Part shown: piece after piece, positions 1 through 64,000 of the stretch
Position numbering within the stretch: position 1 is the first letter of the stretch
Layout: each line of letters opens with the position of its first letter
Assembly (NCBI GenBank): GCA_964017145.1
Contig: OZ024840.1
Span: forward strand, 806,001 to 870,000
Reading direction: 5' to 3'
Length of the DNA: 64,000 nt
Origin: Agrocybe praecox
Lineage: Eukaryota; Basidiomycota; Agaricomycetes; Agaricales; Agrocybaceae
Program-made: the position numbers and the translations under genes
Notes under the pieces: model-generated
What the model was told of the DNA's origin: nothing
The model's input: the letters and a program-made list of their open reading frames with translations, nothing else
Databases searched by the model: none

Positions 1-860
1 CCAAATATAGAAGTTTTGAATTAATTTTTAGGTAGAATGAGAACAGAGGTTTCATTCATTCGGAAAACTGGAACGAAAAATTAGGTTCTCAACAATAGCT
101 TCAGACGGTCAAATATATTAGTTATCCGCTGTGTTTTCGGCTCGTCTGTAGCTTCTGCTGAAAATAGAGATATCAGCGCATCTGAAAACACAAAAACCAA
201 TTGAGTTAATTGTTTTTCAGACAATCAAAAACTCAGAGATTCGGTCACACCTTTATTTGTGCCGAAAATAAACACAATAGTCAAGAATTCGGGCTGTGAG
301 AAAACTTCAAAAAAGACTACGTTTTAGTCCTAAGTTTTGGACCACATTGATATTAAATTTTTTGTCTTTCTTTCAGGAAGCCCGAAGCGTCAATATTCGT
401 CTTGGTTTTTGTCCTTACCGGAAATAAGAACATCAGCCATGCTTTCATGGGATACCAAACTACTATCAAAATTCCTATTTTTGGTTGTCTTTTAGGTCAC
501 AAAAAACTCCGGAATTTTGTACATGTTTTCCGTGGGCCTTTTAGTTCATACTAAAACTGGGGTTTTCTCCGGGGTTTTGAGGTGACCTGAAAACATCAAC
601 TTCCCGGGGTGATTACAATCCTCTGGGGTCTCAATACCTACAGTTAAACGGCGACTTTATACTCGAGATACTTTGTCAAAGGCCCTGTCGTTTTCGTGAC
701 CTGCACGTATGGGCATAAACGGATATCACAGCGTGTTACACAAGCTTTGCCCACGCCGCATTTCACCTGTCCTCTGCCTCTTGATAAGTACGATATTTTG
801 TTAAGCTCGCAATTCCCATCCTAGCGTACCTACTGCTTTTTGCTCCCCACAAATAACATG
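1..860. other. Intergenic, no gene seen
   Basis: Stops are frequent in all frames and no recognisable domain, tRNA or repeat was found. It could be distal flank of a gene outside the window. Confidence 0.5.
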
Positions 861-956
861 TCCCTCTTAGCTCAGCGGTAGAGCGCGTCACTAGTATCCT
901 ATAATCACATAGATCAACAAATGACGAGGTCAGTCGTTCAAGTCGGCTAGAGGGAA
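861..956 (+). tRNA. tRNA-Thr (anticodon AGT) with intron
   Basis: A full cloverleaf can be drawn. The acceptor stem is 861-867 with 949-955, followed by a discriminator A at 956. The D stem is 870-873 with 881-884. The anticodon stem is 886-890 with 922-926, and the T stem flanks a TTCAAGT loop. The anticodon AGT sits at 893-895 (inosine-modified IGU, reading Thr codons). A 24-nt intron (897-920) lies one base 3' of the anticodon, the canonical eukaryotic nuclear position. A run of six T at 961-966 is a good RNA polymerase III terminator. All five stem-loop elements and the intron position agree. Confidence 0.92.
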
Positions 957-2122
957 TTCCTTTTTTGCCTTCTTTTTTTTGTCCGATGAAACTTAGTAGA
1001 AGACAAACTTTTTTTTTTTGACGCAAGTACCACACTCTTGGCTCAGTTCATTTTCGTATAATGGAACAAGGGCTACTTGGAGGCGTGAACGGGTGTGAGC
1101 TCTCGGCCGCGTTGCAATAGATTTATTTATTTCACGTTTTAGATGTTCCCATGAACTCTAATTTCCTTCAGGTCGTTCGGACAGTCTGGTTATGGATAAA
1201 TGGGAGAAGCAGCGCGAATAAGCAATTATATCATGTACACGAGGTTGACAACAACAACAACAAAAGGAATCTGGAGATAACAAAAGCAGAGCAGGATATG
1301 AGAACCTATAAACCACGGGTGTCGATGAGGAGGTGGCAGGGTATTGGGGTGGTATACGCAGGGAAAGGGTAAGCAGTAAGCGGAGGCAGCAAGTATAAGT
1401 GTACAGGGGGATATTCCAAGGTATATAGTAAGACCAAGAGAGAGAAAGGATATAAAAGAAAAGAAAAGACCACCACGACACATTATTGGTGTTGGTATTG
1501 GCTTGTTTCTCGTCCTGGCTGTGGATTATAGGTATACAAAGTCGATTTAGAAGTGGAAGTGGAAGCAAAAGTAGGTCGTGATAGTCGTGTGTGGGAGGTC
1601 GTAACGGTAAGTAAAGTAAGCAATTTTGTGGTCGTTAATTTGTCGTTAGTGTCGTTGATAATGGCGTTGGGTGTTGATGACTTTGAGTGTAAGTATGTTC
1701 ATCTTGACTTTGGTTGAAGTGCACGGTGGACGTTGCATTCGTTGGTATTGTCGTACGGGTTGAAGCATTTCGGTTTGAGCAGTGAGCGAACCTCCTTTGA
1801 TGGCAGAGGCAGAGCCTGGACGCCGTCACTACGGATCCCCCACCCACTCCAAAACCCGCCACCGCCGTCGCCGCTATCATACCATCCCGGTGTTTGCGGG
1901 GAGACAGATGAGGTGCATACGCGTACGCACGGCATGCGGCGACGCATACATATCATATCATAGGATATTGATATTATGATTGCAGAGCACATGTGGCCGT
2001 TGTGCCCCCTAGCTGTTCGTGATCCCTTCTCTTCTTCCACACCCTCAATCCCAGATTCCCAAAGGCCGACCCCCCCAGCCAACTCAACGAACGTCCAATG
2101 CACTTAAACCTATCACAATCCG
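957..2122. other. Intergenic; Pol III terminator then no gene
   Basis: The T run at 961-966 ends the tRNA. The rest holds only purine-rich simple sequence (for example repeated GGAAGT near 1552-1570) and open frames without codon-like character. It is the 3' flank of the minus-strand gene that ends at 2123. Confidence 0.5.
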
Positions 2123-4513
2123 CTAAACGCCCCCGACACCCATCCCACCCCCGATCGAGTTCACACCCTTGAGCATATCGGCACCTGCACCGCGCAGGAC
2201 TTCGCCTGCCCGGATGAAGGGGAGCGTGAATGAGAGTTTCCGCTGTTTGTGGTGGTTGGGCGTCGGCGGCTGCGACGTAGCTGTAGACGTTGGGTTGGAC
2301 GAGTGAGCAGGCGATGTGGGATGACCCGTAGCAGTTGGGAAGGCTTGCGGATGCGAATGCGATTTAGGTGGTGAAGATGACGATGCTGATGTGGATGTAA
2401 CGGAAGCACGTAACGGTACGAGTTGTTGTTGTTTTGTAGGTGATGATATTGAGGGTTCCATCGCCGCAGTTACGGGATCAGACAAAGAGGGCGACTTCGT
2501 AGATGAACTTGGAGCGGATGAGGATGAGGACGACCTCCTCCCAGACAGTGACATCGTCCGAGGTCCTTTGGGAGAGATTATCAACGTCGCTGAGGCTCTC
2601 TTCTCTGCTGTAGTGCTATTACCCGCACCCACCACCATGCCATCCGACGTTGGCGAAGTCGAGATGCTCAACTGCGGCTGGGACAGCTTGCCTCCACCCA
2701 CACTTGCACTCGTACTTCCAACACCACCACCCGCAGAAGAAGTACTCGCAGAAACGACCCTCCGCGCCAACGAAGCTCTGAGAAGGCTCAAACTCTCCTG
2801 GGACGAGTTCCTGCTCCCACTACCGCTGGCGCTCCGCACCTCAAGGAAGCCCGACGTTGGGCTGTTCCTCCCCACACCCAAGCCTAAACTCGTGCGTGAC
2901 CCATTCGGACTCGGACTTGCCCTTGGACTACTAGCAGCACTCCCACTCCCACTCTCATTACTAGCGCTAACACTCCGCCGCGGGACAGGGCTTGCGCGTG
3001 GGCTCACGCTGGGACTCCTGCGCGGTGAAGGCGTAGGGAGGGGGAAGAGCATCGATTCGTCGTCATCGTCGTCGGCTTCTTCGACAGCTTCGAAGATTGG
3101 GGTAGGGGGTTGGATTGGGAGGGTGGTGGTGGTTGGAGGAAAGTATGACGAAGAGGATTGTTGGTGTGGAGATGAAGGCAAAGGCATCGACACAGACCGT
3201 TGTTTTTGCGGTACGCGAGGACCTCTGGGGAACCTTGAGGCGTACATCTCGTTCTTCGGGGCATTCCCAAACGATGGCGATCCAGGCGGGGAAGGAAGCG
3301 CAGCTTCGAACGGCTCCAAATCCTTATTCAATGTGTGCACTTCGATTTCCTGCCCGTCCTCTGCACTCACACTCTCCTCTTCCTCCTCCAGAATCCCGGC
3401 ACCAAACTGTAAATCCAGGTTCAGATCAACGACGAGAGACTTTCTCCGCTTGTCAACTTCGTCTACCGTCAACCCGAATTTGCTCGTGCTCGCGCGAAGA
3501 GTGGGTGATGTAGGCGATACACCCTCATCGTCCAGCGCGCGCGAGATCAGCCCAAACTGCGCACTGGGCCCCAACATGCTCATCTCGTGCCGTTCGCCCA
3601 TATATCCGCCTTCCCCGGCACTAGGATACCCATAATCCAAGCTCACACTGCGCTTTCTCCTCCTCCTCGCGCCCCGCGAGAACTTCTCCTCCCACCGCAC
3701 GCCCTCGCGCAGCGACTCGTCCATTGCTTGTTCGCATGCCGCGCAGCATGCACGTAGGGGGATCGTTATGTCTGCAGAGGAGCGTTTGTTGTTAACTTCG
3801 GAAGACGACGAATGCGATGATGTGAGCGAGGGGCGGCGGACGGGGGTCAGGGTTAGTGGTGCCAGGGAGTGCGGGAGGATCGAGGCATCGTTGAAGTTGA
3901 ACTTTGTTGGTCGTAAAATCGGCGACACGGGCATGACTCCATCACCCCCACGGTGTACTAAACACGGCGGTGGGAGTTTCTTGGGCGCTATAGGGGACGT
4001 TGAGAGGGATCTGGAGTGGTGTCGTGTGGGCGAGCGAGAGGAACGACGCCGGAATCTGTAAATTTATTTCTTTTCTTCAGTATAATCAGGATAGTATATG
4101 TAGAAAGGTCCCACGAACAGAGGTATGGGCACTTTTAGCACGACCCGGGTGGTATTATCCCTATCTTCGAATTCCCTATTCTCGGCTCCGACAGTCACAT
4201 CTTCATCGACTATGTCCAGCTCTCCGGTAGTGCCCAAACCCGAAATAGGATTACTACCACCGCGAGATTTGGATGGCGATGGCGACACCGCACGCTTCTT
4301 CCACAGAGGGAGAGAATAGGACTTGGTGACTAACATTGGCATCGGGATCCTTGGGGAGCGCGGTTGTCGCTCGTCGACGTCGGGGATGAGCACACAGGCA
4401 TTCTCGAACCTGACTATGCGGGGAGGTGAGGATGAGGTCGAGGGATAGTCGTCGGAGCTCGAGACGACGGGTATGGGCATCGATAGCGAGGAGTGGGCGT
4501 ATATCGTAGTCAT
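2123..4513 (-). CDS. Conserved Ser/Pro-rich basidiomycete protein (unknown function)
   Basis: Two exons: 4119-4513 and 2123-4055. The 63-nt intron (4056-4118) has donor GTTCGT and acceptor ACAG, and it removes the in-frame TAA just 5' of the second exon. Spliced length is 775 aa. The N-terminal exon carries a conserved block with the motifs RFENACVLIPD and VTKSYSLPLWKK. The second exon opens with RRRSSRSPTRHHSR, then KLPPPCLVHRG and MPVSPILRPTKFNF. A Cys cluster (CCAAC, about residues 235-239) is followed by a basic RRRRK stretch. About 350 residues of low-complexity Ser/Pro/Thr follow, ending in a short hydrophobic/Gly-rich tail. I recognise the conserved blocks as shared by uncharacterised Agaricomycete proteins but know no function. 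It is probably an intrinsically disordered regulatory or scaffold protein (inference). It looks like ordinary single-copy chromosomal coding sequence, GC-richer than the transposon region. Confidence 0.8.
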
Positions 4514-6480
4514 AGTCGAGGTTGCAAAGAGGGAATGGTATCAGGCGGACGACATGAATATAAAGTGGGATGATCAATCTGTGGGATTCTTCAGGACCGG
4601 ATTGCCATCTCGCTGGGATTGAGTCGGAGCTTAAGTCGGCAAGTCACGCCGAACTGTCCAAACGCGTGGAGCTCGTCGCACAGCTTGTTCTGCAACCATT
4701 ACCATCCCGCTGGCTGCAATGCACATCGATTGACTCCCTTTCCCACCCATGCTACAGTACGACGACAAGTCTAACGTATTTTCAACCATCGAACGCAACC
4801 CCACTTTTTAAATCTAGAGTGCCAATGCAGTCCGCCGCCTTGGTCAATTAATAACGAGGCAACGCGTGTTATGGAACGTAAACACAGGCTGCGCGAGACT
4901 GGGTTTGTCATCGTCTTCAGCGACGGCGCACCAATTTTTTCTATCCCTGTCTATTCTTTCGTACTTTCCACTTTTATTCTCCAATACATACTTCTATCTG
5001 TTATTCATATTCAATTGCTTTACTCCACTTCTCCTAACATGTTTGCCTTGACTCGGTACAGCGCTGGGTTTAATTTGACTGACTCCTGTGTCCGTTCACA
5101 TTGGCAATTGCCGAGCGCGGCCTGCAGAAAGGGTCCTTGCCGCTGACATGCCGAAATTACTTAAAAAAGGGTGGGATTGTGGAATCCCATACCACCCTCT
5201 TCGTGATCCCTCACGATTCCTGGTGTGATTGGCTATCATGTATTTACCTTCCCTGTAGGGGTTCTGGTGCAGGGGTTCTTCTGGTCTGGAGCTAATTACG
5301 CACCATCAATTCAGTTTCCCGCCGCTAGTGCTCGTGCCACCGGACCTTGCCCTTTCGGCTATCAATTCCAAGATAAAAATATCTTCCAGCGACGGGGACG
5401 ACGACCGTTTGGACGAAGTCACGACGACGACGAGAAGATGAGTGTTTGAGACCCCTACGACAGTGTCTGATAATAATCGAGCACTGAACGTTGAACGTTG
5501 AACGTTGAGCGCTGAGCTCTGAGCTCCTCATCACTTGGGCCCTTCCTCTCCTCTCGGTCATATACTAAGAGTATCAGCATGAGCATGGGGAAGTTGGAAC
5601 TGTATAGACCCGTGTCTTCTCTTCTGTATCACCGTTCGACCCTCACTGTGAGGGATAATTGCCTCAACCAGGGCTCGACACGTAGATACGTAGTCGAGCC
5701 TGAGCCTGAAGCTTGGGCGTTAATATGAGGTACCCTATCGATCCCTGAAGTACGGATCATTTGAATTTTGGAGAGACCCCTTCCTTCTTCCCTCCTTCCT
5801 CCCTGGCGTCCACACACCTCCACACCAGGCACCCGCGGCTTTACCCCAGATGAACGGCGAGGTTAAATATTTGGTTGGATTGATTAATTATTAAATCACT
5901 AGTGCGCGTTCGATGACGATAGGCTTTGTTCCCGCCGGTACATACCCATGACCTGGCATGGACGTGCAGTCAACGCACTCGGAGGATATCTGCATGGTCG
6001 TTGCTGTCCGTCGGGACTCGGTTTGGTCATCGTCGTGATCGTTCCATTCATGTTGCATTTCATTCTCATACCTTCTGCTGTTTCATGCTGTTTGTCGGCT
6101 ATGTTTCTTTGGGATTTTACGTCCTGTTACGAAACCTCGAGCTTACGCTTACATACCACACGCATCGCTATTACCTACAGCAGACACGCATACATTGTGC
6201 TTAGTACCGTACTCTCGTCTGCCTGTCTTGCTGGCAACTTCGCGTACCCGGATCTAGCTCAAATGCGTGCTCCGGTATATCTTCCCTGGAACACATCAGC
6301 ATGTTGGCCAAGTCGCTCGAGCCTGTCAGGTCGGTGTGTCTTTTTATGAGCTTCTCAAGTCGGAGTCCTTGATCGACAAAACATTTATTCGGCCTTTTGT
6401 TTCTGCTCGCCTATGATATTGGATGGACATTGTCAGATTGTGGATTTAACATTTAACATGCTGATTTCGTAGCACTGTAG
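4514..6480. other. Intergenic; no supported gene
   Basis: Holds the 5' flank of the minus-strand gene at 4513. A tiny tandem repeat of GAACGTT units lies at about 5485-5530. An open frame at 5948-6349 is hydrophobic in places but shows no motif, and I do not call it. Around 6240-6360 there are weak echoes of BTB-like sequence that could be an older relic of the downstream array. Confidence 0.4.
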
Positions 6481-7257
6481 CTGGACAAGATGCAAAGTGG
6501 GGACTCGATGCACGACTCGGAGCATTTTATGGAGATCGCGGAGGAATTTGTATGGGGTTTATGCGCTATGGCGGTGTGTGTTGCGATCATGAGGTCAGCT
6601 ACTAGGCTGCTCTTCAATAATACTTACTTACTGAGTAATGATGTGGTTGTGAATGTGGTTGATTGACTGACGGAGCGCTCTATAGAATGTGAACTTTGAA
6701 TTTTAGAGGCAGAAAGAACGGTTCTCGGGACACGCGGATTTTTTTCTTTTGGCGGTTGCGTTTTGGCATGATTATCTGGATATTGTGAATAAGGCTGCGT
6801 TGGAACTGGCGCGTGTGAAAGGAAGTAGATTGGAGAGGCCGTTGAAGATTATACGGTCGTCCCGTGTGTGAGCAAATTTATTTGGATTGTGTTACTTGTC
6901 GTTATATTTTACTACTGGATCTATCGATATTACAGATCTACCATCAGGAATCATAGAAAGAGATATTCTCAGAGATATTCTTCATGTCCCGAAAATTTCT
7001 CGGAACAGCATATCAGGACGTCTTCAAACTTACATCTGACCTTGTGAGGAGCTTGTATTACTGCAGTGAGCGGAGCGAGAGGAGGCGAGCGATTTTGTGA
7101 TTACGTCTATCAAGATAGTGTGCAGTAAGGTGATGGAGTCTGTGCCTCCATTCACTGAGTCCTTGCAGAGGAAAGCGGTGGCTATGTATGGTGTTGTGTG
7201 CCATCCAAACAGAGGCGATGGTGGTCAGGCTTCTACTATCCAATTGACTTGGATCTA
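6481..7257 (+). pseudogene. Decayed BTB/POZ-family gene relic
   Basis: Fragments of the same family as the intact genes downstream, in the same order but not joinable into one frame. Around 6515-6591 a segment reads EHFMEIAEEFVWGLCAMAV and ends in MR before a GTCAGC donor, matching the end of the BTB domain exon (ELFLSIAEAAEKYEV in the gene at 15214). From about 6709 after a TTTTAG acceptor, a segment with FWHDYLDIVNKAALELA matches the BACK-like exon (RHDYKTLVNDAAKFL). About 7090-7257 encodes KVMESVPPFTESLQRK, matching KMVLESMPPFTSFIEK at the C-terminus of the gene at 15214. The N-terminal BTB core is missing or unrecognisable and stops separate the pieces. Confidence 0.6.
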
Positions 7258-7872
7258 AGATATCCTAGTAGCGAGCTTTAGATACTTCCATTTCTTTCCA
7301 ATGCCATATAAATTTATTCTCTGAATCACGTCCGTTGTAGTGGTCATATAGGCAGCAAAGTAAGGGGTATTCCAAGCCAGGGCGACGGGTCTGGGGATGG
7401 TAGATGCTCAGACTGTGCTGGTTGTGGGTCCGTCCCCCACTTCTAGTGTAGTCTCTTTCCCCGGATATGTGACGTCTCCGGCCGTTAGTAAGGATTAGCT
7501 GCATACCATCGTCGCTCTAGTCCAAAATCCGCTGAGATGGGGCTCGAGCTATTTATCAATTATTATGGCTGTATCTTCCTTTGGAAAGTGGTGGTGTTTT
7601 TCACGGTACGTATCCTGTTGGACTGTGAGCCGCCAGTCGCTTCCGAGTAGCCGCTCGTCCGTTTACTTTCTAGGCGAGCGGAATGAAATTTCTTCATCAT
7701 ATCGTGATTGAGACATACCCTCTTGGTCGCTATCAAAAATTTCCACTAACCTACGTCTCCTCTCCCACACTTACTTGCGGCTAACATGTTATTCTTTAGT
7801 GAAGTATCGTTGATATCCCACTACTTATCTCGAACACAGCTCCAGCGCGGTTCTTGATTTTTTACCCAAGTT

Positions 7873-7914
7873 ATGGAGCAACCAAATACGCAAGGCACTG
7901 CTCAAGTACATGGT
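7873..7914 (+). pseudogene. Orphan first exon of a BTB gene
   Basis: ATG at 7873 encodes MEQPNTQGTAQVH, nearly the same as the first exon of the gene at 10328 (MEQPDTQGIGHVH). No BTB exon follows; the next recognisable BTB coding belongs to the separate gene at 8517. It is best read as the remnant of a deleted or recombined array member. Confidence 0.6.
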
Positions 7915-8029
7915 ATTAGCTGCTGAGAAATAATATAAGGCATGTTTCTGACGATGAGAACTTTCAGTGAGTCGGTGCTAAAATTTAAATATTACTCTCT
8001 CATTGAAGCAAATAGCTCGTGAATAATAA

Positions 8030-8230
8030 TGTATAAACATACCATTAATCCTAGCAGCTGTAGGTCGGCGGATTATCATCAAAATTATATCAGTATTTTT
8101 CAAACGCCGCGCAGTAATCGGATACAGCAATGCATTGGAGCTCCGAGAAAGTTCTCTTGTCATTCTCGTATTATAACGCCCCACTCTAATTGTTCCAATT
8201 AGGATTGTCAAGTCACTCAAGTTACTTTGC
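8030..8230. repeat. Intergenic block shared with 11615-11840
   Basis: Sequence such as GGCGGATTATCATCAAAATT here resembles GGTGGATTATGATCAAAATA near 11629, and a second match (AGGATTGTCAAGTCACTC / AGGATTGCCAAGCTACTC) occurs near 8202 and 11822. Both blocks lie upstream of the two 323-aa BTB genes, so the duplication unit included the intergenic DNA. Confidence 0.5.
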
Positions 8231-8516
8231 AAAAGACTCCTGATTTCATCAACTTTCAGTCTGTTTTTTTGGTATAGGCCGAGTTTTTTTATTTGATAAA
8301 TTTGACAACGCCTCGGAGTAAGTTCTGATTTATTTCAGTGCTCAGTGAATATACCAGAAATTATCATGATTGGCTTTGGTTTAGGATACCCCAAGAATTT
8401 TCTATTTTTATATCACCAGCACGATAGTCGGCAATCAATTTGTCGTGTCGTTGAATCAATCCTTTATTTCTCCCACAGGTGACCTGCCTGTTACAAGCAT
8501 CGTGCGTACAACGGCA

Positions 8517-9653
8517 ATGGACTCTCAGTCAGCCAGTGAAGACGTTAGCATTCATAACGATTGTGAGTATTTTTCTGGCTGCTCGGGTGCACATGCTTAT
8601 GTATTGAAAAGTTGGTCCAGGAAAGGGCGCAGACCTTGTCATTCAGTCGTCCGATAATATCCAGTTTTATGTCCGTCGTCTGGGCTTAGGGTTTGCTGCA
8701 GGTGCATTTCCTGGGGCTACGGACACCGAGATTACATTTGGACTCGGAGATGTCGTACATCTTACTGAGACAGCGGATGTTCTTGAAATCCTTTTGGAGT
8801 TTGCGTACCCGAGGAGGCACCCAACATTGGAGGACCTCCCATTCGAGAAACTACTAAGGGTCGCTGATGCAGCTGAAAAATACGAGTTCAATTCTGCAGC
8901 TCCAGTCTGCCAAATTTTACTAAGGTGTGTGATTATATTCCTCGCAAACGTTGATTCCTTTAACACCGCAACCTCTTGTATCTAGGCAGCATATTTCCAA
9001 GCAACCCCTAGAGGTCTTCCGGCAGGCAGTAAAATACGATTACCCAGACGACTTCATTGATGAAGTGGCCGTTGAGTTGTGTTTACTTCGAATAAATTCC
9101 ACTTTGGATCCTAGGTTACATGGCTCAGTAGCGCCTGCTTGGGTAAGTCCCTGTGCTTCGATATTACCAAGTAATTTGATCCTTTTCTTCCGTCTAGACC
9201 ATATATTACCAAGCCTGGACAGAAATCTTCAAGAACGCGTGTTGGCGACTTCCCTGCGATGAAATATCACTGTATTTTTCTATTGCATACTCGGACGAAT
9301 TCGGGCACGAGTGGGAAGAGGATGTCGATATTACGACATCAACTATCCACCCGTGCGACCGATGCTACTTCTCATTGGTCGCTTGGATATCCCAAATAGT
9401 TGATTCTGTGGGGTCTCTGGCTTCTATTAAAGAGGAGCTTTCGAAGAGCCCTTCTTTACAAGATTGTATGACAGTCTTGAATAGCTGTCCATGCCCACCG
9501 CCTTTCAATGCGCAGCTCAGAGAACAGGGCTGCGCATTTGACAAGGCGGGACAAAATTCCGTGGTTGTCGAATATATCACCGGCAAATGCCTGAGGCATA
9601 TCAACAACATGCAAAGTTTCGCTGCGTTGTTGAGAGAATGTCGCTCTTCCTAG
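8517..9653 (+). CDS. BTB/POZ domain protein (array member 1)
   Basis: Four exons: 8517-8562, 8612-8924, 8986-9142, 9198-9653, giving 323 aa without a stop. The family pattern is seen directly. DLVIQSSDNIQFYVRR opens the BTB fold at about residue 22. TETADVLEILLEFAYPRRHP and KLLRVADAAEKYEF close it near residue 120. A BACK-like helical segment follows (EVFRQAVKYDYPDDFID). A C-terminal domain has HPCDRCYFSLVAW (Cys at about 225 and 228) and CPCPPPF (Cys at about 269 and 271), possibly metal binding. BTB domains dimerise and often act as Cullin-3 adaptors or transcriptional cofactors; for this fungal family the partner is unknown. The 46-nt first exon is shared with the paralogues and fixes the start at the ATG at 8517. 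Confidence 0.88.
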
Positions 9654-10327
9654 TTAATTCTACAGGGCTGGCTGGTGGGTGCCTTTGGCTGCTCGCTTGC
9701 CTGTTCGTTACAATATATGTGGTTTTCTTGGATTATGCCTGAGCTTGAGTATTGGTATGTAGGATTTATTATGTTGTGTCGTACTAATGTGAGGCATTGT
9801 ACTATAATCAAGTTCGAACTTTTGATCGATTCATGGTAGTATGTTCTCCAATTGTTCATGAACGTATCGCCCTTCTAACAATGATTGTTCTAGTCTTGAC
9901 TCACTAAAGCGTTGTAACTAGATAGAACGCAACTAAAATTTGGACATGAAATTTCAGTGTTGATACCCCCATATATACATAGTATCTCTCGAACACACCT
10001 CTGAGCGCTTGCTGAGAGCGCACCACATTAACCTAACACTTGCCTAACACGTCTTATTTTCTCTGACTTGAGTCATCTTCGGTGAATGGTATGTAATTTC
10101 AGCTTCCGCCTTTCGTATTTCAACGATGGGTGACCTAATTTTTTATCTCTTACAGTAGCACGGTCGCATTGCAGCCAAATTGCAATTTACTTGCGCAAGG
10201 CGTGGCCCCTATTTGATTTCAACATAGAATCAAATAAAGCCACACAAGCTTGAAGCTCCCCCGGGTCCCCCCGACCCCGAGGGCCGAATTTGAACTTTGA
10301 AGTGGTCCTTGACTCTTCACTCAAGTC

Positions 10328-11452
10328 ATGGAACAACCAGATACACAGGGTATTGGTCATGTACACGAGAAATGTCAGTTTATTTTTATTGTGATATCAT
10401 ATGTCTGTACGACGCTTGCTAAGAAAATTCCCCGCAGTCTGTCAAGGAAACAACACAGACCTTGTTTTTCAGTCTTCCGATGGAGTCCAATTCCATTTAC
10501 ATAGCAAATATCTCGAAATAAACAGTGGTGGATTTCCGGGAGCAAATGCCCCAGAGGTTAGGCAAGAAGTGGGCGAAGTGACTCATCTCACTGAAACGGC
10601 CGCCGTTCTAGAAATTCTATTCGAATTCGTTTACTCCAGGAGACACCCCACACTGCACAGAATCAGGTCTGATACGTTTTTTGCCCTGGCCGAAGCCGCA
10701 GAGAAATATGAGGTCTTTCCGGCGGTATCTGCATGCGAGGGTTATATGAGGTGAGCGTCCAAATCTTCTTGCGCGTGCCTTTTTGGGAAGAGGTACCATT
10801 TTATTTGATGTCCAGGGCGTATATTTCAGACCATCCACTCGAAGTTTTTAGACATGCGATTAAGCATGATTATCCTAGCGATATCATCAACGCCGCAGCC
10901 CTTGCCCTCTGCCCAGTTCCCATACTGTCCTCGCAAGACCCTAGGATATTGCCTAGCGTTGCGCCTATATGGGTAATGTCATTTTATACTTCTGGTTCAA
11001 AAGAAGTGAGTTAATAACACTTCTAAAAGACCATGTACCATGCGATGTGGAGAAACATCTTCAAGGATGTTTGTTTACGATACTGCCAGTACAGGACAAT
11101 CACGGTGTATGATACCAAATACGAAGACGAAGATGACAACGTGTCCTTCTTTGATTTATACGATCTCCATCCGTGCCACAGCTGCTACTTCTGCCTGGTA
11201 GCCTGGGTGAAGAAGTTGGAAGATGAATACCGCACTATGCGTTCATTAGAAGAGGCCTTACAATACGGTCTGCCCCCAAAATATAGAGCAATGCTGTCTC
11301 GGTGCAGTTGTCCTGCCCCTTTTGGATCCGACGTGTTGCTTGGATATGAAAGCAAAGACCGTCAGACGGATGCAATTATATCATACATCATATCCAGCTT
11401 CCGACAAGGAATGAAACGCATGCTTCATTTTACCGATGTGCCGACTATGTAA
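10328..11452 (+). CDS. BTB/POZ domain protein (array member 2)
   Basis: Exons 10328-10373, 10438-10750, 10816-10972 and 11030-11452 give 312 aa. Lengths of the first three exons (46, 313, 157 nt) equal those of members 1 and 3. BTB core: TDLVFQSSDGVQFHLHSKYL to LAEAAEKYEVFPAVSACE. BACK-like part: LEVFRHAIKHDYPSDIIN. The C-terminal domain keeps HPCHSCYFCLVAW and a CSCPAPF motif. It is more diverged from members 1 and 3 than they are from each other. Expression signals are not obvious. Function beyond protein-protein interaction through BTB is inference. Confidence 0.86.
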
Positions 11453-12148
11453 GGAGAACCTCTCGGAGTGAGTCCTTGTTATAATTTCCATATTTTGCTC
11501 CTCATATTGAAGCAAACAAAAGTATACTTCGTAGATGAGATTTGGAGTGAATAACAAGGTCCAACATCGGCTATACTATCAATCTGATTAAAATTCTTCC
11601 CTTTGTTTATGTAACCAGCTGTATCGGTGGATTATGATCAAAATATAGATTCAGGTGTAGGAAGTTCGGAAATGCCGTCTGGCAGCAATCTGAGACTCAG
11701 GCCCAGTCTGGTGGACTTCTGAGAACGTTGTTTTTGTCCTTCTCGTGCTACACATAACGAGTGCGAGAACATATTATCTCGTTTGGCAACTACTTCGATT
11801 ATCCACATATATAGAGACAACAGGATTGCCAAGCTACTCCAGTATCATACTCAAGTTTGGATGTGTTAATATCATCGATGATCGCTGCCATGGTGAAGGA
11901 CAAATTGCCTGCAGATCTTAAAGCGTCTTGAAGTAGCGAGATGCAAAACAATTCCATAATCGTTTTTTCCAGGCTTTCATGAGAATTTTTTCAAAAAGAG
12001 ACGTCAAGGAGAAATTTGGGATCAAGTTTTGAAGTCATGTAAAAGATTCCTCGGCACGAATGGCATCGGCGATCAAAATTTTCACGTTTGTCAATCAATC
12101 ATTGCTTTCTCCCACAACCTGCCACATACGAGCATCGTGAGTATGGCA

Positions 12149-13285
12149 ATGGAATCTCAGGCAGTGAGTGACGACATCAGAATTCATGATAAGTGTGAGT
12201 TTTTTCGGCTGCTCGGAAACACATGCCTACCTTCATATCGAAAAGTTGGTCCAGGAAACGGTACCGACCTCGTCATTCAGTCGTCCGACAAAGTCCAGTT
12301 CTATGTTCACCGTCAAGGCCTGGAGTTTACCGCAGGGGCATTTCCTGGGACTACAAACACGGGAATCACATCTGGACTGGGAGAAGTAGTGTATCTTACC
12401 GAAACTGCAGATCTTCTCGAAATCCTGTTCGAGTTTGCGTACCCGAGGAGACACCCAACATTGGAGGACCTCCCATTCGAGAAACTACTAAGGGTCGCTG
12501 ATGCAGCTGAAAAATATGGTTTCAATTCTGCGTGTCCAATTTGCCAAATTTTGCTGAGGTGTGTCATTATCTTTTTCGCAAACTTTACTCCTATAACGGC
12601 CCAATTTCTTGAATCTAGGCGATATATTCGCAAGAAGCCCATAGAGGTCTTTCGGCACGCGGTGAAACACGATTACCCAGACGGCTTCATTGACGAAGCG
12701 GCCGTTGAGTTGTGTTTGCTTCGGATAGATTCCACTTCGGATCCTAGGATAGATGGCTCAATAGCGCCTGCCTGGGTGAGTCCTACGTTTTGATATTACC
12801 AAGCAATCTTATACTTTTCGTCCGTCTAGACCATGTATTACCAAGCCTGGACAGAAATCTTCAAGGACGCGTGTTGTCGATTCCCTTGCGATGGAATATC
12901 GCTACATTTTACGGTTACACACTCAGCCGAATCTGAAGAGGAGGATGAAGAGGAGGATGATTTTATCAGGACATCAACTATCCACCCATGCGACCGATGT
13001 TACTTCTCATTGGTCGCTTGGATATCCCAAATAGTTGATTTTGGGATGTCTCTGGCTTCTGTTAAGGCGGAGCTTTCAAAGAGCCCTTCTTTACAAGACT
13101 GTATGACAGTCTTGAACAGCTGTCCATGCCCACCGCCTTTCGATGCGAAGCTCAAAAGACAGGGCTACGAGTTTGACAAGGCACGACAAAATTCCCTGGT
13201 TGTCAAATATATCACTAATGAATGCCTGAGGGGAATAAAAAGAATGCAAAGTTTTGCCGGGTTGATGAGACAATGTCGGTCTTAG
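12149..13285 (+). CDS. BTB/POZ domain protein (array member 3)
   Basis: Exons 12149-12194, 12246-12558, 12619-12775 and 12830-13285 give 323 aa, the same length as member 1 and very similar throughout (DLVIQSSDKVQFYVHR, YPRRHPTLEDLPFEKLL, HPCDRCYFSLVAW, CPCPPPF). Paralogue exon lengths favour the ATG at 12149; an in-frame ATG at 12143 would add two residues. Introns 1 (51 nt) and 2 (60 nt) are multiples of three without stops, so their retention would still give a continuous protein. An acidic run (EEEDEEEDD) precedes the HPCDRC motif, unlike member 1. Members 1 and 3 with their flanks look like a recent tandem duplication. Confidence 0.88.
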
Positions 13286-13740
13286 TATTAGGGATAGATT
13301 ATTAAATTATCTATATATAATGATATGATGACATTACTGTATAATCACGTCGAACCTACTTAATGTCATACCCAGGTAATATTCGGCATAATGAGTTAGT
13401 TCAAGAACATCGATCATTGGATCAATATAGAGGTCTCTTACACAGTGCACATCCTAGAATACACACGTTTGGTTAACTTCATCTCTACAAAGTCCTCTGA
13501 GACCTTGAATGTTCTTAAGTATAGACAACGCGTCTTAAATCGCGTCATGTATGCCTGGTGAGAAAAAAAAGTCTGGTCGGACGCGTCGCGAAATGACGCG
13601 CCACTTCCGTTTTGGGCGAGAAAACGTGATTTTCGTTCAGGGGAGGTCATATGGGTCCTGTCGGACCTTCATGCCAGGAGCTCAATTTCAAAATCAATTA
13701 ATCACCCTTCCACAACGCATCCACCGTAAACACAACAACA

Positions 13741-14875
13741 ATGAGCTCCGTGATAACGACTGCCGGCGTTACAGCTCACAATATATGTGAGAATTTCCAT
13801 TGAAATTAGCTGCTCGCGTATGGTATGCTCACATACCTTGAAAGTTGGTCCTGGAAATGGTGCCGACCTTGTTATCCAGTCATCCGATAAAGTGCAGTTT
13901 TACGTTCATCGTCGAAATTTGGAGTTCATTGCGGGAGCATTTCCTGGAGGCAGCTCTACGGAAATTACCTCTGGTTTGGATGAAGCCCAAGTGGTGCATT
14001 TTCTGGAAACTGCAGATGTTTTGGAACTCCTGTTCGAGTTTGCGTATCCAAGAAGACACCCGACAATGGAGGACCTTCCGTTCGAGAAACTCGTACGTGT
14101 TGCTGATGCAGCTGAGAAGTATGACTTTTACTCCGCAGCTCCGATGTGCCAGCTTGCATTGAGGTGCGAAGAATGTCCCCTTTGCAAATGTTGAACACTT
14201 TAACAATATTAATAGGCGGTATATCCACAAGGAACCCCTGGACGTCTTCCGCATCGCGGTGAAGCATGACTATCCGGACGAATTTATTGACGAAGTAGCC
14301 CTTGAGTTGTGTTCGAAACGGATATCCTCAACTTTGGACCCTAGGACACGTGGATCGGTAGCGCCTGCTTGGGTAAGTTCTTGTGATTTGATCTGTGCAT
14401 CAAGGGATTTCATCCTGTTCTATTACCGCAGACCATTTACTACCAGGCCTGGCAAGACGTCTTTAAGAACGCATGTCATCGATACTACCCCGAGGGACTA
14501 GAGCTATGCTTTCTGGTTGCACTCCCAGCTGAATACGAAGACATTCATGGACATGAATTCGATTACATCAAGGTATACAACCTCCATCCATGCGACCGAT
14601 GCTACTCCTCGCTGGTGGCTTGGATGTCCAAACTCTCCAATAGGTGGTCTCTAGGGCTCATAAAGGAGGAGCTTACAAAAAGGCCTTCTTCGCAAGAATG
14701 TATGGCGATATTAGAAGGATGCCCATGCCCACCGCCGTTTGATAGAGCTTTGGAGAAAAACCACGATAAGACTGAACAGAATTTTGCTGTGATCGCAGCT
14801 CTCAAGGACAAATGTCGAAATGGGATAGAGAGTATGCAAAGCTTTGCCGCGTTGATGCGAAAATGTCGCTCGTAG
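13741..14875 (+). CDS. BTB/POZ domain protein (array member 4)
   Basis: Exons 13741-13786, 13845-14163, 14216-14372 and 14432-14875 give 321 aa. The BTB exon is 319 nt, six longer than in members 1-3, adding two residues in the loop before HFLETADVLELLF. The motifs are the same: DLVIQSSDKVQFYVHRR, YPRRHPTMEDLPFEKLV, HPCDRCYSSLVAW and CPCPPPF. The segment from about 14768, the last part of this gene, through member 5 was copied to 37684-39639. The first exon (MSSVITTAGVTAHNI) differs from the other members. Confidence 0.87.
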
Positions 14876-15213
14876 CATGAAGAGAGGTGATTAATATTTC
14901 TAGTTGCTGTAATCTAAATATTATACAATCAAGCTGAACCAACAGCGCATTGCGAACCAGTATCCTACAAGTCCACGTCCAAATTCTATTGTAATCCGGA
15001 AAACCTTCGACTGAAACTTGAAAGGGCTGTGCGGTGCGCAACTAAACGCTTCGCGCAAACGTTACATCCTTTGAATTCGCTTCTTAATTGCATTAGCGCC
15101 CGTTCTCGTGACCAGTGAGTAATAATAAACGGACCATGGGAAAATGAACGTCCGCCATCCTCATTGCTCAAACGATTCTACGAAACGAGACAAGCACCTC
15201 TCCTATCCCCACC

Positions 15214-16354
15214 ATGAGCACCCTACCGAGTACAACGGCACCCGATACTGTGACTGTCCATAAGAAATGTGAGCAATAATCCCCTGATCATTCTCAAAAA
15301 GAATGAAAGGCTAAATCCATCCGAATTATCAGTCAGTGAAAGCAACGCGGATCTTATCGTTCAATCATGCGATAAGGTCCGATTCCACCTTCATCGACGG
15401 TACTTGGAGATAAACGCTGGTGGATTTCCTGGCGCGGATGCATCTGAGCTTCGATCGGACGTTACTCACCTGCCTGAGTCAGGCGCAGTTCTGGAGGTCC
15501 TGTTTGAATTCGTCTACCCTAGGAGACACATGGACGTGGATCCAGCTAAAGATCTATTCGCAGATCATGAGCTATTCCTTTCCATCGCAGAGGCAGCGGA
15601 GAAATATGAAGTTTATGCAGTCATGGGGTTATGCTTAACGCATATGAGGTACGCTTGACATCATTTCGTTGGCTATATTATATGCTTATATTATAGCAAT
15701 GTAGTCAACATGTCGCTCAATTCCCCTTCAGGGCTATGATACATGGCTTGAGACATGACTACAAAACCCTTGTAAACGATGCTGCCAAATTTTTGTGTCA
15801 TCTTAAGAATGTCGAGTTCGAAAAGGTCTTACTCGAGCTACCTGGAAATGTCATGATACCATATGTAAGTAGGAATTCACGAGAAATTTCATACCCAGTT
15901 GACTGAGATTACTTTGTAGGTTCTCTATGTTCAATCCTGGAGGCACACATTCGATCTTTTTAAACAGATCACAGGAACACAAAAGCTGCCCTCGACGTTT
16001 CGCGTCCAGTTACTGCGCAGAGATCTTGGTACTCGCTATAATGGCTTTAATAGGTCTCTGACATGCACTCAGTGTCAAAGGTATATGTCGATGTGGATCA
16101 ATGAACTCGAAGAATTATTCGACAAGTCTGGCTTGGGTATATTCCGGGAAATTTCGGCAGTTAAACTTGAAGGCTCGTGTTGTAGAGGAGGAGATCGTGC
16201 ATTAGCAGCAGCCACCGTGATAGATGTGGCAAAGATGGTCCTGGAATCAATGCCGCCTTTTACTTCTTTCATCGAGAAGAAAGAGATAGTAATTTATGCT
16301 GTTGACTGGGACTGGAGAGATCCGAACGCCTACGGTTACTTCCAGATCGAATAG
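15214..16354 (+). CDS. BTB/POZ domain protein (array member 5, diverged)
   Basis: Exons 15214-15268, 15333-15648, 15732-15864 and 15920-16354 give 312 aa. The BTB domain (ADLIVQSCDKVRFHLHRRYL to LSIAEAAEKYEVYAVMGLC) has an insert with DPAKDLFADHELF. The BACK-like exon is shorter (133 nt). The C-terminal domain has CTQCQRYMSMWINELEELF in place of HPCDRCYFSLVAW, so the CxxC pair is kept. It ends in VLESMPPFTSFIEKK. The relic at 6481-7257 and the truncated copy at 39024 belong to this subgroup. All exons are in phase and the gene looks intact. Confidence 0.87.
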
Positions 16355-16791
16355 TGTAATTTCTCCAGACACGGTCCCGGAACAGTACAGGAGATATTCT
16401 GAATTTCTGATTCAAGATGACCTGTACTTAATTATAACACACATTGCTCCGGTAGTATGTCGGAAAAATCAAAAAAGGCGTATCAGTCATTGCGCCTGCT
16501 GATGGACCTATATGTACTGACAATCTTTTCTAGGTGGAGCTATCAGTACATAATCAGTGCATATATAAATTTCGTCACCTCATATCAGCTCCTCATATTT
16601 ATGATAACGACGTAGTCGTTCCGATATCCTTCCTTAGACCATTGCATCATATTCCGTAAGAAAAGATTCGTGTACATCAGTACTGATCTTCTCCTGCACT
16701 GGTAATTATCATGTCCTTCAACTAGTTATCAAGTCATCGTTCATCAGTGTGGAATAAGGATTACATGGCAAATATAGAGATTGTATTGTTA
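16355..16791. other. Intergenic between convergent genes
   Basis: It separates the end of BTB member 5 from the 3' end of the Plavaka gene. No gene was seen and I could not identify a terminal inverted repeat of the Plavaka element here. Confidence 0.45.
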
Positions 16792-19700
16792 TTAGATCCA
16801 TTTATTTAGCCGTATGAACATGTCACCGTCAACTGTGTCCATCGTATAGAATGATCTGTTATCTGACTCGAAGGCGGGACACATTAGTGCCCCACGTACA
16901 AGATATTTTATGAGTAAGAAAGATGATTCTTTTTCCTCCGTAAGAACTTGACAACCGTGCCACTTTGTATTTGGCTTCCAATGACTTTGAGACCGAAACG
17001 AATGGATTAATGCCATATCAACCCATTTTCCTGAAGGTAATCGGCACCGTAGCAAAGCACGCAGGCGTGCTATGGATGTCTCTGGGCCTTCTGTGTTGAT
17101 AATTGCGCAGTCATACCGTTCACGTTGATGGAAGTTTGCATTACACCGCAGGATATCACGGGCCTCAGACCAATCTTCCATTGACTGGTAAGTGAGATAA
17201 AGGCATTTGTATACTTCGACCTGGAATTGATTGATGCAGCATTTGCTAAGTTTCAGAATAACGAAGAACATAGAATGGGAGCGGCATACAAATATTACAT
17301 CCTCGTATCGTGGGATATCAGATGGGAAACTGTGCGAAATGAAAGAGCGAAGGCGTCCATCAAAATCATGGAAATCATGGTTTGACGAGAACTTCCGTTC
17401 CAATTCTGCTGTGTTGAGTCGAGCTCCGTCACGAGAGCCAAGTCTCCAGTGCAGCTCAGATTCAGTGTGCAACGAAGCGTCAGGAATGGGATCTTGCCCT
17501 TCGGCTATCCCAGTAAGTGCCCGAGATTTTGTGTTATCATCAACGGCCATGCGGATTTGGGCAATCGCTTCCTGATTTTCGTCAATTCTTACCATCTGCA
17601 ATGAATGTAAGCGCGTTAGAAAGAGTTCGGGAGTACAGGAAATGGGTCACACTTGGAGTTCAGCCTTTTTCCTGTTCGTCTGCTTGTATGCTTGTGCTGA
17701 CTCTTGTTGAAAGCCTTCCCCGGGGCGTGTTGAGGTGTTATCGGTTGTCCCTTTTTGGCGTATGTCGGGGATTATATGCGAAACATAGTGTTGCTTGAAA
17801 AAATCAAAATTCTTGCCGTACGTATCTGACACTTTCTGGTAGGGTATTAAATAAAGCTTTCAAAATTCTGCCATAGGTAACCAAATAAAACTTACCGAGC
17901 ACCACCTTTTATACACCTTTATCTCCTCTTTAAGATGCTCCAGTCGACTCTCTGTCATGCAACGAAGTCCAATAATGATTCGATATCGCTGATAGGAGCG
18001 GATGCAGTGAATGAGTGGGGAGTTCTTAGGGAGAAGCTGTACGATGCACGGCAATATACACTATATTCCGTGTCTCTGATGTCAGGGTGGTCATAAAGAT
18101 AGTATCGAAGACCAACAGTACCTTTAATATATCATAATAGCTCTGGCCGTCTGTGAACGGGATGGTTGAAACATGGTTGAAATGCTTTAAGTTTGTCCAT
18201 GGAGGAAACTCGCGCATTCTACATGTTGACGGTTGTCAGAGTGTAACGGGGCCAGATTATAAAAAAACGTACTTCGTAGTCAATTTCCCAAGACACTTAT
18301 TATCCTCTAAGATCTTCTCTAACAGGGCCCATAGGTGCTTGCCCCACTTTCTTAGATCGTCCGAGTGAAGAGTATCATATGAGCACACAGCATATGGGTC
18401 CGAAAATCGAAAATCCCATAGGAAATGCTATGATATGTCATGTTAGTTACTTGATGCAATATTGCTTGAAATCCGATCTGACCTTTACATCATGCAGTCC
18501 ATACACCTGGAGGATCTGTTCCTTTGCGGTCTTTGATATCATGCGAGCAGCGCGCTCAAAGACAGAGCACATAGAGTTGGTTGTACGCTGTTCAAAATAT
18601 TTGGTGATGTTGTGAAGTTCCGATTTCGATACAAGGCACTTGGGGCATGGGAAGTTTGCAGTTGCTGCACGGCAGGCGCAAAAATAAGCAGATTCTTCAC
18701 CATCCTGTGACTCAATCAGCATTCCAGGGTGTAGAATTCGTGTTACATTGTCGTTGCATATATGTGCTTCACCAATGTGTGAGCGGCATCCTAGAGGCCC
18801 AAAGATTCGCGATAAGATAAGTTGGTACACTTCACGTTTGAACTTTGCAAATTCCACCGTTTCCGAGGCGTTTCGCTCACTTGGGTCTTCGGGATCGTCA
18901 ATCTTGAGGTCATTAGTACGGAACTGCATTTTCAAGGTATCAACACTCACAATGGGCATATATCCTAAAAGCATGCCTCCTCCGTTTCCAGATGCATTCC
19001 GAATACTTCGTGGAAGCCATGCCGCACGAAGTACCATTGGATATTTTTTTACTCGCCGTGTCACAAGTCCTTTATCAAGCCAGAAGTGAAGTGGCAGATA
19101 GGAGTGAGGGTATATGTCGTTGTCTGGGAGGGAAGACTGTAACTTATAAATTAGCTGGTCTTGTTTTTTCTTTTTAAAAAAAAGGAAGACTTACATCTAC
19201 TTCCCACCACGTTTCTGCAGTATTTGGCTCATCGAAAATATGTTCCTCAAAACTGCCCCCGTCTCGGCACAATACTTTGCGAACAGAATTCCAACAGCTG
19301 ACTGATGTTAACGATTTATCTTGAATGAGGTTCAGAATGTATTCCCAGGGATCTCGATATTGAAATTGAAATTTGTGTAATTCCCCTTTATACATGGCAG
19401 CTACTTCGTCGTACTTGAACTAAGCCGAAGTAAGACTCAGAATATATAAGATAAAATAAAGACTATACCTGCACCACATATGCTCGTGCCTTTGAAAGAG
19501 ACTCCTGCATATCGTCGTAGTTTTTGATAGTTAGTCGGCTTTCACCAGTAGACCATCTGTTGTGAAAGCCTGCTAATTGCTTATCGACTAGATCCTTGCT
19601 GAGAAGGCCTTGAATGGCGGTCTCAGTGTATTCAAAATCGGCCAGTGTTTGAAAAGGTGCCCAAGGTTTATACACAGATTCCGGAACATATGGTTTGAAT

Positions 19701-20269
19701 GCAGAGAACGTACTCTGCCCAGTAAGAGGTATGATTTGTGCGTCCCGTTTGACACTGTGCGGATGAGGAATAATCTTCAAATAAATTTCAGGCAAATTCG
19801 GACCATAAAGTATTGCCTCTGTATTCTCTGATCCCGGATGCGTTGATTGCGGTGGAACTATTTTGTTTTAAACATTCGTAGCAATGTTCTGATTCTTTAA
19901 CTCTCACCACATTGCACCAATAAATTTTCTCCTTCAGACAGGGTACTGTCTGAGGCAGTGGCTACATCTGCGGCACTGGCAGGGATAACCTGGAATTTTA
20001 GAACGTAAGAAAACACACTGAGAATTGGTCGAAAAATTGTGACTCACACTTATGTCTGATCTCGGCTTATCTTTTCTGTGTAGAGATCTGGAGCCTGCAG
20101 TCTCGTTGACGCTGTGGACGCGATGTCTGGCTTGCCAGATAAACTTGCAAGAAATTTGGTGTTTTTTGTACCCACAGCGATCCCGATTAGCGTTGCAATA
20201 CTGACAAAATATGTAGAATTCATCAATTTTTTGCTTGATGCTCTTCGTCTTTTGAGTTGTCCGAGGCAT
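16792..20269 (-). CDS. Plavaka-type DNA transposase, apparently intact
   Basis: A multi-exon gene read from 20269 down to 16792. The N-terminus has a zinc-finger-like FCQYCNANRDRCGYKKHQISC segment. Then come the family blocks: KPWAPFQTLADFEYTETAIQ with NRWSTGESRLTIKNYDD (19463-19795), YRDPWEYILNLI and WWEVD (19174-19395), DNDIYPHSYLPLHFWLDKG and GGGMLLGYMPIV (about 18900-19130). FPCPKCLVSKSELHNITKYF and ILQVYGLHDVK (18480-18670) follow. Further blocks are WDFRFSDPYAVCSYDTLHSD, TDGQSYYDILK, NSPLIHCIRSYQRYRIIIGL and HYVSHIIPDIRQKGTTDNTS, ending in the 269-codon final exon. These match the order known in Agaricomycete Plavaka transposases (CACTA-like DDE enzymes that cut and paste DNA in the nucleus). 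I found no stop or frameshift that splicing cannot remove, but about ten introns were judged by eye. Confidence 0.85.
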
Positions 20270-20551
20270 GGAGATGAGTGATGGCTTCCTTATAGATGGC
20301 TCCCTTATAAGTTATGTTTACCTACAGTTTAATCATTTGCTCACTTGTGTGGGGTGTCGACGAGCGCTGCGCCGCTGGTTAGCTCATAGCGTCACCATAC
20401 ATATGTGATCAAGTGGATACATTCAGGGATGGCCTGTTCAATGTGGAGCTCAAATCAGTCTAAAGATTCAGAGACTGTATAAAAGACGATGCGAAAATCC
20501 GAAGAAAGACGTTAAAATATCATCCAACCTTACTTACTTTATCCAAGGACC
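20270..20551. promoter_or_regulatory. Bidirectional promoter region (inferred)
   Basis: 282 bp separate the divergent ATGs of the Plavaka gene (20269, minus) and the split gene (20552, plus). Both would have to be expressed from this interval. No clear TATA pair was identified. Confidence 0.4.
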
Positions 20552-21628
20552 ATGCCATCAACTTCCCAGCCTACTGCTCACGAAGATCGGTCTGTGTCCC
20601 CTGAGGTTACACTAAGTGTTACGACCAGCCCATCGAAGTTGATAAAGGTATGCACTGCATCGTGGACCTTACAGAGACACGTAATATTTCTCATGTGATC
20701 ATCTTTATTGCCTGTTTATGTGACAGGTTGCCCGTGACCTTGAAATTGATAGGAATGCTGCTCAGGCTGAAATTAGAGAGCTACGACGAAAGCTCGCTGA
20801 TATCAGTAACCAGAGCGACACCGACGACGAAACCCCTGCAAAGAAGGCGCGCAGCGATAGCAAGAGAATCGATGCAGACAGGATTCGTGAAGACCAGGAA
20901 CAAGTTGCACAAGCCGGGCATCTCTATACAATAATGTACGGCCTTTGGCTCCATCTTGCGGACAGCACATTCAAGACGAAATATGTTCAAGATTTTTCTG
21001 AAGCGGAGAGGTTTGAGAACATTGATAACAAAGTGCAGGGAGAAATACACGAGATAATGGAGATTTTGGGTCCTCGTCTCTCTCAAGAAATTTCAGAGCC
21101 TTGGGTTATTAAAGCGGTACGTTTAGACATTTTATTTACGATTTTCAGTTTGAGTTTAATATTATGAGGTCCTATAAAAATAGTTCACGAGCGCGATGCG
21201 GACACAACGCTCAAATACAGCAACTCGCCTTCGTCACCACTGTGCCGCCCTGTTCGATGTCTCTGACAATGACATGCTCCGTGCAGAGACGCGGAAAGAA
21301 AAGTTTCGAAGCCGTATCGGTTGGGTGGAAGTAGACGGTGGTGGCTCATACTCCAGTGCTGATGTCGAAATTCTTCACAAAGATTTCAAGGGAACCTATG
21401 ACATCAATACTGTGTTTTTGAATCCAATTCTCATGCGGGTAATTAAAAGTCATCAAGCTTGTCTGTTAAAACATAGTGAATAACAAATTTATTTAAGGTC
21501 TTTTGTGCTATTATTCGTGGTCCATTGTCTGCTAGGGGAATGATACATGGTGCCATCGCATCGAATCCAAAGAACGACACCATGGCTCGGAAGCATCGAA
21601 TTCGAAACATCACGCCAGGCGCAATAGC
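20552..21628 (+). pseudogene. 5' half of a multicopy Agaricomycete gene, split by a KDZ element
   Basis: Exons 20552-20647, 20727-21116, 21184-21438 and 21498-21628 are in phase and end inside the codon run GCA ATA GC. Features: a charged coiled segment (EIRELRRKLADI), a basic KKARSDSKR stretch, then the conserved blocks MYGLWLHLADSTFKTKY, QGEIHEIMEILGPRL, AMRTQRSNTATRLRHHC, SYSSADVEILHKDFKGTYD and VFCAIIRGPLSARGM. I recall this as a repeated, unannotated Agaricomycete family often found near transposons; function unknown. The reading frame resumes exactly after the second copy of GCAATAGC at 34225. Divergence from the Plavaka gene over 282 bp suggests it may be a Plavaka companion gene, which is inference. 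Confidence 0.82.
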
Positions 21629-22150
21629 CAGCCTGTACCGTCAAATATATGTATCATTAACCCTTAGTTGCCCAAATCAAGTGATGCATCCACAGTGGTA
21701 AGTACCCAACTGCCCAAATTGATGCATCACAGTATCTGTGTTACATGTTTTGGTTTCTAGTTATTAATAGTCATCACCTCATGGAGCCACCGGAACAACG
21801 ACTTGAGCACTGCCTCTGATTGTTTCTATTCTTGTATGGTTTCTATTTTAAACGAGTTTTTGATGCAATCATTTTAAATTTCTTTTCCATGTTTATATTA
21901 GTCATCACAGAAAACATATTACTCTCACACAGCCGTCAAGAAAACATTCGAGTTTTTGATGCGATCATTTTTAATTTCTTTTCCACGTGCCTCTATGTTT
22001 ATATTAGTCATCACGGAAAACATATTACTCTCACATAGCCGTCGAGAAGAAAACATTATATTAATGTCATACAGTATATGATGGGGGACAAAATAGACAG
22101 GGCATGAAAAGTAGATACAACTATGTATTAACGGTTGAGTGAGATATTGA

Positions 22151-25100
22151 TTAAGTGAACACATCGTCGCCGAGTTGAGGAGGATAAAAGTGGGGGTTGT
22201 TTGCTACTGGAGGAGTGTGTGGACGTAAATCGGGAGGTGGGAGATTGAGGTCTTCATTGTCATCCCTGTCGTCACCATCAACAGTTGAATTGTCGTCGTC
22301 CTCGTCACCATCGTTTTCTCCATCGTCGTTGTTGTCGTTAATTACCTGGGATTTGGAAACGCGCAACTCATCGATATTACGTAGCGGTGTACGCCAAATC
22401 TGTTGGAATTTTGTTGATAACAAACGTTGAAGCGCGGCCTGCTTGTCGGCGTACGCACATAATCCTTCTCGTAGTTCTGGACTTGTTGCGTTTCTTGGCA
22501 CCCTTCTCGCGTCCCACCACTCGGCTCTCCACTTGAGAAACTCAAGTAACCGCCTCATTTCCTCTTTCAGGAGTTTAACTTCCTCCTTACAACGAGAAAC
22601 TCTCGCTCGACTCCTGGCCCACTCAGCACGGCAGATATCGTCCTCCTCTGCTCCTGAATTGAGCTGTTCAATATCGATCTTGTTCTCCTCTGCTCCTGAA
22701 TTTAGCTGTTCGATATCGGCCTCGTTCTCCTCGCTATTGCTGTGCCTGGCATCCTGTGAACCTACGAGGGTATTGCCCTCTGAAAAATTCATCCAGATCC
22801 AAGAGATTTTCTGTCTGGTTCGTCCTGTTCCTTCTTTACGAGTTCGAGTGGGTGGGATGACTTCAATTTCCGGATCATCTTCATACCCGTCGCTGTCCGC
22901 CTCGTTACCGTTGTCTAACGCATGATTCACCTGTCCGCCTGCCACTCCGCCAGCAGCCACTGCCACACCTGGCTCTTGCCCGTCCTCCCATATCCCTCGT
23001 CGGCCTGGTCCGATCTTCTTTCGTTCTGGATCTGCATAGCTCCGAACGTCACTGTTGAGAAGTGGGCGAAGAACATCCTCCCAGTCGCCTGGTCCACAAA
23101 TGTTCATTTTCGCACTTCGCGCTGCTCGGTACTTGTCAACAGCAGCCAAAGCTCTTCTATGAACCTTGTTGATGAGTTCTCGAGAGCGGGTGCTTTGAAC
23201 TTGCCCCCTGATGTTCCTATTCTTGAACTGGATCATTCGAGTCTTCACTCGAAGGGCGTGGCGAAGAGCATGTAAGGCGTCGTGGCACTGAGCTGTCCGA
23301 AGCCGATCTTCGACACCGGGAAGACCTGGAACACAACATGAGGGCCGCCGATCTGCTGGTAATTGAGATGGGAGCCACAGCTCGACTTCTTCGGGATGGA
23401 GACAGTCGTTCCAGTTCACTGGACCACCGCTCGATGATTCAACTTGTAATTGAAGCACGCCGGGCATGTATACTGCTCGGATGAGCTCCCAGGCCTGGAT
23501 TTTCTTCGAAAGCAGAGTTCTTTGATCTTTGAGCGAATCATCTTGTAAGTTTTTCGGAACATCTCCCTGTTCGTTGACTGATTTATGTAGTCGGCGTCTA
23601 CAAAATTATTATTTCAAAATCAACCACGAATCAGAAAGGGTACGCACTGCGAATCTTCAATGTCTAGCCCTATTGACAGAAACTCTGAAGGGCCAGTAGC
23701 ATGTACCCTAGAGTGACCAGCTATCCTTTTCTCCTGCGCCAACTCCTCCTTTGCCAACTCCTCCCTAACCTGAGCCTGCGTAATTGCTGCGTAATTTATT
23801 TTTAGAAGTGTATGTGAGATGTACTTCAAGAAACTTACTTGCGCCCGCCACCTCGTAAGGGTTGGGGCATGCCTTTGGATATGGAGCAGCATCCCAGGCG
23901 TCACACATTGCCTCCCATTTCGCCACCGTTGACGGAGAAATGTCATTACTGAACCCGCGATGGGCCTCGGTCTGTCGGTTCCTTTCACCGATGGCGGCTT
24001 TGAACTTGCGGATAAGAGTAAGGCCTGGTTAATGTCAGTACGAGACAAAGACTCTTATTGAGTTGAAATACTTACCCATGCCACAATACTTCTTCCAGTT
24101 CCAGAAGCCAAAGTGGTCATCCAGAACGTCATGGCGTGACCCAGGGCTCAGATTTTTAGTCGATCCGCCGACACCATTATTGCCTGACCATCCTCGTTCA
24201 GGAACTTCTCCGTCGGTAAGGCCAACCCCCTTGACAAGATTAAATGAAAATTGTTGATGATCCTTGTCGTTGTGCGCAGGCTCATGAAATTTTGGGATCA
24301 GGGGTTGCGTCTTCATATGCGGATTGATTTGTAGATGTTCCGGCCAATGTTTTTCCATTCGATCGGCAAGATTCTTGTACCATTGGCATGCGATGTCGTA
24401 GCTGATGATAATTGAGGATGCCTTCGACTTCTGAATTGATGACGCGAATATGTAGTCCATGTTCGCGTACCTTATATCAAGTTAGTAACACGTCGGAAGA
24501 ACGATTTGAACCAAGATAACCGTGCGTACCTCTCACCCTTTTGCAAATTTCCTACACCTTGAGGCAAAAACATCTCGCCCCTCCCACAAAACGCACCGCC
24601 AACGCCCGTGTATCTAAGCCCTCGACTGAATCGTGTTAATGCTTGCGAAAGGGCCTGAAATCCAACGCATGTACTCGGCTAGAATATTCATTAGCCCAGT
24701 TTCAAAAGCGACAGTCGAACTAGCATAAAACTCACATCCGCGTCATCAGCTCGACTTAACACATATTGCTCGTACGGTTCGCGACGTATCATGTAGGCCA
24801 TACCAATTCCGAGACCTGGATCTGCCGAGTAGTTGGAGACTAGTTGGTTCTTCAGTCGAAAGTTGGCGTCCAAACAGACGATGGGCTGATATAAAAACCT
24901 GAAGAAAAGATAAGTTAGCTTCCTGGCGTAGACAAAAAGTGAGAAAATATGGATGTACGCACTGTTTCTCTTGGGGTGCATCACGCCAGTTATCTGGAAT
25001 ATTGATGCCTTCATGAGGACATGTGGGGCATAATATAGCGAGCTCGCCATCCGCTGTTCCCGCTATTCCAGTGTCGTTGTGAGCTCTCCCTCCTCTCTTT

Positions 25101-26205
25101 AACAATTTCAAATGTCTCCACTGCAACATACCCCTCATGAGCGAGCGATATCTTGAGGTGGTCGGCTTTGCTGCAGCATTGTCCGTCATTCGCTCCAACG
25201 TGTGATATATGTCGTACATCGATGTCTTTGAACACAGACTTAAAATATGGAGAAGTCGAAGAAGAGGGAAAGTGATGCATGTACGGACGACTTTCTGTGA
25301 TGATGGATATAACCCGCGACGCAGCAGTTGGATGTGATGGGGGATCGCACGATGACATCCACAGTAACTGAGCGCAATATCGTGGACGCCGTTCGTATGA
25401 ATGATTTTGAAATCTCGATGGCAGTCGATGGGGAGCGGGCATCTCATGCTAGCGTGGTTGAGATGTATCTTGAGACCTAGCGATTTTAGAGTGACATTAA
25501 CAAATGTCGTGGCAACCCATTGCTGCGCGGTACAACATCAGCGTCACGTTCGGAGAAAGATATCGAGATTTTGGTACTCACCTGGATAACATGGAATGGA
25601 TTCTGTCTATGACGTTTCACGCAGCATTCTTGGCACACGAGATCCGGGGTAAAACAGTCGAGACAACGATACTCTGCATCGTTTGGCAAGAGTTTCTTTC
25701 GTGCCACACAGTCCGGACATTGTGAATCCCTCATAAAGTCACCCCTGCCGTCCCATCGAGCTTGTTCATCAAGGTAATCGCTACGGAACTGATTTTTCCA
25801 TTGAACGTGAACCCTTTCCTACGATTTGTTTTCGCAGTAAGTACATGGACGATGTGCATGGATGCAAAATTGATTACTTACAGATATCTTGTTCCTGATT
25901 CTTTTTTTTTTGGGGTGATTTTCTTGGGCATGCGAAACCCTGCTATCACAGACTTGAACGTCGACCTCCTCATCATACCAATCCCCCGAGCTATCAAGGG
26001 ATAGCTTGTCGTCGTCGTCGGGTGCCCAAGCTGTGCCAACCGTCCAAGTTGTACGGCCTTTGAGTGGCGAGCGGGACGTTTCGAGCGGGATATTTCGACT
26101 ACTGGTAGTGGATGAGCGAGTGTGTAGGACCTCGAAATCGTCTTCGAGAGGGATACGGTCATGATAAACCCCCAATTTGCTGCGTTTGAGTTTCTGTGTT
26201 GTCAT
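22151..26205 (-). CDS. KDZ transposase with CxC2 cysteine cluster
   Basis: A multi-exon gene on the minus strand. The first exon from 26205 encodes an acidic/basic leader ending KKKRIRNKIS. The second has the CxC2 cluster CPDCVARKKLL...RCLDCF...VCQECCVKRH (25486-25700). Then DFKIIHTNGVHDIALSYCGC and FPLLRLLHILSLCSKTSMYD (25010-25450) and the core blocks IISYDIACQWYKNLADRMEK, IPKFHEPAHNDKDHQQFSFN, GVGLTDGEVPERGWSGNNGV and GSRHDVLDDHFGFWNWKKYC (24035-24460). The C-terminal exon (22151-23467) has WNDCLHPEEVELWLPSQLP and CHDALHALRHALRVKTRMIQ with a coiled-coil/acidic tail. These are diagnostic of Kyakuja-Dileera-Zisupton transposases, DDE nucleases acting on element ends in the nucleus. The tail repeats ENKIDIEQLNSGAEE-like units. 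It appears full length and without unexplained stops. Confidence 0.88.
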
Positions 26206-26924
26206 GACATATACCCAGGTATCCCACTGAAGTCCACAAGCGGAATTTGGCAGCTAATGACATCATAGCACATGACCGCTCACGGTTTGATCAACGAAAA
26301 ACACGTCCGAGTTTTGTTCTCAATCCCTCCACAATATTTGGGAGGCTGTGAGTAAGTCCTTCATCCAGGTTCAACATGTTATAACTTACCTTTTCTCTTT
26401 TCTTGATTTTATGAAGATATCTGGATTCTTGGCGCTCTGAGCGCTCATCACTTTGTAAATTCTTTTTTGTTCTGATTATCGATTTACTTGCTGATTGACG
26501 TTAATGTTAGGAAAAATGGCCCATATTCAGTGAGTCCTCACCACCTGCTAATGGTGATGAAGGCTTAATTTCCATCCACCAAGGCTTCCATGCCAGAGCT
26601 CGTCATATGGGACGGAAGGTACGTCTTTGTTTATCACACATTGTCATGCCCAAGTTCTAACACGAGTGATCATATTTAGCACGTCAGTGCAAATTATCAA
26701 CGCTGAATCGCGGATAGCCGCTGAATTCACCACCGGCGGCGTATTTAGTATCTCAGTGGCTGGCGTATTTTGGACCGTTTGCTGGTACCTACATATTCCA
26801 TCATGGGACTCGGAGGTCCTGCGTTTTATTGACCCAAGCCTCGTTACATGAACAGATGCTCGACTTCTGCCAGACGGTATCGCCCACGCTCGAGGATTAT
26901 TAGGACTTCCCTCACGACCTCAAT
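26206..26924. other. 5' flank of the KDZ gene
   Basis: No supported coding sequence. It should contain the transposase promoter; no motif stands out. Confidence 0.4.
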
Positions 26925-27180
26925 GACATCCCACGTATCGCTGTCTCCGTCCGCATACATACCCTCACGTATCGCCGTCTCCGTCCGCATACATACCTTC
27001 ATTGCCTCTATGCCCTCTTCATATCGCTTTCCTGTGCATCATCTCTCATGTATCGTCGTCTCTGTCCGCATACATACCCTCACGTATCGCTGTCTCTGTC
27101 CTCATATATACCTTCATTGCCTCTATGATGCCCTCTTCACATTGCTTTCCCATGTATCATCTCTCATGTTTTCAATCATA
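26925..27180. repeat. Degenerate minisatellite, about 120-bp unit x2
   Basis: The phrases CCGCATACATACC, CTCACGTATCGC, CTTCATTGCCTCTATG and CATCTCTCATG recur in the same order twice, with a shorter inner repeat of the first two. Confidence 0.75.
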
Positions 27181-27312
27181 CATACTTTAAATAGATCATT
27201 TCGTATCATAGCACTACATCTTTTAACTCAAGTATATTTTGAGCTTGCCGTTCCCTTGAAGTGGATGAAGTATAGGGAACAAAACTTGGTGATGAGGATA
27301 TGAAATATATAT

Positions 27313-27830
27313 ATATTAGCAGATATATCCCAAGCAGATAGTACACTAGCAAATGGACGACAATGACGAGGAGCATGCCAATATAGTAAGCGATAGAAGA
27401 TAGCGTTGAAAGCAAGAGAAGAGGGTATGATGCTTAAACATACATAAATATATTAGCAGATATATCCCAACCACATGGTACACTAGCAAGTGGACGAGGA
27501 GCATGTCAATATAGTAATAAGCGATAGAAGATAGCGTTGAAAGCAAGAGAAGAGGGTATGATGTTTTAAACATACATAGTACTTAGAATAGTATACGGAA
27601 TCGTTCGTTGATGGAGACCATTCCACATTCAGATATATTAGCAGATATATCCCAACCACATGGTACACACGCAAGTAGACGAGGAGCATGCCAATATAGT
27701 AATAAGCGATAGAGGATAGCGTTGAAAGCAAGAAAAGAGGGTATGGTGTTTTAAACATACATGGTACTTAGAATATACGGAATCGTTCATTGATGGAGAC
27801 CATTCCACATTCCAATCGCTTTGCAACTTT
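27313..27830. repeat. Tandem repeat, three units of 137-190 bp
   Basis: Units start with ATATTAGCAGATATATCCCA at 27313, 27450 and 27635. Each continues through GCGATAGAAGATAGCGTTGA; units 2 and 3 also share ACGGAATCGTTCGTTGATGG-like sequence (about 27595 and 27780). Open frames on the minus strand are just the translated repeat. Confidence 0.82.
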
Positions 27831-28240
27831 GAGACAATCTTCTTGATCAGGCCCAACTTAGATAATAGACGCTCGCACCCAGACCGTATCTCGTGCTGTT
27901 ACTCGTGCTGTTAGCAATTTCGATAGCTTCGTCGACAGTTTCGTAGAGAATTCATTCTTGATTAGCAATGGCCATACTGGTATCTACGGGTCCAAGAACA
28001 GTAGATTAAAAGTAGCATTGAAGTAATATCCATCTTCGTGGTAAGGATGTTTGAATTCTCAGCAACAAATCCTTCTGAATTCTAACACAACTGAAGAGGT
28101 TACTTACTGTAGGGTATTTAGAAGAGCCACAGATGTCCTGCTATGATCAATATCAATTCGGTGGGTAAGTGGACTATTCACAGCAGTTGATATTTTTCTC
28201 ACAAGGATACATAGTACATACTGACAATGTCTTAAAAATT

Positions 28241-28330
28241 CTACAGGACAAGAACGACGACGTCAAGCTGCTCAGAAATACAGGGCTAAAAATATAGACA
28301 TGCTCCGTATGAATGAGCGACTCCGTCGGT
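28241..28330 (+). pseudogene. Basic-region (bZIP-like) exon fragment
   Basis: Between an acceptor-like CTACAG and a GTATGC donor lies a frame reading RRRQAAQKYRAKN followed by MLRMNERLRR. The spacing resembles a basic-leucine-zipper basic region, or the short Arg-rich exon common in repeated Agaricomycete genes. No complete gene could be assembled, and the solo LTR lies 25 bp downstream in what would be the next intron. Confidence 0.35.
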
Positions 28331-28355
28331 ATGCGTACGTCCATTGCCTCAAGCC

Positions 28356-28833
28356 TGTCAGGGCAACACTATAATCAGTGTGACAAGGCCACCAACAAAG
28401 ACAAAGCAAGAGAGAAGAGAGAGAAGAGAGAGAGAGGAATAGATAGAGATAGAGAGACACTCAATGATTCTAAGAGATCACACCAATGATAGTGGATATC
28501 CTAAGAGATTGAAGCTGGGGCTACAGCTACATACATGTCCAGTATATATACCCTACAGCTATTCTGGAATATTCCTCCATGACATCATAGAAAGGAATGA
28601 TGAGTAAGGCAATGACATCATAAAGAAAGTAAAAGAATAATGTGGAATGATGTAGAATGGATGAGGCTATGCTCATGGGAAATTAAAGTGATAAGTATCT
28701 AATCAAATGATAATCAAGAGATAATCAAGAGATAATCAAAGATATGAAACAGATAAGATATCTACACATCTACAAAAGGGAAAAATGCGAAATAAATATA
28801 GAAAAATAAGGAAAAATAGGGGAAACCCTGACA
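28356..28833 (-). mobile_element. Solo LTR of the Gypsy family at 49155
   Basis: 478 bp in reverse orientation, starting TGTCAGGGCAACACT and ending AGGGGAAACCCTGACA, flanked by perfect 5-bp duplications AAGCC (28351-28355 and 28834-28838). It is similar along its whole length to the 517-bp LTRs of the complete element, with scattered substitutions and a shorter GA/CT tract. It is therefore older, and the internal region was lost by LTR-LTR recombination. It sits inside the KDZ element and so arrived after, or travelled with, that element. Confidence 0.93.
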
Positions 28834-29550
28834 AAGCCCGCCTCGAGTCCATCTGAATTGCTAAACCAGTGGTATGCTCCAGTGAACGGCGATCCCAGAA
28901 CTGAAACTTACAAATCGTCAAATTTACGACCCTGGCTAGTATATACTAATTTACATGAGAACTTCTGAACCATGAGTATTACCACATCTTATGCACCAAT
29001 TATCTGGGTTAATCCATGACCGACAGAGAAGTTCTCGAACGGCTCGGAGGGGGTCTGTATGTTATTCATCGCTTCACGGTGATGGATATCACCACGGCTG
29101 TACCATACACACGGATTTGGAACTTCACGCGATCGCGTGTAGCTAGGGCGCTAATGCACGATTCCGATCCCTAGGCTAAACTCAAAGTAGTACCCACTTA
29201 ACCATATATATACATGAAATACATGATACAAACCTATAATTAAATATTGAGATTTGGCTGGAATGCACCAACTAATAGGATTTTTCTGAAATAAGCAACG
29301 GAGACCTGATCTAGGGTATTGACTCATCAACAGCCGAAATTTGAACCCAGAACAGACCGATCCTAGAAGTTTCGAGCAAGCGCATTTACGTTCAGGGACT
29401 AACTGATAGTTCAGTGAGTAGGCTCCGACAGGACCGGTAAAACACAGTCATTTATTAAATACTAGCTAAAGTATGGGAGGGGTATGTATAGTGAAAGAGT
29501 GAAAGAAATGAACATAAAAGGAAGGATCAGTGACCACCGATGGTCTTGGC
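28834..29550. other. No gene seen
   Basis: Unique-looking sequence between the solo LTR and the 219-aa gene; no motif or repeat recognised. Confidence 0.4.
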
Positions 29551-30377
29551 TCACATGGCGATGCAGGGAGCGGGCTTGTTGCTGGTAAGCTCATCATCAG
29601 CGAGCTCATCATCAGATGGGTTGGCGGCAACAGTAGAGCGGTGACGGCGAACTCGAGTGGATGCACGGTGAGCAGTCCTACGTCTCTTGCGAGAGTTTTC
29701 CTTGGCATGAGACCCTCGAGGAGTTGGATCCTCATCTTCATCACTGCTGATAACAATGGGGTTCTCCCGACAACCACCATTTGCCATCTCCTTGACAAGT
29801 TTTGTCAGGGCGCGGAGGAGGAAGGGGGCAACAACATCAACGTTGGGGGCATGAGGGAAGATGACGTGGACACCAACAGCATTGGCCGTCTCCCCAACCT
29901 CAACCCTTAGAGTGATAAATATAAATGAGTCAAGAAGTCCAAAATGAAACCATGAGCAGACTCACGCATTATTGGCGAGCAACCACTCAGGAGTTCGGAC
30001 GTGTTGCATAACCTTGACTCCAGAGGTTTGAATGAATGTCTGCTGATTGTAAGGGGCTATGACGATGTCAGAGAATGTCGGATAAGGATAGAACTTTAAA
30101 AAAACATACCATCTTCGTTCGGGAGGCGACGATGGGTTCCTTTTCTATCGGACTGAGCGAATACAACAACAGTATCTAATGATGAGTGAGCTAACGAATA
30201 AAGAGCAAGAGAACAAAATTATTACTTACCTTGGGTTTGGTTGAAGCCAGGGGCGGGAACCCGGACAACCTCAACTTGAACAGGGTTGGCAGCAAGGGCA
30301 TTGGTGGTGTGGCCAGGGTTGGGAATCTGGACAACCTCAACTTGAACGGCGTTGGCAGCAATGACGTTGGTCGACAT
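29551..30377 (-). CDS. Small nuclear-type protein with SUMO-interacting-like motif and NLS (219 aa)
   Basis: Four exons: 30230-30377, 30110-30175, 29966-30056 and 29551-29905, all in phase. Donors are GTAAGT, GTATGT and GTGAGT; acceptors are TAG, TAG and AAG. The first exon holds an internal duplication (AANAVQVEVVQIPNPGH / AANPVQVEVVRVPAPGF). The middle has TVVVFAQSDRKGTHRRLPNE and FPHAPNVDVVAPFLLRALTK. The C-terminal third has PIVISSDEDED, a hydrophobic core followed by acids as in SUMO-interacting motifs. It is followed by SRKRRRTAHRAS and RVRRHR, a likely nuclear localisation signal, and a second acidic patch. I do not recognise the family. Its position inside the KDZ element makes it candidate cargo or an accessory factor for the transposase (inference). 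Confidence 0.75.
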
Positions 30378-30875
30378 GTTGAGGTACGAATGAGATTCTA
30401 CAAGGTGAGGTGGGTGGTGTACATCGCTCTAGGTCTATCTTGGTTATATAAGACCTTGGAAGGCAGAAGCGAGATTGGATAAATCGAGTATAGTGCCGTT
30501 GGAGGGGTCGCTGTGGAGGGTGTTATCGTGGTTGGGAAAAAAGAAGCGTGGGTGACCGCGTCACCAGCGAGTTACGCTATAGTTCGCTTAGTTCGCGTGT
30601 CACACGGTGTTGAACGTTAACGAACCCTGACCTATACCTTTTAGGATCTTTTGTGCGCTTATCGCGACTGTTGGCCGTCAATAGTAATCCGTTACTTTGG
30701 AAATATACGATTCGGAGCATGGAATAAGGGATTGGAAACGTAAATATGAGTTCAATATGGACCGACATTTATTTTTTTGCTCACTGTGGTACGTTCAGGT
30801 TTTTTTTTGTTCGCTTCTCATACCTGCGGTATACGAGTCCTCTGCTCCGCCTCTCCCTTCCCATAATAATTTCTG
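30378..30875. promoter_or_regulatory. Intergenic between divergent cargo genes
   Basis: 498 bp between the divergent 219-aa gene and the gene at 30876; presumably holds both promoters. No specific motif identified. Confidence 0.35.
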
Positions 30876-33545
30876 ATGGTTAATCCAGGCTCTTTCACGC
30901 CTCTCAGAAAACAATTCCTCTTGGATCAGCAGGATATCTATGCCGAGGGTGCATCCAAAGGCCTCATCGGCGATACTATTGCTAATATTCAAAGGCGCTA
31001 TTTCAAGCGCTTTCCGCTCTCTTTGGCGCACGATCAAGAACCTACCGAAGAATGGCTTTCAAAAGTCGACGACGATGCTCCTGATGAAGAGATCCCGGCC
31101 CCATCGAAAGAGGATATGGAACCAGAAGCCTACGCAAATGCTCTAGCCATATACGAGGTGAAGGCGGAGCAATTGAAATTTCGTAAAGAGGTGGGCATTT
31201 TCTTCTTGTTTAACTACATATATTGTTACTGACTGGTATACAAATTTATTTTGATAGCAAATCCGGCGTCGACTGCACTATCAGTACACGAAATCGAAGG
31301 CACCTTCGAAATTCGAACTCTCGCCATCAGATCCGATGGCGATTCTCATATCGCAGATCAATGGATCTTCCATGAAAAAACCTCGACTACGAACTGGTTA
31401 CAATATCTGGGGACCAAAAAATCGTGTCATTGTCGATCCAGTCTTTGAACAGTGTGTGAAGGATAACTGCGTCCCTCCGAAGAAACAAGCCGCTTTGCGA
31501 AGTCAGTTATACAAGGAATGTTTCGACCGACTTCCAGCCGAAGAGCGGCAAATTTGGGAAGATCGTGCTAGATCCGAACATCAAGCAGCTCTTCGTGAAT
31601 TCAAGGACAACGTCAACAAGGAGCCGTCAACAGAACCAGAGGCCCGTCAAAGGTATGTTATTTTATATTTTCATTCTAACATCTTATTTACTATGTACAA
31701 CAGAGCTATACACAATCTCCCTTCTTTTGCACAACCTGTGCTCGACCTTATCGCATCGCATACCGGCTGGAAGGTCACCCTAATCGCTGGCGGTCCAGAA
31801 CCAGCAGACCAGGGTCGCTTGAATATGATAAGGTAGGCTGTTATTCATGATTAACGCACGAAATTGCTCAAATTATTTATTAAATCAGTATTCACTCTGG
31901 CGAAACGAAAGGCAATGTTAAGATGAACTTTGGCAAATCAGAGAGACGCGCATATAAGGACTATGTTGTACCAATATTCAGAAATTTTCTCAAGAAATGT
32001 TATAGTATGTTTCTGTCGCTTTTTCTATTCTTAGCTCAACGTTCTTACCTAATCCGTTAACAGCTGTCGAAGAATGTCGCGCCTCTGTTCTGAACAACGA
32101 ATATGCATCGCTTGCAAAGACATTATCTGACGAAGATGGTGGTCTATTTACGCTGGACTCGGCAGAAGACTGCAGCAACATAAAAATCACTGCACTTGCA
32201 ACATCAAGATCTGTCTCTGCCGAATCCAGCTCATCAACGAAAACTACTTCAACGCTCAACGCTCCTATCGGGGGAAGAGTCAATTTCCTCAAGGTATGTA
32301 GATACGGCAAAATAAAAACATGCAATTATTCACATAATATTTCAACAGGAAAAAAGTCTACCTACCAATAGCCCGCCTTCTATGGATCAAAATTCCGTCA
32401 TACCAACTATATCCACGCGTCCATCTGCTGTCGAAACAGAGAGGCAGAGATCCAAATCACCTCCAATTTCGCCACCGGTTTCCCCCACAGCCTCCCCCCG
32501 ACCAACACTTCACTCGCTCGACGAACATACGGTGTTTGAACATGTATGCGGCTTGCTCGGTGTGTCGCCCTCGATGGACTCGATTGGTCGGCAAGAAAAT
32601 AATGCTGCCAATACGGTGATCAGCCCAACACCCGGCCAATGATTGCTGGTTCGTCCACGATGTGATGACTTGGAAGAAATGGCAACGTTGCACGTCAATA
32701 AGCGACCTAGGCAATCTCCTTCGAAGTCCATTTCCGTCAGTTCAACCCAACAAACATCACCGCAATCTGGGCTTGACCTACTGGCGATGTTGGCTGTGGA
32801 TGGCTATAACATGCAGCGAGGAATCACCGTTGGCCGTACGACCACCCCAGCTGTAGATGTTGACACAGGATCCCCTTCTGCCCATACCTCGACACCGGAC
32901 CTTATGAATGCCCAACAAAGCGAGGTCGATACGGATAGCATGCGTGCAATTCCGACTTTATCATCGCCGTCTATGGAAGCAAACATCAACCCCGAATCCT
33001 CTGGTGTCGAGACTCCAACGCGCGAGCATCTCAATTCCACGCACCAACCGGCCGCATGGTTCTCCGATGCCATCAAGCTATACCGTTCGCAGCTTATGTG
33101 CAAGGAGTGGGATGCTCTACTATCTAGCTGGGCCCGCTACCAGGAAGAAGCTTCGAACTATATGCATGACGGCAAGCTCGGTTTCGCTGGACGTCCTCCC
33201 TGTATTGGAACGTGGATCAAAAGCGCGCGTTCTCCGACGTTTAACCCAAGAATCTCCAATATCCGACAGTTTAAAGAACAGTTTAGGACTTGGTGGGCTG
33301 GCTTGCAGCCGGAATGGAGGGTCGACGCGAAGACAGGGATATTAAAGCAGCCGAGTGTGAGGGGTGACTTGGAAATCTTCAGGAAACCAGGCAAGAATGG
33401 CCTGTACACCGTGGTAGCAGCGTTATGGTTCTGGGGTTTGGCGGCAAAGGGGAAGAAAGGTATCGGTGGTGAAAACGCATGGAAAACGGCCATTAACGAT
33501 GTTGTATGGGTCATGGATGGATTGGTCAACTCGAAATATGCTTGA
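30876..33545 (+). CDS. Large transposon-associated Agaricomycete protein, one in-frame stop
   Basis: Exons 30876-31190, 31258-31652, 31704-31832, 31889-32004, 32064-32293 and 32349-33545 are all in phase. In the last exon a TGA at 32640-32642 interrupts an otherwise continuous frame. To that TGA the product is 492 aa; past it another 300 codons stay open in the same frame to 33545. N-terminal half: an HMG-box-like segment (GYNIWGPKNRVIVDPVFEQC ... EERQIWEDRARSEH) and NVKMNFGKSERRAYKDYVVP. C-terminal half: CKEWDALLSSWARYQEEASN, GRPPCIGTWIKSAR, WWAGLQPEWR and GKNGLYTVVAALWFWGL. I recall these blocks, in this order, from a repeated uncharacterised Agaricomycete family. The TGA marks recent decay, readthrough or a sequencing error. 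Function unknown. Confidence 0.75.
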
Positions 33546-34224
33546 TTCGTATCTTACGGGGTACGTAAATCATTATCCTACGTTTTTCTCTTCCTTCCTT
33601 TTCATCTTTTTCCATTCACCGTCGTCCGCTTTTCTCTCTTTCATATTCTCAATGTTACATATTCATTCCTTTCATCTTCTCCACCAACGGGCGTATATAG
33701 ACTTCTATTCATTCGTCGCTTTTCTTGATCCTACCCACAAGCTATACTCGTCTTAATACACATGCGCCACACTTACATATATCTTGCAAGTTTATTTGAC
33801 CTGGACTCTCTCGTACTTACGTCTACGTGGCTCTTGAATGTTTTTCTACACACCTAATTATCTTGTGTCTGGCATAATTTTCGTATCAATATCAATTATC
33901 GTAAATATAATGAAATGAACTGCACGTAAGCGAAAACATGTGATCTGATATTAAAAATATACCTCAGCGTGAAAATAAAGTGACCGAGGCATCTATAATT
34001 AACTCAATCTGTAAATAGTAGCATCGGCGGTGCCTTAGAACATGCCGAGTTGCCATTGTGTGCCGGAGCCGTAAAAGGATGTCACATATAGTCACACGAC
34101 GCCGAAATGCCATATGTGTGTGGTGGTATGCATCATGTCGGGAGTTGGGTAGTTATGGGCCTGGATGCATCACTCATTTTGGGCAACTACCAGTATATGA
34201 TACATACAGGTGTCAGTAAATGGT
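33546..34224. other. Right end of the KDZ element
   Basis: Non-coding. The right terminal inverted repeat with its two GTTGCCCA/ACCCAACT-type motifs lies at about 34130-34224. The rest is AT-rich without a gene. Confidence 0.6.
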
Positions 34225-34622
34225 GCAATAGCAGCAACTGCAGTATTGGTACGATTTTATTCTTGCTATATTTTTCTCTCATCCTGAACATTAATTAAAA
34301 TACCTAGGCTCGCTGGGCGCTTTCGTGTGACGATTCTTTTCAAAGTGTTGGACAAAACACAGGCATTCCCTATGCTCAAGATTTCGACGAATATCTTGGA
34401 TTCCTTATGTCCGGTCTTCGAAGGAAGAAGAGGAGCGTCTTGAATCTCATTCGCGAATGGGACCAAATTGTCTTCCCAAATTCGGAATCAAGTCTTGTTG
34501 ACCGCGATGCCAGCTCGAGTGGCTTCAAGATTGCCATGCAGATGCTCGACGACGATGAGATCGAGGACAATGCCACTTCCGTACTAGACGAATCCAATGG
34601 TGACTCTAACGCTGAAGATTAA
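34225..34622 (+). pseudogene. 3' half of the split gene
   Basis: After the target duplication 34225-34232 the codons read A-ATAVL to a GTACGA donor (34249). After the acceptor at 34307 the last exon reads ARWALSCDDSFQSVGQNTGI, GFLMSGLRRKKRSVLNLIRE and WDQIVFPNSESSLVD, ending at a stop at 34620-34622. The frame is exactly that of the 5' half ending at 21628. This family normally continues GAIA(S/A)...ARWALSPDE, so the two halves are one gene. Confidence 0.85.
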
Positions 34623-34924
34623 ACAATTTGTTCATTTCTCAAGTCATACAAATCAATATATTAACTAGCGATCTGTGATGTAAATAAATGTAGTAATAAA
34701 GTTCAGAATGTAACATTTCGGTCCTTGTGTATGTCTGTGTTGCTTGGTGTAACCATCTTCGCTCCAAATACATGCTGTTAGAACACTCCTCTAATGCGAC
34801 CTATTAGTTTCTCCAAATATGATGTGCTCCACAGTATAGTGAAAATGAAGCTCCATCGTTGGCGCTGTTGCGCAGTCCTGCGGAACATAAAAGACAACGA
34901 ACCTATCGAGAAATCCCCAAAATC
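34623..34924. other. Intergenic
   Basis: About 300 bp between the split gene and the coiled-coil gene; no feature recognised. Confidence 0.4.
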
Positions 34925-35649
34925 ATGAGTAACATTCCTCACCGCAAACCAATTCCCTTATATCCCAATCCTCCTTCACCACCCCATGATGGCCCAGAAT
35001 CCGAAGATTACTCCTACTTCCCCCCTATTCGTATTGGAGATGACCCACCTCTTGTTCAGCCCCGCCAGCCCCACATCCGAGTTGAACATCATAACTCGCC
35101 AGCTGGATTTGACTCAGAGAACAACGGTTCACCCCGGAAAATCACGACTGCTACATCAAAGGCTCGGCTCGGGGAAAGAAACATTCTGAACACAACGGGT
35201 GCTGAGACAGTGAGTCCTGAGCTCCTTAATTGACGAAATGAAAGACTCAACCCTATTGATGTGAGCAGCAGGGCCCAGCTTCCACATCGAAGCGTAAACC
35301 AGCATGCAGTATCCCAGCGAAAACAGTGAGTTTAGACTTCAACAATGGAAAATACAGCTTACTAGTTGATTAAATATAGATCCCGAAGCCTACCAAATCG
35401 CAGACCACGGCAAAGCGCAAAGCTCTAGACCACGACTCGGATGTCGGTGACTAACACGAACATCAACAGCCACCTATAAAAAGAAGCTGCCTCACCTTCG
35501 TCTTTGAGGACGACATGGAGTGGCTTAAAGGGGAGATCAAAGAAATAAAGGACTATATTCGACAGGTGGTTGATAAAGGGGAGGAGGAGAGGCAATGTAT
35601 CGATGATAAGTTAGACGAAATTTTTCACCAGGTCCATCAGCTTTCTTGA
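34925..35649 (+). CDS. Small basic/coiled-coil protein with internal stop and possible alternative acceptor
   Basis: Exon 1 34925-35209 (Pro-rich, IPLYPNPPSPPHDGPESEDY), exon 2 35269-35325 and exon 3 from 35380 are all phase 0. Exon 3 reads IPKPTKSQTTAKRKALDHDS and then meets TAA at 35452, giving 138 aa. The same frame continues open to a TGA at 35647 with PIKRSCLTFVFEDDMEWLKG and a coiled coil (EIKEIKDYIRQVVDK, DDKLDEIFHQVHQL). A second acceptor, CAG ending at 35469 and preceded by a branch-site-like CTAAC (35451-35455), is also phase 0. Using it would skip the stop and join exon 2 to the coiled coil. So this is either an alternatively spliced gene or a fresh pseudogene. The family is not recognised. 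Confidence 0.6.
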
Positions 35650-36264
35650 CCATCATGACCATGACAATGCGAAATACAGTGTACTCTTTTAATGTATCAT
35701 ACAGTCCTCTCTCATCTGTTTTAATATAAAGTGTAATCATATGTGATCATTTACCATTTCTGACGACTACATGGGTTGTTACATGATATCTAATATGGTA
35801 TACTAGTCTCATCCAACGCCCTGGATGAATTGCCCCTATTCGTACTGGTTGATGATGTCAGAACTGATCCTTGTGTTGATTCGTAAATGCATGGATCCGT
35901 GCTTCTCACCCTGGTATGTCTTAACACTGTTATCAAGTCTTATGAGAAGTATCACAGGTTAACCGACGGATTGGTAGTGAACCGAGAGATCACACATTGT
36001 CGAGCTGATCAGGTGTGTTCATTGTGGATGAGAAACTTCTGAGCAATATAGCCACGGTCAGTTCTTGCCAAAGAGATGACCATTATCAGCATGATAAAGC
36101 GTACTCAGAGTGGATGAGAAACTTCTGAGGAATATAACCCCCCCGAAGAGGTGACGGTCTGATATGTGAATATCTCGCAGTATATTTTAATATTTACTGA
36201 TTTTGATTTTTCCGACATACTTCTCTGTTCAGTTCAGTCTAGTTCAGCATCGGAATCATATGAA
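35650..36264. other. No gene; short direct repeat
   Basis: GTGGATGAGAAACTTCTGAG occurs twice, near 36022 and 36110. Otherwise there is nothing recognisable. Confidence 0.45.
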
Positions 36265-37490
36265 GTTACATAGCTAGCGCTCGAAACGTCACAAGCGACT
36301 GAGAACTCTGTATAAAATAGTCCTTGATTAAAGACCTGCCTCGCTCGATTCAAATGATAATTAAATTTGTTGAAAAGACCCATTTAAGAAATAAAAGTAC
36401 ACCTTTTGGAATGTTATATTAGGCACTATGGTATAGATATAAGGTGTATATATATATATATAGAGAGAGAGAGAGGGGAACAACGACCAATTGTTTTTTG
36501 CTGGTCAGTATAGAAAAGGGTGACATGTATGTGTAATCGTCGTTGCAAGCGGAGAGGAGAGAGGAAGGTCGTCAATGAGCGTGATAGGTACAGACTCGTT
36601 AAATGAGTCCGTCCGGATAATGGGTAGGAGTGAGGAAGAGTTAGGATTGTGTGCATGGAATATACTGGACAAGAAAGAAAATCGAGAGAAGGGGAAGGGG
36701 TGACTATAATGGACAGCAGGGCAAAAAACAAACGGTAAGAGAATATACACATAATAAAGTAAGAGCAATAATAGATGATAGAAATACAAATAATCATAAA
36801 AAATCGAGAAAAACGCAAAAAAGAGATCAAGGAAACACACCGTCCTGTTCGCTCAGAGCTCGGGGGCTAAAACTCGAGCGAGCACTATAATACTCCATCG
36901 AATCCTCGCCCGACGTGCTCGTGCCTTCTTCCTCTTCCTCCGGCACTTCTCTCAGGCTCGCATGGGCATCAGCAGGCAGGAGAAGCGCATTGGCAGCACC
37001 GAACCTCCTTTGTTGATATGCCTCACGAGTGATAATGAGCACTCCGCTGCTTTAGCCGCCGAAATCACCATTTTCGGACATTTTCCGAGAACGGAAGTTT
37101 TTCCCCTTCGCTTTTGTCTGTATCGTTTTGCGTCCAGGACGGTTCGAAGCTTTTGGTAGCTTACGTTCTGCGAAAGATTTCTTTTTGTTTTGTTTCGCTT
37201 GTTTTGTCATTTGTGCTCGTCTTTTTGGTGAGTGGGAGGCAAGGGAGGTAAATGCACAGAGAGCGGCAGAGGCACAGAGAACGAGCTAGCAGCAGGTGTG
37301 AGCGGGCTGAGGAGGGGCTTGGCAGAAGGCGTCAGTGGGCTCGTTGGGCTCGTCAGAGTGGTTGAGGTGGTCAGTTGAGGTAGGGGAGAAGCGAGTGTGG
37401 GGATAATGAGAGGAGGCGACTTGCACGAGGGAGAGTGCGGTCTTCCTAGTTCTCATGCAGTGAAATATTGGTTTTGCGTGCGTGGATACC
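36265..37490 (-). repeat. Duplicated segment copy A (partner at 56455-57470)
   Basis: Long stretches are nearly the same as at 56455-57470, including CCTGCCTCGCTCGATTCAAA, a GTATAGATATAAG plus TA-rich tract, GACTCGTTAAATGAGTCCGT and coding-like sequence (REAYQQRRFGAAN, EEEEEGTSTSGEDSMEYYSA, minus strand). Copy A keeps more upstream Ser-rich coding-like sequence (to about 37700) but is interrupted by a 198-bp insert. It looks like the 3' part of a lost gene plus its flank; no complete gene remains. Confidence 0.75.
37032..37229. mobile_element. 198-bp insert with 5-bp GAGTG duplication
   Basis: Copy B at 57207 reads straight through. Copy A has GAGTG at 37027-37031, 198 bp of unrelated sequence, then GAGTG at 37230-37234. 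On the minus strand the insert has a short Lys/Arg-rich frame. The nature of the insert is unknown. Confidence 0.55.
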
Positions 37491-37754
37491 GGCGAGACGA
37501 CAGGAGGGAAAACGGGAGCAGTTGTGTTTGGGCCAAGGGAAAATGAGGTGGCGAATACCATCCTCGTGGGCGTTACTGTGGGTGTGGACGATGTTGATGA
37601 AGATGCAGATGCAGCGGTCTTGCAAGAAGCATACGAATCGACGGAAGAAGACGACGGAGACGTCAAATTTTGTGAAAACCCGACAAGACTGAACAGAATT
37701 TTGCTGTAATTGCAGCTCTCATGGACAAACGTCGAAATGGGATAGAGAGTATGC

Positions 37755-38644
37755 CACCTATAGCAGTCCTTTTTATATATGATGCATTGGTATCTGCCCA
37801 ACACTATGATACATCCAGAATGGTACTTGCCTGGCCTGGCAGTTGCCAGTCCAACTTCATGTATATGTCTATTATCATGTGATAGTCATGTGATAGAGTG
37901 CACAGCCACCTATAGTCAGGTGAAAGTCATGTGATCTGGTGCACAGCCACCAAAAAATAAAGTTGTAGAGAAAAATTCAAAAGCTATGCTAAATATTTTT
38001 TATTACATAATCATCCATGGTTCAGCCACAAAACGCAAAATATCCGCAGAAAGCCGGATACAAATCAAAATAAATAATCAAAGTATTTGTACAGGGCCAA
38101 ATATTTGTTCTAAAATCATCAAAAAATGCGTACTATACCATTTTAGGCTTGATCTATCCAAATATGTAAAATGTTCTAAAAATAGATCGGGCTAAAAATA
38201 GATCCGTTCTAAAAATAGATTTGATCTTATTTGGTCTTGTCTTAGTTGCCATCATTATGTGTTGATGGGCCTTTATGCTAAAACCTCAAAGTCCAAAGTT
38301 CACTTGCCTTATTAAAGTACTTGGGTGTGACATCACTTAAGTTCCAAGTTGTTTGGTGTTTGGATGTGTTGGTGGCTGATCATAGCATATTTATTATTTG
38401 TTTGTATTTGAGGCCATAAAATTGTGGCAGTGGACCCTGAATATGTAAATAGAGGCAAGCAAAAAGTCATGCTTTTGTATTTTGATGCAATCAGTAACAA
38501 CTAGTCACAGCACATGACCAGTCAACCATATATGCAGTGAAGCAGAGGAGTCTGGCAACTACCAGGCCAGGCAAGTACCATTCTGGATGTATCATAGTGT
38601 TGGGCAGCTACCAATATTCATATAGAAATGTGACTGCTATGGCT
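37755..38644. mobile_element. 890-bp non-autonomous DNA transposon with 8-bp duplication
   Basis: Perfect 8-bp duplications GAGTATGC flank it (37747-37754 and 38645-38652), and the uninterrupted site is preserved at about 14828-14837. The ends are inverted repeats over about 100 bp: CACCTATAGCAGTC / complement AGCCATAGCAGTC at the tips, then CTGCCCAACACTATGATACA and GGTACTTGCCTGGCCTGG in both. There is no coding capacity. The interior has repeated AGTCATGTGAT and TGCACAGCCACC phrases. Ends resemble those of the KDZ element and the fold-back element, so it may be mobilised by the KDZ transposase (inference). Confidence 0.88.
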
Positions 38645-39023
38645 GAGTATGCAAAGTTTCGCCGGGGTGATGAAAAAATGTCGCTCGTAGCATGAAGAGA
38701 GGTGATTGATATTTCTAATTTCTGTAATCTAAATATTATACAATCGAGCTGAACCAACAACGCATTGCGAACCAGTATCCTACAAGTTCATTCACGTCCA
38801 AATTCTATCGTGATCCGGAAAATCTTCGACTGAAAGGGCGTTGAGCTGCAACTAAACGCTTCACGCAAACGTTACATCCTTTGAATTCTCTTCTTAATTG
38901 CATTAGCGCCCGTTCTCGTGACCAGTGAGTAATAATAAACAGACCATGGGAAAATGAACGTCCGCCATCCTCATTGCTCAAACGATTCTATGAAACGAGG
39001 CAAGCACCTTTCTTTCCCCCACC

Positions 39024-39639
39024 ATGAGCACCCCACAGAGTACAACGGCACCCGATACTGTGACTGTCCATAAGAAATGTGAGCTATAATCCCCTGATTA
39101 TTCTCGAAAGGCTAAATCCACTCGAATTATCAGTTAGCGAAAGCAACGCGGATCTTATCGTTCAATCATGCGACAAGGTCCGATTCCACCTCCATCGACG
39201 TTACTTGGAGACTGCCACTGGTGGATTTCCTGGCACGGATGCATCTGAGCTTCGATCGGACGTCACTCATCTGCCTGAGTCAGGAGCGGTTCTGGAGGTC
39301 CTGTTTGAATTCGCCTACCCTAGGAAACATGTAGACGTGGATCCAGCCAACGATCTGTTTGCAGATCATGAGCTATTCCTTTCCATTGCAGAGGCAGCGG
39401 AGAAATATGAAGTCTATCCAGTCATGGCACTATGCTTGACACACATGAGGTACGCTTGGCATTGTCATTCAGGTCGCCTTTATGTACACTCATTATAATA
39501 TTTCTTTGTATTTCTCATAATCGTTTCAAACAAATTTCGAAAATAGCCAACATATTGCTCAATTCCCCTTCAGGGCTATGATGCATGGCCTGAAACATGA
39601 CTACAAAACCCTTGTAAACGACGCTGCCAAATTTTTGTG
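39024..39639 (+). pseudogene. Truncated copy of BTB member 5
   Basis: Exon 1 39024-39078 (MSTPQSTTAPDTVTVHKK), the BTB exon 39134-39449 (ADLIVQSCDKVRFHLHRRYL ... AEAAEKYEVYPVMALC) and part of exon 3 from about 39577 (AMMHGLKHDYKTLVNDAAKF) are intact and in phase. Homology ends at 39639 and a TGA follows at once. The BACK remainder and the C-terminal domain are gone, so the product would be a BTB-only protein of about 146 residues if expressed. Confidence 0.8.
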
Positions 39640-39669
39640 AAAAAGGTCAACACAACACTATTTTAGACG

Positions 39670-40535
39670 AAATTGTCTTAAACATTTTCCAAGTTCTCGC
39701 TGATTCTCGCGAGTGCCTCGCTGATGCCTCGCTGATGCGCGTGAGTGTCTCGCTTGTACTCGCTTGCGTCTCGCTTGCTCTCGCTTGTGACTCGCGTGTG
39801 ACTCGCTTGTGCTCGCTCGCGCCGCGCTTGTACTCGCTAATGTCTCGCTTGTTCTTTAGAGTCGCGCGCGCCAGTTTATAGTTATCTACGCAGCTTCACG
39901 CAACTCAGATTGGTGAAGTTCCATATTGAGGTGATTATCGCGCAAGGCGGTAAATTTTAACTCTAATCTTGACTTCCTACATCAAGTTCAACTTCCGCCT
40001 ACAGCATCCATGGTTTTGGTCACTTATATGTCACTTATAAAATATGATTATGCTTATTCAATGTTTGTCACATGCCATCCACGTCTCATAGGGATTTCTT
40101 AAACATGTTTACAATATCACCTCCGAGAAAATGTCAAAAAAATTAATTAATTCATATCTTGTTTTGAAAAAAAAGATCAAAAAGATCATACTCGCGTAAA
40201 AAGTAAATTAAGCAATTTATACAAAATTTATATCGTAGTAATTACTTAGTGATAGTACACTACCATTTAATTATAACCATCTTACTTACGTTTTCAAGCT
40301 CGCTAATGAGCTCGCTGGCACACTCGCTCGTGTCGCGCCAGTGCTCGCTGATGTCACGCCAGTGCTTGTTGATGTCGCGCTTGTGGTCGCGGAAGTCGCG
40401 CCAGTACTCGCTTGTGGTCGCTGATGTCACACTTTGCTCGCTTATGTCACACTTTGGCTCGCTTATGTTGCGCTGATGCTCGCTCGTCTCGCTCGCGCTC
40501 GCGCTAAAAGATGTGTGCCCATCCTGATTCAAGGT
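39670..40535. repeat. Two CTCGCT-type minisatellite clusters
   Basis: Clusters at about 39710-39860 and 40295-40505 are built of degenerate CTCGCT(T/G)(A/G)TG and TCGCGCCAGTG units separated by AT-rich DNA. They begin soon after the breakpoint of the BTB copy, so they belong to the insertion or rearrangement that truncated it. Short open frames here are translated repeat. Confidence 0.7.
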
Positions 40536-40677
40536 AGCCTGTACTTATCAAAATTCATTAAAATTACAAAGTCGAAATAGGGGAGCACCAATTCTTCGTG
40601 ATACTGATTCGCACACCTTGCTCCGCTAGTGCTTCTCGGTTCAGTTCAGCGTCGGAGTTATATGCTAACCACTTGTT

Positions 40678-42565
40678 TTGCAGGGCCACCGCTACGCGTG
40701 GCAGTACGAGTCTTTAATTATTATTGTTTTTTTTTTAATACCAGTGTACCATGTCGCGCCCGTGTACTTACACAAAAAATAGACACAAATATGTTTTTTT
40801 TGTTAATGTTTTTCTTGTTTTTCTTGCCCAAAAAAAACAATATATATACATGTATTAACAATTGCATCTAAGGACGTGAAGGGAAAGTAAGCGCTCAATA
40901 TTTTTTGAACGACAGCGCGTGAGTACGTACCTTGAAGCCATCATTCCTCGACGCGCGTAGCCCTCCGGCGCATATCCCTCCATACTACCACAAAAAAACG
41001 TCTCGACCGTCGTACCTTCGTTGGAGTCGAAAATCTCGAAGACGAGTCGACTCCGGCGGCATTCAAGTATGCGATGACTGGCAAAACGCGAAGGTCGTTG
41101 GCAGATGCCGCATATGCGTCCCTATAAAGTGTGAGTAAATATAACGTTGAGTACGACGCGACTCACCGAATATAATATTCGTATCATCTCCATTCCAGCG
41201 TCAAACCCATCGCATCCATATATTCTGGCATTGCGTAAGATTCCATAGGTGTTAATTTGGCAATTTCTGTAGCTTCGGGTTTCGAGTCTTCTTCATTCTT
41301 TGGGACTGTTATCTTTTTTAAGTTGAGCAACCAAGACTGTCGCAGCTCGATAGTCACCGGTGCGTCGAGTCCCTCTACAACAACACATTCTTCCGCTGGT
41401 GCATGACCCCCATTACCAATCATACGGGCAGATGCGGAAACAACTGCAATCGTTACTGGATTATTGTTGAATACTAATGGACACCTTTCCGAAGAAATAA
41501 CCAGCTTTAGTACTGGTGGAGCTGGGATTCGTTTCGAGAGGAGGATCAGACATTGCCTTCAGAATGACTCGAAGGGATGCAGATGACCTGGTCTCGGGGA
41601 TTGGACCAATCATGACCGTTTCAGGTAAAACATACGGTAAAGCAGGAGTGTATGACTGAAATCCGCCTTCTGAGAGTGTTAATATGTCTTCCAACTTCGT
41701 ACATGTCTTGAGATCGACAGGACACACACGGATCCAATGATGAGCAGAGGTCGCGCTCTTCGCAATTATACGTATTCCGGTGATTTTGCCTGAGATTGAA
41801 AGGATCCATTCCGCCATAGCAAACTCATTCTCATCTGGAGAAGTCCGGAAATCAATGTATGGCGCAAGTGTCGTACAGATTCGAATATTTCCTCCAAGCG
41901 AAACTCATCTAAGCAGCTTGTGAACCGAAGCTTTCTGAACATCATCAGCCTCCAGATTTGTGTCCTCCACCGCTGCCCACTGATCTGTGGTGTGCACGCA
42001 TTTGAATTTTTGCTCGGCTTCTAATGTGTTCAATTCCATAGCCATGTTCTTCAGGCCATCTGCAATAGCAGTATTGACATTATCCCGTAGAATCCCTTCC
42101 AAACACGTATAGTTCTGTTGAATCGACTCTGTGATGTTCGTGTTCAGTTGCTCCATGACCGAATCACCCATGACTAGGTGTTGTTACGTAGCAAACTCGT
42201 TGACTAGCTCCCTGTCATACATGACAGCGTCCACAGTGCCACCATGTTGCTCTACGAAGGTCCTCGTAGCTTTATCTTCGTCGTCAATGGGCACGTCGTG
42301 CGTTAGAATAACTGTTTGGCAGATTGGTGAATTTGGAGACTCATGAGCAAATCACAAATGGTGGTCGCACCTGTCGTGAATTTCTCTCGATTTCCAATGG
42401 CAAGATGACGAACAATGCGGTTTTACTTGCGATAAGCAGTAATTAGGGAAGCTGACTCTTTCAGCGTATCATTTACGCGCTCGATGACCTGTCCCGTCGA
42501 TGGCATGATTTCGATCTTTTGCAGAACGGGTAGATGACTGAGCATGAGAGTGATGCGTTCCAATA
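40678..42565 (-). pseudogene. Decayed copy 1 of a helical-domain gene (inverted duplicate of 61428-63490)
   Basis: Read on the minus strand, it starts within MLSHLPVLQKIEIMPS and continues ESASLITAYRK, then stops and shifted frames. Further pieces are MEQLNTNITESIQQNYTCLE, NTAIADGLKNMAMELNTLEA, EFAMAEWILSISGK-like sequence, YTPALPYVLPETVMIGP, IELRQSWLLNLKKITVP and LTPMESYAMPEYMDAMGLTL. Relative to copy 2 it lacks the Cys/His-rich segment (KCV runs straight into TTDQWAAVED) but keeps a middle part that copy 2 has lost. Both extend into a shared 3' flank ending GTGGCCCTGC. Confidence 0.78.
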
Positions 42566-43229
42566 CACTCTGTTGCCGCTTTGACGAGCGAGGGTTTTGA
42601 GAGGAAGAGGTGGAGGCATTGTTGGTGTTGTCATGGAGGCTCGAGCCTCTATCGTTGGGGATGGGAAATAAGAAGCCCAAGCCACTTCTTGAGTCGAGCC
42701 AACTGTGAGCATGGTGCGAGTGCATTGGTGGGGGCGAAAGATGAAACAGGTTTGGTCCACCAACGCCGCCTGCGCAACCATTCTAACAAGATCCAGGCGG
42801 AAGATAATCGGCCTGTAAGCATTGAATTCAGTAAAGGAATAGGAATGATGAAATAAAATAATATACGTACGTCTCCCTGTTCCAAACGTCATGTTGACCA
42901 ATGACCTCTCCCTTCTCGATGACCCTGCCGACGACGGCATCATGGGCACATCTTCATTGTCGTTAACATCCACATCATCATCTCCGTCCCCATCTCCGTC
43001 TGCAAATATTGATCGTTGCCGCAGCGGAAAAGTCAGCAGGGCCCTTCAATGCTGTATGGATTGAAAATGTAAATATGTCAGCACAAACACTTTCACAATC
43101 AATCAGTCACAAATATTATAGATAAGGGTGGGTTGATTGGGAAAAACACGTCTTGGTTCTTTCCCTGTCCTATTTTCGACAACTATTTGTCCTTATTGAT
43201 CAACACATGTCCGAGTACAGTTAGAAGCA
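42566..43229. other. Unresolved coding-like fragments, minus strand
   Basis: Around 42880-43000 a minus-strand frame with DVDVNDNEDVPMMPSSAGSS and SLVNMTFGTGR looks like an exon followed by an intron-like GTACGT...ACAG. Downstream frames (ADYLPPGSC and similar) are short. No family recognised. Confidence 0.3.
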
Positions 43230-44210
43230 CTACTGTTCATGAAGGAATTCCATGTGTCTGCCAGGAAATTCTCCATGGTGTCTAGAGGTCATATAATCAG
43301 CCAGGATAGAGAAGCTTCCATGGGTTGGGACAAACCAGTGTCTATTCAAGAAAAGGATTAAAAAGGTTGAATTTTTCTTGAAGAATATAGACTTACCTTT
43401 AGAGAATCGATTCACGATGCGTCCAAGAGGCTGGCAATAGCGCGGGAGATTAGTTGACGTATAAGAGAAGATCAATTGAATGCTTACCGTAATCTCAAAG
43501 AAAGAAGTCGGTGCGTACAGTATGTGATCGATAGACGCACAATGTAGCTCTCTACTAGCAAAGTATGCTTGTAACGCAAACATACTTCCCAGAATGAAAG
43601 ACAAGAGCGCTTGTGAGAGACCCAACGCAGAATATATACCAATCTTTAGGTATCAAAAGGTCAGCACGAGAATAAAGGTGCAGTTGCATGAGATACCCAC
43701 ATAAAACGCTTGAGTTTGCGGCCATTTCCTACAGAAAAGTATTAAGCAAGATCGAAAATGGAGTGCAATAATTTATAAACAAAACAAACTTTTCTTCCCA
43801 TAAATCACAATAGAACCTCGCTTCTACCATTCTAAACAAAGCCACCATGATAGACGACTTGCTGGCGCCGGTCCTAACAGATTTTGAGTTCTCTTCGAGA
43901 AAATTTTTTTACTACAGGACTAACCTTCCGACAGTGTCCAGTTTTTCTCCTGATTCAAGGCGCATGTTCAGACCTTTCAAAATAAGGGGTAGCTCGGGAC
44001 GATAACTGAGATGGAGGTCTTTAGATTCGAGACTTCCATTGCGCGGCCGCTAGGATTCCAGTGGTTGCTCGTCGCCTTTGAAGTTTTCTTGTTCCACTTC
44101 TTCAGCATAGTGCACCATACGTTCCACACTGTTCATATAAGTTTCGACCTGTGGGCCTTGTCTGACGATGAGACTGAGAGACTTGAAGAAATTTCAGGAA
44201 GGAAATAGGC
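43230..44210 (-). pseudogene. Scrambled MRP-type ABC transporter pseudogene
   Basis: From high to low coordinate: a linker and start of nucleotide-binding domain 2 (QVETYMNSVERMVHYAEEVE, then LHLSYRPELPLILKGLNMRL and the Walker-A region GRTGASKSSIM, 43820-44190), followed by the start of transmembrane domain 2 (KWPQTQAFYVG, GIYSALGLSQALLSFILGSM, HILYAPTSFFE, PLGRIVNRFSK, 43400-43740). In ABCC/MRP transporters transmembrane domain 2 precedes nucleotide-binding domain 2, so the order here is reversed. The Walker-A Gly before Lys is Ser. Stops follow. Residual splice sites remain recognisable. Confidence 0.72.
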
Positions 44211-45569
44211 CGAGAAAAGAGACTTTATTTATCGATTGGGTGCTCAATATGTAAGACAACATTATTCCTGACTGAGAGAGTGAGATAAGGTACCGCCTGA
44301 TCACTGTGAACATTGCCACAATTAATATAAGAATTGCCCCAAAGGAATCCAAGCGAATTGAGAGCCATCTCTACCGATAGTACATCAATTACTTGTGTGC
44401 AATCATTTATAAGTTTGTGTAACTTACTTGACTGGCGACAGTTAACCAATAAGCCCTGGCGAAAATGCTGGTATGCCACTAGTTCATCTCTGCCAACAAT
44501 GACCGGAACTCGCAGCGTAGAGAGCACTTTCAGTACATCGAGATTCGACGAGCATGCAGAATGTGACAGAAGGAGCGGAGGGTACGTCATTCCGGTACTG
44601 TCCATACTATTGGGGAGGGAGAAGGGTGTATGCTGAAACAAGCCTGTTAATGACATAGGACGACTGGGACGCGGTAGCAAAACAGAAGTTGTGAGATGCG
44701 TCTGAGACAGGTAAGCGGGAGTTTGGAAGCAGGGGCGTATTTCTACAAAATGTAGAGTGATACGTTGCTCAAAAGGGCAGAAGTACTGAAATGTTGTGAA
44801 CAGGTGAAAGAGCGCGCGTGCTGTGCTCTTTTTCTTTCTGTCATCGTATCATGGAGCTCGTTGGTGGATGTCATCAAATCCAGGTTCAGGGCACTGCACA
44901 GCAAGCATAACAAGCAGTCCTAAATTTTCGCTCGACCGACAACGCACAAACGGAGGACTTGAACACGACCTAGTTCCAACCACATCACAGCCAACACGTC
45001 CTATTTTCGTTTGGCGCGCAATTGGACGACGTTCTGGAGAGGGTGAGAGTTCAGTCCGCGCGTTCACGAGTGATGGGGGTGGAAAAGTCGAGGATATGTC
45101 GTCGTTCTTGGACCATCAACGGAGGGAGAATGATGGATGATGTATATGCGGTCATTTCCTCAAAGGGAGCATTGAGGTGCTCGACCGATGGCAGGGCGTA
45201 CGGGTAAATGGACCAGTAGAACAAGCACAATCGAGAGTTGAACATTGATGGGATATGGCTACGTCAGTGAGCCAAGACTTCAGGTATTCAGGAAGACACG
45301 GATGCGGCAGCAGAACAGGAGAGGTGGGATATGTCGACGTCTGAGTGGGCGGATCAAGGTGATTTGTCGATCGAAAGGGCAGGCTTGACAGAGTGGAAAG
45401 AGAGGACGACGATATCCTGAGGATGGTAGGTGGTGTGGAGAGGAAACGACCGGCGCGGTATTTGACGCAGACGAGCGAAGAGGCAGGCAGACAGCAGAGT
45501 AATGCCTGTTATGGGCTTTACTGGGCACAACCCTTGGCGCGGGCACAGGACTAGCAGGCGATGTCGACG
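44211..45569. other. No recognised gene
   Basis: A 151-codon open frame on the minus strand (44225-44680) and shorter ones show no family motif. The GC-rich part from about 44820 continues, across the fold-back element, with the sequence at 48872-49154 and is probably decayed host DNA. Confidence 0.35.
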
Positions 45570-46204
45570 CAGCCTTAGCAGTTAGATTTATACATGAAAC
45601 CTGGGCAGTTGCCTAGCATAGGTCATACATCAGGGTGGGCAACTGCCCAAGTGGGCAGTTACATATGAGTGCTTATAAAGCGCACCAGAGAGGCCATAAA
45701 GGCTGAGTGAGCGGAATTGGCAGATGCTTTAGTCAAACATATATAAACATTGCAGGATTTGGACATTTTTGCAGTATTTGGGCAATGGCGAAAGAATGAA
45801 TGGGTGGTTTGGGGCGCTTGTTGGGAGGTTATGATCAGATAAATAATCCTGATTTTTTGGCGCCCTTTGCCCCACCAAAAAGGAATGTTACGGGATGGAT
45901 GCACAAAAGCAAAACTGGATGACGCGTTATTTTTAGCTTCTTTTTACAATTTCGGGCGTTGCGCTATTTTTAATGCTTTGTAATCATTTTTTGTACTATA
46001 TTTACTTTACATACATATATCTAGATTAGATTCGATATCCAAAAACAACTTTTTAGTCTATGTTTTAGACGGTATTTCCCTATTTGGCACTTATTGCCCT
46101 TTTGGGCATATCCTTTTACAACATATAAAAACATTCAAAAAATAGTTTATTTTGTATGTTACAGTACATAATATTTGTTAACTAATCTACTGAGGGACAT
46201 GGGG

Positions 46205-46670
46205 CATACTCAGTTGCTGGTACGTACGCGCTCGGTGGTACTACGTCCTGGTGCTTACCCGCTCAGCGGTACAACGCGCTGGTAATGCCTACGTGTTGGT
46301 GCCTATGTGCTCGGTGGTGCCTACCCGTTGGTGCGTACCCGCTCGGTGGTGCTACCCCTTGCACTCGCTGGTGCTACCCCCTGCACTCGCTGGTGCTACC
46401 CACTGCACTCGCTGGTGCTACCCCCTGCACTCGCTGGTCCCCCATTGCACTCGCTGGTACCTACGCGGTGGTGCACACCCGTCGCGCTCACTCGTGCCTC
46501 CTCGTTGCCTGCTCGTCATGGTCGTGGTCGTCGCGTGGTCGTCGCATCTTCGTCCTCGTCGCAGTCGTCGTCCTCGTTGTCACTACGTCATCGTCGTCGT
46601 CGTTGCTTCTTCGTTGCGTTGTTCTTGCCTCGTCGTCGTCACCACGTCTTCACCGTCATTGTGAGGGGAG
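46205..46670. repeat. Minisatellite in left arm
   Basis: Degenerate units such as CTGCACTCGCTGGTGCTACC (about 20-21 bp, near-perfect at 46365-46440) and CGGTGGTGCCTACCCGTTGG, grading into a CGTCGTCGT-rich tract. Confidence 0.85.
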
Positions 46671-47499
46671 GGGCTAGGTACAGCCGGTTGACGATGGTGG
46701 TGGTGGTGTTGATGGGGGATGATAAGGAAGAAATCAACCATCAGTTGGTTGATTTCTTCCAAATCAGGCAGGTTCTCACGCCGGTCCGGTATATAACCAG
46801 GTCGAGCTCATCGTCGTGCAAGACGATGGTGAGGGCACATAACATATTAGGTAGTTGTAAATTTGTAGTAAATAATATAAAATTATGAGAAGCTAATTTG
46901 TGTAAAAAAATAAACGGTCCATCATGTTTTCTTTAAAAAAAACTTTGAAAAACATAACTTATATGACGAGCGTGCTGATTTCCGTTCGACAGGTGAAGAA
47001 AATACTTCAGATTCTCAATGAAAATTTGGAAATTTTATTTAAATTAGAGTACTATGTAGTACAAGTACACTATGTATGTTTAAATAAAAAAAAAAAATGG
47101 GCATCAGAGAATGCTATGAGGTTGCTGTTCATTAGTGAACGAAAAATGCATTGAGTTCAAATCGAGTTGAAAGGCGAGCATGTGTACTTTTCAAACCCAT
47201 GAACATTCAATGAGATATTATCAGTTAGTTTTCAATATTATTGGGCAAATTTAATTTTATTGACTATAAGAACATATTGTACAATTTAATTTAGGCTTAC
47301 CATCCCCCAAAACCTTCTCGTCGTCGAGCACAGCGACGAGCTTGAACCGGCTATAAGCCGGACCGGCGTGGGAAAGGCCCGATTTGGACAGAAATGAACC
47401 AACGCGCGTTCATTTCTTCCTTATCAATGCCCATCACCACGCCGGCACTTTGCACCTAGCCCCTCCCCTCACTGCAGGGATGTGGGCAGTGCCTGGTAT

Positions 47500-48252
47500 G
47501 GTGTGTGGCTCGCTCACGACCACCCACTAAGAGGACGACCGCGACGAGGACGACCACCCGCGACGAGGACGACTGCCCACAACGAGGATGACCGCCCACA
47601 ACGAGGATGACCGCCCACACCGAGGACGACCAGCCACGACGAGGACGAGGACTAGGCACGACCACGATGAGGACGAACGCGACGACCACAAGGACGACGA
47701 CGACGAGGGTGCTCACCCACGACGTGGACGACGACGACGAGGCAACGAGTGGGCAGCAATGAGCGCAACGGGTGGGCACCAGAGGCACCAGCGAGCAGAA
47801 CGGGTGGGCACCACCGTTAGGCACCAGCAAGCGCAACATGTACACACCAGCGGGTAGCACCAGCGAGCGCGTAGCAACGGGTACGCACGACCGAGCACAA
47901 CGGGTGGGCACCACCGGTAGGCACCAGCGCGCGCGACGGGTACACAGCAGGGGTAGCACCAACGAGCCTGTAGCAACGGGTACGCACCAACGAGCACGAC
48001 GGGCACGTACAACCAAGCACAACAGGTGGGCACCACCGGTAGGCACCAGAAGCACCAGAGCGCGGGATGGGTACACAACAGGGGTAGCACCAACGAGCCC
48101 GTAGCAACGGGTACGCACCAGCGAGCACGACGGGTACGCACGACCGAGCACAACGGATGGGCACCACCGGCAGGCACCAGTGGCACAAGTGCGCGCGACG
48201 GGTACACACCAGCTGGTAGCACCAACGAGCCCGTAGGTACCAGCGCGTAGGT
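47500..48252. repeat. Minisatellite in right arm
   Basis: A CGACGAGGAC-rich tract then degenerate units ACGGGTACGCACCAGCGAGC and GGGTGGGCACCACCGGTAGG. It is the complement-type counterpart of the left-arm array but longer (about 750 versus 465 bp). Confidence 0.85.
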
Positions 48253-48871
48253 ACATTAGTCCATCAATATAATATGTTTTTATATACAAAATAAACTATT
48301 TTTTGGATGTTTCTATATGTTATAAAAAGGATATGCCTAAAAGGGTAATAAGTGCCGAATAGGGAAATACCGTCTAAAACATATGCCAAAAGGTCGCTTT
48401 TGGTATCTAATCTAATCTAGATATATGTATGTAAAGTAAATATAGTACGAAAAATGTTTATAAAGCATTAAAAATAGCGCAACGTCCGAAATTGTCAAAA
48501 AAAGCTAAAAATAACACGTCATCCAGTTTTGCTTTTGCGCATCCATCCCGTAACATTCCTTTTTGGTGGGGCAAAGGGCGCCAAAAAATCAGGATTATTT
48601 ATCTGATCATAACCTCCCAACAAGCGCCCCAAACCACCCATTCATTCTTTCGCTATTGCCCAAATACTGCAAAAATGTCCAAATCCTGCATTGTTTATAT
48701 ATGTTTGACTAAGGCATCTACCAATTCCGCCCACTCAGCCCTTATGGCCACTCTGGTGCGCTTTATAAGCACTCATATATAACTGGCCACTTGGGCAGTT
48801 GCCCTCCCTGATGTATGACCCATGTCAGTCAACTGCCCAGGTTTCATACATGAGGGTACCTGCTAGAGGTG

Positions 48872-49154
48872 GTCGACGGAGCAAAGAGGGACACTTCTCT
48901 GCACACCGACTCGATCCCGTGTGATGGATGGATAGATGGTAGCCGGTGCTGGTGGACTTAATTGAACTTCGTCCTTCTTAGAATTTCCAAATATCCATAT
49001 CCTCAACGCATACCCTCCAACGTTCGGGCCAGCCTTGACCCAAAGAACCCGATGAACCGCCCCAAGCCCAAACACCTCCCATCCCGCAACCGCAAGTCCA
49101 GTACAATGAACTTTCATATGCTCTCCCACCTTCGGCGGGCCTCAACAGCGGGGC
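48872..49154. other. Host DNA between two insertions
   Basis: This joins 45569 on one side, across the fold-back element, and 55676 on the other, across the Gypsy element. An 88-codon minus-strand frame (48863-49129) is present but unrecognised. Confidence 0.4.
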
Positions 49155-49574
49155 TGTCAGGGTTTCCCCTATTTTCCTCTATTTTTATATATTTATTTCG
49201 CATTTTTCCCTTTCTTAATTATGTAGATATCTTATCTCTTTTACATCTTTGATTATCTTCTTGATTATCTCCTTGATTATCACTTAGATCCTTGATTAGA
49301 TACTTATCATCTTTATTTCCCATGAGCACTGCCTCAATTGCTCCACATCATTCTTCTCCTTGTTTCATGATGTCATTGTCTTATTCACCACTCCTTTATG
49401 ATGTCATTGTCTTACTCATCCTTTTGTTTCATGATGTAATGTAGGAATATTCTAGAATAGCTGTAGGGTATATATACTGGATATGTAGGTAGCTGTAGCC
49501 CCAGCTTCAATCTCTTAGGATATCCACTATCATTGGTGTGATCTCTTAGAACCATTGAGTGTCTCTCTCTCTTT

Positions 49575-49620
<46 letters not shown>

Positions 49621-49671
49621 CTTTGTCTTTGTTGGTGGCCTTGTCACACTGATCTTAGTGTTGCCCTGACA
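49155..49671 (+). repeat. 5' LTR
   Basis: 517 bp. Holds repeated TTGATTATC units, two direct copies of TTTATGATGTCATTGTCTTA-like sequence (about 49370-49415), a TATA box, the predicted RNA start and a CT tract (about 49578-49618). Confidence 0.95.
49469..49513 (+). promoter_or_regulatory. LTR TATA box and predicted transcription start
   Basis: TATATATA at 49469-49476. The sequence AGCTTCAATCT at 49503-49513 lies 34 bp after the start of the TATA box, where initiation is expected, and is the exact complement of the sequence just after the LTR. Confidence 0.7.
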
Positions 49672-49673
49672 GA

Positions 49674-49684
49674 AGATTGAAGCT
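49674..49684 (+). promoter_or_regulatory. Self-complementary primer-binding site
   Basis: AGATTGAAGCT begins two bases after the 5' LTR. It is the 11-nt reverse complement of the predicted RNA 5' end (49503-49513). In Tf1/sushi-type elements the folded 5' end of the RNA primes reverse transcription instead of a tRNA; the length (11 nt) and position fit that mechanism. Confidence 0.7.
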
Positions 49685-50179
49685 ATCTCAGACAACCCCA
49701 CCACTCAGTATACATCATCTCACATTTATCTACACCAATCTATTCATCTCTCTTTCCAACATTTGCCCACACATCCCCTTACCACATATATCATTTTTCT
49801 CATCATCATCAACCCTTCAACCTCCAATATCCTTCCAATCTTCTACATCATTTCTCCCTCTACAATTTCAACATCTCCTCAAGATACCTCTCTTTCTACT
49901 GGATCTCTCACTCTCTGCTGTGTGTTGTGTGTGAACTTGTAGATAGGGATACCAACTGTTGGGGCAGAACCAGGCCAACTGTTTCTGTCTTTGGTGGTCT
50001 AGGAAAATATCAGGTAGTCAATCCTGTGATCCTAGGTTTAGACCCACTGTGTTTGGGGTGACAACTGGGTATCCATTACATAGTCTTTTTTTAGTTACTT
50101 AGTATAGTCTCAAGGGCACTTTTTGTAGATAGCTTCTCCCACACACACACCAGAGAGCCTCTACTTTATCTGCACCAAG

Positions 50180-51271
50180 ATGGACACTACTACCACCCCT
50201 ACCACTACTCTTCCCTCTGTGGAGGAGCTCCTTCAACAAATCTCTCTCCTTACCCAGGAGGTGGCTCTCTTAAGGCAGCAGCAGCAACAGTCAGTCACAC
50301 CTCCAACTACTCAATCACCATTCTCCTCTGCTGCTAGAGAAGTCCATCCTCCCCCTGCCAGTCATGGTCCCTTTACCTTTGGTTCACAGTCTGGAATCAA
50401 AGTTTCCCCTCCTGAACCATTTGATGGTTCAATGCAGAAAGCAGAAACCTTCCTCAGCCAACTAAAGTTATATTTCTATGGAAAGGGCATCACAGATGAC
50501 CTTCAAAAGGTTGTTTGTGCTCTATCCTACATGAAAGGAGGTACTGCTGGGAAATGGGCACTTGATAAAACCAAAATTCTAGATGGAGATTATTCCAAAG
50601 AAGGTCTTTGGGATGATTTTGTCTATGAATTCAGGGAAGTCTTTGGAGATCCAGACCCTGCTAGCACAGCTAGACACAAAATGAATTTGCTCAAGCAGGG
50701 AAGTCAGACTGCTGAAGAGTATGTGGCTAGCTTCAGGGAGTTGGTCTCAGACACTGGGTACAATGATGCTGCACTGGTAGAGAAATTTCAGACTGGGCTT
50801 AACAGATCTCTCAGGGAAAGAGTCTATAATGTACCTGAGATGCCCAGATCTCTGAGTGGCTGGATTTCTTGGGCTACCAAGCTGGACAGACAATGGAGAC
50901 AGATGGAAGCCTTCAACAAATCTACTTCCTCTTCCTCTTCTCCATTTTCTAAAGCACCCTCCTCATCTACCTCTCAAAAGCCTCAGTCCAAGTCCAATGT
51001 TTCCAGCCCCTCTCCTTTCTCAACTAGCAGCCAGAGGAGTAATGTTGCTCAAGCAAGGCAACAAGATGTAGTTCCCATGGAAGTTGATTCAGGATGGAAG
51101 TCAGTAAGGCCTCTCATCTGCTTTAAATGCAGAAGGCAGGGTCACAAGGCAGCTGACTGCAAATCTTCAGTTAACATCAATGCCATGAACCATGAGGAAC
51201 TGGTGGAACATTTCACCAAGATTATTCAGGATGGGGAAGAAAAGAAAGAAGGTACCCAAAAGAATTTTTAG
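50180..51271 (+). CDS. gag: Gypsy Gag (363 aa)
   Basis: Starts at ATG 50180 after a leader of about 500 nt. Capsid-type region: GIKVSPPEPFDGSMQKAETF, FLSQLKLYF, the block AEEYVASFRELVSDTGYNDA and FQTGLNRSLRERV. A Ser-rich linker precedes one CCHC zinc knuckle CFKCRRQGHKAADC (about residues 314-327), the nucleic-acid-binding nucleocapsid motif. It forms the cytoplasmic particle that packages the element RNA. It stops at TAG 51269-51271; the pol frame (-1 relative to gag) is already open from 51196. Confidence 0.93.
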   Translation: MDTTTTPTTTLPSVEELLQQISLLTQEVALLRQQQQQSVTPPTTQSPFSSAAREVHPPPASHGPFTFGSQSGIKVSPPEPFDGSMQKAETFLSQLKLYFYGKGITDDLQKVVCALSYMKGGTAGKWALDKTKILDGDYSKEGLWDDFVYEFREVFGDPDPASTARHKMNLLKQGSQTAEEYVASFRELVSDTGYNDAALVEKFQTGLNRSLRERVYNVPEMPRSLSGWISWATKLDRQWRQMEAFNKSTSSSSSPFSKAPSSSTSQKPQSKSNVSSPSPFSTSSQRSNVAQARQQDVVPMEVDSGWKSVRPLICFKCRRQGHKAADCKSSVNINAMNHEELVEHFTKIIQDGEEKKEGTQKNF

Positions 51272-51279
51272 AGGCACCA

Positions 51280-54200
51280 TTGGTGAAAGACATGTCCCAA
51301 TGGAATAGATTTAATGTATTAGAAGATGAAAGCAATAAACTCAATCCCTCCTCTTCAAATTCTGATACAGAAATCATGTCCTCTGATTCACCTTCTCTTT
51401 CTTCTACCCCTGAAAGGATCTACATTTTGGGTCACAGGCCTAAAGCCTCTACCCATTTGTCAGTCATTCTCAAGACAATGGATACAGGAAAAAGGCTTTC
51501 TGTGGATGCTTTACTTGATTCTGGAGCTACTGGCCTTTTTCTGGATACTGGTTTTGTAAAGTATCATAATCTCAACACAAGGAAACTCCCCAGAGCCATT
51601 CCTGTCTACAATGTAGATGGTACTCTAAATAAGAGTGGTTCTATTCATGAGGAAGTTGACTTAATTATGATCTACAAGAACCATACAGAAAAGGCTACCT
51701 TTGCTGTTTGTGACTTGGGAGATAAGACTGCTATTATTGGACACACCTGGCTCTATCTACACAACCCAGATGTTGACTGGAAGTCAGGGGATATCCAATT
51801 CACTAGATGTCCACCTGACTGCCACATGGAGGTTATAAGAGCCAGGAGGAAGAGACAGAGAATAGCTGCAATACAAAGAAGACAGCTTCCTCAGTTTGAT
51901 GATGAAGGTGTAGATCTTGTAGATCAGTCACCTGACTCTGACTCTGAGATTGAGCCTGAAGATAGGATTTTTATTTCTTGTCTACATCCTCAAAGGCAGT
52001 CTATTAATGCTACTTCCACTGTGTCCCAAAAACTGGCAGAAGAATCTCACCAGAAAGCTGATTCCCCAAAGAAATCCTTTGAAGAAGCTGTCCCCAAGCA
52101 CTATCATCAATTCAAAGGGGTATTCTCAAAGGAATCTTTTGACAGGCTACCAGATAGAAAGCCTTGGGATCATGCTATTGAGTTAAAGCCTGGTTCTGAG
52201 CCCTATAGATCAAAGATTTATCCTCTTTCACCTAAAGAGCAGAAGGAGCTTGATGCCTTTCTAGAGGAAAATCTGAAATCTGGCAGAATTAGACCTTCCA
52301 AGTCACCTATGGCATCCCCTGTTTTCTTTGTCAAGAAGAAGGATGGCTCTCTTAGACTAGTACAGGACTATAGAAAGCTAAATGAAATGACTATCAAAAA
52401 CTCCTACCCTCTACCTCTCATTTCTGACATTATTACCAAACTCAGCAAAGCCAAGTATTTCACCAAGCTGGATGTCAGATGGGGCTTTAATAATGTCAGA
52501 GTTAAGGAAGGAGATGAGTGGAAGGCAGCCTTCAGAACCAATAGAGGGTTGTTTGAACCACTGGTCATGTTCTTTGGCTTAACCAATAGTCCTGCAACCT
52601 TTCAAACTATGATGAATGACATTTTCATAGAGCTTATTGATGGCAATGTGGTCATTGTGTACATGGATGACATATTGGTCTTCACTGAGACTCTTGAACA
52701 TCATAGGGAAGTAGTCAAGAAGGTTCTGCAAATCTTAGAAGAGAACAAACTCTACCTCAAAGCAGAAAAATGTGAATTTGAAAAGGAAAAGATTGAATAT
52801 CTTGGACTTATCATTTCACAAGGCAAGATTGAAATGGATCCTGTCAAGGTAGAGGGTGTTTCTAAATGGCCTGAACCTGAAAATGTCAAGGATGTTCAAT
52901 CATTCTTGGGATTTGTCAACTTCTACAGAAGGTTCATAGAGGATTTTGCAGACATTGCCAAGCCACTTCATGAATTGACAAAGAAGGGAACAGTCTGGAG
53001 ATGGGGACTTAGACACCAGGAAGCTTTTGACCAGTTGAAACTTAAGGTCACATCCTCTCCTGTTTTGATTTTCCCTGATGATAATAAGCCATATAAAGTT
53101 GAAGCAGATAGCTCAGATTATGCTACTGGGGCTGTCTTATCTCAGGAAGGATCAGATGGGAAATGGCATCCTGTTGCTTTTATGTCTAAGAGCCTCTCTG
53201 AAGTAGAAAGGAACTATGAGATCCATGACAAGGAAATGCTGGCTATTATCAGAGCACTAGATGAATGGAGACATTATCTTGAAGGGACTCAACATACCTT
53301 TGAGATTTGGACAGACCACAAAAATCTAGAGTACTTTATGACTGCTCAGAAGCTAAGCAGAAGGCAAGCCAGATGGTCTCTGTTTTTGTCCAGATTTGAC
53401 TTCTCTCTTCATCATAGGCCTGGTAAAAAGTCATTGAAGCCAGATGCTCTGTCTAGGAGATCAGATCATAAGAAGGGGGAGAATGATAATGAAAATGTAG
53501 TTCTCCTCAAACCTTCCTACTTCAAAATCCAAGCTCTCAAACAGGGGCACACCATTTTGTCTGGTCCTGAGACTGATCTTCTTAAGAAAATCAGAGAAGC
53601 AAAGGACATGGATGAAAAGGTTGTGAAGGCAGTACAGGAATTGAAGGGATCCTCAACCAAGAAGATAGAAGGACAGGAATGGGCAGAAGAGCAAGGACTT
53701 ATTCTCTATAGAGGGAAGGTGTATGTTCCAAAAGACAAAGATCTTAGAAGGAAAATTGTGGAACTACATCATGATGCCTATATTGCTGGACATCCAGGAA
53801 AATGGAAGACAATAGAGCTAGTCTCTAGAAATTATTGGTGGCCAGGAATGTCTCACTATATTGCAGCCTACACTAGAAGCTGTGATAGATGTAACAGGAC
53901 AAAGACATTTCCAGCTAAGCCTATTGGCTTTCTGACTCCTACTGAAATTCCTTCTGATGTCTGGCAAACCATTACTGTGGACTTTATCACTGGATTACCT
54001 GAGTGTCAAGGGTACAATGCCATCATGATAGTTGTAGATAGGCTTAGCAAGATGATCCACATCATACCTACCACAGATGAGGTCACATCTGAAGGTACTG
54101 CTAAGCTCTACAGGGACTATGTCTGGAAACTGCATGGTCTACCTATCAAAATAATTTGTGATAGAGGTCCCCAGTTTGTCTCCAAGTTCATGAAAGAGCT

Positions 54201-55158
54201 CAACTCCTTATTAGGTATTCAGACTGCTTCATCTACAGCCTATCACCCTCAGACAGATGGTCAAACTGAAAGGGTAAATCAAGAAGTAGAACAATACCTC
54301 AGGCTCTTCATAAACCATAGACAAGATGACTGGGTAGAATGGTTGTCCTTAGCTGAATTCTCCTACAACAATAGAGTTCAAGCATCCACTAGGCAAACAC
54401 CCTTCATGCTCAATAATGGTAGACATCCCAGAATGGGCACAGAACCCCTTAGAGACAGCAAGATGGACACTGTAGATACCTTTGTGAAAAACATGGAAGA
54501 GGCCAGAAAAGAAGCAGAGTCTGCCCTCAAAAAGGCTGCTGATGACATGGCCAAATTCTATGATAGACACAGAGGTGCACCTACTGAGTATAAGGTTGGA
54601 GACATGGTTTGGCTAGATGGCAAGGACTTGAAGACTGATAGGCCTTCCAAGAAATTGGAGGACAAAAGATATGGACCATACAAGATCACCAAAGTTGTTG
54701 GTCCAAATGCCTATGAGTTGAAATTGCCTTCCACCATGAAGATCCATCCTGTATTCAATGTGGTCAAGCTCATGCCCCATCATCCTGATCCAGTTGGTAG
54801 AAAGCCCCCTTCCAGACCTCCACCAGTTATCAAAGGAGAAAACCCTGAATGGGAAGTTGAGTACATCAAGGACAGCAGATTATTCAGAAATAAGTTGCAG
54901 TACTTGGTGAAATGGAAAAACTACCCAAATGAAGAAAGTACTTGGGAACCTGCTGAAAATCTGAAGAGGGCAGCTAAATCAATCAAGGAATTCCATGCAA
55001 AACACCCAGCTGCTCCCAGAAAGATTTCTGCCTTAACTTTTGATAGACTTTCTTTTTCACCTTTAATTAACTTCACTGAACCTCCTCCTCCTCTGAAACC
55101 CTCTAAACTTACTCATACATGTGCACATTGTGGGAAATGTGCCTTAGAGAGGGGGTGA
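51280..55158 (+). CDS. pol: Gypsy Pol: protease, RT, RNase H, integrase, chromodomain
   Basis: The first ATG is 51292, but the frame overlaps gag in -1 from 51196, so synthesis by frameshift or re-initiation is open. Aspartic protease DSGATG at 51517. RT with YMDD at 52660-52671. RNase H from about 53095 (VEADSSDYATGAVLSQ). Integrase with an HHCC zinc segment (GHPGKW ... CDRC, 53770-53895) and catalytic D, D and E at 53980, 54160 and 54268 (DD35E spacing). A chromodomain (LQYLVKWKNYPNEESTWEP) at about 54895-54955 places it with the chromoviruses and may steer integration to marked chromatin. The C-terminal CAHCGKC resembles a metal-binding loop. All catalytic residues are present. The stop TGA (55156-55158) abuts the 3' LTR. 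Confidence 0.95.
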   Translation: MVKDMSQWNRFNVLEDESNKLNPSSSNSDTEIMSSDSPSLSSTPERIYILGHRPKASTHLSVILKTMDTGKRLSVDALLDSGATGLFLDTGFVKYHNLNTRKLPRAIPVYNVDGTLNKSGSIHEEVDLIMIYKNHTEKATFAVCDLGDKTAIIGHTWLYLHNPDVDWKSGDIQFTRCPPDCHMEVIRARRKRQRIAAIQRRQLPQFDDEGVDLVDQSPDSDSEIEPEDRIFISCLHPQRQSINATSTVSQKLAEESHQKADSPKKSFEEAVPKHYHQFKGVFSKESFDRLPDRKPWDHAIELKPGSEPYRSKIYPLSPKEQKELDAFLEENLKSGRIRPSKSPMASPVFFVKKKDGSLRLVQDYRKLNEMTIKNSYPLPLISDIITKLSKAKYFTKLDVRWGFNNVRVKEGDEWKAAFRTNRGLFEPLVMFFGLTNSPATFQTMMNDIFIELIDGNVVIVYMDDILVFTETLEHHREVVKKVLQILEENKLYLKAEKCEFEKEKIEYLGLIISQGKIEMDPVKVEGVSKWPEPENVKDVQSFLGFVNFYRRFIEDFADIAKPLHELTKKGTVWRWGLRHQEAFDQLKLKVTSSPVLIFPDDNKPYKVEADSSDYATGAVLSQEGSDGKWHPVAFMSKSLSEVERNYEIHDKEMLAIIRALDEWRHYLEGTQHTFEIWTDHKNLEYFMTAQKLSRRQARWSLFLSRFDFSLHHRPGKKSLKPDALSRRSDHKKGENDNENVVLLKPSYFKIQALKQGHTILSGPETDLLKKIREAKDMDEKVVKAVQELKGSSTKKIEGQEWAEEQGLILYRGKVYVPKDKDLRRKIVELHHDAYIAGHPGKWKTIELVSRNYWWPGMSHYIAAYTRSCDRCNRTKTFPAKPIGFLTPTEIPSDVWQTITVDFITGLPECQGYNAIMIVVDRLSKMIHIIPTTDEVTSEGTAKLYRDYVWKLHGLPIKIICDRGPQFVSKFMKELNSLLGIQTASSTAYHPQTDGQTERVNQEVEQYLRLFINHRQDDWVEWLSLAEFSYNNRVQASTRQTPFMLNNGRHPRMGTEPLRDSKMDTVDTFVKNMEEARKEAESALKKAADDMAKFYDRHRGAPTEYKVGDMVWLDGKDLKTDRPSKKLEDKRYGPYKITKVVGPNAYELKLPSTMKIHPVFNVVKLMPHHPDPVGRKPPSRPPPVIKGENPEWEVEYIKDSRLFRNKLQYLVKWKNYPNEESTWEPAENLKRAAKSIKEFHAKHPAAPRKISALTFDRLSFSPLINFTEPPPPLKPSKLTHTCAHCGKCALERG
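55146..55155 (+). promoter_or_regulatory. Polypurine tract
   Basis: AGAGAGGGGG directly precedes the pol stop codon and the 3' LTR (55159). A polypurine tract there is expected as the plus-strand primer, so the last pol codons double as this site. Confidence 0.75.
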
Positions 55159-55578
55159 TGTCAGGGTTTCCCCTATTTTCCTCTATTTTTATATATTTAT
55201 TTCGCATTTTTCCCTTTCTTAATTATGTAGATATCTTATCTCTTTTACATCTTTGATTATCTTCTTGATTATCTCCTTGATTATCACTTAGATCCTTGAT
55301 TAGATACTTATCATCTTTATTTCCCATGAGCACTGCCTCAATTGCTCCACATCATTCTTCTCCTTGTTTCATGATGTCATTGTCTTATTCACCACTCCTT
55401 TATGATGTCATTGTCTTACTCATCCTTTTGTTTCATGATGTAATGTAGGAATATTCTAGAATAGCTGTAGGGTATATATACTGGATATGTAGGTAGCTGT
55501 AGCCCCAGCTTCAATCTCTTAGGATATCCACTATCATTGGTGTGATCTCTTAGAACCATTGAGTGTCTCTCTCTCTTT

Positions 55579-55624
<46 letters not shown>

Positions 55625-55675
55625 CTTTGTCTTTGTTGGTGGCCTTGTCACACTGATCTTAGTGTTGCCCTGACA
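55159..55675 (+). repeat. 3' LTR
   Basis: 517 bp, the same length as the 5' LTR with no difference found on reading, including the length of the CT tract. Confidence 0.95.
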
Positions 55676-56343
55676 GGGGCGATGAAGAACAATACATTCG
55701 TCGCACCAAAAAATGGCGCAGCCCAAGACTCGCGCGGGACGATAAGGGCTAACCGAGAGCATTGTGCCAATGTGAATAGGGAGTGAGTACTTGGTACTTG
55801 CTCCTGTGGGCTTGGAGGACCTTCATTGATGTTGAGACTCAAGCCTGCAGGAGTGGCTCATTACGATGAGTTTTGTGGATATCTAGATAGGAAAAGCGGG
55901 GGGGGGAATAAAATAAAATAAAAATTCCTTCTTTCTGGGTGAATTATCGACGTATGGAGACAACGACAACAGCACAGCCGATATCAATTGTCGTGTTTGT
56001 GTTTACGTTTAGGTGAGAGTGATTTAGCGAGAGGCATGCGAGAGCAAGCGGCAGCAGAGGAGGGCAGAGTGACAGTAGTGGTCAACCGTTCACTGTTGGT
56101 GGAAGAGCGAAGATTGATGGTTTGATTTCGACCCAAATTGGGACATTCTCACGCCGGACCGGCTGATAACCGGAGCCGGGCACATCCGTGTCGTTGAACA
56201 CGACGATGGAGATGCAACACGACCTAATGGAAAATCTATTTCATAGAACTTTCCTTGAAAAGCAAAATGAGCAGGATACTGTTGATTTTTTATTTAGTAC
56301 TGTTTAAGGTAAAAGCAACCGGAGTATATAGGATACATTGTTA
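55676..56343. other. Host flank with a fold-back fragment
   Basis: 55676-55680 is the right target duplication. A frame with RGTIRANREHCANVNRE (about 55740-55790) has an Arg/Asn-rich pattern but is not assignable. At about 56121-56215, CATTCTCACGCCGGACCGGC and GAACACGACGATGGAG match the inner arm block of the fold-back element (46760-46835 and, inverted, 47325-47400). Confidence 0.5.
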
Positions 56344-56458
56344 CCATATGGCCAATTTGATGCCATCACTGATGGGGGTCAACAAGGGTCAGGGAAAGTC
56401 GCAGAAAGTCCTCGATTAAAAGGACTCGTTTTTACTTACGTAAAAGACTCGTAATTGG
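56344..56458 (+). repeat. Left member of a 115-bp inverted repeat pair
   Basis: CCATATGG then CAATTTGATGCCATCACTGA through AAAAGGACTCGTTTTTACTT and CGTAAAAGACTCGTAAT. It recurs in inverse orientation at 59776-59883 with few differences. It contains the short palindrome CCATCACTGATGG. Confidence 0.82.
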
Positions 56459-57501
56459 ACTATGTTAGCTGGCGCTCGAGGCCTTCACAAGCTGCTGAGA
56501 GCTCTCTGAGTAAAATAGTCCTTGATTAAAGACCTGCCTCGCTCGATTCAAATGATAATTAAATTTGTTAAAAGACCCAATCAAGAAATAAAAGTACACC
56601 TTTCAAATGGAATGCTATATTAGGCACTATGGTATAGATATAAGAAGTATATATATAGAAGGGAATAACGACCAATTGTTTTTTCCTGGTCGGTTTAGAA
56701 AAGGGTGATATGTATATGTGTAATCGTTGTTGCAAGCGGAGAGGAGAGAGGAAGGTTGTCAATGAGCGTGATAGGTACAGACTCGTTAAATGAGTCCGTC
56801 CGGATAATGGGTAGGAGTGGGGAAGAATTAGGATTATGTGCGTGGATTATAGTGGACAAGAAAGAAAAGCGAAAGAAAGATTATAATGGACAGCAGGGCA
56901 AAAAAACAAACGGCAAGAGAATATATACATAATAAAGTAAGAGCAATAATAGATGATAGAAATAGAAATAATTATGCAATATCGAGAAAGACGCAAAAAA
57001 GAGAGACTAAGAAAACACACCGTCTCGTTCGCTCAGAGCTCAGAGGCTAAAACTCGAGCGAGCACTATAATACTCCATCGAATCCTCGCCCGACGTGCTC
57101 GTGCCTTCTTCCTCTTCCTCCCGCACTTCCCTCACGCTCGCATGAGCATCAGCGGGCAGGAGAAGGCCATTGGCAGCACCGAACCTCCTTTGTTGATATG
57201 CCTCACGAGTGGGCATGGGAGGCAAGGGAGGTAAAGGCACAGAGAGCGGCGGAGGCATAGGGAACGAGCTAGCGGCAGGTGTGAGTGGGCTGAGGAGGGA
57301 CTCGGCAGAGGGCGTCAGTGGGCTCGTTGGGCTCGGCAGAGTGGTTGAGGTGGTCAGTGGAGGTAGGGGAGAGACGAGTGCTGGGATAATGAGAGGAGGA
57401 GACTTGCGCGAGAGGGAGAGTGCGGTTTTCCGAGTTCTTGTGCAATGCAGTAGTTCTCCGCTGGGTGAAAATATGGCGATCACAAATATAGTTGCGGTCA
57501 A
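56455..57501 (-). repeat. Duplicated segment copy B with a 153-codon frame
   Basis: Partner of 36265-37490. The minus-strand frame 57040-57501 reads TRKTALSLSRKSPPLIIPAL, a Pro/Ser-rich stretch, REAYQQRRFGAAN, EEEEEGTSTSGEDSMEYYSA, then a stop. It is uninterrupted here, unlike copy A, but the N-terminal sequence differs from copy A upstream of TRKTALSL. Probably the tail of a captured or decayed gene; function unknown. Confidence 0.6.
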
Positions 57502-57599
57502 ACTAAACTAGAAAGCGATATTTTATACCATACTACTAGTGCATCGTGCTATTACAAAACTCATGCACAGGCTTGTATTACGTTTTTGTTGTTTGAAAT

Positions 57600-59355
57600 C
57601 TATGAAAAATTCAATGCAGACAGCTCAATTACGATATCTGACCTCTCCTGGCTTACTGCGGCTTCTCTGATGTTAAGTATCATCCTACATCCAAGAACGC
57701 CCGAGAGGATTGATGAAAGTGTCCCTGGTATCACTATGTATGTGTTCTGTTTGTTTTACGACAATCAGATCATCAGAAGCCATGAGGTACGTCATATTTA
57801 CTCACGGTCCTCTCTTTTATCCATATGATGAGGCAACTGAGGTAAGCTAAAGCCAGGCTTTATCGCGACCATAAAATAAGATGTAGACCAGTTAATATAA
57901 TGGGATGTACTACTCACATCAAGAAATACAAGACCGAATCACGAGTCATGATTTCCAGTAATGACACGCCACCGCCCTTACGATGTATGCGGAATCCTGA
58001 TTTAAACGTCTGATAGCCCCTGTATGCCGCAAGAACGCAGAGAAATGTCTCAAATGAGAGCTGGGGGATCCACAGTGCAAATGTAGTCTGTAAGAGTGGT
58101 GGGAATGTACAAGTCCATCCTGCTGGGAGATTTATAGCCATCGCTTCAATTTATGTGTGTATCAGTGATCCTTCAAGGAAATATGTCTTAGACGCTCACA
58201 TTCTGCCTGGATCATACCAGAAATTACCGGCCATGCGGCTAGTCCTGTAACTACCGTGTAGAGTACGAGGAGAAAGACGAGCAGTCTCTTGTTACACAAG
58301 TAAAGCGCATAAATCCGTATTTGGAGTATCGCTATGTTTGAACAGGTTAAAATCAGAAACGATAGGGCGCATTTGACACTTACCTTCGACAAGGAATGAG
58401 CATGAGATCCCGGCAAACATTTCAAGTCAAACAAATGATAAGCCTGTGGTCCATATGAGCGGTCCGATTCGGATCATTTAACATTAAAGACGTACATCTT
58501 CAAAAGGTTGGGTCGAGCATTTCGTATTATAGGTATTATTTCATACAGATGAGAAGGCTTACGTCTGGCGATCTTGTTAGCTGTCTGTGTCAAGTAAACA
58601 GCTCAGAACTTATAGACTCGCTCACCGAATCGGTTAGGTTTGAGGTAAACAAGGCTATAAATATGAAGGATATCAATAAGCCTACACAGTTCAGTTCACC
58701 ATTGATGATGGATATATCGCACCATACGTTCCATACCTAAGCAGGGAAAGGTATCTCAGAAAATGCGCACAGCCACTCGTTAAACCGCTTACAGTGTTAG
58801 TACCAGCGTATAATACCTAGTCTAGCCATATTTATATATGAATCTGGACCATTGATGCCAAAATATATTCGCGTACTGTAAGGAAAATGAGCTTTAAGAG
58901 GGTCCATTTACTCCTCTATTAAGATTGACGGGGTATTAAACAGCAGTTATTGGGAATCATTTTGCGTAAATGAGTGTGCGGCTGACATACCCATATCAAC
59001 GCGACCTGTCCGAAAATTGATTTATCAGGACTGTTTTGCATGAGCCCAGTGAGCAAGAGGCTGCACTCGTACCTCACGTCGGAACGTATATACTAGATTA
59101 ATTGAAATTGAGATAATGAGCTGGTTTAAACAAATCTGTGATGCGCCTACTGTATTCGTAGAGAACGAATGCGATTAATCCAGCTATTAAAATGCAGCAT
59201 TTGGGAAGGTATCAGTGATTCGAATAAGCGACAGAGAAAGTAACCGTGTGCCAACCTCTCATGTACCGAATGGCCGTAAACTCACGCAGTGCCTCGATAA
59301 CTATCGCCAGTTCAGCAGCCGCAGCTTCTGGCGTATTGTTAGGGAGGGAATCCAT
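57600..59355 (-). CDS. DUF6533-type multi-pass membrane protein, possibly frameshifted
   Basis: About ten small exons on the minus strand. Start at 59355 (MDSLPNNTPEAAAAELAIV ... TAIRYMR), then AGLIAFVLYEYIYTFRRE and VALIW, RSKWTLLKLIFLT, TRYYTLVLTL and WNVWCDISIINGE with LLISFIFIALF. The third block is ILQIRIYALYLCNKRLLVFL, then LPAGWTCTFPPLL, FALWIPQLSFETFLCVLAAY and SLLEIMTRDSVLYFL. The C-terminus has IPGTLSSILSGVLGCRMILN, ending at the TAG at 57600. Order and motifs match DUF6533 proteins: an N-terminal YDH-like loop, an NRY-like motif, the DSVLYF segment and the LGCRMILNIREA tail. The exon pair around 58770-58820 does not join in the expected frame, so a one-base shift or an unusual splice is likely. 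Function of the family is unknown. Confidence 0.72.
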
Positions 59356-59775
59356 TGCAATTTGAGCGCCGTATGAGTGGTCGGCTGTGGTTTAGTGATG
59401 CCAAGTTGCACATGCATTGAGAGGAATTCATGGTTATATAGACTCTATGTTTAAATCGCATCAATCTATGAGTACCTGTGCACTATATCAAAAAGTTAAC
59501 TGTCATACGTCATGCATCATGCGTGAATGATGCGTAGCAGTGCAATACGTGAAACCCACCTCGACATCTCGAAAATATGGCGTAACGTCTTTCCTTGTGC
59601 GTTTCTTCATAGTAATGTACGCAACTGTGAACATGGATCGACACTAAATTGGAGAAAGTATTCAACCGATCCTTCTCGAGTATATCCATCGTTTAAGGGA
59701 GGTATTTTCTGTTAGGCTCGAAGGATCATAACGCCGGCGCTCCCTGATAGAATCGGAATATAGGGTATAGTAGAT

Positions 59776-59883
59776 TACGAGTCTTTTACGTAAGTAAAAA
59801 CGAGTCCTTTTAATCGAGGTGTTTCTGCGACTTTCTCTGACCCTTGTTGACCCCCATCAGTGATGGCATCAAATTGACCATAT
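59776..59883 (-). repeat. Right member of the inverted repeat pair
   Basis: The inverse of 56344-56458, including GACTCGTTTTTACTTACG, GGGTCAACAAGGGTCAG and the outer CCATATGG. No clear target duplication was found outside the pair. Confidence 0.82.
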
Positions 59884-60574
59884 GGCTTCTGGTTGTTTAG
59901 GTAATCATGAACGTCAAATATGAGTCATAGCCTCCGTAACATATGGTGTCAAGTGATTTGTCAGTGCGCTCGCGGCATCTCACCGAGCCGATTCAATTTC
60001 TCACACGCTGCCGAACCGACGTTGACCGACGTGCCAATCCTTTCTTCAATCCCTTCCACATCTACTCGAATTCATCGGTTTTCTTCTCCTTTCCAAATCA
60101 CACCACAAATTCATCATATTTACGTGCATACCTACCCCTCTTCCCACTGAATATCACATTTGCAAGTTTTCAGTGACACCATTGGGACCGGAAAATTGGC
60201 TTGGGTCTCACTGTTGATGTATCTCTTCTTGTAGCTTGCCAGAGACTGGAAACCGAACTACCTATTGCCGGGGAGGGATATTTGGACACTGGAAAGGCTG
60301 TAGCGGCTGCGCTGAGTGCAGGTTGAAGAAGCGGAAGGAAGGATTTGGAAATCAGCAAGAAATCAGACATTTCAATCGTGTGTATGTTAGTCCAGACCTA
60401 GTTTCTATTCGTTTCTATTTGTGCCTCTTCCCTCCAAATGTATTGGCTTTTTTTTGCTTTGGTTTTCAATGGCTTGTATCTTATGTTTCTTATTCAATGC
60501 ATGTGTCCCGACTAGTTTCCATTTGTGTATGTCCCAGAACGAGTGTGTCTGCTCGTTAGTACCTGCAGGCTGCT
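59884..60574. other. No complete gene seen
   Basis: Short open frames only. Around 60230-60335 a plus-strand frame reads CRGGIFGHWKGCSGCAECRL with closely spaced Cys, but it cannot be placed in a gene. Confidence 0.35.
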
Positions 60575-60850
60575 ATGGAACATCCACGCACAACCAAGTC
60601 TTATCCTCGCGTACTCTGTATGTGTCGAGAGAAATGCAGTAAGAAGACTTACACAAATGATGATGGAGAGATTGTTTCTGGCCAGTTGATTGCACCTTCA
60701 ACTCAGAAAAAGCATCGTGCAAAGGACTTCGAGCTTGCGAATCATCAATGCTGGAGCCAATCAAGATGGACTTGGGGCCGACCACACCTGCTGCTACCTC
60801 GAATACTCATGGCGAGCAGTCCTTTCGGTGGCATTCAATTACGGCCGTAG
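60575..60850 (+). pseudogene. Transposon-type N-terminal fragment (CMCREKC ... GQLIAP)
   Basis: A 91-codon frame starting at ATG 60575 with the pattern YPRVLCMCREKC, then GEIVSGQLIAPSTQKKHRAK. A Cys cluster followed by a G-x-L-(I/V)-x-P-x-T-x-x-x-H(R) signature is, from memory, common at the N-terminus of Agaricomycete transposon proteins. No downstream catalytic domain is present; the decayed helical-domain gene begins 300 bp later. Confidence 0.45.
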
Positions 60851-61149
60851 AAAGTAAGTTTGTCTTCGCAATGCATGGTTGGGAAGTAATGAATATTATT
60901 TTTTCAGATGGGGCCTCGCCATATGGAAAGGGCCAATTGCGAGCCGTTTGCTGGTGGATGACCTTAGCGGTTTGACTGGGGTGGTTCACCTTTGAGAGTC
61001 GAGCCGGTGGGCGGGCGACCGACGGCCTCGTCCAGCCGTCAATTTGACAACCAAGTGACGCAACACTTGACAAGCATTTGTCCGCCGTGGTGCACAGCTG
61101 TAGGAGAAATGTGAGTCAATTTACCTGCATATTAATACGCTCACATTCT

Positions 61150-63235
61150 CATTGATCTTTACAGGGATTATCACTCTATGCATCTCGAGCTCCATGACCA
61201 CCACATCCAAACTCCAACGAGGTCAGCGACACTAACAACAGCATTGAGTGCTGTTTCGGATCCAGTTTTCAATAACCCATCGATTGGCTCAGCAATCCGA
61301 GTACTGGAATCACTTGTGGACATCGGCAAGGCCCTGCCATTCATTGTACCGGTTTTTGTATTGCTCAAGGTCATCATCGATCTGGAGAAACATGCCCAGG
61401 ATGTCGACCTCAAATGTACAGATCTTTTGGGACATATCACTTTCGTGCTCAATCATCTACCTGTTCTGCAAAAGATCGAAATCATGCCATCGATGCGACA
61501 GGTCATCGAGCGCTTAAATGATGCACTGAAAGAGTCAGCTTCCCTAATTGCTGCTTATCGCAAGCAAAACTGCATTGTTCGTCGTCTTGCCATTGGAAAT
61601 CGAGAGAAATTCACGACATGTGCGACCACCATTAATGGCTGCTGTCGCGATCTGCTCATGAGTCTCCAAATTCACCAATCCGCCAAACCCGATATTCTAA
61701 CACGCGATGTGCCCATCGACGACGACGATAAAGCTGCAAGGACCTTCGTAGAGCCACATGGTAGCAGTGTGGACGCCGTCATGCATGACAGGGAGCTAAT
61801 CAAGGAGTTTGCAACGCAACAACACCTGATCATGGATGATTCGGTCATGGATCAACTGAACGCGAACATCACAGAGTCGATGCAACAGAACCATATGTGT
61901 TTGGAAGGGATTCTACGGGATAATGTCAATACCGCTATTGCGGATGGCCTGAAGAACATGGCCATGGAATTGAACGCATTAGAAGCCGAGCAAAAATTCA
62001 AATGCGTGCAATGCAATAAAGAATTTACGCATTATGCCAATGGGCCGAAAGCGTGCTTGTTCCACCGTGCAGAATATGATTCATGGTCGAAACAATTTCC
62101 ATGTTGCAGCACATCTCATCCTTGCAAATTCAATGCCCATCGATCAAAACGTCATTGCGACTATCCGTACGGACCATTCTTCCCCCGTGTATGGGCAATT
62201 ACTGGTTATGTTGACACCACAGATCAATGGGCAGCAGTGGAGGACACAAAGCTAGAGTCTGATGACGTTCAGAAAGCTTCGGTTCACAAGCTACTTAGAT
62301 GGGTTTCGCGTGGTGCCCTTGTTGAAGAGAACACTTTGCTCCTCACGGTCGTCAGAGTATCGTACAAATACCCATACTACTTCAACGCATTTACTGCAAA
62401 TGACATGGAGGAAATATTCAAATCTGTACGACACTCGCGCCGTACGTTGATTTTCCGGACTTCTCCAGATGAGAATGAGTTTGCTATGGCGGAATGGATC
62501 CTTTCAATCTCAGGCAAAATCACCGGAATACGTATAATTGCGAAGAGCGCGACCTCTGCTCATCCTTGGACCTGTGTGTTTCTTGTCGATCTCAAGACAT
62601 GTACGAAGCCGGGGGACATGGTCAATCCTTAAGGATACCCAATCTCGTCCAACTTGTACCCCGCATCCCTTTGAGTCCTTCTGAATTGTTTCTCGCCATC
62701 GTCCTATCCGGATCAAGGTTGTCGTCGAAGATGAGCAGTGCTCACTTGTTCTGGAGCATGTGTATAGGCCATATTCGCTTGAGAAACAGAAAGACACGGA
62801 CCTCGCATTCTTTTTTGACAACCCCAAAATGTTCTTCCGTTACTCTTTGCACGTCGAACCTGCAGATGGGGATGACGCAGTCATCAAATTTTCGGCAAAT
62901 TTCCAAATTAAAGCCCATGGAACCTTACGCGATGCCAGAATATATGGATGTGATGGGGTTGACGCTGGAATGGGGACGATGCAATTATTATATTCGGTGA
63001 GTTGCGTCGTACTCGACGTTATATTTACTCACACTTCGTAGGCGCGCGTACGCGGCAGCCGCCAACGACTTTCGCGTTTTGGTCATCGCATATAATGCCG
63101 CCGGAGTCGAACGACTCGTCTTCGAGATTTTCGACTCCAACGAAGGTACAGCGGTCGAGATGTTTTTTTGCAGTAGTATGGAGGGATATGCGTGGGAGGG
63201 CTACGTGCGTCGAGGAATGATGGTTTCAAGGTACG
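61150..63235 (+). pseudogene. Decayed copy 2 of a helical-domain / Cys-His gene
   Basis: After an acceptor at about 61162 the frame is open to 62632 (over 480 codons). It has an N-terminal helical region with a hydrophobic stretch (IGKALPFIVPVFVLLKVIID) and the block HITFVLNHLPVLQKIEIMPS, then ESASLIAAYRKQNCIVRRLA. This resembles the four-helix N-terminal (MLKL/HeLo-like) domains of fungal NOD-like proteins. A Cys/His-rich segment follows (KCVQCNKEF ... CLFH ... FPCCSTSHPC ... HRSKRHCDYPYGPFF, 62000-62175), then MAEWILSISGKITGIRI. A stop at 62630 and frame changes follow (PYSLEKQKDTDLAFFFDNPK and later MEPYAMPEYMDVMGLTLEWG in other frames). A further exon-like piece with FRVLVIAYNAAGVERLVFEI lies at 63047-63231. 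Internal deletions differ from copy 1. Assignment of the N-terminal domain is tentative. Confidence 0.7.
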
Positions 63236-63735
63236 TACTCGCGCCCTGTCATTCAAAAAATATCGAGCGCTTACTTTCCCTTCACGTACTTAGATGTGAT
63301 CGTTAATACATGTACATATATTGTTTTTTTTTGTTAATGTTATTCTTGTTTTTCTTGTCGCACATCTCTGAAAAAAACATATCTGTGTCTATTTTTGTGT
63401 AAGTACACGGGCGCGACATAGTACACTACTAAGAAAAAACAGAAAATGATAATTAAAGACTCGTACTGCCACGCGTAGCGGTGGCCCTGCAACACAAGTA
63501 AGTTCTTTATCATCACCGTATGCGACTAGATCGGCGTTATATTATATTCGAGTATACAGTGTTACCCCATTCTATGCATGATGCGGCTCTCCCTCAATTT
63601 CTGTGATGTAGCCAGAGCAAACTGCGATACTACACATTCATTCCTTAAAACCCAGAGTAATGTAGCGCAACAGATCATCAGCATTCCCCATCCATCCATT
63701 CTACTGTTGTCGCAATGTGGTTGAATGTGGATATA
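63236..63735. other. 3' flank shared with copy 1, then no gene
   Basis: Up to about 63490 the sequence is the inverse of 40678-40900 (GCCACGCGTAGCGGTGGCCC and CACGGGCGCGACATAGTACA-like). From there to 63735 nothing is recognised. Confidence 0.5.
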
Positions 63736-63749
63736 CACGGCGGGCGCCG

Positions 63750-63905
63750 ACACCTGTATCTTGAAAATACAGCCTACTAATATATACCGGTCGCGTGTAT
63801 ATACTGTCCTGTATTTCCAAGATACAGGTACCGGCCATACTATATATGGGAGGCCCGAGTCTGTATCTTCGACATACAGGTTAATAAATACACGCGACCT
63901 GTATT
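63750..63905. repeat. Cluster of near-palindromes
   Basis: Near-palindromes CCTGTATCTTGAAAATACAG (63752), CCTGTATTTCCAAGATACAGG-type (about 63810) and CTGTATCTTCGACATACAGG (about 63860) alternate with GGTCGCGTGTATATA (63788) and its inverse AATACACGCGACC (about 63888). It looks like the hairpin-rich end of a small transposable element cut off by the window. Confidence 0.6.
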
Positions 63906-64000
63906 TATTAGCTTGCCGTGTATATAGTATTTAGTATACATGAAGGAGAAGTCCCTCCTGAAGATGACGCGCAGCGGGTGTGGATGCGTTGAGAGGACCG

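Follow-up and report, generated by a model that had tools for sequence, protein, structure and literature searches.

A KDZ transposon nested within a Plavaka transposon in the genome of Agrocybe praecox

In a 64,000-nucleotide stretch of Agrocybe praecox contig OZ024840.1 (hereafter, the window), a KDZ transposon lies within a DUF6698 gene that is itself carried by a Plavaka transposon, and the locus is a nest of one transposon inside another rather than demonstrated damage to a host gene. As a kind of structure such a nest is ordinary, and its interest resides in the accessory-gene associations of the two elements. Both insertions, with both sets of ends and the gene content, are laid out in Table 1.

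Table 1. Features of the nested locus (window coordinates; prefixed coordinates refer to other loci of the same genome)
Feature	Coordinates	Strand	Remarks
Target duplication TA (2 bp), left of outer element	16456..16457	.	
Outer Plavaka (PlavakaA-type) transposon	16458..36217	.	Contains the KDZ insert; about 7.16 kb when this is subtracted
Left terminal inverted repeat of outer element, TGTCGGAAAAATCAAAA	16458..16474	+	
Plavaka transposase region	16792..20290	-	Open exons, no full gene model; Pfam Plavaka
DUF6698 gene, 5' part	20552..21628	+	Insertion in exon 4; intact copy at C10:72536-74002
Target duplication CAATAGC (best read as 7 bp), left	21622..21628	.	
KDZ transposon	21629..34225	.	12,597 bp; termini CAGCC..GGTG; empty site and full C17 copy
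Left imperfect terminal inverted repeat of KDZ element	21629..21738	+	67/110 match
KDZ transposase	22151..26205	-	9-exon model, 1,199 aa, without internal stop; Pfam KDZ and CxC2
Repeat copy inside KDZ element	28343..28833	.	Also at 49151-49671 and 55159-55678
Gene A	29551..30377	-	4-exon model, 219 aa; dN/dS 0.129 against C17
Gene B	30876..33545	+	6-exon model, about 793 codons; broken by in-frame TGA at 32640-32642
Right imperfect terminal inverted repeat of KDZ element	34116..34225	-	Pairs with the left repeat, 67/110
Target duplication CAATAGC (best read as 7 bp), right	34226..34232	.	
DUF6698 gene, 3' part past the KDZ element	34226..34622	+	Opens with the right target duplication; 99% to C10:72536-72936
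Right terminal inverted repeat of outer element, TTTTGATTTTTCCGACA	36201..36217	-	
Target duplication TA (2 bp), right of outer element	36218..36219	.	

The KDZ insertion, its empty site and its target duplication

A search of the same genome recovered the split gene in uninterrupted form (C10:72536-74002), with a single GCAATAGC, a motif that occurs in the window at 21621-21628 and again at 34225-34232, and since this copy exists the insertion is real: a single event in a DUF6698 gene whose frame is continuous in the empty site. The window matches C10 at 98% over 21500-21628 and at 99% over 34222-34622. Furthermore, splicing of four GT..AG introns leaves the C10 copy open over 400 aa, with the insertion point mapping after residue 291, which bears out the proposal of the first-pass annotation that the frame resumes past the insert. 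The presence of a KDZ transposon between the repeats, as well as of inverted-repeat ends flanking it, was likewise correctly recognised: the transposase model is open over its full length and carries both KDZ and CxC2 domains, and the repeat arms (21629-21719 and 34135-34225) start right at the junction. The complete element is also present at C17:22249-33820, with identical end points. The element had also been described as unusually large; its 12.6 kb are ordinary in this genome, because the other six KDZ elements for which both ends were paired span 10,434 to 12,556 bp. The repeat copy inside it is probably a later insertion.

For the target duplication, the best reading is 7 bp (CAATAGC) instead of the 8 bp originally annotated: three related elements have duplications of exactly seven bases, and only the 7-bp register brings the inverted repeats into alignment. 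Seven KDZ elements (the window one included) had their two ends paired, and five of these show a perfect 7-bp duplication (CAATAGC in the window, GGGGCAC in C17, CCTTGCT in C278, GAGATGG in C9 and GATTTAA in C5:225-12397); the last three do not match at the eighth base, and in the window and C17 elements the eighth matching base merely equals the terminal G of the element. On the assumption that the element makes true 8-bp duplications (of the Zisupton/Dileera type), with the eighth base mutated in some copies, the eight matching bases of the window and C17 copies would be accounted for, and 8-bp duplications are indeed reported for Zisupton and a Dileera family (PMC12730594). These two copies by themselves are, however, unable to separate 7 from 8 bp, the match ends at exactly seven bases in the three other copies, each of the five perfectly duplicated elements has the contested base as its own terminal G, and the inverted-repeat alignment is lost in the 8-bp register (24/110 as against 67/110); we consequently reject the 8-bp reading, which we hold to be improbable. 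The G at 34225, eighth of the repeated bases, is most probably part of the KDZ element, which would thus occupy 21629-34225, and the earlier statement that both ends were defined to the base stands as nearly so. Two of the seven paired elements (C5:3002689-3015244 and C17:6542-17417) have no duplication, 3 out of 10 exact right-end sites (C3:4073771, C9:792684 and C12:314050) were left unpaired, and among ten guessed facing pairs of left-type ends (which may be false pairs) the 7-bp duplication was absent, the best reaching 4/7.

The outer transposon and the DUF6698 gene

The match between the window and C10 (98.6-99.1%) stops at 16458 and 36217, beyond which the flanks differ, and the outer Plavaka transposon is present at C10 in a second copy (missing 231 bp of the transposase region, 17482-17712). 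The same boundaries recur elsewhere: the 13 others among the 14 left-end matches (its own included) begin within 5 bases of 16458, 9 of the 10 right-end matches (again with its own) finish within 2 bases of 36218, 2-bp duplications are present in all five copies checked (TA, TG, CT, TA and TA), and short derivatives are bounded by the same termini (TGT..ACA; TGTCGG..CCGACA). Pfam Plavaka (PF18759) was identified at 18447-19190 (E 8e-18, 65.1 bits vs. a cut-off of 26.3), with a second match at 19174-19419 (E 2.5e-4) falling under the curated cut-off.

The intact C10 protein carries DUF6698 (PF20414; residues 239-352, E 8e-11, 42.4 bits vs. a cut-off of 23.7), which is not named in any paper of the literature searched. 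Among the matches listed, with near-identical duplicates included (so that computed probabilities overstate the evidence, here and in the linkage counts below), 7/14 DUF6698 loci genome-wide lie within 5 kb of a Plavaka match (0.17 expected), while the control, proximity to KDZ, gave 0/14. Since the other 7/14 have no listed Plavaka match within that distance, some Plavaka-distant DUF6698 loci may be host genes.

The first-pass annotation had taken the interrupted gene to be of host type. Were the KDZ element to interrupt an ordinary host DUF6698 gene, the C10 copy would stem from segmental duplication or represent the other haplotype, a reading compatible with DUF6698 being a named family and with the loci distant from Plavaka. 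Against it, the similarity to C10 extends past the gene and halts at TGTCGG..CCGACA, each copy has its own flanks and its own 2-bp duplication, the same ends delimit the short derivatives, and the search found just two DNA copies of the gene, each inside a copy of the outer element; with the outer transposon demonstrated, disruption of a host gene is rejected for the window copy as highly improbable. Least probable of all is that the C10 site was emptied by precise excision rather than never occupied, for although cut-and-paste elements are generally known to leave cleanly on occasion, C10 has no footprint and one CAATAGC only, and the two Plavaka copies lie ~1% apart along their length, consistent with separate copies predating the insertion.

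Genes carried by the KDZ element

The transposase harbors the KDZ domain (PF18758, E 6.6e-59, positions 2-217 of 217) together with a CxC2 cysteine cluster (CxC, E 1.5e-36), and is also open in the C17 copy. The exon models of the transposase and of genes A and B were set by hand and checked against the C17 and C5 copies (the C5 comparison for genes A and B using the first 300 codons of B only). The dN/dS values against C17 (0.135 for the transposase, 0.129 for gene A and 0.197 for gene B) indicate that all three genes have been under purifying selection between copies. Gene B is one gene that was broken separately in the two copies, because the C17 copy has no stop at the position where the window copy has one and has another stop at codon 110; its division into two genes was rejected.

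Genes A and B are recurrently linked to KDZ: among the matches listed, gene A adjoins gene B divergently at 11/11 loci, and gene B lies within 10 kb of KDZ at 47/69 loci (2.8 expected), as compared to 1/69 for the Plavaka control. A Pfam search with gene A gave no match; gene B has a weak HMG-box-like segment (within 31258-31650) and may bind DNA. Both genes probably encode accessory factors that serve transposition or its control.

Proposed history and comparison with known transposons

We regard it as very probable that the nest comprises a PlavakaA-type element with a DUF6698 gene and, inside it, a subsequently acquired Kyakuja-like KDZ element. The PlavakaA-type element came first, at 16458-36217, where it produced a 2-bp duplication and brought its transposase and the divergently transcribed DUF6698 gene, and the Kyakuja-like element later entered exon 4 of that gene, bringing in three genes (those of the transposase, A and B). 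The KDZ transposase would most likely have made staggered cuts 7 bases apart in the target, and the CA..TG ends of the element would have been joined to it, leaving CAATAGC on both sides.

In mushroom-forming fungi, KDZ and Plavaka elements are plentiful yet little described, and the locus yields near base-exact ends of both, an empty site, a gene inventory and a test that tells 7-bp from 8-bp duplications, in favour of 7 bp. Moreover, it cautions that host-looking genes of unknown function can be transposon cargo, a point testable across fungal genomes. We are evenly divided over the wider proposition that DUF6698 would be a PlavakaA accessory protein rather than a host family, that KDZ would have its own conserved accessory module (genes A and B), and that in mushroom-forming fungi many orphan genes taken as 'host-type' would therefore be transposon-borne helpers kept by selection.

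Work by Iyer in 2014 is said to have treated the Kyakuja transposons of Agaricomycotina as members of the KDZ group. The KDZ element of the window shares with Kyakuja the KDZ transposase domain, the 5'-CA..TG-3' termini and the 7-bp target duplications (termini and duplications as given in Kojima 2025, PMC12730594), and we infer from termini and duplication length that it is Kyakuja-like. It has ~100-bp imperfect inverted repeats, whereas two Laccaria Kyakuja families are said in PMC12730594 to be without them (a trait that may not be defining), and it differs from Kyakuja in carrying genes A and B and in that none of the proteins scanned matched TET/JBP. With Zisupton/Dileera (KDZ group) it shares the KDZ transposase domain, and with Zisupton the inverted-repeat ends; theirs are reported as 8-bp duplications, whereas three of the five perfect duplications found here end at 7 bases. 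The outer element shares with PlavakaA (CACTA/EnSpm-like; Kojima 2025, PMC12730594) the Plavaka domain, TGT..ACA ends and a 2-bp duplication, and differs by its divergent DUF6698 gene, its class being assigned by domain, ends and duplication. Lastly, the work on Marasmius oreades (PMC8290104) reports both KDZ and Plavaka groups as abundant in that single Agaricomycete genome, a feature shared here, and characterises their inverted-repeat motifs, in an assembly of 44 Mb as compared to 59 Mb for the present genome.

The interrupted gene and its empty site

The genome used for comparison comprises 59.2 Mb in 347 contigs, with the window placed at C1:806001-870000. When searched against it, the left flank of the KDZ element (window 21500-21628) matched C10:72926-73054 at 98% and the right flank (window 34222-34622) C10:72536-72936 at 99%, C10 being another contig of the same assembly. 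These matches abut each other, and the empty site (CCAGGCGCAATAGCAGCAACT) holds the repeat once. Once joined computationally, the window flanks show 15 substitutions and 0 internal gaps relative to C10 over the 1,485 gene bases compared, and the spliced C10 copy yields an open 400-aa protein (insertion point after residue 291; DUF6698 match at residues 239-352, E 8e-11). Because the flanks abut, the repeat is single and the DUF6698 protein is open, the two halves are a single gene and the KDZ insertion is real. The first-pass annotation had proposed as much, and its 8-base repeat (GCAATAGC) was found where it had placed it, long inverted arms start at the junctions, and the frame continues across the insert, as the C10 product demonstrates. 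A DNA search of the genome located the split gene at C1 and C10 only.

The same annotation regarded this gene as host-type; it sits instead within a Plavaka transposon with its own ends and a 2-bp flanking duplication, and is thus transposon cargo. The C10 similarity spans window 16458-36217 at 98.6-99.1% (KDZ insert and a 231-bp stretch excepted), ends at TGTCGGAAAAATCAAAA.. ..TTTTGATTTTTCCGACA and is flanked by TA at the window copy and TG at the C10 copy. The left-end search gave 14 matches including its own (the 13 others begin at most 5 bases from 16458), and the right-end search 10 including its own (9 of them finish at most 2 bases from 36218). This outer element codes for a Plavaka transposase, and three short family derivatives (~1.25-1.28 kb) show 2-bp duplications (CT, TA and TA). 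The 231 bp (window 17482-17712) lie in the Plavaka transposase region and are missing from the C10 copy, whose DUF6698 gene is intact.

Just past the Plavaka right end starts the first of two direct repeats (36301-37435 and 56499-57418), each ~1 kb and broken into pieces, with 89-94% similarity and a spacing of 20.2 kb; they probably represent the LTR pair of a retrotransposon into which further elements later inserted. The window further holds long inverted repeats in pieces (40671-42563 and 61427-63499; 87-95% complementary, spacing ~19-23 kb), and inverted repeats of ~0.6 kb (45576-46190 and 48251-48865; 81-92%) flanking GGGTGGGCACCA-like repeated units (47720-48183).

Ends of the KDZ element

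A complete second KDZ copy (11,572 bp) was found on contig C17, with flanks unrelated to those of the window; identity to the window element is 90% and 86% over its two long aligned blocks and 72-89% over shorter ones. In the duplication survey 7 of 10 exact right-end sites were paired with a left end, and perfect duplications were present in 5 of these 7 elements (see table). The remaining two (C5:3002689-3015244 and C17:6542-17417) had no duplication (agreement at 3/7 and 2/7 bases, respectively), and among 10 guessed pairs of facing left-type ends the best agreement was 4/7 bases. As the inverted repeats match at 67/110 positions with the end at 34225 (24/110 with 34224), and three duplications stop at base 7, the duplication is best read, from these alignments, as 7 bp, rather than the 8 bp first annotated. 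A KDZ terminal pattern was compiled from several copies; allowing at most one mismatch, it has 135 matches genome-wide (reversed control, 1). A ~0.5-kb repeat is present three times in the window (28343-28833, within the KDZ element; 49151-49671; 55159-55678).

Coordinates of KDZ elements with perfect duplications and of short outer-Plavaka-family derivatives
Feature	Position	Duplication	Eighth base
KDZ element, window	21629-34225	CAATAGC	
KDZ copy, C17	C17:22249-33820	GGGGCAC	
KDZ element, C278	C278:21865-32298	CCTTGCT	differs
KDZ element, C9	C9:1190891-1203063	GAGATGG	differs
KDZ element, C5	C5:225-12397	GATTTAA	differs
Plavaka derivative	C12:1965528-1966788		
Plavaka derivative	C2:1356040-1357323		
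Plavaka derivative	C6:3353612-3354864		

DUF6698 genes, Plavaka elements and known systems

Merging of PF20414 matches gave 14 loci (the window and C10 genes, unreported by the exon-by-exon family search, lie outside them), and that of listed Plavaka matches gave 71. A listed Plavaka match lies within 5 kb at 7 of the 14 loci (0.17 expected), divergently oriented in 6 of these 7 among the matches listed, and the window and C10 genes share this layout; no listed KDZ match falls within 10 kb of any of the 14. Two locus pairs (C7/C13, and two on C4) share identical scores and resemble recent duplicates. Given these pairs, and seven loci with no listed Plavaka match nearby, the association is strong and not universal.

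The Plavaka element would have inserted first, with a 2-base duplication; the KDZ transposase then most likely brought in its own element by cut-and-paste, staggering the target cut by 7 bases. Both insertion products are present, and we infer the cuts made during insertion. Linkage and selection suggest that the DUF6698 gene and genes A and B (carried by the KDZ element) probably assist or regulate the elements in which they reside. No mention of DUF6698 was found in the literature searched, nor any description of genes A and B in the titles and abstract openings of KDZ, Kyakuja, Zisupton and Plavaka papers, though one may exist elsewhere; this accessory-gene side is the interesting aspect of the locus. 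Nested DNA transposons and the KDZ and Plavaka groups are already known. Kojima 2025 (PMC12730594) gives PlavakaA TGT..ACA ends and 2-bp duplications, and Laccaria Kyakuja CA..TG ends and 7-bp duplications, without inverted repeats.
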